Below, one piece after another: positions 1 through 46,539 of a stretch of 46,539 nucleotides of DNA (within the stretch, counting starts at the first letter, position 1; every line of letters starts with the position of its first letter). The stretch is from Ignavibacteriaceae bacterium. GTDB taxonomy: Bacteria; Bacteroidota; Ignavibacteria; Ignavibacteriales; Ignavibacteriaceae. The stretch lies in NCBI GenBank assembly GCA_014860115.1, contig JACZKK010000084.1, forward strand, positions 1 to 46,539, in the 5' to 3' direction. The position numbers were made by a program, and so were the translations under genes. A model generated the notes under the pieces. That model was not told the DNA's origin. It did no database searches and worked only from the letters and a program-made list of their open reading frames with translations.

Positions 1-21
1 TTTTTCCCTTATTTGAATTAT

Positions 22-405
22 TTAAATTGCTTTTAAAACTCTTTGCAGCTTTTCCTGCACTTCGGTTGCTATCGGTTTCATCTGATCATTTTCCATTATC
101 CATGTCATCACCATCGGATCAAAAATTGAAACACGTGTCTTACCATCTTTTTCATACACAATTACGTTGCAAGGCAAGAGCAAACCAAGCTCTTCTTCTG
201 TTTGTAACGCTTTGTGTGCTATCGGTGGATTGCAGGCACCAAGTATTGTATATTTTTTAAAATCAACATTAATTTTTTGCTTCAGTGTTTCTTTAACATC
301 AATAGTCGTTAACACACCGAAACCCTCTTTCTTCAATTCAGCAGTTACCTTTTCGAGTGCCTGCTCATAAGTTAGATCAATCGTTTTAGAAAATCCGTAT
401 TGCAT
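22..405 (-). CDS. DUF302 domain protein
   Basis: A 127-residue cytoplasmic protein of the DUF302 family. The diagnostic features are an N-terminal YGFSKTIDLTYEQALEKV-like helix, a central ILGACNPPIAHKAL segment and a GLLLPCNVIVYE strand with one conserved Cys in each of the last two. The biochemical role of the family is unknown; members often sit beside rhodaneses and small sulfur- or redox-related membrane proteins, as here. I place the start at the ATG at 405 because AAGGA lies six bases upstream; a TTG two codons earlier extends the frame but would sit directly on that ribosome site. It is the last gene of a minus-strand cluster with the DUF2892, DUF6132-like and rhodanese genes. The family call is firm, the function is not known. 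Confidence 0.85.
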   Translation of the reverse strand: MQYGFSKTIDLTYEQALEKVTAELKKEGFGVLTTIDVKETLKQKINVDFKKYTILGACNPPIAHKALQTEEELGLLLPCNVIVYEKDGKTRVSIFDPMVMTWIMENDQMKPIATEVQEKLQRVLKAI

Positions 406-431
406 TATCAATCCTTTATATTTAAGAGAAC

Positions 432-644
432 TTATGTTTTGTCTGATTTCTTCAGTGTTGAAAGCTTGAATGGTGCATAAAGCGGACAGAAGCCAACAAA
501 GCTTGTTAGTAAAAACACAACCGCAAAAACACCCAAAACTATTGCGGCAACACCGGTAATTTGATTTGTAAAGTATAGAATAGCAATTAACACAGCCAGT
601 AATATTCTAATTCCTTTATCCATTGATCCCATATTCTTTTTCAT
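432..644 (-). CDS. DUF2892 (YgaP-like) inner-membrane protein
   Basis: A 70-residue protein with two closely spaced hydrophobic helices (about residues 11-29 and 31-50). It begins with the MGSMDKGIR signature and has GFCPLYAPFKLST near the end, both typical of DUF2892. In E. coli YgaP this two-helix domain is fused behind a rhodanese domain; here the rhodanese is a separate gene two positions upstream, so the two products may work together in the membrane. It follows the DUF6132-like gene by two bases, with an AAAGGAAA ribosome site overlapping the end of that gene, so translation is probably coupled. Its substrate is unknown. Confidence 0.85.
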   Translation of the reverse strand: MKKNMGSMDKGIRILLAVLIAILYFTNQITGVAAIVLGVFAVVFLLTSFVGFCPLYAPFKLSTLKKSDKT

Positions 645-646
645 TT

Positions 647-880
647 TTAATTTTCCTTTTTTGTTTCGTCCGGATTTTCTCGGGACGGCGAAATGAATAG
701 TAATTTAATTTGTTTCCAATCTGTTAATATTAATCCCATCAATGATCCGTAAAAAGTGCTGTTAACAGGGCTTCCGGTTATTGCACAACTTCCGTTACAT
801 CCTATAAATTGATAGTAGAGAAAACCACCAAGTGCACCGAGAACTACGGGCAAAAATAATTTTATTTTATTCCAAGTCAT
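647..880 (-). CDS. DUF6132-like small membrane protein
   Basis: A 77-residue protein with two hydrophobic segments. Between them lies a Cys-containing loop, FIGCNGSCAITGSPVNSTFYG, that matches what I remember of DUF6132 proteins (GC..GSC.I...P..ST.YG). The frame is open seven codons further upstream, but the ATG at 880 forms an ATGA overlap with the rhodanese stop codon, so this start is preferred. The two Cys residues four apart could bind a metal or form a disulfide; that is inference. Its position between rhodanese and DUF2892 genes suggests a membrane sulfur or redox function. No enzyme activity can be named. Confidence 0.7.
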   Translation of the reverse strand: MTWNKIKLFLPVVLGALGGFLYYQFIGCNGSCAITGSPVNSTFYGSLMGLILTDWKQIKLLFISPSRENPDETKKEN

Positions 881-1266
881 TTTAAACCTGCTGCGTTCCA
901 TCTTATAATTCCACCCTTTAGGTTGGCAGCATTAAATCCTAGTTTTTTAAGTTTTGCCGCTGCGTTTAGACTTCTGTTACCGGTACGACAGTAGCAGATA
1001 ATTTCCGCATCCTTAAACTTTTTCATCTCATTCTCACTAGCGGCTATTGATGTTAACGGAATGTGATGAGATCCTTTAATTGAACCCTGCTTCCTTTCGG
1101 TATCGGTTCTGACATCAAGAAGAACCACGTTTCGTTCTTTTTTGATTTTCTGCGATGCTTCCTGTGCAGAATAGTGCTTAATCGATTTTATAAGAAAAAT
1201 CTTCCTGATGATGTAAATCCCAATCAGGGCAATTAGTGCGTAGAGAAATATTTGTTCGGTTGCCAT
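877..1266 (-). CDS. membrane-anchored rhodanese-like sulfurtransferase
   Basis: A 129-residue protein with one N-terminal membrane helix (about residues 6-22) followed by a single rhodanese domain. The domain shows LLDVRTDTERKQGSIKGSHHIPL, then the catalytic loop YCRTGNRS with Cys93 as persulfide carrier, and LKGGIIRW at the end. Single-domain rhodaneses move sulfane sulfur between small thiols and proteins. The anchor places the domain at the membrane, most likely on the cytoplasmic side because no signal peptidase site is seen. It starts the cluster whose next gene overlaps its stop codon by ATGA. No clear ribosome site is visible before the ATG. Together with the separate DUF2892 gene it resembles a split version of YgaP. 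Confidence 0.88.
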   Translation of the reverse strand: MATEQIFLYALIALIGIYIIRKIFLIKSIKHYSAQEASQKIKKERNVVLLDVRTDTERKQGSIKGSHHIPLTSIAASENEMKKFKDAEIICYCRTGNRSLNAAAKLKKLGFNAANLKGGIIRWNAAGLK

Positions 1267-1402
1267 ATTATAATTTTTTGTTTTCAGAAGGTTTGATAAT
1301 TGAAAAGCTAAAAGGATTCAAAGAAGACAGAAACCAAATTGCAAGTCTTCTACTAAACCCGTTTGAGGCAAATAGGTCAACACTGGCTCAGAACAGAGAA
1401 CT

Positions 1403-2683
1403 CTATTTTGCTCTTTTCATATATGCGTTATAAGCAAACATCATTATTGCTGCCACGACACCAACTAAACCTATAATCAGAAACACCATTTCTGGCTGAC
1501 CAACCTCTTTTCTTCCATAGCTGTGATATAGCCAGCCGCCAAACGTTCCCCCCAATGTCCAGGCGATTGCAATTGGTAAGAAAGCAAATCCCTGGAACAA
1601 CGCAGCTTGTCCTTTTGGTGCAAGATCGGCAAGGTATTCGTAAAATCTTGGTGCCTGGGTTTGTTCACCAACAGAAAAAATGAATATTGTGGCAATGATT
1701 AATCCAAGACCCACGGTAATTCCGGCAGCGGTTGCGAAGTAAAGCAGAAACCAGCTCAATGCGGCAAAGACAAACCCAATCATAATTGCGGTGGGTGTTG
1801 GAATGTTCTTAGTAAACCTGTTGATAGGAATTTGTAACAGGATAATTGTCCACGCTCCAACAGAAAGAATTAGCTCAATAGGTGCTTCGGGTCCAATGTA
1901 GTCGGATATGTAAAATGGAATCACAATAAAAAATTCCCAGAACACAATCCAGTAAAGCGCAAAGATCATGAGGAAAATCATAAACTTAATATTCTTTATT
2001 ACCGTCCAAAGATTTTTAACTACCTGTGAAATACTCTCTCTCTTTTCTTCAAGTTTGGCTTGTGGTTCTTTGAAGAAGATCAGCGTGACAACAAACATAA
2101 GTGCACAACTTATAGCAGAAACAAGGTAAACAAATTGGATCCCAAATGAATCTCTTACAAGAAAAGCAAGAAAAGGACCGATTGCTGCGCCCATATTTAC
2201 AAGCCAGTAGTAAATTGCATATCCAAGAGACTTGGTTTCTTTTGTTGATGTGAGTGCAACGGTGCCAAGTACACTTGGCTTTATGAATGAACCACCAATC
2301 GCAGTGAAGATCAAAATAAAACTAAGAATTAAAAATAGATTTGTATCGGAATAGTAACCTTCAAAACCAGCAATACCCGTTGAACCGATAAGAAAATAAC
2401 CAATTGCCAGAACAAAAAAAGCAAATGAAAACGCCTTCTTAAATCCAAACTTGTCTGCGAGTGCGCCGGCGAAAATAGGTAGGAAGTAAATCAGCCCACC
2501 AAAAATAGATGAAAGTTGTCCAGCCTCTACCTCGTCGAACTTCAGATGATCTCTGAGGAAAACACTGAGTATCGTAGCCTGTCCATAATATGCGAGTCTT
2601 TCAAAAAGCTCCATACCGTTTGCAACCCAGAACGATGGCTGAAATCCAGTTTTGATCTGAGTAAGCATGCTTGTCTTTTCCAC
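1403..2683 (-). CDS. POT/PTR-family MFS transporter
   Basis: A 12-helix major facilitator of the proton-dependent oligopeptide transporter type. It has the POT signature ELFERLAYYG in helix 1 (Glu25, Glu28, Arg29, with Leu in place of the usual Phe) and a YYWLVNMGAAIGPFL segment resembling the family's FYxxINxG motif. Likely substrates are di- and tripeptides or related solutes driven by the proton gradient, but substrates vary in this family. The reading frame extends to an ATG at 2740, but a GTG at 2683 has AAAGGA six bases upstream, and the product then starts just before the first helix, so I chose it. The length (426 residues) is somewhat short for a POT. It is divergent from the Rnf operon. 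Confidence 0.8.
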   Translation of the reverse strand: MEKTSMLTQIKTGFQPSFWVANGMELFERLAYYGQATILSVFLRDHLKFDEVEAGQLSSIFGGLIYFLPIFAGALADKFGFKKAFSFAFFVLAIGYFLIGSTGIAGFEGYYSDTNLFLILSFILIFTAIGGSFIKPSVLGTVALTSTKETKSLGYAIYYWLVNMGAAIGPFLAFLVRDSFGIQFVYLVSAISCALMFVVTLIFFKEPQAKLEEKRESISQVVKNLWTVIKNIKFMIFLMIFALYWIVFWEFFIVIPFYISDYIGPEAPIELILSVGAWTIILLQIPINRFTKNIPTPTAIMIGFVFAALSWFLLYFATAAGITVGLGLIIATIFIFSVGEQTQAPRFYEYLADLAPKGQAALFQGFAFLPIAIAWTLGGTFGGWLYHSYGRKEVGQPEMVFLIIGLVGVVAAIMMFAYNAYMKRAK

Positions 2684-2980
2684 AGAAGATCCTTTCAAAA
2701 TTTTGAAGAGCAATTTAGGCAAGCAGTTAAACAGTAACAAAAACTCTTTGACAGATAAAAAACGCTGGTAGCATGCCCATTTAATTTTAATAGCCCTTTA
2801 TTTAATCCATAAAAATTTGCACCAATTTTCATTTGTGAAAAATACTTTTTTGCTTTCCTGCTTTTGATAAAAAATTATAGTACAAATTGTGTTTTCGGCT
2901 TAATTATAAGGGTTTTTACTCAATTCTGATGGCATATTTTCTGTCTAAGTCCCATAGTTTTTAAATGGAACAGGTAAAAG
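2684..2980. other. divergent intergenic region, POT gene / Rnf operon
   Basis: About 297 bases of very AT-rich DNA between the divergently read transporter and rnfC. It must hold the promoters of both. I see runs of A and T and several TTTG tracts but no pair of elements I would defend as a promoter, and no convincing FNR-like dyad or riboswitch. Just before rnfC an ATG at 2965 is out of frame with rnfC and is not its start. Confidence 0.4.
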
Positions 2981-4318
2981 TTGAAAAGCAAAACATTTCA
3001 TGGCGGCGTTCATCCGCTGGAATATAAAGAGTTAACAGAAAATTGTGCATTCGAAACAATGCCATTACCGGATGAAATTATTCTTCCTGTATCACAGCAT
3101 CTTGGAAAGGACGCTTCGCCTCAGGTGAAAAAAGGCGACGAGGTACTTTCCGGCCAGCTTGTTGCAAAAGCAGAGGGATTTATTTCAGCACCAATTCATA
3201 CTTCTGTTGCGGGGAAAGTTATTAGTCTTGGAAAAGAAATTACAGCCTCGGGATTTCCAAAAGATTCAATCGTTATAAAAACTAATGGGACGATTGGATC
3301 AGAAAAAATTCTTCTTTCACCGCTTAATCCAGAAACAATTACTCCGGAAGAAATCAGAGCTCGTGTTGCCGAAGCAGGGATAGTCGGACAGGGCGGCGCA
3401 GCATTCCCAACGTACGTTAAGCTTTCTCCTCCAAAGGACAAGATGATTGATGTTGTGATTTTGAATGGATGTGAATGTGAACCATATCTCACACGAGATT
3501 ACAGGCTTATGATTGAAAGACCCGACGATCTAATTTCCGGATTTAAATTGATAATGAAAGCACTTGGAGTTGATCGTGGAGTTATAGGAATTGAGAACAA
3601 CAAACCAGATGCAATAAAATTACTTTCTGAAAAGGTCGTTGACGAAAAAGGACTTGAGGTTATTTCATTAAAGACAAAATATCCTCAGGGCGCTGAGAAA
3701 ATGTTGATCAAAGCCGTAACCGGCAAAGAAGTTCCTCCCGGCAAACTTCCGATGGATGTTGGTGCGGTTATTCAAAATATCGGAACGGCAATTGCAATTC
3801 ACGATGCGGTTGTGAAAGGAGAGGTTCTCACAGTTGCCGCCTTAACCGTTTCGGGAAAAGGAATAAAGATCCCGAAGAATTTATTAGTGCCGGTTGGAAC
3901 ACCAATCCAGAACGTTATAGATTTCTGTGGCGGAGTTACAGAAGATTCAGTAAAAATTGTTGTCGGTGGGCCGATGATGGGTGTTGCTCAGTTTGATTTG
4001 CACGCACCCGTTATGAAGGCTACTTCCGGAATTCTAGTTTTAACAAAAGATGAAGTTGCTGAAAATCCCGAAACACCATGTCTGAGATGCGGACAATGCG
4101 TTGGAGCTTGTCCCTTAAACCTCATGCCAACAAAACTTGCTCGTTATTCGCAGCTTCAAAAGTATGAAGAGGCAGAAGGTGCCGATATAAATGTTTGTAT
4201 GGAATGCGGAACCTGTGCTTACACCTGTCCTGCAAACATTCCGCTTGTTCAATGGATTAGATTAGGAAAGCAAAAAGTATTAGAAATGCAGCGTGAAAGA
4301 GCTGTAATGAATAAATAA
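2981..4318 (+). CDS. rnfC: Rnf complex subunit RnfC
   Basis: The membrane-associated subunit of the ion-translocating ferredoxin:NAD+ oxidoreductase, carrying the NADH/FMN site and two [4Fe-4S] clusters. The N-terminus has the family's FHGGVHP motif. A Gly-rich GIVGQGGAAFPT segment lies near residue 136, followed by the ILNGCECEPYLTRDYRLM region. An SLBB-like part comes next, then two cluster motifs with Cys at 367/370/373/377 and 406/409/412/416. The length of 445 residues is normal for a short-type RnfC without the long Ala-rich tail of proteobacteria. Translation starts at a TTG; an AGG-containing site precedes it and no in-frame ATG is closer. It is the first gene of the operon and is separated from rnfD by a repeat-filled spacer. 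Confidence 0.97.
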   Translation: MKSKTFHGGVHPLEYKELTENCAFETMPLPDEIILPVSQHLGKDASPQVKKGDEVLSGQLVAKAEGFISAPIHTSVAGKVISLGKEITASGFPKDSIVIKTNGTIGSEKILLSPLNPETITPEEIRARVAEAGIVGQGGAAFPTYVKLSPPKDKMIDVVILNGCECEPYLTRDYRLMIERPDDLISGFKLIMKALGVDRGVIGIENNKPDAIKLLSEKVVDEKGLEVISLKTKYPQGAEKMLIKAVTGKEVPPGKLPMDVGAVIQNIGTAIAIHDAVVKGEVLTVAALTVSGKGIKIPKNLLVPVGTPIQNVIDFCGGVTEDSVKIVVGGPMMGVAQFDLHAPVMKATSGILVLTKDEVAENPETPCLRCGQCVGACPLNLMPTKLARYSQLQKYEEAEGADINVCMECGTCAYTCPANIPLVQWIRLGKQKVLEMQRERAVMNK

Positions 4319-4321
4319 TAT

Positions 4322-4404
4322 TGTAATCCCAAACTTGATTCGGGATCTTTGAAATATTATTGAGGTGCTGTCCAAAGGACTCCTTTGGAGAACCAAGTTC
4401 AGCA
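4322..4404. repeat. two palindromic REP-like elements in the rnfC-rnfD spacer
   Basis: The 102-base spacer contains two palindromes. The first pairs ATCCC (4326-4330) with GGGAT (4342-4346) within a larger imperfect dyad flanked by AATATT on both sides. The second is TCCAAAGGACTCCTTTGGA at 4371-4389, a perfect 9-bp dyad around a single C, itself flanked by TGCTG and CAGCA. Such elements are typical of dispersed repeats inserted in spacers. Neither is followed by a T tract, so they are not ordinary terminators. They could stabilise or cleave the mRNA between rnfC and rnfD; that is inference. Confidence 0.6.
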
Positions 4405-4420
4405 TTAAAACAGAAAAAAT

Positions 4421-5410
4421 ATGACAACCGAAACAACAGCAGAACCAAAACAAAAAGTTTATTTTGATCTAACAACGTCGCCGCATTTACATTCAAAGTG
4501 GTCAACGGCAAAAGTGATGTGGTTTGTAAACATTGCTCTTGCACCATCGGTTGCAGCCGCGATCGTTTTTTTTGGAATTTATCAGGCGATCATTATGGTA
4601 ACTGCAGTAGCATTTGCTGTTGGAACCGAAGCCGCGGTACAATCAGTCAGAAAAAAACAAGTCACCTGGTTTGATGGAAGTGCCGCACTTACAGGATTAC
4701 TTCTTGCATTAACCCTTCCCCCAAACTTTTCATTATCAGCCACAGCAATTGGTTCCGTCGTTGCTATCGGATTGGGCAAACAAATTTTTGGTGGACTTGG
4801 TTACAATATTTTTAATCCGGCATTAGTTGGAAGAGCATTTTTGCAAGCAGCGTTCCCTGTTCAGATAACAACCTGGACACAACCAAACTTTGCGGTTGAT
4901 GGAATTACAAGCGCAACTCCGCTTGCAGCCTTGAAGTTTGATAAAATTTTAACTGAAACATCTTCTATGGCGATTGGAAATGTTGGCGGTTCGCTTGGCG
5001 AAACTTCTGCAGCAGCTGTTTTAGTTGGCGGAATATTTCTCATAGTTGTTGGAATAGTTAACTGGAGAATTCCTCTTTCAATGATTATTGGAATGATTGT
5101 CTTCGGAGGAATATTCTGGTTTATCAATCCAGACAATCCAACGCCGGTCTTTCACATTTTTGCGGGAAGCTTTTTGTTTGGAGCGATGTTTATGGCAACA
5201 GATTGGGTAACATCACCAATTACAAATAAAGGTATGTGGATGTTCGGACTTGGCATCTCGCTGATCCTGGTTATAATCAGAATCTTTGGTGGCTTGCCCG
5301 AAGGCGTTATGTATTCAATTTTATTTATGAACGCTTTTGTTCCTTTGATTAACCGATATACAACTCCTTGGGTTTTTGGCGCGATAAAGGCGGAGAAAAA
5401 AAATGAATAA
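4421..5410 (+). CDS. rnfD: Rnf complex subunit RnfD
   Basis: A 329-residue integral membrane subunit of the Rnf complex, homologous to NqrB, with about ten hydrophobic helices. It carries the YNIFNPALVGRAFL motif (FNPA at 131-134) and the flavinylation motif around S164-A165-T166 (TSATPLA). Thr166 is the expected attachment point of a covalent FMN linked through phosphate by ApbE, encoded further down the operon. The usual motif is SGAT or TGAT; here Ala replaces Gly. The ribosome site before the ATG is weak (an A-rich stretch after the repeats). The last bases overlap rnfG by eight nucleotides, so translation of rnfG is probably coupled. Confidence 0.96.
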   Translation: MTTETTAEPKQKVYFDLTTSPHLHSKWSTAKVMWFVNIALAPSVAAAIVFFGIYQAIIMVTAVAFAVGTEAAVQSVRKKQVTWFDGSAALTGLLLALTLPPNFSLSATAIGSVVAIGLGKQIFGGLGYNIFNPALVGRAFLQAAFPVQITTWTQPNFAVDGITSATPLAALKFDKILTETSSMAIGNVGGSLGETSAAAVLVGGIFLIVVGIVNWRIPLSMIIGMIVFGGIFWFINPDNPTPVFHIFAGSFLFGAMFMATDWVTSPITNKGMWMFGLGISLILVIIRIFGGLPEGVMYSILFMNAFVPLINRYTTPWVFGAIKAEKKNE

Positions 5411-5969
5411 AGTAACTCAGATGCTTTTGGTTTTAACTTCGATTGGAATACTTGCCGGAGGTCTTCTTGCAATGGTCAGCGATTGGGCAAGTCCTCTAAT
5501 TGCTGCAAATAAAAAAGCCGAGACAGAGGCAGCAATTTTCAGAGTCCAATCTGAAGGAAAATCTTATGAAAAAATAAAGAATGCTGGCTTTGAAGTATAT
5601 AAAGTAATGAGTGAAAATTCTCTAGTCATCGGGTATGCGCTGGTTTATGAAGGGAATGGGTTTCAGGGAAAAATCAGATTGATTTGCGGTTTAACAGAGG
5701 ATCTTGAAAAAATAAAATCTATGGAAATACTTGAACAGGTTGAAACGCCTGGCCTTGGCACGAAAGTAACAGAAATTCCTTTCACGGATCAGTTTAAAAT
5801 GCTGCAAACTTCTCCAATGGTAAACATGGTCAAAGGTGTTCCACCAGAAGACCCAAATGAAATTCAGGCTATCACCGGCGCAACAATTTCGTCAAAAGCT
5901 GTTGTTGAGATAATTAATAATGGGATTGCCCAAATGAAAAAACTTCGTGATGCCGGAGGTTTGAAATGA
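5403..5969 (+). CDS. rnfG: Rnf complex subunit RnfG (flavoprotein)
   Basis: A 188-residue subunit with one N-terminal membrane helix (about residues 7-25) and a periplasmic FMN-binding domain. The signature ETPGLG lies at 114-119 and the flavinylation motif TGATISSKAV near the C-terminus, with Thr161 as predicted acceptor of covalent FMN. In the family this flavin passes electrons within the Rnf chain. The gene overlaps rnfD by eight bases, with GGAG inside the end of rnfD, and its stop overlaps the rnfE start as ATGA. The tight packing supports equal synthesis of D, G, E and A. Confidence 0.97.
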   Translation: MNKVTQMLLVLTSIGILAGGLLAMVSDWASPLIAANKKAETEAAIFRVQSEGKSYEKIKNAGFEVYKVMSENSLVIGYALVYEGNGFQGKIRLICGLTEDLEKIKSMEILEQVETPGLGTKVTEIPFTDQFKMLQTSPMVNMVKGVPPEDPNEIQAITGATISSKAVVEIINNGIAQMKKLRDAGGLK

Positions 5970-6649
5970 AAAAGCAGGTATCGCTTTCAAAAGAATATTT
6001 AAAAGGCGTTTGGGAAAACAACCCGATATTGATTCAATTGCTGGGATTGTGCCCTACGCTTGCAGTAACAGTTTCAGCAATAAACGGATTAGCGATGGGA
6101 TTGGCAGCCACATTTGTATTGGTTATGTCAAGCCTGCTTATTTCTTCAATTAGAAAAATAATTCCCAACCAGATTCGTATTGCCTCGTTCATAGTTATCA
6201 TTGCAACATTTGTAACCGTTGTTGATCTTGTAATGAAAGCAAAATTTCCTGACCTTAGCAAGGCACTCGGTCCATTCATTCCGCTCATTGTTGTTAACTG
6301 TGTGATACTTGGCAGACAGGAAGCTTTTGCTTCAAAAAATAATCCGGGCAGGGCATTTCTTGACGCAGTAGGAATGGGAACCGGGTTTACCATTGCTCTT
6401 TTGGTGCTTGGTGGAATTAGAGAAATAATCGGCTCAAGAACATTTTTTGGTTTGCAAGTTTTGCCTGATCAGTATGAGCCATGGTTAATAATGATTCTTC
6501 CTGCAGGCGCATTTTTAACTCTCGGACTTTTACTTGGAATATCAAATATGTATACCGATAGAAAAAAGAGAACTGAACACGAATCAATTATCGCTCATTA
6601 TAAAAGAGTCGGTAGAGAAGACATAGCGGAACAACTTGAGGTGAAGTGA
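5966..6649 (+). CDS. rnfE: Rnf complex subunit RnfE
   Basis: A 227-residue membrane subunit with about six helices, homologous to NqrD and paralogous to RnfA. The LIVVNCVILGRQEAFASKN segment around residues 107-125 and the later GGIREIIGSRTFFG loop are family hallmarks. RnfA and RnfE form the pseudo-symmetric membrane core, and a cluster held between them is described for this family. It begins in an ATGA overlap with rnfG and ends in a TGATG overlap with rnfA. The C-terminal tail after the last helix is charged and cytoplasmic. Confidence 0.97.
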   Translation: MKKQVSLSKEYLKGVWENNPILIQLLGLCPTLAVTVSAINGLAMGLAATFVLVMSSLLISSIRKIIPNQIRIASFIVIIATFVTVVDLVMKAKFPDLSKALGPFIPLIVVNCVILGRQEAFASKNNPGRAFLDAVGMGTGFTIALLVLGGIREIIGSRTFFGLQVLPDQYEPWLIMILPAGAFLTLGLLLGISNMYTDRKKRTEHESIIAHYKRVGREDIAEQLEVK

Positions 6650-7221
6650 TGGAATTGTTTATAATATTTATATCGGCAGCGCTTGTAAACAATTTTGTTC
6701 TTGCGTACTTCCTTGGCATTTGTCCTTTTGTCGGAGTATCAAACAAACTTAGCTCTGCAATTTCGATGGGAATGGCAACAACCTTTGTAATGGTTCTCAC
6801 TGCAATTGTAAGCTGGTTATTGTATAACCTGATATTAATTCCGTACAGTCTGGACTTCCTTCAGATCCCATCGTTCATTCTTGTAATTGCCGCACTCGTC
6901 CAGTTTGTAGAAATGGTGATTAAAAGAGTTAGCCAGCCATTATACAGAGCGCTTGGAATTTTTCTTCCGCTGATTACAACCAACTGTGCAATTCTTGGGC
7001 TGGCGTTGTTTGGGTCAATGAGAGAATACAGTTTTGCCGAGAATGTTGTGTTTGGTGTTGGGGCAGGCGCTGGATTTACGCTAGCATTAATTATTATGGC
7101 TGGAATACGGGAAGAACTTGATTTAGCAGATGTTCCAAAACCATTTCGCGGTGCGCCGATAACCCTAATTGTTGCCGGAATATTAGCGCTCGCTTTTATG
7201 GGCTTTGCCGGAATGATATAA
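6649..7221 (+). CDS. rnfA: Rnf complex subunit RnfA
   Basis: A 190-residue, six-helix membrane subunit homologous to NqrE. The NNFVLAYFLGICPFVGVS segment near the N-terminus and LITTNCAILGLALF in the second half contain the two conserved Cys residues of the family; AGIREELDLADVPKPFRG is typical near the end. The frame is open from a GTG at 6646, but the ATG at 6649 shares TGATG with the rnfE stop and has GAGGTG well spaced upstream, so that start is used. An 82-base gap with a good new ribosome site separates it from the next gene. Confidence 0.96.
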   Translation: MELFIIFISAALVNNFVLAYFLGICPFVGVSNKLSSAISMGMATTFVMVLTAIVSWLLYNLILIPYSLDFLQIPSFILVIAALVQFVEMVIKRVSQPLYRALGIFLPLITTNCAILGLALFGSMREYSFAENVVFGVGAGAGFTLALIIMAGIREELDLADVPKPFRGAPITLIVAGILALAFMGFAGMI

Positions 7222-7303
7222 TGGGGTGTTGGTGGTTGGAAATGGGAAGCAAGAAAATGGAAAAAATTATTGTCGTCTGACATTTGACATTAAAGGAGAA
7301 AAA

Positions 7304-8038
7304 ATGATATCACGAAGAAATTTCTTAAAGATTGCAGGATTATCAACTGTTGCAGTTGGAGCTGGATTTACAACCGGCAAATACATTGGCAATAAAAAAT
7401 TAGCTTACTTTGCAGTGCATGGATTTATTCCTGCTGACGAACAAATAATAAGTCAGTTGATCGCCGGATTTAAAAATAAAGTGAAAAGTAATGCCGACCC
7501 AGTTGTTCTTTCTGATGCAAAGATTGGCGAAGCGATAACAAGATTTGACTCGAGGTTGAGAAACAAAGCCTTCTCGAACAGCGGAAGCATTACTTACAGA
7601 CTGAAAAGGCTTGACAATCAAATAGATTCAGACATTATTATTAGCGATACAGAAAACCCGGTTTATTCATTAAATGATTTGAGTTATGGATTTTCAAACA
7701 TCAGAGCCAACATCAAAAACAAAAAGGCGAATTATATATTTAGCGCAGAGTACAACGAGAGAGATTTTCTTTCTTCTATCTTAAACTCAAATAAAAAAGA
7801 AGTTGTTATTAAAAATGAAAACGGACTGGTTGAGAGAATTTCATTAGACAAAAATTATAGAAACATTTTGATTGATGGTCCACAGGGTAAAACAGCGTTA
7901 AAGATTACAAATGGAATTGTGCGGGTGCATAAGTCAACCTGCAGACACGAAATTTGCAAAAACTCAATTACCAATGGAGCTGGAAACATCATTGCCTGTG
8001 CACCGAATAAAGTTTTAGTTAAAATCGAATTAGCGTAG
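7304..8038 (+). CDS. Tat-signal protein with C-terminal NusG domain II, Rnf-associated
   Basis: A 244-residue exported protein. It starts with a twin-arginine signal, SRRNFLKIAG, and a short hydrophobic stretch to about residue 25. The last 60 or so residues form a NusG domain II-like fold. Its markers are ITNGIVRVHKSTCRHEICKN and IIACAPNKVLVKIE, with three Cys that could bind a metal or a cluster. Stand-alone NusG-II proteins next to rnf genes are common, usually about 120 residues. Here about 150 unrecognised residues lie between signal and domain. The start was chosen because AAAGGAG precedes this ATG; an upstream open stretch from 7226 has no ribosome site. Tat export suggests folding or cofactor insertion before transport. 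The apbE gene follows after one base. Confidence 0.8.
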   Translation: MISRRNFLKIAGLSTVAVGAGFTTGKYIGNKKLAYFAVHGFIPADEQIISQLIAGFKNKVKSNADPVVLSDAKIGEAITRFDSRLRNKAFSNSGSITYRLKRLDNQIDSDIIISDTENPVYSLNDLSYGFSNIRANIKNKKANYIFSAEYNERDFLSSILNSNKKEVVIKNENGLVERISLDKNYRNILIDGPQGKTALKITNGIVRVHKSTCRHEICKNSITNGAGNIIACAPNKVLVKIELA

Positions 8039-8039
8039 T

Positions 8040-9032
8040 TTGAAAAACGTAATAGCATACGGTGTTATGGCCATTGTTCTTTTTCTTATTGGAATTTTTC
8101 TTGGCAGAAGCTGTGAGGACGAATCAGGAAACTATCATCGAACTCAAATTCTTCTCGGGACGGTTGTAGACATTCAGGTTCGTGAGACCGACGAAAAAAA
8201 AGCTAATGATGCAATAACAAAAGCATTTACAGAAATTATGAGAATTGATGATCTGTTTACAACATATAATGAGGACAGTCCTGTTCGGCAATTTAATCAT
8301 AGTAATGATTCAATCATCTCCGTTGATGAAGAGCTTTACAGTTTAATGGTTTTGTGTGATTCGGTTTGGAAGATGTCTGATGGATGTTTTGATGTTGCGC
8401 TTGAGCCTTTAATCCAGTTCTGGGGTTTTGATAGCAAATCCCCGGTTGTCCCGAATGAACTTGAAATAAAATCAGCGTTGCTTGAAAGTAATTGGAACAA
8501 AATAAAATTAGTTAATGACGGAAATGTTTTTCGTTCAGCAAAGACCGGATTAAACTTTGGCGCAATTGCAAAAGGATATGCCGTTGATAAGGCCGTCGAT
8601 GTTCTTCAAAATTCCGGGATACAATCGGCGCTTGTAAATGCTGGCGGAGAAATAAAAACAATTGGAAATGATTGGGTCGTTGGTGTTCAGCATCCGAGGA
8701 ATGTGAACGAAATCATCAGGCGGATAAAACTCAACGGAATGTCTGCTGCAACAAGCGGTGATTATGAAAACTATTTTAAAAAAGATAATGTGCGTTATCA
8801 CCATATACTCGATCCGAAGACAGGATATCCATCAAAAGGATTACAAAGTGTTACAGTAATACACAAAGACAACGCATTTGCAGATGGACTTGCAACCGCA
8901 GTTTTTGTAATGGGAAAAGAAAAAGGACTAAAATTAATTGAAAAGTTAAATGATACAGAAGTTATGATAATCGATGAAAACGGAGAGATTTTTTATTCAA
9001 GCGGATTTGAGAAGTTCTTGATTAATGATTAG
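8040..9032 (+). CDS. apbE: ApbE FAD:protein FMN transferase
   Basis: A 330-residue flavin transferase that attaches FMN from FAD to Thr of RnfG and RnfD in the periplasm, using Mg2+. An N-terminal membrane helix (about residues 5-21) anchors or exports it; Cys25 is not in a good lipobox. Family motifs are present: FWGFDSK, NFGAIAKGYAVDKAVDVL, NAGGEIKTIG, and YHHILDPKTGYP with its metal-binding Asp. The usual N-terminal MGT is LGT here. The start is a TTG one base after the preceding stop, with no evident ribosome site, so translation is probably coupled; an ATG at 8067 is an alternative. Its position in the operon fits flavinylation of the complex. Confidence 0.95.
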   Translation: MKNVIAYGVMAIVLFLIGIFLGRSCEDESGNYHRTQILLGTVVDIQVRETDEKKANDAITKAFTEIMRIDDLFTTYNEDSPVRQFNHSNDSIISVDEELYSLMVLCDSVWKMSDGCFDVALEPLIQFWGFDSKSPVVPNELEIKSALLESNWNKIKLVNDGNVFRSAKTGLNFGAIAKGYAVDKAVDVLQNSGIQSALVNAGGEIKTIGNDWVVGVQHPRNVNEIIRRIKLNGMSAATSGDYENYFKKDNVRYHHILDPKTGYPSKGLQSVTVIHKDNAFADGLATAVFVMGKEKGLKLIEKLNDTEVMIIDENGEIFYSSGFEKFLIND

Positions 9033-9040
9033 TGAATCTA

Positions 9041-9079
9041 CCTGACGGGAGTCAGGTTCGTGGCAATTTTCTTAGCCAC
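9041..9079. repeat. tandem hairpins upstream of rnfB
   Basis: Two small hairpins lie between apbE and rnfB. The first pairs CCTGAC (9041-9046) with GTCAGG (9051-9056) around a four-base loop. The second pairs GTGGC (9060-9064) with GCCAC (9075-9079). They run into CACGAATTAACACGAA, a sequence I recall as a frequent dispersed intergenic repeat in related genomes. No T tract follows. They may set mRNA stability or reduce read-through into rnfB. Confidence 0.45.
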
Positions 9080-9117
9080 TAATTTCACGAATTAACACGA
9101 ATGAAAAGGAAATTTTT

Positions 9118-9972
9118 ATGGACATAACAATAATTATAGCAATTGCTACAATGGGTGGGCTGGGATTTATTTTTGCGGGCGCACTTGCCTTTGCAGATAA
9201 AAAATTGCGGGTCGTTGAAGATCCCAAAATAGGAGAAGTAAATGACATTCTTCCAAATGCGAACTGTGGTGCTTGCGGTTTGGCTGGCTGTTACGATTTT
9301 GCGACAAATGTAGTGGATGGCAAAGTAAAAATAAACGGATGTCCTGTGGGCGGCCAGGAATTAGCAGATGAAATAGCAAGAATTTTGGGAATGGAAAGCA
9401 GTGCAAGCGTAAAACTGGTTGCAAGAGTTTTATGCAACGGCGGTAATGCAGAAGCTGTTATGAAAGAAAAAGCAGAATATAACGGCCCACAAGGCTGCTC
9501 TGTTCAAACAATTGTTGCCGGCGGACAAAAGATGTGCTTATACGGATGTCTCGGTGGCGGAGATTGTGTTGATGCATGTCAGTTCGGGGCAATATTTATG
9601 AACGAAAATGGATTGCCAACCATAGTTGAAGAACTTTGCACTGGCTGCGGACTATGTGTAGAAGCCTGTCCGCGCGGGATAATTGAAATTCATCCTGAGG
9701 ACAGAGAATTATTTGTGTTCTGTAAAAACCATGATGATCCAAAACGTTCGAAGGAGGTTTGTAATGTTGCGTGTTTCGGTTGCGGAATTTGTGCACGCAA
9801 ATCCGATGGCTCAATTGAGATGAGAGATTTTCTACCAGAAATTAATTATGAAAATCTTGATATTAGCAAAATCCCGATTGATAAATGTAAAACCGGTGCA
9901 ATCAGGTTGGTACATCCTGAAAAAGCGGCGGAGTTGCTGAAGCAGGAAAATATTGAAATCAAAGTAAATTAA
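9118..9972 (+). CDS. rnfB: Rnf complex subunit RnfB (ferredoxin-like)
   Basis: A 284-residue multi-cluster subunit that receives electrons from reduced ferredoxin. It has an N-terminal membrane helix (about 3-25). A [4Fe-4S] domain with Cys50, Cys53, Cys58 and Cys75 follows. Two ferredoxin motifs come next, with Cys140/144/150/154 and Cys164/167/170/174. An extra Cys group (215, 219, 222, 225) sits in the C-terminal third, as in long RnfB proteins of clostridia and Bacteroidota. AAAAGGAAA precedes the ATG. The gene is set apart from the rest of the operon by 85 bases with two hairpins, so its expression may differ in level. Confidence 0.96.
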   Translation: MDITIIIAIATMGGLGFIFAGALAFADKKLRVVEDPKIGEVNDILPNANCGACGLAGCYDFATNVVDGKVKINGCPVGGQELADEIARILGMESSASVKLVARVLCNGGNAEAVMKEKAEYNGPQGCSVQTIVAGGQKMCLYGCLGGGDCVDACQFGAIFMNENGLPTIVEELCTGCGLCVEACPRGIIEIHPEDRELFVFCKNHDDPKRSKEVCNVACFGCGICARKSDGSIEMRDFLPEINYENLDISKIPIDKCKTGAIRLVHPEKAAELLKQENIEIKVN

Positions 9973-9980
9973 CATTTTAA

Positions 9981-10041
9981 TTGTCATTCACGCGAAAGCG
10001 GGAATCCAACAAAATTGATTACTGCTCGAGGACGGAATGAC
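9981..10041. repeat. degenerate REP-like repeat overlapping the rseC start
   Basis: The spacer begins TTGTCATTCACGCGAAAGCG and continues GGAATCC, one base away from a dispersed palindrome consensus I remember from many genomes (GTCATTCCCGCGAAAGCGGG). The outer arms are GTCATTC (9983-9989) and GAATGAC (10035-10041). The second arm contains the ATG at 10037 used by the next gene, and GAGG just inside the arm serves as its ribosome site. Confidence 0.55.
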
Positions 10042-10483
10042 TGCAAGTAATATGTCTACAGAAGAACTTTACGAAGAAGGAATAGTTAAAGAAGCAAAAG
10101 ATGGAATTGCCATTGTAAGCATTCAGGATTCGGATAAGTGCCACGAATGCACAGCGAAAATTTATTGCAAACCGGGCAGCTCTGAAGAAAGAAGCTTAAC
10201 AGTTCGTGATCCGCACGGAGCTCACCCAGGTGATAAAGTTCGCATTGTTATTAAAGGAAGCAAAATACTGAGGGCATCGTTTTTATTGTACGGGATACCC
10301 CTGATTCTTCTGCTTGCAGGTATTTTTTTAGGAATGGAAGTGTTCACAATAAACAAAGAACTTTATTCGTCGCTTGCAGGAATCGGGTTAGTAGTCGTTT
10401 ATTCATTGCTTTTATCGTTTTTTTCACGAAAACCGAGGACAAAGGCTTACCCCGAGATAATATTTATTAGCCCGCCCCAATAA
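10037..10483 (+). CDS. RseC/MucC family membrane protein
   Basis: A 148-residue protein of the RseC family (SoxR-reducing system or RpoE regulation in enterobacteria, where it works with Rnf-type complexes). The N-terminal part has EEGIVKEAKDGIAIVSI, then a cytoplasmic Cys motif with Cys35, Cys38 and Cys44 (CHECTAKIYC). The second half contains two membrane helices, about 81-99 and 107-126. Being last in an rnf operon matches the known rnf-rseC association. An alternative start is the ATG at 10052, just before the conserved region. The first five residues, start codon and ribosome site of the longer form come from a dispersed repeat. SoxR is not seen in the window. Confidence 0.85.
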   Translation: MTASNMSTEELYEEGIVKEAKDGIAIVSIQDSDKCHECTAKIYCKPGSSEERSLTVRDPHGAHPGDKVRIVIKGSKILRASFLLYGIPLILLLAGIFLGMEVFTINKELYSSLAGIGLVVVYSLLLSFFSRKPRTKAYPEIIFISPPQ

Positions 10484-10499
10484 TTTATTTCTGTCACTT

Positions 10500-10515
10500 C
10501 TTGCCATTTGGCAAG
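10500..10515. terminator. hairpin after the Rnf operon
   Basis: CTTGCC at 10500-10505 pairs with GGCAAG at 10510-10515 around ATTT. It lies 17 bases after the last operon gene and is followed by an A/T-rich but not T-only stretch. It may mark the 3' end of the operon transcript; efficiency as an intrinsic terminator is doubtful. Confidence 0.35.
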
Positions 10516-10587
10516 CGAAATAAATATATTCCTACTGCGATTCTAATTCTTTACAGAAATTATTTTCTAACAATTTAAGGAGGTTCT

Positions 10588-11109
10588 ATGTTTAATGTAA
10601 AAAGAGTGCTTGTTCTGTCGGCGTTAATTTTCATTAATGCTTCCGCATTTGCAGAGCAGCCAATTTTTGTCAAGGAGTTTATGGGACAAGTTGATTTTGT
10701 TAAGGGTAGACTTATGCAGCTAGCTGATGCTATGCCCGAAGAATCTTATAGTTGGACTCCGGGTGAAGGGGTAAGATCGGTCGGAGAGGTTTATGTTCAC
10801 GCAGCCGAGGCTAATTATTATATGCTTAGTCTTATGAAAGGAGAAAAGTTTGATATGAGTTCTTCTAAAAGCAAGGCCGACAAAAAGACCGCGTTATCAT
10901 TAATGGAAAAATCTTTTGGAGATCTTAAAGAATCTGTTGCCCAATTCACTGACGAAGATCTTAATAGAGAAATAGAAGCTTTCGGAATGAAATTTTCCGT
11001 CAGGAATTTTATGGTTACTGTAATCGCACATTTGCATGAGCATCTTGGTCAGTCAATTGCTTATGCGAGAATGAACGGCGTAACTCCACCGTGGAGCGCA
11101 CAGGAATAA
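10588..11109 (+). CDS. secreted DinB-fold protein
   Basis: A 173-residue protein of the DinB/YfiT superfamily with a signal peptide (residues 1-22, ending SAFA). The four-helix bundle is recognisable from ESYSWTPGEGVRSVGEVYVHAAEANYYM (one helix's His) and HLHEHLGQSIAYARMNG near the end; the three His positions would bind a divalent metal. Family members include metal-dependent thiol transferases and hydrolases, but most DinB proteins have no known activity. AAGGAGG precedes the ATG, a strong site. It is a single-gene unit ended by a clear hairpin terminator. Confidence 0.82.
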   Translation: MFNVKRVLVLSALIFINASAFAEQPIFVKEFMGQVDFVKGRLMQLADAMPEESYSWTPGEGVRSVGEVYVHAAEANYYMLSLMKGEKFDMSSSKSKADKKTALSLMEKSFGDLKESVAQFTDEDLNREIEAFGMKFSVRNFMVTVIAHLHEHLGQSIAYARMNGVTPPWSAQE

Positions 11110-11123
11110 ATTGACTATTTAAG

Positions 11124-11149
11124 TGCCGGTATTAATTGCCGGCATTTTT
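11124..11149 (+). terminator. intrinsic terminator after the DinB gene
   Basis: TGCCGG (11124-11129) pairs with CCGGCA (11139-11144), followed by TTTTTA. The stop codon of the convergent DMT gene (11132-11134) lies in its loop, so it separates the two convergent genes. Confidence 0.8.
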
Positions 11150-12079
11150 ATTCTGTTGATTTTGTGTAACACTTACTTTTAGAATACTCACCATTAATAC
11201 TCCCGCCCCTATCCACTGAACGACATTAAGAATATTTCCTCTTAAAAAATATTCCAACAATACAGCCGTTAGAGGAAATGCGAGCTCACAAATAGTTGCT
11301 ACTGATGCGGTGATTCTTTTCAATCCATAATAGTAAAGAAAGATTGCTGCCCCACCAGTCGTAAAAGCGATGATAATAAATACAATTACCTGCTTTGTTG
11401 TAATCTCTGAGATGGAGCCGATATCACCTAACGATACAACAAGCACCAACATTATAAATGCAGAGAAAAGGAACCGCAGATACGTTCCCATCTCAAAAGA
11501 AACATTTTTCAAAGCCCGCTTACTTAGTACTGTTGAAGAACTGAATGCCAGCGCTGCTATTAAAGCAAATAGAGCGGCAATTGTTGTTTTATCTCCCGTA
11601 GCAAAATCAGGAAGCTGTGTTCCAAAGGTCATAAAGTAAGCACCGGTAATTGCCAGACCAGACCAGAGGAAAAATTGTTTTGAAAGCGCTTCTTTCAGAA
11701 ATATAGCAGCGAGGGTGATTGCAAAAACCGGCTGCAATTTTTGAAGAAGAATTACAACGGAAAGATTAACAAAATTCACATAAAAAAGAGCTTTAGTAAT
11801 AGCCATCGTACCAAGAGCTCCGCCAAGCAATGCAACCAAAAAGAAAGCCAACCAGTCTTTCCTTTGTAAAGTTTTTAATGATGGCATCTGCTTTATGAAA
11901 TACGGTGAAAGCAGAATAGCTACAATCGTACTTTCTACAAAAACCACCAGTGGAACAGGAAGGCTGTAAAGTACCGGACGAAGAACGATTCCATCTACTC
12001 CCCACAAGCTTGCAGCGATAATTACAAATAAAGGAGCCAAGTTGTTTTTTGTAGAGGAATAATTCTTGTCAGACTTCAT
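11132..12079 (-). CDS. DMT-superfamily (EamA) permease
   Basis: A 315-residue membrane protein with ten predicted helices in two EamA repeats (about residues 14-145 and 170-305). Typical features are LWGVDGIVLRPVL in helix 1, LQKLQPVFAITLAAIFLKEAL at the end of the first repeat and LAFPLTAVLLEYFLRGN at the end of the second. The family exports metabolites or takes up amino acids and nucleotide precursors; this member's substrate cannot be told. No good ribosome site precedes the ATG. It is divergent from the following small-gene cluster and converges on the DinB gene. Confidence 0.88.
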   Translation of the reverse strand: MKSDKNYSSTKNNLAPLFVIIAASLWGVDGIVLRPVLYSLPVPLVVFVESTIVAILLSPYFIKQMPSLKTLQRKDWLAFFLVALLGGALGTMAITKALFYVNFVNLSVVILLQKLQPVFAITLAAIFLKEALSKQFFLWSGLAITGAYFMTFGTQLPDFATGDKTTIAALFALIAALAFSSSTVLSKRALKNVSFEMGTYLRFLFSAFIMLVLVVSLGDIGSISEITTKQVIVFIIIAFTTGGAAIFLYYYGLKRITASVATICELAFPLTAVLLEYFLRGNILNVVQWIGAGVLMVSILKVSVTQNQQNKNAGN

Positions 12080-12206
12080 TTAGAATAAATATTTTTATTT
12101 TATGTTTGGGTATAAATTTATTTACTAATTAAGAGTTAAATATAATACAAAGATGTTTTGAAAATATTGACAATAATAATTACTACTTGAAAATGGAAAT
12201 ACTTAT

Positions 12207-12647
12207 ATGACAACAAAAGCTAAGTTACTAACCACCATCACAGCGATCACTCTCAGCATGGTTGTTTGGTCTTGTGCTTCTATTTCGGTGTTCAGCCCGG
12301 AAGCCTACAAACAAGCTGTAGATTTAAAAGTAGAGTCCTTGAATCTTATGTACTTCGCGACAATGCCTTATGCTGACTATGAAGAAGAGGTGATTTACCT
12401 AAACACAGAATTGGATAAAGCATTTGAGTTTTCCAAAGGCAGACCGAATAATGAAATATCTACCGAACAATGGGAAATTCTTATTGATAAAGAAGGAAAC
12501 CTGCTGGGGGGATTTTTGAAAAGGTGGGAAACGGAAGGCACGCTTTCTGAAATGTTTGTAACGGAGATGCAAATACTTGTGAGTGATGCCTTTGATACGA
12601 TTATAGGTCTTGAGAGCGGAAAGATAGATCAATCAGAATTTAAATAG
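12207..12647 (+). CDS. small lipoprotein of unknown function
   Basis: A 146-residue protein with an N-terminal hydrophobic signal ending VVWSC, a plausible but unusual lipobox (Cys23). The mature part is acidic and helical, with SPEAYKQAVDLKVESL directly after the signal. I do not recognise a family. It is followed after 11 bases by two further short genes, each with a good ribosome site (GAGGA, GAGG), so the three form an operon. The combination of an outer-membrane lipoprotein with two small cytoplasmic helical proteins is unexplained. Confidence 0.7.
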   Translation: MTTKAKLLTTITAITLSMVVWSCASISVFSPEAYKQAVDLKVESLNLMYFATMPYADYEEEVIYLNTELDKAFEFSKGRPNNEISTEQWEILIDKEGNLLGGFLKRWETEGTLSEMFVTEMQILVSDAFDTIIGLESGKIDQSEFK

Positions 12648-12658
12648 AGGACAATTAT

Positions 12659-12985
12659 ATGCCAACATTCAACGATTTTGTTTCTACGCTTAAGAGTGAT
12701 TTGCTGGATTTTGCAAAAGAAAATCTGGCGGAATACAAAGATGAACTGCTTAAAGATGGAACACTCTTCATAGAAAAAGCAAAGTCGGACCTGGAACGAT
12801 GGACAGAAGGGCTTGCATCTGGTGCACTCAGCAAGGAGGATTTTGAGTTTTTATTAAAAGGAAAAAAAGATCTTGCGCAAATGGAAGCACTGAAACAACT
12901 GGGATTATCCAAAATAAGGATAACAAAAATAACGAATAGCGTTATTGATGTTGTTGTTGGCAGTGCCGTAAAAACATTTCTTTAA
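12659..12985 (+). CDS. small helical protein of unknown function
   Basis: A 108-residue, charged, mostly helical protein with no signal peptide. The central stretch SKEDFEFLLKGKKDLAQMEAL and the C-terminal LGLSKIRITKITNSVIDVVV resemble conserved hypothetical proteins I have seen in several phyla, but I cannot attach a family name. The C-terminal 20 residues are hydrophobic and could touch the membrane. It sits in the middle of the three-gene unit after the lipoprotein, with GAGGA six bases before the ATG. Confidence 0.7.
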   Translation: MPTFNDFVSTLKSDLLDFAKENLAEYKDELLKDGTLFIEKAKSDLERWTEGLASGALSKEDFEFLLKGKKDLAQMEALKQLGLSKIRITKITNSVIDVVVGSAVKTFL

Positions 12986-13022
12986 TAATTTTTTAAACAA
13001 CTTTAATAGACTGAGGTTAAGA

Positions 13023-13211
13023 ATGGAACAACCAAAAGAGCAAACAGCAGCACTGCTTACCCAAATCTTATTTTCAAAACTTTCACACAGGTTTTTTGAA
13101 AAATATACAGAGTATGAAATGCAATCAGATTTTCTGAAGGATGAAATAATGAGCGTATATCACACCTTCCTTGAGAAACTTAGCAATCCGCCCGATACGA
13201 AAAAGAAGTAG
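13023..13211 (+). CDS. short protein of unknown function
   Basis: A 62-residue protein, helical and charged at both ends, with no signal peptide or known motif. Coding status is supported by GAGG nine bases before the ATG and by its place 37 bases after the preceding gene on the same strand. It ends just before a stable hairpin. No function can be suggested. Confidence 0.55.
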   Translation: MEQPKEQTAALLTQILFSKLSHRFFEKYTEYEMQSDFLKDEIMSVYHTFLEKLSNPPDTKKK

Positions 13212-13242
13212 TCTCACAGCCTTAAAATCTCCACAAGTTTTA

Positions 13243-13265
13243 GCAGGGAAAGGTCAGTTCCCTGC
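13243..13265 (+). terminator. stable hairpin after the three-gene unit
   Basis: GCAGGGAA (13243-13250) and TTCCCTGC (13258-13265) form a perfect 8-bp stem with a seven-base loop. No T tract follows directly. It may end the lipoprotein operon or protect its mRNA. Confidence 0.45.
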
Positions 13266-13297
13266 CACATCATCTTTCACACCTGATAAAATTTCCT

Positions 13298-13305
13298 TAA
13301 TTTTG
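13298..13305 (+). promoter_or_regulatory. possible Bacteroidota-type -7 element of the tRNA gene
   Basis: TAATTTTG matches the Bacteroidota -7 consensus TAnnTTTG and ends five bases before the mature tRNA. A clear -33 partner is not seen, so this is tentative. Confidence 0.25.
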
Positions 13306-13310
13306 CCCCC

Positions 13311-13383
13311 GCATCCTTAGCTCAGTTGGTAGAGCATCTGACTCTTAATCAGCAGGTCGCGGGTTCGAGTCCCGCAGGATGCA
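13311..13383 (+). tRNA. tRNA-Lys (anticodon CTT)
   Basis: A complete 73-nt cloverleaf. The acceptor GCATCCT pairs with AGGATGC, the D stem GCTC with GAGC, and the T stem GCGGG with CCCGC around TTCGAGT. The anticodon loop CTCTTAA carries CTT at 13344-13346. The outermost anticodon-stem pair is T-C rather than a Watson-Crick pair. CCA is not encoded (the bases after the discriminator A are CAA). A terminator follows immediately. Confidence 0.97.
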
Positions 13384-13387
13384 CAAA

Positions 13388-13423
13388 GGGTGCGATATAC
13401 TGCGGAATTCGCACCCGTTTTTC
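13388..13423 (+). terminator. tRNA-Lys terminator
   Basis: GGGTGCGA (13388-13395) pairs with TCGCACCC (13409-13416), then GTTTTTCT. The perfect 8-bp stem and T tract begin five bases after the tRNA. Read on the other strand it lies right after the stop codon of the convergent phosphatase gene and may serve both. Confidence 0.85.
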
Positions 13424-15030
13424 TATTCCCTCGTTAAAATCATAGATGTAATATCATCACTTTGTTCGGCTTCTCCGGCATACCCCTTCACATCCTCGAC
13501 GATAAGCTTGATAAATTCATCAACAAGTTGTCCGGAGTTTTCTTTTAAAAAACTTATCATTCTTTCGTCTGAATATTCTTCTTCTGCCGAGTTCATTGCT
13601 TCAGGTATTCCATCTGTGTATAAAAATAATTTATCTCCCGGATTCATTGAGAGAGTTTGTCCGGAATAAGGAATTCCTAAATCGAGCATTCCCAAACCAA
13701 TTCCCCCGGCTTCAATTTGCTCAAGTGTTCCATCTTTTCGTAATAGTAAAGCGGGATTATGGCCGGCGTTTAAAATATCAAGTGTTCCTGAATCTGATTC
13801 CAATACAATGATTGAAAAAGTTATATACTTATCGGGCGGAGATGCTTTATATATAAGCTTGTTCAGCTTGTCTGCAAGATCGGTCAGCGGCAGATTGAAT
13901 TCAAGGTAAGCGTGAAGAGCAGCATTCAATGTGCTTACAAGCAGCGCGGCAGAAATTCCTTTCCCTGCAACATCAGCCATTATTAAAGCATATTTCCCTT
14001 CGCCGAGATCGAAGCAGTCATAATAGTCACCACCGACTTCGCGCGACGGAATATTAATTCCGGATAATTGATAACCAGCTATCTTCGGTAATTTCTCCGG
14101 TATAATTTTTTGCTGAATAGCAGCAGCAAGATTAAGCTCTTTCTCGATCCTTTCTTTCTCAAGAGATTGTTTCAAGAGAAAATCGTTTTCAAGTGAAGCA
14201 TGAACCTGTCTGGTCACCGCCTGGAGAAGCATCTCATCCAAATCGTTGAACGCAGTTGTTCCACCACGTGTTTCCTTTTCTGAAAGAACAATTCGATAAG
14301 ACATATTATCGAATTCAAAAAAAGAGTCGATTTTATGTGGGCTGCTCAAAATGCTTTCCGGCCAAATGTTTTGTGGAAAAGTAATTTGATTTTCTACGAT
14401 GTTGTTTTGGACATCGGAAATAATTATAAGAGCAGAAGAAGCATTTGTTAATATTACAATACGTCCGAGTGCAATCTCAAAAAGTATTTTTTGATTTTCG
14501 TATTTGGATAGCTCGATCCCCGTATCAATTAAATTATTAAGCTGAAGAACTTTCTCATTCAGTTCAAAAATTAATTTCTTTTCATTTTTCTGGTTTATGA
14601 ATGACTTGTGCGCACTGTCAAAAACCTGAAGCAGTATTTGTAAAGTGATCTTATCAAAATCATTTAATTCGCCGCCACCCAGCTTTCCCCCAATGAGTAT
14701 TCCAAGAAAAGAAAAATCTGACAAAGGAAGCACCACAACTGCATTATATTTTTCACCCCTGAAATATTTAATAGGAGTTGGATTGTTCAGCGAAAGCAGG
14801 GAAAGATCGTCATCGCTGAACTTTTCCTGCGATTGAATACTTTTCCAATCAGAATCTTTCGTTGCTTTGTATAACAAATAAATTTTAGTGCTGATAAAAT
14901 TTCCACGCAGCAAATGCAGAAAATTCTTTGCCATTTCATCAAAAGTGAATGATTTACATAGGATTTCAAATCCTTCCTGAAAGGATTCAGATTGTAAGGT
15001 CAGCTTTTCAACTAAAGAATCTTTTTCCAA
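13423..15030 (-). CDS. soluble GAF-SpoIIE (PP2C) serine phosphatase
   Basis: A 535-residue cytoplasmic protein without membrane helices. Two GAF-like regions (about 20-150 and 165-290) precede a helix with LNLAAAIQQKIIPEKLP and a SpoIIE/RsbU-type PP2C domain (about 310-535). Its metal-binding motifs are all present: EVGGDYYD, MADVAGKG, NAGHNP, YTDGIPEA and SDDITSMIL. Such enzymes dephosphorylate STAS anti-anti-sigma proteins. The STAS gene immediately upstream (eight bases) is the natural substrate and the RsbW-like kinase gene lies just before that, so the three form a partner-switching operon. The start is a TTG without a ribosome site, consistent with coupling to the STAS gene. Confidence 0.92.
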   Translation of the reverse strand: MEKDSLVEKLTLQSESFQEGFEILCKSFTFDEMAKNFLHLLRGNFISTKIYLLYKATKDSDWKSIQSQEKFSDDDLSLLSLNNPTPIKYFRGEKYNAVVVLPLSDFSFLGILIGGKLGGGELNDFDKITLQILLQVFDSAHKSFINQKNEKKLIFELNEKVLQLNNLIDTGIELSKYENQKILFEIALGRIVILTNASSALIIISDVQNNIVENQITFPQNIWPESILSSPHKIDSFFEFDNMSYRIVLSEKETRGGTTAFNDLDEMLLQAVTRQVHASLENDFLLKQSLEKERIEKELNLAAAIQQKIIPEKLPKIAGYQLSGINIPSREVGGDYYDCFDLGEGKYALIMADVAGKGISAALLVSTLNAALHAYLEFNLPLTDLADKLNKLIYKASPPDKYITFSIIVLESDSGTLDILNAGHNPALLLRKDGTLEQIEAGGIGLGMLDLGIPYSGQTLSMNPGDKLFLYTDGIPEAMNSAEEEYSDERMISFLKENSGQLVDEFIKLIVEDVKGYAGEAEQSDDITSMILTRE

Positions 15031-15038
15031 TATAGTTT

Positions 15039-15371
15039 TTATTTTAGTGCAGACTCAATTGAATCAGCTTTTTCTGCAAACTGAAACAACCCCATTATGG
15101 AAAATGTTTTTTCTATTGTTGGGTCAAGATTAGTAAACACAAGCTTACCATTAGTCTGGCTTAATTTTTCAATTACCTCAATAAGGTGTGAAATACCAAT
15201 AGAGTTAACAACCTTTGATTTTTCTAAATTTAGAACAAGCTTATTTATGTTCGCATGTTTTTCGAGCTCCTGAACAATCTTCTCACCGCCCGTGTTATTT
15301 ATATATCCTTCAGTTTTTATTATCAGGGTTTTATCGTGTAATTCTGAAATTAAATTAAATTCAGTACTCAT
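15039..15371 (-). CDS. STAS-domain anti-anti-sigma factor (RsbV/SpoIIAA-like)
   Basis: A 110-residue single STAS domain. The strand-loop KLVLNLEKSKVVNSIGISHL contains the phosphorylation-loop region, with Ser57 as the candidate acceptor; the residue after it is Ile rather than the second Ser/Thr of SpoIIAA or RsbV, and Asn replaces the usual Asp. In the classical scheme the unphosphorylated protein binds the RsbW-like kinase and releases its partner. GGAGA precedes the ATG. The gene sits between the kinase (13 bases upstream) and the phosphatase (8 bases downstream), which fixes its likely partners. Confidence 0.9.
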   Translation of the reverse strand: MSTEFNLISELHDKTLIIKTEGYINNTGGEKIVQELEKHANINKLVLNLEKSKVVNSIGISHLIEVIEKLSQTNGKLVFTNLDPTIEKTFSIMGLFQFAEKADSIESALK

Positions 15372-15384
15372 TAAAGTTCTCCGT

Positions 15385-15801
15385 TTAAGTTAAATTTTTT
15401 ATGATTGTTATTCTTGTCCCGTTAGGTCCGGATTCAATGATAAGATCATCAGACATTGATTTCATAAGTTTAAGGCCCCATCCACGCTTGTGTGTGCTGT
15501 GAATTTTATCCCCGATATTTGGTTCTTCAACACTCCCTGGCTCAAAACCGGTTCCGTAATCAGTTACTAGAATTATTAATTTTTCTTTATCCATAGTAAA
15601 CTCAACATTCAGATAAGGGTTATTTTCGCCCGAATGTTCAAGACCATTTATAATTGCTTCAGTCACAACAATTTTGGCTTCATTTACTTTGTTTTCAGAA
15701 ATGCCAAAATGTTTACCCATTAGAAGAAGGCTCTCTACAGCGACTAACTCAATATCCGGTATGTTGGGCAGCTTCAGATCCAATTTGATAGGTGAATCCA
15801 T
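15385..15801 (-). CDS. RsbW-like anti-sigma serine kinase (HATPase)
   Basis: A 138-residue GHKL ATPase of the RsbW/SpoIIAB type. The N box [10 protein letters not shown] has Glu48 and Asn52, the G1 box is DYGTGF (Asp81 to Phe86), and GWGL at 107-110 is the G2 lid. These proteins phosphorylate STAS antagonists and hold a sigma factor or other target inactive. No sigma factor gene is in the window, so the target is encoded elsewhere or is not a sigma factor. It overlaps a possible upstream 39-codon frame as TAATG and has no strong ribosome site of its own. Confidence 0.9.
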
Positions 15802-15920
15802 TAGATTACTTTCAAATAATTATAAGTTAAGACAATTAATAAAACACAGGCCAGAACTTTAATATCGGGATACGGTTTTTTATTTACATCCTTATAATAA
15901 TAAAGTTCAGGCTTACTCAA
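15801..15920 (-). CDS. possible 39-residue single-helix membrane micro-protein
   Basis: A 39-codon frame on the minus strand from a TTG at 15920. The translation begins [18 protein letters not shown] and ends in a hydrophobic stretch, [18 protein letters not shown], that could cross the membrane. Its TAA stop shares one base with the RsbW ATG (TAATG), and it begins 14 bases after the stop of the propeller-phosphatase gene, so it would fill an otherwise empty 133-base gap. AGGA lies 12 bases before the TTG, a longer spacing than ideal. I know no homologue. If real it could couple the receptors or kinase to the membrane; this is inference. Confidence 0.4.
15850..15912. repeat. 12-bp inverted repeat between receptor and RsbW genes
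   Basis: GCCAGAACTTTA at 15850-15861 and TAAAGTTCAGGC at 15901-15912 pair with one mismatch, 39 bases apart. On the minus strand it could form a stem ahead of the RsbW gene, but it also lies inside the possible micro-protein frame. Confidence 0.4.
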
Positions 15921-15934
15921 AAAAATACTTTATC

Positions 15935-18900
15935 CTACTTTACCTTTAAAACAACAAACGTTACATCATCATCAGGTTCCTTATCATTCGACCATCGTGA
16001 ACCTTCTTCTTTTAAATAAGAAATAATTCCCTCCGGTTCCTTTTCTGCTACTTCTTCAAAAGAATTTCTGGCTCGTCTATAGCCAAACATTTCGTTGTTT
16101 GAGTTCTGAAGTTCAGGGAAGCCGTCACTCATTAATAAAATAGTGTCTCCGGAAAACAATTCCATTTCTTTTAGTTCATAAGGAAAATTATCCATCGTTC
16201 CCAGAGGCATTCCTTCGATTAAATATTCTTCAATTATTTTGTGCTTGTTTCTGAACAGATAAACAGGGGGCATACCAGCAGAGGACATCAGTAGTTTATT
16301 GTTCTTGATCTTGAGCATCATCATACTCATTGCAAGAGATTGGAACTGCATTTGTTTAATGCATCTTGTCATCTCGCGGAAAGTAAAAAGTATATCAGGA
16401 TTTGCAGCGTAACTGTTGAATAACGATTTTGCAGAAGTGACCATTGTACCAGCTCGCATACCGTGACCAGTTGCATCTCCAAGCACAACGGTTAAAGTTC
16501 CATCCATTGCCACATTAAAATCATAATAGTCGCCGCCAACCTCTGTTGCAGTTTTCATATACACGGCAATATCAAGATGCGGTAATTGAGGAAGTGTTTT
16601 TGGAAGCATTGAAAGCTGTAATTGACGTGCTTCTTCTAATTCCTTTGTCTTGCGTTCATTTTCAGTTTCTGCGATCTGTGCACGTATTTCTGCTTCCTGG
16701 AATTTAGCCTGTTCATTTGCTTTTGCAAGCAGTCTCCTTCTTTGAACTCTGTCTACTATAAATATGCCGCTAGCAAAAACAAAAAAGTACATTATATAAG
16801 CCCAAATAGTTCTCCACCAGGGAGCTAGAACTTTAATATTTATTGTTGCTCCTGTTTCATCCCAGACACCATCTCCATTTGATCCCTTCACTTTAAAAAC
16901 ATAATCTCCGGGCGGAAGATTAGTATAAGTCGCAAATCTTCTGTTATCATATATCCATCCGTTTTTATCAAATCCTTCAAGCATATAAGCGTATTGATTT
17001 TTTTCAGGGCTAGAAAAATGAATAGCGGTAAACTCAAATGAAATACTGTTTTGACTGTAAGTCAGTTCAATGTTTTTTGTGTCCGGGATACTTTTAGTTA
17101 ATGGAGAATTTTCAGATGAAGGTGTTACTAATTTATTTGAAATTTTTAACTGAGTAATCTCAATTTTTGGCAACTGTTTATTAATATTGCTTGAATGAAA
17201 AGTATTAAATCCATTTTGACCGGCAAAAAATAAATCGCCTGATTCACTTCTAAAAGAAGCTCTATTGTTGAAGGCATATCCTTGCAAACCGTCTCTTACA
17301 TCATAGTTGATGAATATGGGATGATCTGTGTCTTTATTAAATTTCGAAATACCATTAAGTGTACTCAGCCATAAATTCCCGTATAAGTCCTCTTCAATTG
17401 CTTTAATATAATTCGAAGGCAGCCCATCTTTATCGTATAAGATTTTAAATTTATTTGACTGTTGATCATATTTAATCAAACCCCCGTTCGTCGCAATCCA
17501 TGCTACATTATCCTTGTCTACTAAAATATCATTGATTTCTATTAAATTTTGGCTTCCAAATATTTTTGAATCACTTTGTAAATTTTCAATAGATTTTTTC
17601 CTGATATCATATTTATATAATCCTGTGTTGGTTCCGATAAGGACGGAACCGTCATTTTGATATTCAACCTTTCTGACAAAAAGAGAATTGATAGAAGGAT
17701 GATTTTCGCTCGAGGAAACAAGGTTTTTATAATAATTCACGTCTGAACTTGTTAAATCAAATACTTGAATTCCCCATAAAGAAGAATCACTTGGAGGATC
17801 AGCATTCCATTTTCCATATGAATGGCCTTCATCCGAGATATATCTTAATGTATAATCTCCTTTTTTTAATGATATTATTCCAATATGAATCCGATTTTTG
17901 TAATTACCACCCACATAAAAAGATTTTGAATAATCATTATCTATCCAGATTGTATCGGACTTAGAATCCTGAAGCCAGCCATAATCCATCATTCCGGGAG
18001 AAGTTGCTCCTTCCCCAACCGAAACAATCATAACATCAGTTTGCTTTTGTATACTAAATTCTTTTTTTAAATCCTGCAAATCTCCAACCTCAGTAAGTTT
18101 AGCAGCAGCATAATTATTTTTTGAAAGTGAGTCTACTGCTGTGATAAGCTTTATATCATAAGTACGGAAATCTTGCGTTGGAATGAATTGTTTGGTATTA
18201 TTTTTTGTATCTAATTTCACTACGCCTGCCAAGTTAGAAGCGATCCATAAATCTCCGTAATCATCCATTGAAAGATCATATACGTTGTTGTAGTTAACTT
18301 TGATATATTTTGAATTATCGCTTAAATCATAATTTGTAAAAGTGTTATTCAACAGATTCATTTTACTTAAACCTGTTCTTGCACCGAGCCATAATTCCTG
18401 GGAAAATCCTTGCCGAATGCTTCGAACAGAATTATCATTAATGGAATTCTGATTTCTATTAATATTTTGATATTTTTTGTGGGTTTTATCCTTTAAGCCA
18501 TATTTAATTAAGCCCTCGTCTGTGCCAAGCCAAATGAAATCTTTTTCATTATTCGTTTTATATATTGAAGAAATGAATAGCATTTTATTTGCGTTGGTCT
18601 TATCAATAGGGTTAGTGAAAAGCCGGAAGGGTTCTTTTTGAAAATCTAATTTTAACAACCCGTTATTTATAGTACCGATCCATAAAATACCGAATTCATC
18701 TCGGTACAATTTCCAAAATCCATTAAAATTATGAACACCAACTGGAAGTTCTGCTTCATTTAATGTAATTATTTCATTCGTTTTCATATCATAGAGGAAA
18801 ATCCCGTTTGTAATAGTAGCTATCCAAAGGAATCCCTTATCGTCTTGATAAACTCCACTCACCCCATTTGTCCAGGCTTCTCCAATAACACTAACCTTTT

Positions 18901-19696
18901 GAAAAAGATTTATTTCAGTGAAGCTGCCGGTTTGCGGGTCATAGCTATAAAAACCATTTTGACTGCTGATCCATATTTTTCCTGTTTTATCTTCATATAG
19001 ATTTAGTAATGAATGGTGTTCAAAAACTGTTGGGTTTTTCGGATCAACATTTATCCATTCAAATAATTTGTCTGATTCATTATATTTAATTAAGCCCTTA
19101 AAGTGATAACCCGCATAAATTTCACCTGATGAAGTTTCTAAAAAAGCGAAATTATCTACTCTAACGCGTGACTTTTTTTCACCATCCTTCAAAAATTCCT
19201 GTTTTATTTTGTTCATGTTTTTATCGGACATAAAAACACCATTATCGGATAATAACCATATCCTGTTTTTGCTGTCTTGGACAATCTTGGTAATATTATT
19301 TGAAAAAGGATCGACACTGTTTGAATCGGGCAGCATAGTTTCAAAAGATTCATTTGTTCGATTGAATTTAGAAAATCCGGCAGATGTACCCACCCACAGG
19401 GTTCCATCATGGTCAATCATTAACGAATTAACGGTATTATCTGGCAATGAATTTTGGTCCCCGGGGTCATTCCTATAAATCTTAAAATTATAACCGTCAT
19501 AACTGTTCAAACCATCGGAAGTTGCAATCCAAAGAAAACCATATTGATCCTGTTTAATGTCCCAAACCTGAGCGTTCGAAAGTCCATCTGGTATTGAGAT
19601 ATGCTCAAAGTTATATTTATTTTGCCCAATCAGTGATGTAATTGGAAAGAGAGATAACTGTGATATTGTTATGACATAAAAGAAAGTTGATTTCAT
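15935..19696 (-). CDS. propeller-Y_Y_Y-TM-SpoIIE phosphatase receptor 4
   Basis: A 1,253-residue membrane receptor. A signal peptide (about 1-24) precedes two sets of two-component-regulator propeller repeats (GFLWIATSDGLNSYDGY and many WIGT/WIAT blades). An inserted beta-rich module lies at about 505-655. A Y_Y_Y domain (about 855-960), one membrane helix (about 965-987), a coiled linker and a SpoIIE PP2C domain (about 1025-1253) follow. Phosphatase motifs EVGGDYYDF, GDATGHGM, MSDGFPEL and PDDDVTFVV are intact. A periplasmic ligand would switch the cytoplasmic phosphatase, whose likely substrates are STAS proteins. It is the last of four such genes and the nearest to the partner-switching operon. 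GAGGT precedes the ATG. Its phosphatase half is nearly identical to that of the next gene upstream. Confidence 0.93.
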   Translation of the reverse strand: MKSTFFYVITISQLSLFPITSLIGQNKYNFEHISIPDGLSNAQVWDIKQDQYGFLWIATSDGLNSYDGYNFKIYRNDPGDQNSLPDNTVNSLMIDHDGTLWVGTSAGFSKFNRTNESFETMLPDSNSVDPFSNNITKIVQDSKNRIWLLSDNGVFMSDKNMNKIKQEFLKDGEKKSRVRVDNFAFLETSSGEIYAGYHFKGLIKYNESDKLFEWINVDPKNPTVFEHHSLLNLYEDKTGKIWISSQNGFYSYDPQTGSFTEINLFQKVSVIGEAWTNGVSGVYQDDKGFLWIATITNGIFLYDMKTNEIITLNEAELPVGVHNFNGFWKLYRDEFGILWIGTINNGLLKLDFQKEPFRLFTNPIDKTNANKMLFISSIYKTNNEKDFIWLGTDEGLIKYGLKDKTHKKYQNINRNQNSINDNSVRSIRQGFSQELWLGARTGLSKMNLLNNTFTNYDLSDNSKYIKVNYNNVYDLSMDDYGDLWIASNLAGVVKLDTKNNTKQFIPTQDFRTYDIKLITAVDSLSKNNYAAAKLTEVGDLQDLKKEFSIQKQTDVMIVSVGEGATSPGMMDYGWLQDSKSDTIWIDNDYSKSFYVGGNYKNRIHIGIISLKKGDYTLRYISDEGHSYGKWNADPPSDSSLWGIQVFDLTSSDVNYYKNLVSSSENHPSINSLFVRKVEYQNDGSVLIGTNTGLYKYDIRKKSIENLQSDSKIFGSQNLIEINDILVDKDNVAWIATNGGLIKYDQQSNKFKILYDKDGLPSNYIKAIEEDLYGNLWLSTLNGISKFNKDTDHPIFINYDVRDGLQGYAFNNRASFRSESGDLFFAGQNGFNTFHSSNINKQLPKIEITQLKISNKLVTPSSENSPLTKSIPDTKNIELTYSQNSISFEFTAIHFSSPEKNQYAYMLEGFDKNGWIYDNRRFATYTNLPPGDYVFKVKGSNGDGVWDETGATINIKVLAPWWRTIWAYIMYFFVFASGIFIVDRVQRRRLLAKANEQAKFQEAEIRAQIAETENERKTKELEEARQLQLSMLPKTLPQLPHLDIAVYMKTATEVGGDYYDFNVAMDGTLTVVLGDATGHGMRAGTMVTSAKSLFNSYAANPDILFTFREMTRCIKQMQFQSLAMSMMMLKIKNNKLLMSSAGMPPVYLFRNKHKIIEEYLIEGMPLGTMDNFPYELKEMELFSGDTILLMSDGFPELQNSNNEMFGYRRARNSFEEVAEKEPEGIISYLKEEGSRWSNDKEPDDDVTFVVLKVK

Positions 19697-19753
19697 AGTA
19701 ACCTCAAATGATACAAGCGATAAAAAAATATTAAGAAAGTTGAAAGGCTCATT

Positions 19754-22700
19754 TTATTTAATTTTTATTACAACAAACGTCACATCATCATCAGGCTCCT
19801 TATCATTCGACCATCGTGAACCTTCTTCTTTTAAATACTCAATAATTTTCTCTGGTTCTTTTTCTGCTACTTCTTCAAATGAATTTCTGGCTCGTCCGTA
19901 ACCAAACATTTCATTATGCTGATTGTTTAGTTCTGGAAAACCGTCGCTCATTAATAATATTGCATCTCCGGAAAACAATTCCAATTCTTTTAACTCATAA
20001 GGAAAATTATCCATTGTTCCCAATGGCATTCCTTCGATTAAATATTCATCAATTATTTTATGCTTATTTCTGAATAGATAAACTGGCGGCATACCAGCAG
20101 AGGACATCAGAAGTTTGTTGTTCTTAATCTTCAGCATCATCATACTCATAGCCAAAGACTGAAACTGCATTTGTTTTATGCATCGTGTCATTTCACGGAA
20201 CGTAAAAATTATATCCGGATTAGCTGCATAACTGTTGAACAAAGATTTAGCGGAGGTAACCATCGTACCTGCTTTCATTCCGTGTCCTGTTGCATCACCT
20301 AACACGACTGTGAGTGTTCCATCAAGCGAGACATTAAAATCGTAATAGTCACCACCAACTTCTGTTGCTGTTTTCATATATACGGCGATATCAAGATGCG
20401 GAAGATTAGGCAATTCCTTTGGTAGCATCGATAGCTGTAGTTGACGTGCTTCTTCCAATTCTTTTGACTTCCGTTCGTTTTCTGTTTCAGCAAGTTGCGC
20501 ACGCAACTCAGCTTCTTTTATTGCAGCAGCATTTCTTGCTTTTGTTAAAAGTCTTCTTCGCTGCACACGGTCTACCCCGAAGACAAAGCCGACAGAAAGA
20601 ATACCATAACCGATATATGCAAATGTTGTTCTCCAATATGGTGGAAGTACCTCAATATGAATTACTTTTTCGTTCTCACCCCAGACTCCGTCGCCATTTG
20701 CTGCTTTTAATCTAAATGTATAATCACCGGGCTCTAGATTTGTAAATGAGGCAAAATGTAATTTACTATAAACCCAATCTTTATTGAATCCATTTAATTT
20801 ATAAGCAATTAAATTTCTTTCTGGTCGGGAATAATGGATTGGTGCAAATTGAAAAGATATATCATTTTGTGAATAGTCTAATGTTAATTCATCTGTATCA
20901 TTTAGATCTTTTTTTAACGGGGAAGTTGCAACATCACTATAAACGGACACATCAGATATTTTCAAATCAGTGAATACTATTGTAGGTTTCGTTTGATTAG
21001 TTCTTCCGGGAAGAAAATAATTGACTCCATTATCTCCGCCGAAAAATAATTCTCCGTTCTTTGCTTTCCACGATGCCAGAGAAAAGGAATAACCCTGCAA
21101 GCCATCCTTTATATCAATATTAATAAAAGTTTCTTTTTCACCTTCTTCATTTCGGACAAGCGTAGTTAAACCTGCCGCGCTACTTATCCATAAATTCCCA
21201 TAATTATCTTCTTGTATAGCACCAACTAAATTTGTTGGAAGACCATCATCCTCAGTAAAAAATTTAATCTTCTCCGTTTTGGGGTCTAATTTTCCCAAAC
21301 CATTTGGAGAAGAAAACCAAACAATTCCCTTGCTATCTTCCAAAACAAAGTAAACATCATTGCTGGTAACAAAATCTGAAACAAATATTGGTTTCTCGCT
21401 GAATTTGAACTGAGTGAATTTATTGTCAATTAAATTGTATTTGAATAATCCCTGGTTTGATGTTCCAATCCATAAAATATTTTCATAGGATTTGCTTATA
21501 TATATTGAATTAGCAATCTCTACTAACATATTACTGCTATTTTTTCTATCCTCATCAATTCTTTTTGAAAAATCATTATACTGCTGATCACTAATCTTGA
21601 TGAGTTGAATTCCATATAATGCGGAATCCTTTGGCGCCAGCACATTAAAATTACCATATGAATGTCCAACGTCTGATTGAAATTTAAGTTTATATTTCCC
21701 TTTTTTTAATTGTAATGTTTGAGTTATAATTCTATTCTTCATTCCGCCCTGGAAATGAAATGAATCCCAATATTTGTGCATACCCCAAATGATATTTTTA
21801 TCAGAATCTTCAAGCCAACCAAAATCAAACATTTTTTCTAGATCTGATTGTCCTTCCCCGATCCCAACAATTAATACTTTGGTGCTGTCAGAAATTTCAA
21901 ATTCGCTTTCCAATAATTTTTGTTCACCCACTTTAAGTATTGAAGCAATTGGCTGCGAAGAATTTACAAGATTTATTATGTCGGTTTGCAATTCTGGTTT
22001 TAATTCTCGATTGGACACAGAGGGTATCTGCTTAATAATATTTTGGTTGGGATAAACAATATCTACCCCACCTCTGTGCGCAACAAATAACCTTCCGGCC
22101 GTATCAAATTTTAGGTCATTAATGAAAAAACCTGTGTATAGTGGAATTAAATTGTGCAAGTAATTCTTAACAGTTCCATTTAGTTGATTAACCTGATCTA
22201 ATCCAGCATCACTTCCAACCCAAAGGTTGTTGTCTGCATCAATTGTTAAAGAGAAGATATTATTGCTTGAAATGCTGTTTGGGTTTTTCTCGTTTCTATA
22301 AATTTTGTACTTCTCGGTTTCAATATTTTGCCAAAACACCCCTAGCCCTGCAGTGCCTATGGCAACATCATTTCTTTTTTCACTTTTTGCAACAGCATTT
22401 ACTTTATCTAATGGAGAATTAGTTTTAAAGTTTTCTGGTATTTTAAGAATATTCATAGGCTGTTTGTTTGGATCAACTTTATACAATCCGTCCAACCTTG
22501 TTCCAATCCATATGTTACCAAAACTATCCTGAAATAATGAAAGTATAGCTGTAGATTTAATGCTGTTTTTATTATTACTGCCAGTGAAATGAAAAAATTT
22601 ATTATCAACGGGATTATATCTGTATAATCCATCATCTAATGTTGCCAGCCAGAGGAACCCAGCCTTATCCTTCAGAATGTTTATTAACCCTCTGGATAAA

Positions 22701-23509
22701 AAGGGACCAAAAGGTGTTGAAAATATTTCAACTTTTTCTAGTTTTTTATTATCCCTATTATATATTACAAGTGAATTTTCTCCGCCAATCCATAATCTTT
22801 TGAATTCATCTTCATGAAGCACTAATGAATAAGCTACCGTATTAGAACCCAGATCATTATATAACTGGAATTCATCATCAACTTCGTTGTAATAAAATAT
22901 CCCTGCTCCATAATCAACTGCTAATATTTCCTGATCTGAAGTTTCAATTATTGATAAAATAAATCCATTACGTATTTCTTCGTTATTCAAAATGAACTTT
23001 ATTCTTTTTGTAGTCATTTTTTCTGGATTAAGTATGTGTACTCCAAATTCATTAGTTCCTATCCAGATTTTATTTTTTTTATCAATGAAGATTTTATAAA
23101 TAATAGGTGCATTTATGTTCTGTTCCCTATCGAATTTTACACTAATAAACTTATCGTTTATTCTATCATACTTAGCCAGCACATTGGTCCCACCAATCCA
23201 AAGATCACCATTATTGTCCTCGCTAATTGTCCTAATCAAATTTCCGGGTAAACTTGTACTGTCGGATGGATTATTTTTATAAACCTTAAACTCATATCCA
23301 TCGTATCTGTTCAGACCATCGTTTGTGCCAAGCCAGAGGAATCCATACTTATCTTCACAAATACAATTTATTGTTGGATTAGAGAGTCCCTGTGGAATGG
23401 AGAGATTTTCAAATACAAAATTTTCTTGTGCGAGAAGGACGTTAGGCGGCAAATACAGCAAGTATATTATTAATAACTTCAATTTCAAACATTTATTAAT
23501 CCATTTCAT
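19754..23509 (-). CDS. propeller-Y_Y_Y-TM-SpoIIE phosphatase receptor 3
   Basis: A 1,251-residue receptor with the same order of parts as receptor 4: signal peptide to about residue 27, propeller repeats (GFLWLGTNDGLNRYDGYEFK at the first blade), an inserted beta-rich module at about 510-640, more blades, Y_Y_Y (about 855-950), a membrane helix (about 957-980) and a SpoIIE PP2C domain (about 1020-1251) with EVGGDYYDF, GDATGHGM, MSDGFPEL and DDDVTFVV. By manual count its phosphatase domain differs from receptor 4 at about 18 of 228 positions, while the propellers differ far more, so the pair probably senses different ligands with one output. It starts nine bases after the stop of receptor 2 with GAGGT and GGA upstream of the ATG. 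Confidence 0.93.
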   Translation of the reverse strand: MKWINKCLKLKLLIIYLLYLPPNVLLAQENFVFENLSIPQGLSNPTINCICEDKYGFLWLGTNDGLNRYDGYEFKVYKNNPSDSTSLPGNLIRTISEDNNGDLWIGGTNVLAKYDRINDKFISVKFDREQNINAPIIYKIFIDKKNKIWIGTNEFGVHILNPEKMTTKRIKFILNNEEIRNGFILSIIETSDQEILAVDYGAGIFYYNEVDDEFQLYNDLGSNTVAYSLVLHEDEFKRLWIGGENSLVIYNRDNKKLEKVEIFSTPFGPFLSRGLINILKDKAGFLWLATLDDGLYRYNPVDNKFFHFTGSNNKNSIKSTAILSLFQDSFGNIWIGTRLDGLYKVDPNKQPMNILKIPENFKTNSPLDKVNAVAKSEKRNDVAIGTAGLGVFWQNIETEKYKIYRNEKNPNSISSNNIFSLTIDADNNLWVGSDAGLDQVNQLNGTVKNYLHNLIPLYTGFFINDLKFDTAGRLFVAHRGGVDIVYPNQNIIKQIPSVSNRELKPELQTDIINLVNSSQPIASILKVGEQKLLESEFEISDSTKVLIVGIGEGQSDLEKMFDFGWLEDSDKNIIWGMHKYWDSFHFQGGMKNRIITQTLQLKKGKYKLKFQSDVGHSYGNFNVLAPKDSALYGIQLIKISDQQYNDFSKRIDEDRKNSSNMLVEIANSIYISKSYENILWIGTSNQGLFKYNLIDNKFTQFKFSEKPIFVSDFVTSNDVYFVLEDSKGIVWFSSPNGLGKLDPKTEKIKFFTEDDGLPTNLVGAIQEDNYGNLWISSAAGLTTLVRNEEGEKETFINIDIKDGLQGYSFSLASWKAKNGELFFGGDNGVNYFLPGRTNQTKPTIVFTDLKISDVSVYSDVATSPLKKDLNDTDELTLDYSQNDISFQFAPIHYSRPERNLIAYKLNGFNKDWVYSKLHFASFTNLEPGDYTFRLKAANGDGVWGENEKVIHIEVLPPYWRTTFAYIGYGILSVGFVFGVDRVQRRRLLTKARNAAAIKEAELRAQLAETENERKSKELEEARQLQLSMLPKELPNLPHLDIAVYMKTATEVGGDYYDFNVSLDGTLTVVLGDATGHGMKAGTMVTSAKSLFNSYAANPDIIFTFREMTRCIKQMQFQSLAMSMMMLKIKNNKLLMSSAGMPPVYLFRNKHKIIDEYLIEGMPLGTMDNFPYELKELELFSGDAILLMSDGFPELNNQHNEMFGYGRARNSFEEVAEKEPEKIIEYLKEEGSRWSNDKEPDDDVTFVVIKIK

Positions 23510-23518
23510 TCCGTTACC

Positions 23519-26500
23519 TCATTTAATTTTTATCACTACAAACGTTACATCATCGTCAGGGTCTTGGCTATTGGTCCAGCTTCTGGCTTCCGCTCTTAAA
23601 TGTGTTATTATCTCTTCGGGTTCTTTCTTAGCCGATTCTTCAAAACTATTTCTTGCTCTTTTGTAACCGTAGATTTCATTGTTTTCATTTCGGAGTTCCG
23701 CAAATCCATCACTCATCAGTAATAGAGTATCGCCACTTTCGATTTTAAATTCTTTAATATCATAAGCGATCCCTTTCATTGCACCAAGGGGCATATTGTT
23801 AATAACAACCTCTTCGATTGATTGAGAGTTTTTTCTGTAAACAAATAACGGCGGCATACCGGCATTTGTAGTTATAATTTTATTATTGCTGATCTGCACA
23901 CAAGTTAGTGCCATCATCAATCTGCCAAGCTGCATATCTTTAATTGCCTCATTCGCATTTTCAAAGAATGGTTTAAGCTCCTTGTTCGTTCTGTCGGACA
24001 TAAAAAGCGATTTCATTATTGAAACCATCATCCCCGACATCATTCCATGTCCGGTTGCATCACCAAGAATTACTGTCAATGTTCCATCCATATGAACATG
24101 AAAATCATAATAATCACCGCCGACCTCGGTTGCTGTTTTCATAAATACAGCAATATCAAGATGCGCAAGGTTTGGAAGTGCTTTTGGAAGCATTGAAAGT
24201 TGAAGCTGTCTAGCTTCATCAAGCTCTTTTGTTTTTCTTTCATTCTCAAGCTGCAGGAATTTTTTATTTTCGTTTTCTTTTCTTCTCTCTAATTCATACT
24301 TCCTTACGTAGCCGAGCATTCCGACAAAACCGATAATATAAATTCCATACGCCCACCAAGTAAGCCAAAGGGGAGGATTAATTGTGAAAGAATAAAATTC
24401 CTCGTTTGTTTTTACTCCATTTGAAGTAATGCCGCGAACTCTGAAAGTATAATCGCCCGAAGGAAGATTTTGATATTCTGTAAAAGGGAGAACGGACGGA
24501 CGAGACCATTCTTTGTCAAACCCTTCCAGAAAATGTTCATAAGTTGTCTGGCGAGGGTCTCTGTAATTAAGAGCAGCATAATTAAACACAAACGAATTTT
24601 CTGAGTTTGAAAGAGTTTGAGGATATCTATAATAATAAAGCTGTTTGTTAACGCTAATAGAAGTAATCTTTAAGGGATAATTTTTTTGCTCACCCTTATA
24701 AATGTAAAGCCCGACGCCATTAAAAAACATAACCATGTTTCCAAAGCCATCAAGCGTAGAAGAAGAAGGCACCCCAGTGGCAATATTATCGTCAGTAGGA
24801 AATAGTTGGAACATACTGCCCTCTGTTTTTATTGAACCCAAAGGTGATGAGAAATAAACATTCGCCCTGAAATGATCAAGAACGGGATTTGAAAGATCAG
24901 CAGAAGGCAGCCCGTCTTTCTTAGTATAGAATCTTAAATTAGTTCCGTCAAAAATTACAAGCCCTCTGCCTCTAAGCCTTATATATAAATTATCTCCTGC
25001 CTGGATATCTGTTTTAGTACCCGCAACACTCGCTCCTTTTAAAATTCTGAAATCAGCATTGGCATTTACACTATCAATTAAATTCACAAAACTCTTTCCG
25101 TTAAATACATAGAAGCCCCCAACAGTTAAAAAGTACATTCCATTCTTGAGCTTACCAACATAGTGAAGCTGATCTGAAGGAACGTTCCAGCTTTCAGGTG
25201 GTTTTGTCCAGGACTTTCCATCATATAACATTATTTTAGAATGAGCAGAAGAAATATCCTTTATGGTCTCGGCAAATATTCCGATAAACCAAAGTCTCCC
25301 ATCGTTATCTTCAAGGAGATTTAACAAACGATATTTACTCTCATTATCTGAATTACTGAATGGAGATTTAATCTCTACAAATTTTTCACCATCAAATTTT
25401 CCCAGATAGTATTCGGATTCAACAAGCTTATCGGCGGCGGGTCTCACATAATTTTCCCAGGTATAAATATCACCATCGCTTGTTTCGAGTATATTTGATG
25501 TACTATAAGGCTTCCCGCTTTCTTCAGGAATACCCTTAAGTTTCAGAATCATTTCCCCGTCACTATTTAAAATCTTATTAGCCAGAGTAATTCCTTTAGC
25601 GGTTGCAATCCAAATTCGCTTTTGGGAATCCTGATAAGTTTTAAAGGAAACGTTACTAGCAAGCCCATCTTCTTCAGTAATTGTTCGCAATTTAACACCA
25701 TCCCAAACATTCAATCCAACGTTGTCAGTTCTTGCATAATCCGGAATTTCGCTATACGAATATGAAATCCAGACAAAACCATCATTGTCAGCGTGAAGAT
25801 TTGTGATACCGCCCTGTGTTAATAATAAGCCATCTTTTTTAGTGAGCATTCTGGAATAATTAGGAAAATATATTCCGAAACCCTTTGAAGTATTTAATAA
25901 GACCCCATCATCAATTTCGGTTCCGTAAAAGCCATTCAGCGCATCAAATTTGATCATCTTTTCATTGCTGAGTGAAAAGATTTGATCGGGATATTTTGAA
26001 CTTTGGTCCTCAATCGTTCCGGGCAAAACAAAGAACTCGGGAAAATATTTATTAGGTTTTGTAAAAAGAGCATTGGTAAATCGAAAATCTTTTATTTCTT
26101 TGCCAGATTTCAGATCTTTAAAATCATCCATTCCCTTCAGTATACCTGATGGTTTCCACGTACCTTTATCAAATTCATAAATAATGTTATTATTAGTATT
26201 GAATAACTCACCGTCAAAGAAAAAGGTACTTAAAAATAATTTGTTCAGATTTTTACTGTAATAAACTTGTAATGGACGCTGATCTGGCTTAAGCTGCTGC
26301 ATAATGTCAGTAAACTGGTGGAATTTATTGCCATCATACATTAGCACACCGGATTTATTAGCGGTCTCAACAACAAAACTGCCACCGTTGAAAGTAATCC
26401 ATGTATTTCCTTCTTTATCAACAAATGAACGCAAAGCATCAGGAAAGAACATTGCGCCTTTAAGTGTTATACCCATTGACTCATCTACTCTGACAAACTG

Positions 26501-27154
26501 TCCACTCTTATACAAAGCTATGTATGCTCCTTCAAAAGTTCTGGTGTTACTACCGGATGAATTAAATATCAGATCTCCATAAGGAGTTTCAATGAAATCA
26601 GTGGCATTATCAAGAGGAAAGTTAGTGGAATCAAAAACCGTAAACTTATCGTTTTCAAAATATGTTAATCCCCCATTATTTTTTTTATCAACGAACGGTG
26701 TTATGGATCCAATCCAGATGCGGTTTTTGCTGTCGGGCCTAATAAATGAAATTATCTGACCGGAAGATCCTTTTAAAACATATCCTTCGTTTTCAGTATA
26801 AACTTTAAACTGTTTTCCATCGAATGAAATAAATTTAGTAGGCGAGGCAAAGTACATTTTATTATTTGTTGAATCGTAGTACATCCTTTGCATAGAAGGC
26901 AGTCCAATATCGCTTCCAACCTCTTCAAATTCGTATCCATTAAATCTGTAAGTTCCTTCAATTCCGGAAATCCAAACGTATCCGTCTTTAGTTTGAATAA
27001 TATTTGCAATGTTCGTTGTAGGCAATCCCTCTTTGTTCGTGTACTCAATTAAATCAGCGTTTGCTTCTGTCTTTTGTTTTTGCTGTGCAACAGTCAATGA
27101 TGAAAAAACGAATAAAACCAGAATTATTAGATTTTTAAAAAATTCTAATGTCAT
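23519..27154 (-). CDS. divergent propeller-Y_Y_Y-TM-SpoIIE phosphatase receptor 2
   Basis: A 1,211-residue receptor: signal peptide to about residue 23, a long periplasmic region, Y_Y_Y (about 830-930), a membrane helix (about 932-955), and a SpoIIE PP2C domain (about 985-1211) with EVGGDYYDF, GDATGHGM, MSDGFAEL and DDDVTFVV. The periplasmic half is unlike its neighbours. Its blades follow a looser pattern, with short FDGxxF/YNGKSF units (for example MYDGNKFHQF, VFNGKSFVNL, IFDGTNLRFY) in place of NPxDPxSL...WIGT repeats, and it lacks the inserted module. The phosphatase is also less close to those of receptors 3 and 4. AAGGAAA precedes the ATG. It probably senses another kind of signal. Confidence 0.92.
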   Translation of the reverse strand: MTLEFFKNLIILVLFVFSSLTVAQQKQKTEANADLIEYTNKEGLPTTNIANIIQTKDGYVWISGIEGTYRFNGYEFEEVGSDIGLPSMQRMYYDSTNNKMYFASPTKFISFDGKQFKVYTENEGYVLKGSSGQIISFIRPDSKNRIWIGSITPFVDKKNNGGLTYFENDKFTVFDSTNFPLDNATDFIETPYGDLIFNSSGSNTRTFEGAYIALYKSGQFVRVDESMGITLKGAMFFPDALRSFVDKEGNTWITFNGGSFVVETANKSGVLMYDGNKFHQFTDIMQQLKPDQRPLQVYYSKNLNKLFLSTFFFDGELFNTNNNIIYEFDKGTWKPSGILKGMDDFKDLKSGKEIKDFRFTNALFTKPNKYFPEFFVLPGTIEDQSSKYPDQIFSLSNEKMIKFDALNGFYGTEIDDGVLLNTSKGFGIYFPNYSRMLTKKDGLLLTQGGITNLHADNDGFVWISYSYSEIPDYARTDNVGLNVWDGVKLRTITEEDGLASNVSFKTYQDSQKRIWIATAKGITLANKILNSDGEMILKLKGIPEESGKPYSTSNILETSDGDIYTWENYVRPAADKLVESEYYLGKFDGEKFVEIKSPFSNSDNESKYRLLNLLEDNDGRLWFIGIFAETIKDISSAHSKIMLYDGKSWTKPPESWNVPSDQLHYVGKLKNGMYFLTVGGFYVFNGKSFVNLIDSVNANADFRILKGASVAGTKTDIQAGDNLYIRLRGRGLVIFDGTNLRFYTKKDGLPSADLSNPVLDHFRANVYFSSPLGSIKTEGSMFQLFPTDDNIATGVPSSSTLDGFGNMVMFFNGVGLYIYKGEQKNYPLKITSISVNKQLYYYRYPQTLSNSENSFVFNYAALNYRDPRQTTYEHFLEGFDKEWSRPSVLPFTEYQNLPSGDYTFRVRGITSNGVKTNEEFYSFTINPPLWLTWWAYGIYIIGFVGMLGYVRKYELERRKENENKKFLQLENERKTKELDEARQLQLSMLPKALPNLAHLDIAVFMKTATEVGGDYYDFHVHMDGTLTVILGDATGHGMMSGMMVSIMKSLFMSDRTNKELKPFFENANEAIKDMQLGRLMMALTCVQISNNKIITTNAGMPPLFVYRKNSQSIEEVVINNMPLGAMKGIAYDIKEFKIESGDTLLLMSDGFAELRNENNEIYGYKRARNSFEESAKKEPEEIITHLRAEARSWTNSQDPDDDVTFVVIKIK

Positions 27155-27234
27155 AAAATTTTCCTTGTTAACTTGATTTTGAAATAGATTTGATAAACAA
27201 TCATTTCATCCGATATAATTGAAACTATAAAAAT

Positions 27235-30200
27235 TTATTTTACTTTTATCACAACAAAAGTTATATCATCATCCTGAACTCTGCCACTCATCCAGCTATC
27301 GCCTGCTTCGACCAGTTTTTCAATAATTGTATTCGGAGAGTTATCGATAATTTCATTAAAATGTTTTTTTACTCGTAAGTAGTCAAACATTTCTTCATCA
27401 GGGTTCATTTGTTCGGGCAATCCGTCGGTTAGAAGTAAAATTGTATCGCCGCTTTTTAAATCCATTTCAACTGTATTATATAAAGCGTTTCTCATTGCAC
27501 CTAAAGGCATTCCCTTAATAATAATTTCTTCTACCTGGTTAGTTTCTTTATGATGATAAAATACAGGCGGCATCCCGGCACTGGTAATCTCCAGATTATT
27601 TTTGTCAATCTTTAAATAGCTGAATGACATCAGAATTCTGCCAAGCTTGATATCCTTAATAACACGTGTGCAGTGTGACATAAATTCTTTTAATCCAAGT
27701 TTTGATGAGTCAGATGTGAAAAACCCTTTCATCAATGTTACCATAGTGCCTGCCTGTAAACCGTGACCGGTTGCATCACCAAAAGCCACATTCAGCACAC
27801 CATTTTCCTCTACAATAAAATCATAATAGTCTCCACCGACTTCAGTTGCAGTTCGCATAAATGCAGCTATTTCAAGATTTGGTAAAGTGGGTAATTCTTT
27901 TGGAAGCATAGATAGCTGTAGCTGTCGTGCTTCTTCAAGTTCTTTTGTCTTTCGGTCGTTTTCAATTTGAATAGCACGCTTTTCTGCCTCCGTAGCTTTT
28001 AACCGTAATTCATTTTCTCTAAGCTTTGTTTTTTGTTCGCGCCTGTTGATTTCAAACCTTCGCATTCCATATAAAAGGCTTAAGAAAGTAATTACATAAA
28101 TCGCATAAGCTATGTTTGTTCTCCACCATGGGGGAGTAACCTCAATAAACAATGTTCTTCCTTCTTCATTCCATATACCATCGTTGTTCGAGCCCGTTAC
28201 GATTAATTTATAATCACCGGGAGATAAATTTGTAAATGTTACCGTATGATCATTACCAAGCTGAATCCAGTTATCGTTGAATCCTTCCAATTTATATCTG
28301 TACCTGTTTTGGGAATTATTGTAATAGCTCAAAGCTGCAAATTGAAGAGTTACGATGTTATCCTTATAAGTCAACAGAATACTATCTCGTGCTGATATTC
28401 CCCGCTCAAAAATTGGTTTACCTTCTTCGTCATCGCTGTTATATCTTGTATAATTTGTATAAACAACAGGCGGGACATAAGAATTTTCTTTAACATCATC
28501 GGGACTAAAAACATTAAATCCATTTGGGCCGCCAAACAGCAGACGACCTGTTTTATAATCTTTAGCGAAAGCATTCTGATTGAACTCGTTCCCTTGTAAT
28601 CCATCCTGAACATAATAGTTTTTGAACGTTTCTTTCTCAGGATTGAATTTTGAGATCCCTATGTTTGTGCTTATCCACAAGTTGCCTTCTTCATCTTCAA
28701 GAATTCCGTAAATAAAATTATTTGCCAGACCATCTTTCTCGTCATAATTTATAAAAGTTTTATTTTCTTTCGAATACCTGCTTAAACCTTTGGTAGTACC
28801 AATCCACATATTTCCCCTACGATCTTTATATATTCTTATAATATTGTCATCGGCAATGCTTGCAGAGTCAGCGGGATTGTTTTTATAATAGGTGAACTTT
28901 TGATTATTCAGATTCAGCACATTCACTCCACCTCCGAATGTTCCTATCCATAAATCACCTTCATCATCTAATGCAAGCGACCAGGTTGCGTTTGAACTAA
29001 TTGAGGAAGGATCATTTTCTTTAAATTGATATCTAAAAAATTTACCCGTTGCCCTATCAAGTTTATTTAATCCGCCGCCGTAAGTTCCAATCCAAATATT
29101 ACCAGCATTGTCTTCTACAAGAGAGTAAACCCTATTATCGCTTAAGGAATTCGGATTGGATGGATTATTAGTGTAGTGAGTAAAAGCACCGGTTTGTGGA
29201 TTCAGTACATCTAAACCACTGCTAAAAGTTCCAATCCAGATATTTCCTGATCTGTCTTCTAATAATGATTGAATGGAATTACTTATGATAGTATTAGCGT
29301 TGGAAGGATTGTTATTATACAAAGTAAATTTCTTTTTACTATAATCAAATTTGTTTAACCCCCCGGTTCTTGTTCCAATCCAATAATATCCATCTTTATC
29401 AACGATCATTGAAAGCACGATATCATCACTCAGGCTATTTTTATTACCGGGATCGTGGGTATATTGTTCAATGTTCTGTGTTGATGGATTAAAATAATTA
29501 ATGCCGCTTAAGTTTGTACCAATCCAGATTAAGCCGCTTCGGTCTTCATAAATAGAGAAGACAAAATTATCATTTATGCTTGTCGGATCATTCGGATCGT
29601 TTTTATAATTTAAGAATTTATTTGATTTTGGATCGAACATACTCAAACCACTCCGGACAGTTCCTATCCATAAATTTCCGCGAGAGTCCTCAAAGATTGG
29701 CCAAACCCAATTATCAGCTAAGCTGTTTGGTTCACCAGGTTTATTTCTGTAATGAATAAATTTTCCTGTTTGCTCGTCAAGTCTATCAAGACCGTTAAAC
29801 GTTCCCACCCATAAATTTCCTGAGCGATCTCGGTAGACCGAATAAACCTTATCATCACTTAAGCTTGATGGATCGGAAGGATTGTGTTTAAATGTTGTGC
29901 TCTTGCTCGTCTTTGTATCAAGGCGCACCAATCCAGTTCCTTTGCTGAGCCCACCCGTCCATCTAATTCCCGATGATTCCTGAAGCAAAGCATTAACGCT
30001 ATTAACCCTGGCTCTTTCTAAGTCAACACTATCTTTAATAACAATTTGAAATGATTCTGATCTTGGGTTGTATTGATGAAACGTGCCGCTCTGAGTTTCA
30101 ATATAAAGTGTTCCGGATAAGTCTTCGTAAATTGAAAAAATAAAATTATCTGTTAAACTGGTAGAGTCACCCGGATTGTTTTTAAATACTTTAATATTAT

Positions 30201-30396
30201 AGCCATCGTATCTGTTAAGCCCATCCTGAGTACCGAACCACATAAATCCACTTCTATCCTGCTGGATACAGGTTACGGAGCTTTGTGATAAACCATCTTC
30301 AATGGTCAGGTGATTAAATACAATATGACTCTGCGGCAAATATTCAGAAGAGAAGAAGAGAAAAGAAACTATACAAAGCAGGAACACCCTGATCAT
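27235..30396 (-). CDS. propeller-Y_Y_Y-TM-SpoIIE phosphatase receptor 1
   Basis: A 1,053-residue receptor with the most regular propeller of the four: about a dozen blades of the form NPxDPxSLSDNxVxSIYEDRSGNLWIGT between residues 25 and 620. Y_Y_Y (about 650-755), a membrane helix (about 759-780), a charged coiled linker and a SpoIIE PP2C domain (about 825-1053) follow, with EVGGDYYDF, GDATGHGL, LTDGLPEQ and DDDITFVV intact. A signal peptide covers residues 1-22. Two seven-bladed propellers are the usual arrangement in this sensor class. The inserted module of receptors 3 and 4 is absent. It is the first of the four receptor genes and is separated from the upstream T9SS protein by a terminator, so the receptor block may have its own promoter in the 30400-30490 region. 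Confidence 0.94.
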   Translation of the reverse strand: MIRVFLLCIVSFLFFSSEYLPQSHIVFNHLTIEDGLSQSSVTCIQQDRSGFMWFGTQDGLNRYDGYNIKVFKNNPGDSTSLTDNFIFSIYEDLSGTLYIETQSGTFHQYNPRSESFQIVIKDSVDLERARVNSVNALLQESSGIRWTGGLSKGTGLVRLDTKTSKSTTFKHNPSDPSSLSDDKVYSVYRDRSGNLWVGTFNGLDRLDEQTGKFIHYRNKPGEPNSLADNWVWPIFEDSRGNLWIGTVRSGLSMFDPKSNKFLNYKNDPNDPTSINDNFVFSIYEDRSGLIWIGTNLSGINYFNPSTQNIEQYTHDPGNKNSLSDDIVLSMIVDKDGYYWIGTRTGGLNKFDYSKKKFTLYNNNPSNANTIISNSIQSLLEDRSGNIWIGTFSSGLDVLNPQTGAFTHYTNNPSNPNSLSDNRVYSLVEDNAGNIWIGTYGGGLNKLDRATGKFFRYQFKENDPSSISSNATWSLALDDEGDLWIGTFGGGVNVLNLNNQKFTYYKNNPADSASIADDNIIRIYKDRRGNMWIGTTKGLSRYSKENKTFINYDEKDGLANNFIYGILEDEEGNLWISTNIGISKFNPEKETFKNYYVQDGLQGNEFNQNAFAKDYKTGRLLFGGPNGFNVFSPDDVKENSYVPPVVYTNYTRYNSDDEEGKPIFERGISARDSILLTYKDNIVTLQFAALSYYNNSQNRYRYKLEGFNDNWIQLGNDHTVTFTNLSPGDYKLIVTGSNNDGIWNEEGRTLFIEVTPPWWRTNIAYAIYVITFLSLLYGMRRFEINRREQKTKLRENELRLKATEAEKRAIQIENDRKTKELEEARQLQLSMLPKELPTLPNLEIAAFMRTATEVGGDYYDFIVEENGVLNVAFGDATGHGLQAGTMVTLMKGFFTSDSSKLGLKEFMSHCTRVIKDIKLGRILMSFSYLKIDKNNLEITSAGMPPVFYHHKETNQVEEIIIKGMPLGAMRNALYNTVEMDLKSGDTILLLTDGLPEQMNPDEEMFDYLRVKKHFNEIIDNSPNTIIEKLVEAGDSWMSGRVQDDDITFVVIKVK

Positions 30397-30490
30397 AAAT
30401 AGAATTCCGATAATTGTTTATTAAGCGAATATGCACCTGAGATTGTGCATAGTTGAATTTGAAAATAGCGGATTAAATTTGAAAAAGAAA

Positions 30491-30523
30491 TAACCCCTGG
30501 TCTAAGATAGAAACCAGGGGCTA
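30491..30523 (-). terminator. intrinsic terminator after the T9SS giant gene
   Basis: On the minus strand CCCCTGGT (30520-30513) and ACCAGGGG (30501-30494) pair in an 8-bp stem with an 11-base loop, followed by TTATTTCTTTTT. It lies just after the stop codon of the 1,984-residue protein and separates it from the receptor genes. Confidence 0.85.
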
Positions 30524-30530
30524 AAGGAAT

Positions 30531-33500
30531 TTACTTCATCAATATCATTTTCTTGGTTGACACATAAGAACCACTAATAATTCTATATATATAAATACCA
30601 CTTGCGAGCTGACTTGCGTTCCAGTTGACGCTGTAATAACCAGCTTCCATCTCCTGATCTACGAGATCGGAAACCAGATTACCCAGGATATCATATACCT
30701 TTAAGCTTACATGATTCTTTGCAGGCAATTGATAGTTTATTGTTGTGCTTGGATTGAACGGATTAGGATAATTCTGCTCAAGAGATATTTCATCAGGAAT
30801 TATTTGTGGTTCATCTTCACCGTTTTCAGGTTCTCCCGATTCTTTAGCCAGAGTATTATTTATGTAGTAAATCTTAGTGCTTCCCCCAATTTGGATCTCT
30901 CCATTTGTCCATAAAGCTCCTTTAATAATACAACTGGTTCCTAAAGTTATATTTCCAAGTGGACAATAAATACTTCCATTCCATTTACCGCTTCCACCCA
31001 GCTGGAAATAACCATGAGTTTCTAGATAAACATCATCTGGTCCTCCATTGAGTATTGTTGTTGTCAGGCTCGTTCCAAAATTAACATTTCCGGTTATGAA
31101 AATTCGGATTTTTCCATTTGCCACATTTAGGTTTAATTTTCCACTGCCGCCCATTGAAAACGACGTAAAGTAATAATCGCCAGAACTCAAATTAAGAGTC
31201 TTGGAGGTACCCAGATTAACACTGCCGTAAGAACCGGGGCTAAGAGTAGCATTTGATGTGATATTTGTTCCACCGGAGTTGAAAACTGTTGCAGGCGGAA
31301 GAGTTATTAAATTATATGATTGTGGAATCTGCGGCGTACCATTCTCTGTGATCACACCATAAATTATTGAGCTGCCACCAATGGATGCAGTTCCTGCCGT
31401 AGTTAAATTTCCGAATATTTTAACGGAAGTGCCAAGACTAACATTTCCCCCGGCATCAATATTTCCATTAACGTTTGTACTTCCACCAAGATCAACAAAA
31501 TTATTAGAAATAATGTTTCCACCAACTAAAACACTTGTGCCGCTATTAAAGTATCCACCACTATTTATATCACCATTAATTTGACTACTTCCGCCTAATT
31601 GAACATTTCCATTAAATGTGAGGTTGTTAGTACTAATGCTTGTTCCGCCGGTAAACTTTCCATTACCCCCAACACCTTCTGTAATAGAAGAGGATCCACC
31701 AATCTGAACATCAGCATTACCAACAACTTTTCCATCAAACACCTTAACACTGGTGCCAAGCGTTACCTTTTGATTAGCGAAGACCGGGTATGGAGGAAAT
31801 TGAACTATTGGCTCAACTGGTTCCTCGAATGGCGATATAAAAAATGAGTGTTCAGTTTGAATTACATATTGACTATTATTATTACTTCCGTTTCCAACAC
31901 TATCAGAAGCAATAACTTTTACATCATAATTTCCAGCCAGCGAAGTCTCAAGTGAAATGTTATAGGTACCGTCTTCAGTCAGTGATAAGAATCCCACAAC
32001 CACCTGACTGTCAGGCGAAGTTATTTGCAAACTAACTATAGCATTATTAACAGGGGTTCCAACTGTTTTTGTATCATCGCCTGTTTCACTTTTCTCACCA
32101 CCCTCAAATAACGTAGCTTCAAGATTTACCACCACAGGCATTGGATTGCCGTATTGATCACTTTCTAGGATATAGCGTTCTTTGTCAGATTTAAATTTGA
32201 GCACAAGATCAGCTTCATTACTCATGTATACACGAATAGGTTCAGGTGTTGTCGGCGCAACATTTTCTACGATAGCATATGTCCACTGACCAACTCCCGG
32301 GCTATTCACTCTGAAGTATTTATATGGTTTGCCATATGTAGCGGTTCCATCAAAAAATTCTACACCATACGGTGACGAACCGAAATTAGCTTCTGTAATT
32401 GCACCAGCTGGTAACACTCCTCCTTCACCAACTGTTTCACCCGGAGGTAATAATACAAGTTCATATTCGCTTCCCTGCCAGGATAAACCAAGTTCAAGAG
32501 TTCCACCCTGCCATTGCAAACCACCCTGCCATTGAAGTCCGCCCTGCCATTGTAATCCACCCTGCCATTGCAAACCACCCTGCCATTGTAATCCGCCTTG
32601 CCATTGCAAACCACCTTGCCATGAAAGTCCGCCCTGCCATTGCAGACCACCTTGCCATTGCAGACCACCATCAAAATATTCACTGCTTATTTCTTCAGAA
32701 AGATATGATATTTGGAGACCCAGTAATCGCAGCCAAATAATATTTACTGCTGTAGGAATTTCAGTTGAACTTGCAATTTCATAATACTCACCTTCGGTTT
32801 CTTGTGCCAACCAGCTCATCAAATCTTGTCCTGCTCTAAAATCTTCAAATCCCATTGTGTATATTTTTATTTCAGGATCAATACCAAGGTCAGTTATGAG
32901 AGAAAATGGAGACACTTCACCAGCGCTAAATAAGATCATAACTTTTTTGTTTGTGCCTGAACCCGAGTTCAATATTGATTGAGCTGACATTATTCGATCG
33001 GCAAGATTTCCGGTTGAATTTGGCTCTATGAGATTGAGTGTGTTCAGCTTTGCGTTGAAGTCATCTCCAAGCGGCTCAGTGGAAGAACCGTTTACCCAGC
33101 CAACTCTGTCGCCAATTCTCATCTTAGTAATTAGTTCAAGCGCAGCATTCTTTGAAGGTATAAATCCGTTTAGTACTTCCGTAGATGTAAAATTACTTGT
33201 ACCATCGAACACTAAAACGATATCATAATAAATATCACCAAGGTTTTTATAAATATAATTTATACCGCCAACATCATATCTTGTTATGTCTAACTGATTT
33301 GATAGCCAGTCTGGATCTGAAGGACCAGGATGTAAACTGTTCTTATATGTCTCTCCAACATCAATCCTTCCATACATTGTTGCCAGCTGGTTATTATTTT
33401 TCATTTCAAGCAAATATGCGAAATCACCCGGATTATATAAATCTCCCAAACCACCGTAATGACCGGCTTCATGCGTGGTTACATTTTGAACATCCAGTTT

Positions 33501-36485
33501 ATCAGAAGATCCATCAGTTGCCCAGTAAAATTGTCCCAGTCCTGCGAGAGAAATTGGTTCTCCGTTAAATGCAAGATCTACGTCGATCAACTCACCATTT
33601 AGTGCGTTGTATCTGACTCTGGTTACTGCAACTACATTTGTTGGGGCTTCGATTGAATCTTCCCACATTTCACTTGTTGGATACCAGACAACATTGTTTA
33701 TTCCATCCGCATTTCCAAAAGCTTGACCGGAATTCGTGACGCTTAAGTCTTTTCTTACATAAGTTAATTGTTCCAGTGTACTCCAGGTATCGAAGCCAGT
33801 TTCAACTGCTTCAGCAAAACCGGAAGGCTGTTGTTCGCCAATAGTAGTTGAAACCGAACCGTAAATCTCATAATCACCATTCCCATTTTTCCAGTGAAGT
33901 GGAATTCCGGCAAGAGTAGTATTTACCAAATAGTGATCACCCTCATCAGTAGCCCTTTCAATTGCAAAAGAGAATTCGGAAGAGCTTAAAGGATTATTAT
34001 AAAAATCTAAACTTGTTATAGTTGCACCAATAACTTCTTCAGAAGTAAGCACCGCATCTTTTAGATTTGCGAGAAAATCTGCTTCACCTATAATATCTGC
34101 AGTTGCATCAACTTCACCAAGATAGCGTTTGCCTTCTCTGCTATTCATACTTGAGTTAGCGAAGAATTGAATTCTATAATTCTGTTCAGGTAAACCGAGG
34201 AGAGTTCCTTGAATAGATGTTCCACCCCTTATTTCGGGTAGTGCTGTCTCGTCTTGCCAGGTGTAAAAAGTATTGAGTGTCGGGTACACTTGTGAATCAT
34301 TTGCACCAGCAGCAAGCTCAATTCCCAAGGAAGTGTTGTTATAGATTGAATTACTCAGAATAGAATTATTGTTTCCAGATGCAACAAAAACACCAGGAGC
34401 GCCATTATTAAAAATCGAATTGTTGCTCACATTGTTAGCATTTCCATTAATAATTACACCTTTACTTGCATTATCAGAAATTTCATTTTCAGAAACGATA
34501 TTGCTATCGCTGGCTTCCAATGAAATTCCGAAAGCTAAATTTCCAGAAACAAGATTTCCTTCGAGAGTTACTGAGCCAGTAGTTATAGAAATTCCACCAA
34601 GAATATTAACTCCAACTGTGTTATTAACGATTTGATTCCCAGTGCCCGAAGTAACAAATATTCCTAAGCCGGCATTTTCAGAAACGGTATTTCCGGAAAG
34701 AGTATTCCCGCTTGCACTATTAAGGGATATTCCAGCACCTTGATTTTGAGTGACTGTATTTTCTGTTAAACTTCCGGTACTATTTGAAATAGAAATTCCA
34801 CCAAGGGCATTTGTCCCAACAATATTATTGTTGATTTGGTTTGCAGTACTGCTATCGACAAATATTCCAAAACCGGTGTTAGCCATAATAGTATTCCCCG
34901 ATAAAGTTCCGGTTCCGTTGAACAATATTAATCCATCACCGTTGTTGGTCTCTACCAGATTATTTAAAATCTGATTATTTGTTCCGCCATTTACAGAAAT
35001 TCCGAAACCGGTATTTCCACTTATGTTGTTTCCATTAACCGGCCCGGTACTGTTGGATATAAAAATCCCACCAAGGGTATTATTTGCAATGCTGTTATTT
35101 GATATTTGATTTCCATTTGCATCCATCACAGAAATTCCATAACCGGCATTTCCTGTAATGGTATTTGCAGCAGCTATCCCAATCAGATTATTTATTGCCC
35201 CGGCATTAATTGAAATTCCATTGCCGATTGATCCAGTGATAGTATTGTTATTTATACTGTTTCCTTGTGAGCTTAACGATATTCCCGAAATTTGATTTGC
35301 CGAGATAGTATTATTTCCCGCAGAAGAGAGCGTTAAACCAAAACCCGATGAACTATTAATTTTTAGTCCTTTCACAGTGCTTCCACCAGCCGTAATTGTT
35401 AATCCTCCAAAAGCTCCTTGTGTTTCGACAATCGGCAAACCACTATATCCCCTTTGTAAAGTTCCATCCAAGATAACCGGACCAGAAATATTTGGTAACG
35501 CAGAAGAAGGCGAAATTGTTAGCGGGGAAGATCCGGCTTTATAAAAATAAATTTTTTGCAGATTGGCCAAAGCATTTGCTTCCTGAATGGCAGATCTCAA
35601 AGTAACCACACCATTGCCTGCATCTGCGACTTCATTTCCAGGATTTAAATCCGGTAAATCCAAAGTTGAATTTACAACGAAGAATGGCAAAGGATTACTT
35701 TTCACAACTTCATTTATGTCTGCCAGCCTCAGATAATTTTTCTTCGATGAAAAATCTTTTAAATAAGGAGTGCCACTGTATGAATTTATTTCTGTGAAAG
35801 ACCATCTTCCGTATAAATACGAAATAAGTGAAGAAGGAATTGACGATGATGGATCTCCACCACCATTACAACTCGATATCTGACTTGAGGTTAGTGCCTT
35901 ATTAAAAATTCTTGCTTCATCAATCAATCCATTGAATTTATCATTATCGTGTTTTCCTATGAACAATCCCGTTCCTGTGGTATAAGTTGGACCAAGCGAA
36001 GTAGTTTTAGTATCTGCCAAGACACCATCATAATAAAGTTTTAAGACTTGTCCATCATAAGTTCCTGTTAATCTAATCCAGCGGAAGGCAGGAAAAGAAG
36101 GAAAATTAGTAGCGGTACTAACTGGCGCACTGTTTCCAACAGTAAAGAAAGCAGTATTGTCTTTTACATACATATAAAATGAAGTTCCGCCAACCACAAC
36201 TCTTTTAATGACCGGCATCAGAACACCCGGGTTATCTCCCAATAAATATATCCAGGCATCAACAGTTATTTTTTTACTGCTTGAAGAAGTAGAATTATTA
36301 AAGTATTTAAACCCCAATTGATTTGCATCTCCATTTATTGGGGCTCCATCCAGGATGTAGGAAGAACTTGTTGTTCCGTTAAAAATGAAAGACTTGTTGG
36401 TCCCGGTTGCAAAAGAATCATTGCTTGCAACGAGAATTAACAATAAAAGGGTGAAGTAAAGGTTTGTGCTGAAATTTTTTTTCAT
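30531..36485 (-). CDS. giant T9SS-secreted LamG / beta-helix / metzincin / VWA protein
   Basis: A 1,984-residue exported protein. In order it has a signal peptide (1-26), a LamG-like domain (about 40-210) and a LRSAIQEAN motif like CSLREA proteins near 290. A right-handed beta-helix of N-rich GNxISGN repeats (about 300-730) follows. A matrixin-like protease segment (about 870-1060) has HEAGHYGGLGD (His1005, Glu1006, His1009, third ligand Asp1015) and a following ATMYG Met-turn. Then come a VWA-like domain (about 1085-1260), nine GGLQWQ repeats (about 1274-1327), Ig-like sandwiches, a bactofilin-like region of LGTS/IGGSS repeats (about 1590-1800) and a type IX sorting domain with YPNPFNPST near 1907. 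Protease followed by VWA and sandwich recalls the CLCA family. GAGGG precedes the ATG. Confidence 0.85.
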   Translation of the reverse strand: MKKNFSTNLYFTLLLLILVASNDSFATGTNKSFIFNGTTSSSYILDGAPINGDANQLGFKYFNNSTSSSSKKITVDAWIYLLGDNPGVLMPVIKRVVVGGTSFYMYVKDNTAFFTVGNSAPVSTATNFPSFPAFRWIRLTGTYDGQVLKLYYDGVLADTKTTSLGPTYTTGTGLFIGKHDNDKFNGLIDEARIFNKALTSSQISSCNGGGDPSSSIPSSLISYLYGRWSFTEINSYSGTPYLKDFSSKKNYLRLADINEVVKSNPLPFFVVNSTLDLPDLNPGNEVADAGNGVVTLRSAIQEANALANLQKIYFYKAGSSPLTISPSSALPNISGPVILDGTLQRGYSGLPIVETQGAFGGLTITAGGSTVKGLKINSSSGFGLTLSSAGNNTISANQISGISLSSQGNSINNNTITGSIGNGISINAGAINNLIGIAAANTITGNAGYGISVMDANGNQISNNSIANNTLGGIFISNSTGPVNGNNISGNTGFGISVNGGTNNQILNNLVETNNGDGLILFNGTGTLSGNTIMANTGFGIFVDSSTANQINNNIVGTNALGGISISNSTGSLTENTVTQNQGAGISLNSASGNTLSGNTVSENAGLGIFVTSGTGNQIVNNTVGVNILGGISITTGSVTLEGNLVSGNLAFGISLEASDSNIVSENEISDNASKGVIINGNANNVSNNSIFNNGAPGVFVASGNNNSILSNSIYNNTSLGIELAAGANDSQVYPTLNTFYTWQDETALPEIRGGTSIQGTLLGLPEQNYRIQFFANSSMNSREGKRYLGEVDATADIIGEADFLANLKDAVLTSEEVIGATITSLDFYNNPLSSSEFSFAIERATDEGDHYLVNTTLAGIPLHWKNGNGDYEIYGSVSTTIGEQQPSGFAEAVETGFDTWSTLEQLTYVRKDLSVTNSGQAFGNADGINNVVWYPTSEMWEDSIEAPTNVVAVTRVRYNALNGELIDVDLAFNGEPISLAGLGQFYWATDGSSDKLDVQNVTTHEAGHYGGLGDLYNPGDFAYLLEMKNNNQLATMYGRIDVGETYKNSLHPGPSDPDWLSNQLDITRYDVGGINYIYKNLGDIYYDIVLVFDGTSNFTSTEVLNGFIPSKNAALELITKMRIGDRVGWVNGSSTEPLGDDFNAKLNTLNLIEPNSTGNLADRIMSAQSILNSGSGTNKKVMILFSAGEVSPFSLITDLGIDPEIKIYTMGFEDFRAGQDLMSWLAQETEGEYYEIASSTEIPTAVNIIWLRLLGLQISYLSEEISSEYFDGGLQWQGGLQWQGGLSWQGGLQWQGGLQWQGGLQWQGGLQWQGGLQWQGGLQWQGGTLELGLSWQGSEYELVLLPPGETVGEGGVLPAGAITEANFGSSPYGVEFFDGTATYGKPYKYFRVNSPGVGQWTYAIVENVAPTTPEPIRVYMSNEADLVLKFKSDKERYILESDQYGNPMPVVVNLEATLFEGGEKSETGDDTKTVGTPVNNAIVSLQITSPDSQVVVGFLSLTEDGTYNISLETSLAGNYDVKVIASDSVGNGSNNNSQYVIQTEHSFFISPFEEPVEPIVQFPPYPVFANQKVTLGTSVKVFDGKVVGNADVQIGGSSSITEGVGGNGKFTGGTSISTNNLTFNGNVQLGGSSQINGDINSGGYFNSGTSVLVGGNIISNNFVDLGGSTNVNGNIDAGGNVSLGTSVKIFGNLTTAGTASIGGSSIIYGVITENGTPQIPQSYNLITLPPATVFNSGGTNITSNATLSPGSYGSVNLGTSKTLNLSSGDYYFTSFSMGGSGKLNLNVANGKIRIFITGNVNFGTSLTTTILNGGPDDVYLETHGYFQLGGSGKWNGSIYCPLGNITLGTSCIIKGALWTNGEIQIGGSTKIYYINNTLAKESGEPENGEDEPQIIPDEISLEQNYPNPFNPSTTINYQLPAKNHVSLKVYDILGNLVSDLVDQEMEAGYYSVNWNASQLASGIYIYRIISGSYVSTKKMILMK
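32503..32664 (-). repeat. nine tandem 18-bp units encoding GGLQWQ
   Basis: Nine contiguous 18-base units, each starting CCACC or CCGCC on the plus strand (for example CCACCCTGCCATTGCAAA at 32503), encode GGLQWQ eight times and GGLSWQ once. Units differ mainly at wobble positions, and near-identical variants alternate, as expected from unequal crossing-over or slippage. Because the unit is a multiple of three, copy-number change keeps the frame. Confidence 0.95.
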
Positions 36486-36554
36486 TGTGCCCTCGGTTAT
36501 TAAAATCTGTAATTGGATATTTTTAGAAAAGGTGTTTCGACCGCAAAGTTGTTA

Positions 36555-37049
36555 TTAGTCATTTATATAGTTTTTAATTTGAGTTTTAAGAGAATTGATC
36601 TTAACATTCGAAGTTGTAACCTTCTCTCCAGTTTTGGGATCGTTGATTACATTTATTTTTCCTTGTTCACCATTCAAAACTTTATAATCCGTACTTCTGT
36701 CATCCTTTTCCAGAAAAACCAAAACTTCTTCATTCTCTTCAAATCTAGGCATGTGAGAATATAGCTCGCCAACATCTCCCACTTCTCCACCGGGATAGCT
36801 GACAACTATTGAATTTCCGGTATTGCCGCCCTTCAAGTATTCGTCAACCTGAATGGTTGCTTGAGTATAAATTCTTGTTTTGTTTTCGTTCCAGTTGGAG
36901 TTTTGTTGTGTTACCTTGCCGGTAATAATAACATCGGCGTTTTGGGAAAGATTTTTTAATTCGGATTGGCTTGTCTGAGCCAAGCCGTAGAAGAGAAATC
37001 CACTAATTATGACAGTGACTAATGCCCAACTTATAATTCTAATTTGCAT
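36555..37049 (-). CDS. small secreted or membrane-anchored protein of unknown function
   Basis: A 164-residue protein with an N-terminal hydrophobic segment (about 5-24) that is either a signal peptide or an anchor. The rest forms a beta-rich domain with SQNADVIITGKVTQQNSNW, RIYTQATIQVDEYLKG, SYPGGEVGDVGELYSHMPRF and EEVLVFLEKDD. I recall similar conserved proteins (GKV...RIYT...GG..G......P.F..GEE...FL) in several phyla, without a known role. It lies 69 bases upstream of the giant T9SS protease-like gene on the same strand, so the two are probably co-transcribed. A role as partner or inhibitor of the protease would fit but is inference. Confidence 0.7.
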   Translation of the reverse strand: MQIRIISWALVTVIISGFLFYGLAQTSQSELKNLSQNADVIITGKVTQQNSNWNENKTRIYTQATIQVDEYLKGGNTGNSIVVSYPGGEVGDVGELYSHMPRFEENEEVLVFLEKDDRSTDYKVLNGEQGKINVINDPKTGEKVTTSNVKINSLKTQIKNYIND

Positions 37050-37119
37050 ACCCAGATCCTCTATTTAAGTTTGTAGAAAAATTCGAGCAAAAATACATTT
37101 TTGAGCAGAGCTGGTGTTA

Positions 37120-37153
37120 GGAGTAATATTGCATTTAATAGGAGTATTATTGC
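37120..37153. promoter_or_regulatory. 21-bp-spaced direct repeats, possible operator
   Basis: GGAGTAATATTGC (37120-37132) and GGAGTATTATTGC (37141-37153) differ at one base and are 21 bases apart, two helical turns. They lie about 70-100 bases upstream of the small secreted protein's start. An AraC-type regulator such as the neighbouring hybrid kinase could bind such direct repeats; that link is inference. Confidence 0.4.
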
Positions 37154-37242
37154 GAATTTCTCAGGGGAATTAGATTAATGATAATTGTGGGATTTTGAGA
37201 AGGTTTTTATGATGGTGACACAGATTAGTTCCACCAGACACC

Positions 37243-37285
37243 AGCACAACATTTCACGCTGATCTATCGGGTGAATTTTTGTGCT
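37243..37285. repeat. interrupted 12-bp inverted repeat
   Basis: AGCACAA (37243-37249) pairs with TTGTGCT (37279-37285) and, inside a 3x3 internal loop, TTCAC (37253-37257) pairs with GTGAA (37271-37275), leaving a 13-base loop. No T tract follows, so it is not a typical terminator. It lies about 200 bases upstream of the kinase start and may be a 5'-leader structure or a protein-binding dyad. Confidence 0.5.
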
Positions 37286-37481
37286 GTTTATATTTTACAC
37301 TGTCAATTGTAGACACAATACGCTACTCTCTCTTTCCACAAATAATATAAAAATTCAACGATATCTATTGGTATTTATTGTTAGCTTTATATGTATTTTG
37401 CAATCAGGAAAAATTACCACGTATTTCCAATAAATTATTTCATCTTCACTTGTATTTGATCGGTTACAATTGCCAGGGGCT

Positions 37482-40400
37482 ATGCTAAAGGGAAGCAGAT
37501 TAATCAAATTATTTAATAGACCATCCGAACATTCACGGACTATTTCCTTGATTCAATTATTGCTGATTGTGCTAATTGGATCAGCAAGTTATCCGCAACA
37601 GGATATCCTCAAATTCAAAAAACTAACAAGCAATGATGGTCTGTCACAGAATTTTGTTTCTACGATTCTTCAGGATAAAAATGGCTTTATGTGGTTTGGG
37701 ACAAAGGACGGATTAAACAGATACGATGGATATGAGTTTAAAGTTTATCGCTACAATCCGTTTGATACAACCTCACTTTCGGGAAATTTTATTTCTGCCG
37801 TATTTGAAGACTCAAAAGGAAGATTATGGGTTGCATCAAAAACGCTTGATCTTTTCATTCCTGAAAAAGATGCATTTAAAAGAATAGTTTTGAAAATTCC
37901 AACTAATAAAACTGACAACACAATTAATGTCAGCAAAATTACATCAATTACTGAGGATAAAAACGGATTGATTTGGTTAGGTACAAATGATGGTCTGATT
38001 AGTTATGATCCGCAAACAAATTCCTCGAGGATGTTTTACCAGACACGGGATAAAAGCTCACCTCTCTCTTATAATCTGATACTATCATTAAGTAGTGACG
38101 ATTCTCTGCTCATCGTAGGTACACAGAACGGAATGAAATTATTGAATCTTGATTCTCTCAAAAAAGATAAAATTGAATTCATAAAAATTTTACACGAAGA
38201 TGCAAAAGGACTTTTAACCAGCAGACGAACGATTCTTAGTCAGTTTCGCGCTTCTTCAAATCTTATATATTCCGGCACACCTGCTGGTCTGATCAAGATA
38301 GATCTTAGCACAAGGAAATCAGAATTTATTCCTTATAAAGGCTATTTGTTCTTTCCATTCTGGATGAATAGAATCTTAGCAATTGTTCAAGACAAGAACA
38401 GTAATCTATGGCTTGCCTGTTCAGGTGGTTTAGTTGTTTATAATCCTGTTCGAGATAGTTTCAAATATTACTTTCATGATCCAAAAGATGACCAATCGGT
38501 AAGCTTGAACAACATCACAAGTTTGTTCGCTGATCGCGGTGGTAAAATATGGATCGGGACTGCCGGGAAGGGAATAAATCTGTTCGATCAAAACAAAAAA
38601 GAATTTTCTTTGTACAACGGTTTGGTGGATAGAGAACCGTTCAAAACTTCGTTTAGCGTAACTGCAATTTTATCTGAGAGCGATAATGTTTTATGGATTG
38701 CCTCTCAACAGAAATTATTTCGGTTGGATAGAGTAACCGGAGAATACAAACACGTTAAATTATTATACGGTCCCGAGGGAGAAATAACTTCTATTCTAAA
38801 AGACAAAAAACAAAACCTTTGGGTAGCCTCCAGCGGAGGTCTTCATAAAATAGCCAGTGTGGGTGAAAAGATCACTTATTTCAGTAATAATCCGACAAAT
38901 CCCAATTCACTCACGGATATGTTTGTCAAACTGCTCTTTATTGACAGTCACGGAAATTTGTTTGCTCTCAACTCAAGGTACCTGAGCAAGTTTAACGAGG
39001 GTTCGAATACATTCACACATTATGAACTAAATTTTTTAAACAAAAATGATTTCGCACCGATAATCAGATGTATTTATGAAAGCGAAGATGGCTCACTCTG
39101 GTTTGGCTGGTCTGGGGGGCTTGTTAAATATAATTTAGAAACGCAAGAAAAAATCTTATACACCCATCAGCCGGGTAACCACAAAAGTATCAGCAACAAT
39201 GAGATACTCACGATTTGCGAAGATCCAGCTCAACCCAAAAAATATTTGTGGGTCGGAACGCAGGGCGGTGGCTTAAGCAGATTAAATCTTGAAGACGGAA
39301 CATTCTCTAATTTTTCTGTAATTGATGGTCTTCCAAATAATGTTGTTTATGGAATTCTTTCTTCAGGGAGTGAGCTTTGGCTGAGTACAAACAATGGGTT
39401 GTGCAGAGTTACAACCGATAAATATGGCACACCAACTTTCAGAAATTATGACGTAACAGATGGGCTCCAGGGAAATGAATTCAATACCGGTGCTTATTCC
39501 AAAAGCAGTTCCGGTGAATTATTTTTTGGCGGACTGAACGGAGTGAATGCATTTTTCCCTACTAATATTCGGGATAATATTTTTATCCCGCCAGTTGTAT
39601 TCACCGAGTTAAAATTTTTAAAGGGTAATTTAGATGGAGAAAGCAACTCACAACTTCGAATAAATACTGTAATTAATAATTCCGAGGTAACAATTCCTTA
39701 CTCACAAAATTCATTTACAATTCAATTTGCTGCACTAGATTATACGGCAACTGAGAAAAACAGTTATATGTATAAGCTAATACCGATTCACAATGAATGG
39801 ATAAATCTTGGAACACAACGAAACGTCACATTTACTGAGCTTGGCGTCGGCGAGTACGAGCTCATTGTGAAAGGATCAAATAATGATGGCATCTGGAACG
39901 AAGAAGGTGCTTCATTACAAATAATAATAGCCCCGCCCTTTTGGCAAACTATCTGGGCTTATGGTGTATATGCTGTTTTATTTATGATGATTCTTTACAT
40001 AATCAGAAGATATGAATTGAGCAGACTCCGGTTAAAGAGCAGACTCAAAATCGAATCGTTCGAGACTCAAAAACTTAAAGAGCTTGATGAAATGAAATCG
40101 GGTTTCTTTGCTAACATATCGCACGAGTTCAGAACACCGCTAACTTTGATACTTGGTCCGGCAGAACAGCTTGAGCAGAGCGAAACAGACAATAACAAAA
40201 AAGAAAAGCTTCACACCATAAAAAGCAGCGCAAACCGTTTATTGAGATTGATAAATCAAATACTTGATCTTTCAAAACTTGAAAAGGGTAAAACCAAATT
40301 ACATTGTGAAGAAGGAGATCTCGTAATGTTTTTAAAAGGAATAACAAATTCCTTTTCAAGCATTGCAGAAAGAAAGAACATTACCATGCAATTAGTCAGC

Positions 40401-41660
40401 GAAGTTTCAAATATTCAAACGCGTTTCGATAGAGATGTTTTTGAGAAAATATTCTTTAATCTTATTTCAAATGCATTTAAGTTCACTCCCAATGGTGGCA
40501 GCATAGAAGTGAAAATTAATAAGCCCACATCAGGTGATTTTTGTAAAATTACCGTTAAAGATTCGGGTGTTGGGATTGATGATAATGATCTGCCGAAGGT
40601 GTTTAATAAATTTTATACTGTTGAAAACATTAATGGATTTACTGAGCAGGGCAGCGGAATAGGTTTGGCTTTAGTAAAAGAACTAGTGGTGCTTCATAAA
40701 GGAAGCATAACTGTTGAAAGTAAGATCAATGAAGGTTCAACATTCACTGTTTATATTCCTGTTGGAAAAGATTTTCTGAAGGAAGATGAATTTATAAATG
40801 TAAAATCAAAAGATTTTTCTATTTCTGAAAGCAAAACAAACGAATTTATAGATGAAGAGCCTTTACAGGTTCAGCCTGAAAACGGATTTGATGATGAGAA
40901 ACTTGCCGAAGATCCGGTAATTGCGTTGATCGTAGAGGATAATCCCGAGTTAAGAAACTACATAGCGTCAAACTTACAATCTGATTATAAAATAATAGAA
41001 GCCTCCACAGGCAAGGAAGGTTGCGAGAAGGCGGTTGAAATAATTCCAGACATTATAATCAGCGATATCATGATGCCCGAAATGGATGGATACTCATTAT
41101 GCAAAAAACTAAAAGCCGATGAAAGAACCAGTCACATTCCGATTATTTTATTAACCGCAAGGGCAAGCGAAGAAGACAAGATAACTGGACTGGAAACAGG
41201 CGCAGATGATTATCTTACAAAACCCTTCAGTTCCAAAGAGTTGTCACTAAGAGTTAGAAATTTGATTGAGATTCGACAGACACTCAGGAAGAAATTCAGT
41301 AGTTCTCTTATAATCAAACCCAAAGAAATTGTAACTGGTTCTGTTGATAAAAGCTTCCTGGAGAAAGCGATGAAGATCGTTGAAAAAAACATCAGCAACG
41401 ACAAATTTTCAGTTGAAGATTTCAGCAGCGAAATGAATCTTAGCCATTCGCAGCTACACAGGAAACTCAAAGCTCTTGTTAATCAATCTGCAATTCAATT
41501 TATCCGATCCATTCGTATGCAAAGAGCTCTTGAGTTGCTTCAGGGTAATTCAGGAAATATTGCTGAAATAGCCTGGCAGGTAGGATTCGGAGATCCAAGC
41601 TACTTCACAAAAACTTTTTCCAAACATTTTGGTTACCTTCCCTCCGAAGTTAACAAATAA
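37482..41660 (+). CDS. hybrid two-component system protein: propeller, histidine kinase, REC, AraC
   Basis: A 1,392-residue hybrid regulator. A membrane signal segment (about 25-41) is followed by two sets of propeller repeats starting GFMWFGTKDGLNRYDGYEFK. Y_Y_Y (about 736-816), a membrane helix (about 822-845) and HisKA with FFANISHEFRTPL (His881) come next. The HATPase region (about 980-1093) has NLISNAFKFTPNGG, DSGVGI and GSGIGLALVKEL. A receiver (about 1145-1257) has phosphoacceptor Asp1195 in SDIMMPEMDG, and an AraC-type DNA-binding domain (about 1297-1392) ends the protein. It senses a periplasmic ligand and acts directly as transcription factor, usually on adjacent genes, so either the secreted-protein cluster downstream or the divergent block is a likely target. 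A TTG at 37470 is an alternative start. Confidence 0.95.
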   Translation: MLKGSRLIKLFNRPSEHSRTISLIQLLLIVLIGSASYPQQDILKFKKLTSNDGLSQNFVSTILQDKNGFMWFGTKDGLNRYDGYEFKVYRYNPFDTTSLSGNFISAVFEDSKGRLWVASKTLDLFIPEKDAFKRIVLKIPTNKTDNTINVSKITSITEDKNGLIWLGTNDGLISYDPQTNSSRMFYQTRDKSSPLSYNLILSLSSDDSLLIVGTQNGMKLLNLDSLKKDKIEFIKILHEDAKGLLTSRRTILSQFRASSNLIYSGTPAGLIKIDLSTRKSEFIPYKGYLFFPFWMNRILAIVQDKNSNLWLACSGGLVVYNPVRDSFKYYFHDPKDDQSVSLNNITSLFADRGGKIWIGTAGKGINLFDQNKKEFSLYNGLVDREPFKTSFSVTAILSESDNVLWIASQQKLFRLDRVTGEYKHVKLLYGPEGEITSILKDKKQNLWVASSGGLHKIASVGEKITYFSNNPTNPNSLTDMFVKLLFIDSHGNLFALNSRYLSKFNEGSNTFTHYELNFLNKNDFAPIIRCIYESEDGSLWFGWSGGLVKYNLETQEKILYTHQPGNHKSISNNEILTICEDPAQPKKYLWVGTQGGGLSRLNLEDGTFSNFSVIDGLPNNVVYGILSSGSELWLSTNNGLCRVTTDKYGTPTFRNYDVTDGLQGNEFNTGAYSKSSSGELFFGGLNGVNAFFPTNIRDNIFIPPVVFTELKFLKGNLDGESNSQLRINTVINNSEVTIPYSQNSFTIQFAALDYTATEKNSYMYKLIPIHNEWINLGTQRNVTFTELGVGEYELIVKGSNNDGIWNEEGASLQIIIAPPFWQTIWAYGVYAVLFMMILYIIRRYELSRLRLKSRLKIESFETQKLKELDEMKSGFFANISHEFRTPLTLILGPAEQLEQSETDNNKKEKLHTIKSSANRLLRLINQILDLSKLEKGKTKLHCEEGDLVMFLKGITNSFSSIAERKNITMQLVSEVSNIQTRFDRDVFEKIFFNLISNAFKFTPNGGSIEVKINKPTSGDFCKITVKDSGVGIDDNDLPKVFNKFYTVENINGFTEQGSGIGLALVKELVVLHKGSITVESKINEGSTFTVYIPVGKDFLKEDEFINVKSKDFSISESKTNEFIDEEPLQVQPENGFDDEKLAEDPVIALIVEDNPELRNYIASNLQSDYKIIEASTGKEGCEKAVEIIPDIIISDIMMPEMDGYSLCKKLKADERTSHIPIILLTARASEEDKITGLETGADDYLTKPFSSKELSLRVRNLIEIRQTLRKKFSSSLIIKPKEIVTGSVDKSFLEKAMKIVEKNISNDKFSVEDFSSEMNLSHSQLHRKLKALVNQSAIQFIRSIRMQRALELLQGNSGNIAEIAWQVGFGDPSYFTKTFSKHFGYLPSEVNK

Positions 41661-41703
41661 CCCCAGCCTCTATTCTGTAAATACTCCCCCGTTTTTTAAA
41701 ATT

Positions 41704-41741
41704 TTACCAGTCTGCAATAAATTTACCAGACAATGCAATAT
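41704..41741 (+). promoter_or_regulatory. imperfect direct repeats upstream of the secreted-protein cluster
   Basis: TTACCAG occurs at 41704-41710 and 41723-41729, and GCAATA at 41714-41719 and 41735-41740, giving an imperfect repeat with a period near 20. It lies 70-110 bases before the first lipoprotein gene, where an operator could be. The evidence is weak. Confidence 0.25.
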
Positions 41742-41812
41742 CTGTTATATGCTTCCACTGACCCCGTGAGCTATGTTTGCAGCAGTTCAAATTGAAAAAA
41801 ACAATAGACATT

Positions 41813-42328
41813 ATGAAAACATTTTCATTGATTTTTATCATCGCCTTGCTGTTAAGCGGGTGCAAATCAGAAAAGCTTACTTCCGAACAGCGCACTTCTG
41901 AAAGAGATAAAATTAAGACACGTATAGAGACTTTTCTTATTTCATATGCTAAAAAGGATATGAACACAATTGTAAGCATGCTTTCTTCTTCTAAGGATTT
42001 TAACTTTTTAGGAAGCGATGTTTCAGAAATAAATAAGAATAAATCAGATTTCCAGAATCAGCTTGACCAGGATTGGAAGCTGTTTGAGTCGGTGGATTTT
42101 GGCGAGATAAGAAACCTCTCCATTAGAATTTCTGAGTGCGGTGATCTTGCTGTAGCATTATTTGACGCACCAATGACAGTTGTTGTAAAAAGCAATCAGT
42201 CAAAATTTTTCTTCAGAATGTCGAATACATTTGTAAAAGAAAACGGTCTCTGGCAGTTGGTGCAGGGATTAGGCTCAATTCCATCTGTGGGCGAATCTTC
42301 TGTTGAGCTAATACAGAAATTAAAATAG
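41813..42328 (+). CDS. lipoprotein, NTF2/SnoaL-like (DUF4440-type)
   Basis: A 171-residue lipoprotein with lipobox LLSGC (Cys17). The mature part looks like an NTF2-like fold: an N-terminal helix with RIETFLISYAKKDMNTIVSML, then FNFLGSDVSEINKNKSDF and a beta sheet ending FVKENGLWQLVQGLGSIP, the usual WxLVxxH-type last strand. In this superfamily the cavity binds small molecules, but catalytic residues are not evident. The frame extends 12 codons upstream; the ATG at 41813 starts a perfect lipoprotein signal, so it is preferred. It opens a run of six small exported proteins downstream of the hybrid kinase. Confidence 0.75.
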   Translation: MKTFSLIFIIALLLSGCKSEKLTSEQRTSERDKIKTRIETFLISYAKKDMNTIVSMLSSSKDFNFLGSDVSEINKNKSDFQNQLDQDWKLFESVDFGEIRNLSIRISECGDLAVALFDAPMTVVVKSNQSKFFFRMSNTFVKENGLWQLVQGLGSIPSVGESSVELIQKLK

Positions 42329-42368
42329 TCTGGTGTTATTAAACACCATGCATAATCATCAAACAAGA

Positions 42369-42392
42369 AGGAGCTAGTACTATGAAACAAAC
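42369..42392 (+). repeat. conserved start-region repeat, copy 1
   Basis: This 24-base stretch begins AGGAGCTAGT, includes the ATG at 42382 and ends in GAAACAAAC. It is identical, except for one A/G change, to 43991-44014 around the start of another gene of the cluster. It carries the ribosome site and first codons. Confidence 0.8.
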
Positions 42393-42831
42393 AATAAAAT
42401 TATTTCTATTCATTTTTCTGCTAACTGCTTTTATTAGTAATACATTTGCAGGTGACGGAGAAGATGTAAGAGCTCTAGTTGATAAGTCAGCTGAGGCGTT
42501 TAATAAACAGGATTACACAACCTATTGGTCGTTATTTACAGAAGATAATACAGAATTTCTTTACGTCGGATCAACTTTAAGACACGATGCGGCTGCCTGG
42601 AAGGGATTTATTGAAGGGACTGCAGGACTCGCCTACGTTAATTATCATGGGCAGGATTTTGAAATTCAGACTTACAATGGTAATTCAGCAGTTGTAACAA
42701 GCTACTATACTTTTTCATGGATGGAAAAAGGGGGACAAATGAATTATCAAAGTGGCAGAACTACAGTAGTTGCTGTTAAACAAGGTGGGAAATGGCTTAT
42801 TGCTCACATGCACTTTTCGAAAATGTTTTAA
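42382..42831 (+). CDS. secreted SnoaL/NTF2-like protein
   Basis: A 149-residue protein with a signal peptide (1-23, ending NTFA). The NTF2-like fold is clear: VRALVDKSAEAFNKQDYTTYWSLFTEDNTEFLYVGS, then the sheet FEIQTYNGNSAVVTSYYTFSW and the last strand GGKWLIAHMHFSKM. DUF4440/SnoaL_3 proteins of this shape bind small hydrophobic ligands or act as isomerases; no specific reaction can be given. AGGAG lies eight bases upstream. It is the second gene of the exported-protein run. Confidence 0.85.
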   Translation: MKQTIKLFLFIFLLTAFISNTFAGDGEDVRALVDKSAEAFNKQDYTTYWSLFTEDNTEFLYVGSTLRHDAAAWKGFIEGTAGLAYVNYHGQDFEIQTYNGNSAVVTSYYTFSWMEKGGQMNYQSGRTTVVAVKQGGKWLIAHMHFSKMF

Positions 42832-42870
42832 TAAAGTTAACACGATTCCTTCTTAATAAAAGAGAGAAAA

Positions 42871-43373
42871 ATGAAATCATTAATAAAAAACATTCTTGTA
42901 TTAAAAGTTTTAACTCTGTTTTTAGCAATTGCATTCGTAACAGGATGCCAGCAGTCAGAAAATTCTAACATTCAGGTTAAGGTTGAAACACCCGAGTATT
43001 TTAGCCTGCGCCCCGATGTTGAAAAAGCTTATGGTTATACACACGCTGTAAAGATTGGCGATGATATCAAAATCTCAGGTGCTGTTAGTATGGACGATAC
43101 CGGTAATCCTACGCAAATGGTGATTTAGCAAAGCAAATGAAAAATTGTTATTCCGATCTGGATAGGGTGCTGAGGCATTACGGATGTACTTTCGATGATG
43201 TTGTGGTTGAAAATATTTTTACAACAAATATGCCTGAGTTCCTCAATCAGTCTGGCTATCGTAATACAATTTACACCAAGCAATTTCCCACGGGCTCGTG
43301 GCTCGGAGTTAAAGAATTAGCTTTACCTGAGTTTATGATAGAAATCGAGTTGGAAGTTCATAAGACCAAATAA
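42871..43373 (+). pseudogene. RidA/YjgF-family lipoprotein broken by a frameshift
   Basis: Two adjacent frames together make one RidA-like lipoprotein. The first (42871-43128) has a signal with lipobox VTGC (Cys26) and the strand HAVKIGDDIKISGAVSMDDTGNPTQ. The second (from about 43119 to 43373) continues in the next frame with GDLAKQMKNCYSDLDRVLRHYG and ends LPEFMIEIELEV. Restoring one base in the A run at 43115-43117 (ACGCAAATGG) gives a continuous protein of about 167 residues. Either the gene is inactivated or the base is a sequencing error. The family's catalytic Arg near the end (PARS in RidA) is Gly here (PTGS), so classical imine deaminase activity is unlikely even if intact. Confidence 0.85.
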
Positions 43374-43427
43374 CAAGTTCATCAAAATATTTTAATCAAT
43401 TTCAAAAATCAAAAAGGAGCCAATGTT

Positions 43428-43952
43428 ATGAAACAATTTTTTAACTCAATTCTAAAAGCAAGTCCATTGTTTTTAGTTATGGCATTTATGATTTTCTCAG
43501 GATGCCAGCAGCAAAAACCTGATCCCTCTGTAGAAATGAAACCGATAGTGGATAAACTGGAGGATGCCTGGAATGGCAGAAATATAGATGCTCTGGATGC
43601 GATCTTTGCCCCTGACTTTGTGCGGATTGTAAATAATCAGCCGGAGGCTAATGGTGTTGAAGGATATAAAAAAGCTATTGCAGATTTCAGAACGGCTTAT
43701 CCTGATCTCAAATTAACTTTAGATAATACAATGTACACCGAAAATGGCGGAGCTACCCGCTGGGTTTTAACAGGAACGAATACCGGTTCCGGCCAGATGA
43801 ATCCCACGGGTAAATCTGTAAATATCTGGGGTTTATCCATTGTACATATTGCAAATGGTAAGGTTACAAAAGAAATAGTAGCTTTTGATAATCAGGTTCT
43901 TATGGAGCAATTGGGATATGCAATGATGCCAGCCACAGAGGAAAAGAAATAA
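43428..43952 (+). CDS. lipoprotein with SnoaL-like ester-cyclase fold
   Basis: A 174-residue lipoprotein (lipobox FSGC, Cys26). The mature part is a SnoaL-like domain: VDKLEDAWNGRNIDALDAIFAPDFVRI, GVEGYKKAIADFRTAYPDLKL, TRWVLTGTNTG and the GLSIVHIANGKVTKEIVAFDN strand are all typical of the SnoaL/ester-cyclase branch. Family members include polyketide cyclases, but most bacterial members have unknown roles. AAGGAG precedes the ATG. It differs from the two other NTF2-like genes in the cluster by closer similarity to SnoaL itself. Confidence 0.88.
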   Translation: MKQFFNSILKASPLFLVMAFMIFSGCQQQKPDPSVEMKPIVDKLEDAWNGRNIDALDAIFAPDFVRIVNNQPEANGVEGYKKAIADFRTAYPDLKLTLDNTMYTENGGATRWVLTGTNTGSGQMNPTGKSVNIWGLSIVHIANGKVTKEIVAFDNQVLMEQLGYAMMPATEEKK

Positions 43953-43990
43953 TTTATTAATTCAAATCAAAATTATTAACACAATTAAGT

Positions 43991-44014
43991 AGGAGCTAGT
44001 GCTATGAAACAAAC
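43991..44014 (+). repeat. conserved start-region repeat, copy 2
   Basis: A 24-base match, with one difference, to 42369-42392. It carries the ribosome site AGGAG and the first codons of the gene at 44004. The proteins encoded after the signal peptide are not alike, so the similarity is limited to the start region. Confidence 0.8.
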
Positions 44015-44432
44015 AACAAAAATTTTTGCATTAATTCTTGTTGCATTTCTATTTCTCAGCGAAAGTAATTTCGCACAAAACAATGAGCAGCCATTGCTTA
44101 TTGTAAGCTTTAATATGGTATCAATGGGTGATGTTGCCAAAGTAAGTAAAATGGCTGATTCAGTTTTTGCGCCTATATTAAGGGAGCTTGTAGATGAAGG
44201 CATGATATACAGTTTTGGAAACTTCACTCATAATTGGGGTGACGAGTGGAATGTTAACACCTGGTATACCGCAAAAGATATGGCGTCATTTGACAAATTC
44301 TGGGATGAATATGTAAGCAGAATTGGTAAAAGACATCCCGGTGCGTGGGCGTCAACTGTAAAATATTTCCAGGCACATAAGGATAATATTTATACAATTC
44401 GCAATCAATATCCTGCTCCACCAACTAAATAA
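44004..44432 (+). CDS. secreted alpha+beta protein of unknown function, paralogue A
   Basis: A 142-residue protein with a signal peptide (1-24, ending NFA). The mature part LLIVSFNMVSMGDVAKVSKMADSVFAPILRELVDEGMIYSFGNFTHNWGD followed by NVNTWYTAKDMASFDKFWDEYVSRI has the strand-helix-strand order of a ferredoxin-like, possibly dimeric alpha-beta barrel fold. I do not recognise a named family. The next gene encodes a protein of the same plan and length, with matching WWG/NWGD and W.A/DMASF positions, so they are probably distant paralogues. Confidence 0.7.
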   Translation: MKQTTKIFALILVAFLFLSESNFAQNNEQPLLIVSFNMVSMGDVAKVSKMADSVFAPILRELVDEGMIYSFGNFTHNWGDEWNVNTWYTAKDMASFDKFWDEYVSRIGKRHPGAWASTVKYFQAHKDNIYTIRNQYPAPPTK

Positions 44433-44474
44433 TTAAACAAAGTTAAAATCATCAACAAACTAAAAAGGAGTGCT

Positions 44475-44909
44475 ATGAAGTACTTTATCGTGTGTTCATT
44501 TCTAACGTTATTATTACTTACTGCCGGCAACCAGACGTTTGCCCAGCCTTCAGGAGGTAATGCAGTTATAGTCCAAAATCTTGAAAGAGCGTTTCCTGAT
44601 AATGGCACAATGGCCGAGTTCGATTCGCTTACACACTTGTTTCAAACGAAAGTATGGGACAAGAATCCTCACGTTATAAGTCATAAAACTATCCGTCATT
44701 GGTGGGGAAATGATAACCGTGATGTTATTGAAATTACAGAAGTAAAAACCTGGGAAGATATTCCGATAGCGATGGAGAAAAACAACGAACTTTTTATGGC
44801 AGCCTGGTCAACCAAAGAAGCTCGTGATGTTTTCAACAAAGCATACAATAAATATTTCACCGGAAAACATTCTGATGAGATTTACCAGGAAGTTATGTTT
44901 GGTAATTAA
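44475..44909 (+). CDS. secreted alpha+beta protein of unknown function, paralogue B
   Basis: A 144-residue protein with a signal peptide (1-23, ending TFA). The order of strands and helices resembles the preceding gene: AVIVQNLERAFPDNGTMAEFDSLTHLF, then VISHKTIRHWWGNDNRDVIEITEVKTWEDIPIAMEKNNELF. AAGGAG lies just before the ATG. It ends the exported-protein cluster and is followed by a good terminator. A stress-related or ligand-binding role is possible, but nothing in the sequence settles it. Confidence 0.7.
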   Translation: MKYFIVCSFLTLLLLTAGNQTFAQPSGGNAVIVQNLERAFPDNGTMAEFDSLTHLFQTKVWDKNPHVISHKTIRHWWGNDNRDVIEITEVKTWEDIPIAMEKNNELFMAAWSTKEARDVFNKAYNKYFTGKHSDEIYQEVMFGN

Positions 44910-44930
44910 TAATTAGATCCAGTTATTATG

Positions 44931-44959
44931 AGGAGCGGATAATTTCTGCTCCTTTTTTT
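44931..44959 (+). terminator. intrinsic terminator of the exported-protein cluster
   Basis: AGGAGCGG (44931-44938) pairs with CTGCTCCT (44946-44953, with one G-T pair) around a seven-base loop, followed by TTTTTT. It lies 22 bases after the last gene of the cluster. Confidence 0.9.
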
Positions 44960-45102
44960 ATTAATTTCAGTTGCCCCCAATATGCTTTTTTGTTATATAT
45001 TTACCCAGGAAAATAGATTGAACAAGGATTCTTGGTTCAGCATATTAGCGAAGACAATTGTTTTAAGTGCTCAACACGCAACTATCTTTTAAAGGTATAG
45101 CA

Positions 45103-45432
45103 ATGAAAATATCATCCCAAACCGAAGATAAGTTTTCAATTATCAAATTTGATGTTGATCAGATTTTAGGTTATGAGGCTCAAGAATTTCAGGATCTTGT
45201 TCTAAATTCTCTTGGGCAGAATGTTAACTGTATTATAGTTGACCTATCCGCAGTAAAGTTTATTTCAAGCTGGGGAATCGGGATGCTCATTCACGGGCTC
45301 GCAACAACAAGAAACAGAGGCGCCGATTTCAAACTTGCAGGTTTAGCGGAGAACGTAATGCAGGTTTTTCAAAAAGTTAAAATTGATACCGTATTAAGTA
45401 TTTATAAAAATGTGGATTTAGCTAAATCCTGA
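45103..45432 (+). CDS. stand-alone STAS-domain protein
   Basis: A 109-residue STAS protein. The central part NCIIVDLSAVKFISSWGIGMLIHGL has a Ser55-Ser56 pair before WGIG, in the position of the phosphorylated Ser of SpoIIAA/RsbV (DSSGLG), so phospho-regulation is possible. It is not next to a kinase or phosphatase gene, but five SpoIIE phosphatases and one RsbW-like kinase are encoded in the same window, so it may be a second substrate. The frame extends upstream; the ATG at 45103 has AAAGG about eight bases before it and gives a normal-length domain. A terminator follows. Confidence 0.88.
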   Translation: MKISSQTEDKFSIIKFDVDQILGYEAQEFQDLVLNSLGQNVNCIIVDLSAVKFISSWGIGMLIHGLATTRNRGADFKLAGLAENVMQVFQKVKIDTVLSIYKNVDLAKS

Positions 45433-45490
45433 ACTGAAATTGGCATGGTCAGAAACTGAACGCGTGATAATAGTTGACAGAAGATTTTTC

Positions 45491-45512
45491 ACCCCGTGCA
45501 AGCGGGGTTTTT
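45491..45512 (+). terminator. intrinsic terminator after the STAS gene
   Basis: CCCCG (45491-45495) pairs with CGGGG (45502-45506) around TGCAAG, followed by six T. Confidence 0.85.
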
Positions 45513-45595
45513 TATGCATAGTATTTTCACTTGATAGACAGCAAATAAACGCCAATCTTTATTTTGAAAATCATTTAACTTGAAGGATATATAAG

Positions 45596-46249
45596 TTGAA
45601 AATATTAATATTTATTACAGCAATGTCAGTTATGACTTTTGGGGGATGCGAAAACAAACCCAATAATATTAAGTCGGAAAACAAAAATGATACAGGAGTA
45701 ATTCAGAATATGGATAATTTACAGACAGCAACATTTGGTTCAGGATGTTTCTGGTGTACAGAAGCAATATTTGAAAACTTGAAAGGAGTTCACTCAGTGA
45801 TTTCGGGATATGCGGGCGGGCATGTACTTAATCCAACTTATGAAGAAGTTTGTACGGGAACAACGGGACATGCAGAAGTAACACAAATAATCTACGATCC
45901 TTCCATCATTAGCTATGATGAACTGCTGGAAATTTTCTGGAAAACACACGATCCAACAACTTTAAATCGGCAGGGAAATGATGTCGGTCCGCAATACCGT
46001 TCTGCTATTTTTTATCATAGTGAAGAACAGAAACTGCTTGCTGAAAAATATAAATCAGAGCTTGATAAATCAGGTGCGTGGGATAAACCAATTGTTACAG
46101 AAATTTCTCAATTAACTAATTACTTCCCCGCGGAGAACTATCATCAGGATTATTATACCAACAATCCAAACCAGGGATACTGTGCGTTTGTGATTGCGCC
46201 CAAGCTTGAAAAGTTTAAGAAGGTATTTAAAGAAAAGCTGAAGAAATAG
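45596..46249 (+). CDS. msrA: peptide methionine sulfoxide reductase MsrA, lipoprotein type
   Basis: A 217-residue MsrA that reduces the S-epimer of methionine sulfoxide in proteins. The active-site motif GCFWC contains catalytic Cys51, and the family's GYAGG, GTTGHAEV, FWKTHDPTTLNRQGNDVGPQYRS and YHQDYY segments are complete. The N-terminus is a lipoprotein signal with lipobox FGGC (Cys18), so the enzyme is anchored on the periplasmic side and would repair envelope proteins. A linker of about 20 polar residues precedes the catalytic domain. Translation starts at TTG, with AAGGAT about eight bases before it. It is a single-gene unit between two terminators. Confidence 0.95.
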   Translation: MKILIFITAMSVMTFGGCENKPNNIKSENKNDTGVIQNMDNLQTATFGSGCFWCTEAIFENLKGVHSVISGYAGGHVLNPTYEEVCTGTTGHAEVTQIIYDPSIISYDELLEIFWKTHDPTTLNRQGNDVGPQYRSAIFYHSEEQKLLAEKYKSELDKSGAWDKPIVTEISQLTNYFPAENYHQDYYTNNPNQGYCAFVIAPKLEKFKKVFKEKLKK

Positions 46250-46280
46250 GCTTGGACAAGTCAGAGTTATGAAAATCAAA

Positions 46281-46300
46281 ACCCCCGCCTTAAACGGGGG
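46281..46300. terminator. bidirectional terminator between msrA and the last gene
   Basis: CCCCCG (46282-46287) and CGGGGG (46295-46300) form a strong stem. On the minus strand it is followed by TTTTGATTTT, on the plus strand by CTTAGTTT, so it serves the minus-strand gene best. Confidence 0.8.
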
Positions 46301-46319
46301 CTTAGTTTAATTGCTCTGT

Positions 46320-46539
46320 TTATTCTTCGTCCCGAACCAATGGAGTTGCAGACATTCTAACCAAATCAACAAGTGCCGAGATTCTGTTATCAAGCTGGAA
46401 GAATTTTCCAACGAGCGGCGCGGGAAGCTGTTCAAACATTTTATCCAGATATTCTTTTCTCAGGTCTAATAAATCCTGATTCGACTGCACAGATTTGTTT
46501 ATAAGATCTTTGGCTGTCGCATCATCAAGTGCATAATAG
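46320..46539 (-). CDS. C-terminal part of an unidentified protein (runs off the window)
   Basis: The last 72 codons of a minus-strand gene whose start lies beyond the window end. The visible part is helical and charged: it begins YYALDDATAKDLINKSVQSN, then LPAPLVGKFFQLDNRISALV, and ends ATPLVRDEE. The LP..LVGKFFQLDNRI..L..L pattern resembles small conserved helical proteins I have seen in many bacteria, some of them exported, but I cannot name the family. The stop codon lies 20 bases before a strong hairpin terminator, which supports a real gene end. Confidence 0.7.
   Translation of the reverse strand, partial: YYALDDATAKDLINKSVQSNQDLLDLRKEYLDKMFEQLPAPLVGKFFQLDNRISALVDLVRMSATPLVRDEE

Follow-up and report, generated by a model that had tools for sequence, protein, structure and literature searches.

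Serralysin with AprI and karilysin with potempin A are systems in which the gene of a protease lies next to the gene of its inhibitor. The CLCA proteins are defined by the CLCA_N domain and typically show the order CLCA_N, VWA, DUF1973, Fn3 (Lenart et al. 2013, PMC3650047); the same paper mentions a Teredinibacter protein of CLCA architecture that has Peptidase_M10 instead of CLCA_N. The locus described here was found in a contig of an Ignavibacteriaceae bacterium (JACZKK010000084.1, assembly GCA_014860115.1), analysed in full as a stretch of 46,539 nucleotides (the window). Its giant gene had originally been predicted, from the sequence alone, to encode a T9SS cargo with a CLCA-like order of domains. 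With a probability of about one half, the locus can be explained as a whole by a protease held in an adhesive T9SS scaffold, a cognate small partner and a downstream sensor. The architecture, folds, conservation and gene linkage on which this explanation is built were computed, and from them we infer that the protease is active, that the partner inhibits it, that the downstream protein is a sensor, and what the scaffold domains do.

The open reading frame at 30531-36485 (minus strand) encodes 1984 amino acids. All the motifs on which the original prediction was based are present where it had placed them (HEAGHYGGLGD at residue 1005, ATMYG at 1035, DIVLVFDGT, the start of the VWA domain, at 1088, GTYNIS at 1506, and the sorting-tail motif LEQNYPNPF at 1902). 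The chain is composed of a signal peptide, LamG, beta helix, metzincin, VWA, hexapeptide array, beta sandwiches, beta-solenoid domain and sorting tail. The LamG plus beta-helix composition proposed for the N-terminal half is clear from Pfam matches: the LamG/concanavalin-like domain covers residues 66-204 (35874..36290, minus strand; PF13385, E 1.9e-20) and the right-handed parallel beta helix about residues 360-730 (34296..35408, minus strand; PF13229, E 5.2e-44, with PF05048 and TIGR03804). The proposed T9SS type A sorting tail is equally recognizable at residues 1906-1981 (30543..30770, minus strand; PF18962 (Por_Secre_tail), E 8.2e-11, and TIGR04183), and the T9SS translocon SprA is present in the source genome. 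By these two features, the tail and the translocon, the giant protein is predicted to be a T9SS cargo.

Relatives were collected from close genomes and the contigs JANWIS010000078.1 (Ignavibacteriaceae) and CP070707.1, and later by sampling the phylum and the class more broadly. The core of the domain set recurs in many related genomes, with a metzincin followed by a VWA domain in 27 loci besides the window. Together with the M10-for-CLCA_N architecture of PMC3650047, this partly overtakes the earlier remark that no described protein with such a set was known. In loci L081 and L088 the giant gene is present in two frames, with the break near the end of the VWA domain or just after it; faulty assembly, decay or slippage close to the repeats may be the cause. 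In locus L018 (5600-6429) the LamG part is apparently out of frame or interrupted, and the stop-to-stop frame begins after it.

The matrixin-type metzincin domain spans residues 848-1086 (33228..33944, minus strand) and is supported by a family profile, AF2 and fold comparison. For the full window protein alone, both the metzincin and the VWA domain stay below Pfam reporting. Among the aligned members, Pfam Matrixin is matched in 9 of 11, and a 45-sequence family profile of the metzincin domain hits MMP-8 over the full length of its catalytic part (E 8.5e-14). With 11 sequences, AF2 modelled the metzincin poorly in a run on residues 846-1562 (most blocks with pLDDT <50); the good model (pLDDT 93.2, pTM 0.92) came from the 45-sequence alignment of the metzincin domain alone. 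Its nearest solved folds are karilysin (Z 15.8, 2.8 Å over 156 residues; chain 8b2q_A, from the entry titled in the PDB as the karilysin/potempin A complex) and MMP-8 (Z 15.3), the leading rows of the comparison, karilysin and the MMPs, being tied. Structure prediction around His1005 had been set beforehand as a test of the metzincin-like segment, and the segment passes it: the sequence and the model agree on a predicted matrixin-type metzincin fold.

The zinc motif HEAGHYGGLGD (residues 1005-1015; 33441..33473, minus strand) provides an Asp as the third ligand, and the Met-turn ATMYG is found at residues 1035-1039 (33369..33383, minus strand), with a nearly invariant Met. The motif has the form HExGHxxGLxD in the multi-domain members, while several single-domain relatives have His as the third ligand; HExxH is kept throughout the alignment, and every sequence that covers the position of the third ligand has Asp or His there. 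The M10A motif HExxHxxGxxH has His in the place where the window protein and its multi-domain relatives have Asp, and the protein is consequently described as a matrixin-like Asp-zincin and not filed as M10A proper. The conservation of these residues makes it likely that the predicted matrixin-type (M10-like, Asp-zincin) protease is active. No cysteine is located near the protease of the window, and thus, unlike in the matrixins, there is no cysteine-switch propeptide.

The VWA domain follows at residues 1086-1256 (32718..33230, minus strand). This part was well predicted by AF2; its similarity to vWF A domains reaches TMt 0.70 and that to chains of the VWA fold Z 18.6. Pfam VWA is matched in 4 of the 11 aligned members, and among relatives the best match, in L076, has E 6.3e-15. 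The VWA assignment, the second point on which the original prediction was open to refutation, holds on these grounds. The MIDAS is degenerate: the complete set (DxSxS, Thr, Asp) is not found, as the first Asp is kept and the last one is replaced in all rows of the MIDAS table except L019. Beta-sandwich-like segments occupy residues 1333-1560 (31806..32489, minus strand), with the conserved segment A4/A8 and strands in the model; their Pfam matches are weak and of the Ig/filamin/MG2 type (Big_6, filamin, MG2). The proposed order of metzincin, VWA and beta sandwiches is real, the metzincin and VWA being made firm by the Pfam matches of the relatives and the AF2 folds. The PitA/SpaC pilus adhesins, top Foldseek matches of the long model, were discarded (rmsd >26).

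This order is the part of the CLCA likeness that stands; the kinship is not supported. CLCA_N (PF08434) has no match in the window protein or the A1 members at E up to 1, nor in five relatives at E 0.1; it has none in 395 genomes either, in a search where the positive control gave no match either and which hence does not show its absence from the phylum. The profile search proposed against CLCA and M10-type peptidases thus gave the matrixin match to MMP-8 and nothing for CLCA_N. The cysteine-rich segment expected after the protease is missing, with no Cys in residues 846-1560. The VWA domain is no closer to that of CLCA1, whose match (6pyo, E 8.1e-6) stands behind better ones, than to the domains of collagen VI, integrin and vWF. 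Membership in CLCA was rejected on these four counts (CLCA_N, protease type, Cys-rich part, VWA), and judged by sequence the likeness is at most one of shared domain order. The same observations render rather improbable a bacterial protein of the CLCA type, in which the metzincin would cut its own chain beyond the VWA domain and the released halves would act apart as in CLCA1, even though the domain order is the same and a CLCA architecture with Peptidase_M10 is mentioned for Teredinibacter (PMC3650047).

Between the VWA domain and the sandwich lies a GLxWQG array of 9 tandem units of 18 bp (32502..32669, minus strand; TRF), with a tenth copy at the start of the sandwich. Most relatives have 2 to 9 units, and in a few the array is lost or unrecognised. 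Synonymous change within the arrays is high and amino-acid change low (pS 0.73 and pN 0.074 in the window), which indicates purifying selection on the GLxWQG peptide. The x residue is identical in all units in 19 of the 22 arrays of at least 3 units and varies among species (Q, N, Y, S, T, A). The majority x of the own array is matched by 145 of 152 units, compared with at most 76 in 2000 shuffles, in which species kinship was ignored. Near-uniform within species and different between them, the array illustrates clearly how repeats within one protein change in concert while purifying selection acts on them. Its role can be guessed at as that of a rigid or ligand-binding beta spacer.

The C-terminal half contains a DUF7305/bactofilin-like beta-solenoid domain at residues 1563-1880 (30846..31799, minus strand). 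The label bactofilin-like, given to it originally, is approximate: the window's own copy matches Bactofilin weakly (E 0.029), while the family match is to DUF7305 (15 of 18 aligned C-terminal domains). A DUF7305-type domain is present in 16 of the 27 other metzincin-VWA loci, counted among those in the tree, and, by reading of the sequence, seven close relatives have a helical segment in its place. The window falls with strong support inside the clade with helical C-termini, so that its DUF7305/bactofilin-like half is secondary, put back or acquired later. Homology of this half to the DUF7305-type family is read from a score of 31 bits, against at most 6.3 for shuffles (HMMER filters off; low-complexity sequence). 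A C-terminal half unique to the window was ruled out by the DUF7305-type domains of distant relatives. Chimeric assembly is unlikely, judging from the contig alone, which carries the whole frame without interruption.

Upstream of the giant gene, a small secreted partner of 164 aa is encoded (36555..37049, minus strand), with a signal-peptide-like N-terminus and no cysteine. It has no named family at the cut-off, NCBIfam gave nothing useful, and no inhibitor family is matched at the cut-off. In a BLAST of the neighbouring ORFs of all loci, homologues were found upstream, on the same strand, of 24 out of 24 giants having upstream sequence. In L018 and L027, where the N-terminal frame of the giant is broken, the partner gene is at a distance upstream (829 bases in L018). 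In locus L086 (1309-3007) two tandem copies of the partner gene precede one giant. The partner also lies upstream of single-domain matrixins (L028, L092, L094, L095, L097-L100), which have only the protease domain in common with the giants, and it is fused N-terminally to the metzincin in L045, L101, L102 and L104, the last of these fused proteins ending in a dockerin. In L144-L147, from another family of the phylum, it is directly upstream of giant ORFs of 3314 to 4163 aa with a metzincin match deep inside. A profile of the partner detected it in 43 of the 345 genomes from the phylum that were searched, with a single copy in the genome of the window. A reverse test was made on 35 independent loci found by this profile, none of them used in building it: 30 show a metzincin link (19 fused, 11 directly upstream of a metzincin ORF, four of these ORFs being 3314-4163 aa long), and in 5 no metzincin was seen. 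Linkage and fusion to metzincins across such differing architectures leave the protease domain as the shared element.

The signals for the fold of the partner are weak, none of them reaching a cut-off, and hint at OB-type families with a possible NtA/TIMP-like fold. Of 38 members, 10 match NtA (at best E 0.0029, below the Pfam cut-off), the profile reaches agrin NtA structures at E about 0.45, the Pfam match to DUF4131 is below the cut-off, and the hhalign comparison with TIMP-2 is not significant (Prob 3.8). The N-terminal-cysteine mechanism of TIMP cannot apply, the partner having no cysteine.

From its association with the metzincin, the partner probably controls the protease, be it as a cognate inhibitor, by keeping it latent or by helping it to fold. 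If it were instead a chaperone for the secretion or assembly of T9SS cargo, and not a protease inhibitor, it would also have a signal-peptide-like N-terminus without a sorting tail and would lie upstream of a T9SS cargo, as the partner does in most loci. Such a role is nevertheless unlikely, as the metzincin linkage or fusion persists when the other architecture differs, including in the dockerin-ending L104, and the single copy in the genome of the window does not fit a general T9SS factor. The association bears also on whether the metzincin could be vestigial or mainly structural, in a large adhesin where only LamG, the beta helix and VWA matter. The MIDAS has decayed family-wide, so some domains of the protein do lose active residues. 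The metzincin differs from it in its conserved HExxH, its Asp or His third ligand and its nearly invariant Met-turn, and the partner tracks the metzincin and not the other domains; we regard a vestigial metzincin as quite unlikely.

Downstream of the giant gene, a sensor phosphatase of 1053 aa is encoded (27235..30396, minus strand), with the Pfam domains Reg_prop (propeller), Y_Y_Y and SpoIIE. Its orthologues, about 43-77% identical, are found directly downstream in 21 of about 23 loci; no sensor was found in L083 and L089, the sequence of L019 is masked at this place, and in several further loci the contig stops short of it. The two genes are separated by an intrinsic-terminator-like hairpin (30491..30523, minus strand; a 13-pair stem, then a T run). 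The region 15935-30396 (minus strand) contains four consecutive large ORFs (1253, 1251, 1211 and 1053 aa), all with Reg_prop, Y_Y_Y and SpoIIE, and only for the 1053-aa one were orthologues tied to the metzincin gene seen. A divergent ORF of 1396 aa (37470-41660, plus strand) resembles the propeller sensors, with 43% identity to L022 12765-16955 and about 32% to the metzincin-linked sensors.

In the explanation favoured here, of a scaffolded protease with partner and sensor, the giant would be a surface-exposed or secreted T9SS cargo, whose large adhesive scaffold carries a matrixin-type protease. In this scaffold, LamG and the beta helix may bind a surface or glycan, and the VWA domain and sandwiches may present or brace the protease. 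The partner would most likely inhibit the protease, keep it latent or assist its folding, and so shield the periplasm until the cargo leaves through the T9SS; the N-terminal position of its domain before the metzincin in other genomes would be pro-domain-like. The propeller-SpoIIE protein probably detects some effect of the proteolysis and relays a signal into the cell. The terminator-like hairpin between the giant and sensor genes, the loci L083 and L089 and the five of 35 partner loci without a metzincin count against this explanation.

Tentatively, and with clearly lower confidence, the locus may belong to a widespread, unnamed bacterial system, in which an MMP-like metzincin is paired or N-terminally fused with a dedicated small OB/TIMP-like control protein, and of which one branch forms part of giant T9SS adhesins that are coupled to a propeller-SpoIIE sensor. 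If this were true, bacteria would possess a parallel to the MMP/TIMP-type control of animals, based on a protein family of its own. In any case, a loose CLCA likeness is replaced by a defined, conserved gene module, and the linkage of the unannotated partner domain to matrixin-like proteases is strong enough across the phylum for a direct test as inhibitor, pro-domain or chaperone.

In comparison with known systems, the window protein shares with the CLCA proteins (CLCA_N, Cys-rich, VWA, DUF1973, Fn3) the order of protease, VWA and beta sandwiches, but it has another protease family, no Cys-rich part, a degenerate MIDAS, a LamG/beta-helix N-terminus and a T9SS tail. The Teredinibacter protein (M10, VWA, DUF1973), compared by its mention in PMC3650047, likewise carries an M10-type peptidase where CLCA_N would stand in a CLCA-like architecture, and its description includes neither a T9SS tail nor a hexapeptide array. 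With karilysin/potempin A (8b2q) and serralysin/AprI, the locus has in common a secreted metzincin and an adjacent gene for a small secreted protein; in contrast to potempin A and AprI, the small protein of the window matches no inhibitor family at the cut-off used, and its role as an inhibitor is putative. With the matrixins MMP-8, MMP-13 and karilysin (MEROPS M10A) the similarity extends over the whole catalytic domain, with HExxHxxGxx and the Met-turn in common and the same fold (Z about 15, 2.4-3.5 Å over about 155 residues), whereas the third zinc ligand is His in the matrixins and Asp in the window protein, where the domain is embedded in a multi-domain cargo of 1984 aa.

Follow-up and report, generated by a model that had tools for sequence, protein, structure and literature searches.

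Hybrid two-component systems (HTCS) are mainly known for regulating polysaccharide use. In Bacteroides, the HTCS regulons of polysaccharide utilization loci combine a fixed domain order and neighbouring target genes with motifs made of direct repeats that lie on average 21 bp apart (PMC3878776). The locus described here, which lies in a window of 46,539 nucleotides (the whole stretch of DNA analysed) from an Ignavibacteriaceae bacterium, is alike in its domain order, in the putative targets next to the regulator and in the 21-bp direct repeat. It differs in that the targets would be small exported proteins of ligand-binding folds; Pfam profiles revealed neither SusC/SusD nor glycan enzymes in the window array or in the array members scanned, and a reading as a polysaccharide utilization locus was rejected because the array holds no such genes. 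A second comparison is offered by the ECF41 sigma factors and their COE targets, in which, according to the abstract, a dedicated regulator likewise lies beside genes of small enzymes, carboxymuconolactone decarboxylases among them, and a conserved promoter motif is present (PMC3426412). Here the regulator class differs, the array is larger and variable, and the ECF41 abstract makes no mention of target export. The proteins of the array share sequence families and predicted folds with SnoaL/NTF2-like proteins, RidA (YjgF) and the ABM/NIPSNAP/IsdG barrels, but differ from these in being exported. Neither such arrays nor this use of an HTCS was found described in a literature search that covered few subscription journals and no preprints. 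As judged from sequence, an HTCS of the Ignavibacteria group appears to control, via a conserved DNA site, small exported proteins encoded in a row of variable composition.

The gene run and its putative regulator

The original prediction described a row of six small exported genes behind a sensor kinase, and six open reading frames on the same strand are indeed present in the ORF list of the window at 41813-44909, with intergenic gaps of 39-55 nt (Table 1). Its fold list also stood, with three SnoaL/NTF2-like, one RidA-like and two alpha/beta-barrel proteins, except that the RidA gene proved to be frameshifted. The profile matches of S1, S2 and S3 to SnoaL families all exceed the Pfam cut-offs, and strong relatives of S2 (E < 1e-29) occur in 7 of the 80 family genomes, the own genome counted. 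Export is predicted by a home-made heuristic for all six proteins, with S1, RidA and S3 as lipoproteins; the same heuristic predicts it for 79 of 100 array ORFs as opposed to 30 of 91 small ORFs nearby. Terminator-like hairpins such as the one behind the run are no rarer in shuffled sequence (3 found, shuffle mean 2.5).

Table 1. Features of the kinase locus, given as positions in the window.
Feature	Position	Strand	Description	Basis
164-aa protein	36555..37049	-	apparent signal sequence; start codon 78 nt downstream of second operator copy	
Second copy of proposed operator	37127..37154	-	1 mismatch; TATTTTTG at the same 59-nt offset	
HTCS kinase	37470..41660	+	Reg_prop propeller, Y_Y_Y, HisKA, HATPase_c, receiver, AraC-type HTH	Pfam
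Proposed operator	41713..41740	+	direct repeat TGCAATA-N14-TGCAATA, period 21	
TATGTTTG	41772..41779	+	TAnnTTTG-type -7 promoter box, 59 nt after first base of the site	
S1	41813..42328	+	SnoaL_3/DUF4440 lipoprotein	Pfam SnoaL_3 3.8e-10; export heuristic
S2	42382..42831	+	SnoaL_3/DUF4440 secreted protein	Pfam SnoaL_3 4.6e-13
RidA-like lipoprotein gene, frameshifted	42871..43373	+	signal/N-terminal piece 42871-43128; L-PSP piece in other frame, to 43373	
S3	43428..43952	+	SnoaL-like lipoprotein	Pfam SnoaL 1.7e-23; export heuristic
F1	44004..44432	+	secreted, dimeric alpha/beta-barrel type, without Pfam family	AlphaFold model, fold match
F2	44475..44909	+	secreted, dimeric alpha/beta-barrel type	AlphaFold model, fold match
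Terminator-like hairpin and T-run	44930..44961	+	hairpin 44930-44954, closes the run	

Neither F1 nor F2 has a credible match in Pfam, which sets them apart from the ABM/NIPSNAP/IsdG families. Their AlphaFold models (pLDDT 90.7 and 77.9, respectively) show a beta-alpha-beta-beta-alpha-beta order and match barrels of the dimeric IsdG/NIPSNAP/ABM type in fold comparison. F2 is a distant relative of F1 according to profile comparison (probability 94.8). F1 is present in 13 of the 80 family genomes and F2, if weak matches are counted, in 18.

The kinase is a complete hybrid that carries the HTCS domains in one chain, with the motifs SHEFRTP at residue 884, GSGIGL at residue 1061 and DIIISD of the receiver at residue 1194. 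It matches the PDC-M43B models of PADLOC over the ATPase region only, and PADLOC assigned no defence family to P146, a neighbour of related kinases, or to five of the six array proteins (all but RidA); on these grounds, a reading as phage defence was rejected.

Arrays, P146 and the kinase clade in related genomes

The original prediction had suggested a search for co-occurrence of the exported folds, and the window families do cluster in related genomes, where similar arrays were found in 15 genomes. Gene order and content of the arrays are reshuffled between genomes, and the arrays of relatives also hold cupin, VOC, MoaF-like and ABM-like proteins. Distant relatives of F1 outside the group (30 loci) are mostly solitary, with a SnoaL-like neighbour at 4, a count of window families that omits extra query families taken from those same loci. 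The most constant neighbour of the kinase outside the window is P146, a new family of 146-aa proteins, which occurs in 10 of the 80 family genomes, exactly those with a linked kinase, G000 excepted.

In a tree of 45 kinases, selected for their similarity or their linkage to an array, with similarity scoring of 7 candidates per genome, a single branch (SH-aLRT 99) separates the 13 kinases linked to an array or to P146 from the 32 unlinked ones. The linkage labels require one change on this tree, compared with a mean of 11.5 after shuffling, and none of the 500 shuffles was that low. This count refers to a tree to which G405 and G223 had been added and in which the kinase G004c22 had been relabelled after the first tree was seen; the first labelling gave two changes because G004c22, a kinase at 4 kb distance from P146 and its site, was unlabelled. 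The kinases of G405 and G223 fall within the clade, though they were found via P146 and not via the kinase. The window kinase itself sits on a long branch (1.07).

The conserved site and alternative explanations

The intergenic gaps upstream of P146 contain a conserved site, for which a 38-column model was built from 10 genomes. In the gaps from which it was built, the model reaches 34.7-54.9 bits, and the only other matches above 14 bits in 2.15 Mb of overlapping fetched loci are those in G405 (38.3 and 43.9), in G223 (22.5) and one of 14.4 bits. Thus, the site was recovered in two genomes, both unused in model building. In a pattern search of 19 genomes, sites with 0-1 mismatch were confined to genomes of the kinase clade, while at three mismatches about one chance match per genome occurred and the reversed control behaved alike. 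The argument rests on the sites with 0-1 mismatch; those with two are weaker. The one in G034 lies inside an unrelated gene, which counts against this class, and the one in G041 serves as support only. Additional sites are located before further small exported barrels in G405 (one mismatch) and G041 (two mismatches), and before a SpoIIE-plus-ABM operon in G066 (one mismatch).

Since P146 is so constant, the true target of the kinase could be P146 with a signalling module of FIST, SpoIIE and STAS proteins, next to which the exported proteins have settled as passengers. This fits G010 and G223, in which kinase, site and P146 occur without an exported array, as well as G061, G007 and G405, in which FIST/SpoIIE genes come next; in G045 the contig stops after P146. 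However, 8 genomes with the clade site (G061, G040, G041, G044, G066, G067, G004 and G405) carry an array downstream of it, the additional sites of G041 and G405 immediately precede exported barrels instead of P146, and the window has array and repeat but no P146, so that we regard this explanation as unlikely.

Somewhat less likely still is that these small folds generally tend to cluster, for instance in a stress island under mixed regulation, and that the kinase of the window is nearby by coincidence. HTCS genes are abundant in the own genome (113 candidates, of which 7 were scored and 6 matched strongly), and for six of the 15 arrays (G068, G038, G034, G078, G079 and G003), some of which are on short contigs, the fetched sequence contains no such kinase. 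Against coincidence speak the position of the linked kinases on one side of the tree, the recovery of the site in genomes unused for the model, and the five other strong kinases of the own genome, none of which adjoins an array (two of the five lie on contigs below 7 kb). An integron-like mobile array of unrelated cassettes, in which SnoaL-fold proteins do occur and which would agree with small same-strand genes of reshuffled order and content, is very improbable, because no repeated inverted element was found between the genes of the run, the 39-55 nt gaps are shorter than typical cassette recombination sites, and no recombinase was noted in the window ORF list, whose ORFs were profiled in part.

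The proposed operator of the window

The clade site shows an imperfect repeat of period 21 (4-7 of 12 positions), and the repeat of the window differs from it. Because of this difference and the long branch of the window kinase, the case for control in the window depends on the repeat found there, with its period of 21 bp close to the putative targets, as in other HTCS. This repeat was first spotted by eye in the gap and tested afterwards: 20 of 2000 shuffled versions of the gap contained a run of at least 7 at period 21, and the exact form has a single match in the 3.93-Mb genome. It is followed by a box of the type TAnnTTTG, the consensus of the Bacteroidota -7 promoter box. A second copy sits on the other side of the kinase, at equal spacing to such a box, and the 164-aa protein behind it, for which Pfam gave no match above the cut-off, is a possible second target of the kinase. 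Besides this copy, the own genome contains 14 repeats with one mismatch, of which 9 were inspected; 7 of these fall within ORFs, and no TAnnTTTG occurs up to about 80 nt from any of the 9.

Proposed function

We consider it likely that the upstream HTCS has this run as its target operon and that the run serves the periplasmic binding or conversion of small molecules. What the sequence itself shows comprises the genes, the heuristic export signals, the predicted folds, the kinase clade and the conserved sites, and the claim of the original prediction that the kinase controls the adjoining genes gains support from the clade that matches linkage, the site recovered in two genomes and the window repeat. 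The propeller of the kinase, outside the cell, would sense a ligand, the receiver would be phosphorylated within the kinase's own chain, and the AraC-type domain would bind the direct repeat of period 21 bp upstream of the TAnnTTTG promoter, by which the genes of the small secreted proteins and lipoproteins would be switched on. We infer from the folds that a small compound is sensed, bound or converted in the periplasm, as had been suggested originally: SnoaL/NTF2, RidA and alpha/beta-barrel folds bind or convert small organic molecules, and the probable role of the array is to bind, buffer or chemically modify a class of small compounds there, with gene content that is exchanged between lineages.

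More tentatively, such loci could represent a new periplasmic toolkit, in which an HTCS governs exchangeable exported ligand-binding or enzymatic modules without a polysaccharide locus, modules can share signal-peptide leaders and are tuned by lineage to reactive or signalling small molecules, and P146 acts as a cytoplasmic partner. The mean leader similarity between different families is 12.8 within genomes and not above the 12.3 between genomes; therefore, the evidence for leader sharing comes from individual strong pairs. If the proposed control is true, a conserved HTCS clade with exported small-molecule folds as targets would widen the role of these sensors, help to approach orphan SnoaL, RidA and barrel proteins located outside the cytoplasm, and make a defined operator, promoter and set of targets available to direct tests. 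In addition, P146 is defined as a new protein family, together with the two unnamed barrel families F1 and F2.

The second piece of the RidA-like gene matches Pfam Ribonuc_L-PSP (3.6e-11). Seven relatives are encoded in one uninterrupted frame, and the frameshift in the window may be genuine or stem from an error in the assembly. In catalytic RidA, an enamine/imine deaminase, a conserved Arg after Pro-Ala has a functional role. All eight homologues compared contain Pro-Thr-Gly in place of the Pro-Ala-Arg of the aligned solved structures, and since this Arg is replaced by Gly, binding is the more likely function of the exported RidA rather than deamination.

The exported array

The window is one entire contig of a 3.93-Mb genome in 222 contigs, and its array (see table) consists of six ORFs on one strand with intergenic gaps of 39-55 nt, closed by a terminator-like hairpin. 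The three SnoaL-like proteins of the original prediction were recovered as such, since S1, S2 and S3 match SnoaL-family profiles above the Pfam cut-offs. F1 and F2 had no credible family in the Pfam profile search; their predicted models have a beta-alpha-beta-beta-alpha-beta topology and resemble the structures of IsdG, NIPSNAP, ABM, SnoaB and 4-methylmuconolactone methylisomerase, with TM-scores to the query mostly of 0.4-0.6 and identities of 5-17%, and the two are distantly related to each other (hhalign probability 94.8). Export was predicted for all six array proteins by a home-made heuristic, for S1, RidA and S3 as lipoproteins. The claim of six exported proteins holds for the predicted signals, but not for RidA as one reading frame, since that gene is split over two frames, one with the lipoprotein signal and the other with the L-PSP domain (by Pfam).

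Features of the window
Feature	Position	Remark
DinB-superfamily protein	10588-11109	Apparent signal peptide; fold usually cytoplasmic, looks exported
Reg_prop/Y_Y_Y/SpoIIE phosphatase genes	13423-30396	In a row, alongside a stand-alone SpoIIE protein
RsbW-like ATPase	15385-15801	Beside the SpoIIE phosphatase row
1984-aa protein	30531-36485	LamG-like domain, beta-helix repeats, GLQWQGG repeat run, Por secretion tail
Gene across the kinase from the array	36555-37049	
One-mismatch repeat copy	37127-37154 (-)	Ahead of gene 36555-37049
Kinase	37470-41660 (+)	Complete HTCS
TGCAATA-N14-TGCAATA	41713-41740	In the gap upstream of S1
Array	41813-44909	Six ORFs
S1	41813-42328	SnoaL type
S2 leader	42360-42417	Ribosome site and signal peptide
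S2	42382-42831	SnoaL type
RidA-like gene	42871-43373	Frameshift-broken; relatives hold intact copies
S3	43428-43952	SnoaL type
F1 leader	43982-44039	Ribosome site and signal peptide
F1	44004-44432	Barrel type
F2	44475-44909	Barrel type
STAS protein	45067-45432	After the array

The leaders of S2 and F1, genes of unrelated folds, are 81% identical over 58 nt; at another locus (G034, L050 7951-8483) neighbouring cupin and barrel genes, likewise of unrelated folds, have leaders alike at 82 of 99 nt.

The array would handle a small compound. F1/F2-like folds, as modelled, span haem, muconolactone and polyketide enzymes, a range too broad to pick a ligand. The arginine of RidA proteins has a role in deamination. 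All eight exported RidA homologues carry Pro-Thr-Gly in place of the Pro-Ala-Arg of aligned solved RidA proteins, and this replacement argues, at the level of sequence, for binding rather than deamination.

Distribution of the array families

Among the 80 family genomes, the window's own included, F1 was present in 13, F2 in 18 (weak matches counted), S2 in 10 (seven strong, all within F1-bearing genomes) and exported RidA in 11 (E <= 1e-10; eight strong). A scan of named genomes yielded close F1 relatives at 13 loci (L039-L051) of Ignavibacteria and related MAGs, and weaker ones at 30 loci, spread over Gemmatimonadota, Rhodothermales, further Bacteroidota and a small number of additional groups. 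At least one further window family adjoins F1 at seven of the 13 close loci, and three are without any array family. The proposed co-occurrence of these exported folds elsewhere was borne out, with arrays in 15 genomes, metagenome-assembled in part (G000, which is the window's own, G061, G068, G067, G038, G004, G066, where the array is divided over two contigs, G034, G078, G079, G040, G041, G044, G003 and G405). Additional members elsewhere, some under Pfam cut-offs, are exported (cupin-like, ABM-like barrel, VOC, MoaF-like, DUF4440) or cytoplasmic (GYD, EthD, NIPSNAP-like, YdhR, CMD), and an MFS/Acatn-type transporter follows the array in G040 (by profile), G044 and G061 (both by sequence likeness). 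Export signals were predicted by the home-made heuristic in 79 of 100 array ORFs of up to 300 aa (14 arrays, G405 left out), as opposed to 30 of 91 neighbouring ORFs.

The F1-like proteins of Rhodothermales and other Bacteroidota (L056, L066, L067, L074 and others) are longer, at 238-332 aa, and are possibly tandem copies within a single chain. Repeated FIST-domain proteins flank arrays at L039 (11003-16197), L224 (9524-11858) and L048 (11556-13918).

The kinase clade and P146

Seven kinase candidates were scored per genome, which gave best relatives in 21 of the 80 genomes at E <= 1e-200, and the neighbourhoods of the best relatives were followed. Those of G045, G044, G041, G040, G066, G010 and G067 share their stretch with P146, a 146-aa family, which directly follows the kinase except in G066 and G067, where it lies about 7 kb off. 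In G007 the contig ends just beyond the conserved site described below and P146 opens a different contig; the sister kinase pair of G061 and G004 is likewise near P146, and the linked kinases of G405 and G223 were located via P146, independently of the kinase search. One branch (SH-aLRT 99) of a 45-kinase tree, in which most kinases were selected for similarity to the window kinase and the latter joins by a long branch (1.07), parts all 13 kinases linked to an array or P146 from the 32 unlinked ones; shuffled labels needed a mean of 11.5 changes, and not one of the 500 shuffles came down to the single change of the real labels. Six of the 15 arrays are without such a kinase in the sequence fetched.

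P146 has a strongly conserved C-terminal stretch, and neither a signal, a Pfam match nor a related solved structure was found for it. It occurs in 10 of the 80 family genomes and, at class level, in 4 of 391, of which two belong to the ten already counted, and is absent from the window's genome; G010 and G223 hold kinase, site and P146 with no exported array.

Candidate regulatory sites

In nine genomes the DNA ahead of P146, and in G007 the DNA after the kinase, contains a shared site with the consensus AAAAnTCCnAACATTTGCGnnAATAGTnCAAGATA. From its first base to the start codon of P146 the distance is about 93-106 nt, and a TACTTTTG-type box often follows the site. When a weight matrix built from these ten genomes, with G405 and G223 kept out, was applied to the fetched loci (2.15 Mb, with overlaps), the only matches above 14 bits outside the source places were the G405 sites (38.3 bits ahead of P146, 43.9 at a second place), the G223 site (22.5 bits ahead of P146) and one of 14.4 bits. 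Sites with 0-1 mismatches were confined to kinase-clade genomes in a pattern search of 19 genomes. Further sites precede an exported barrel protein in G041 (two mismatches), a different exported barrel with FIST and SpoIIE-type genes behind it in G405 (one), the genes for a GAF-SpoIIE and an ABM protein in G066 (one), and small lipoproteins in G004 (one and two). Gene set, kinase clade and conserved sites are read directly from the sequences; the kinase may bind these sites and would activate through them.

The window's repeat differs from the clade's site. Its exact form occurs once genome-wide, with 16 places at up to one mismatch, and when the gap was dinucleotide-shuffled 2000 times, 20 of the shuffles gave a period-21 run of at least 7. 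According to PMC3878776, Bacteroides HTCS motifs are direct repeats with a mean spacing of 21 bp. TAnnTTTG stands exactly 59 nt from the first base of the site both upstream of S1 and at the copy on the kinase's other side, and was near none of nine other inspected copies. The regulator is of a known kind, the HTCS, and its target set departs from the known one; searches of an open-access library turned up no account of an HTCS in charge of an array like this.

The SpoIIE phosphatase row, the stand-alone SpoIIE protein, the RsbW-like ATPase and the STAS protein together suggest a partner-switching circuit near the array.
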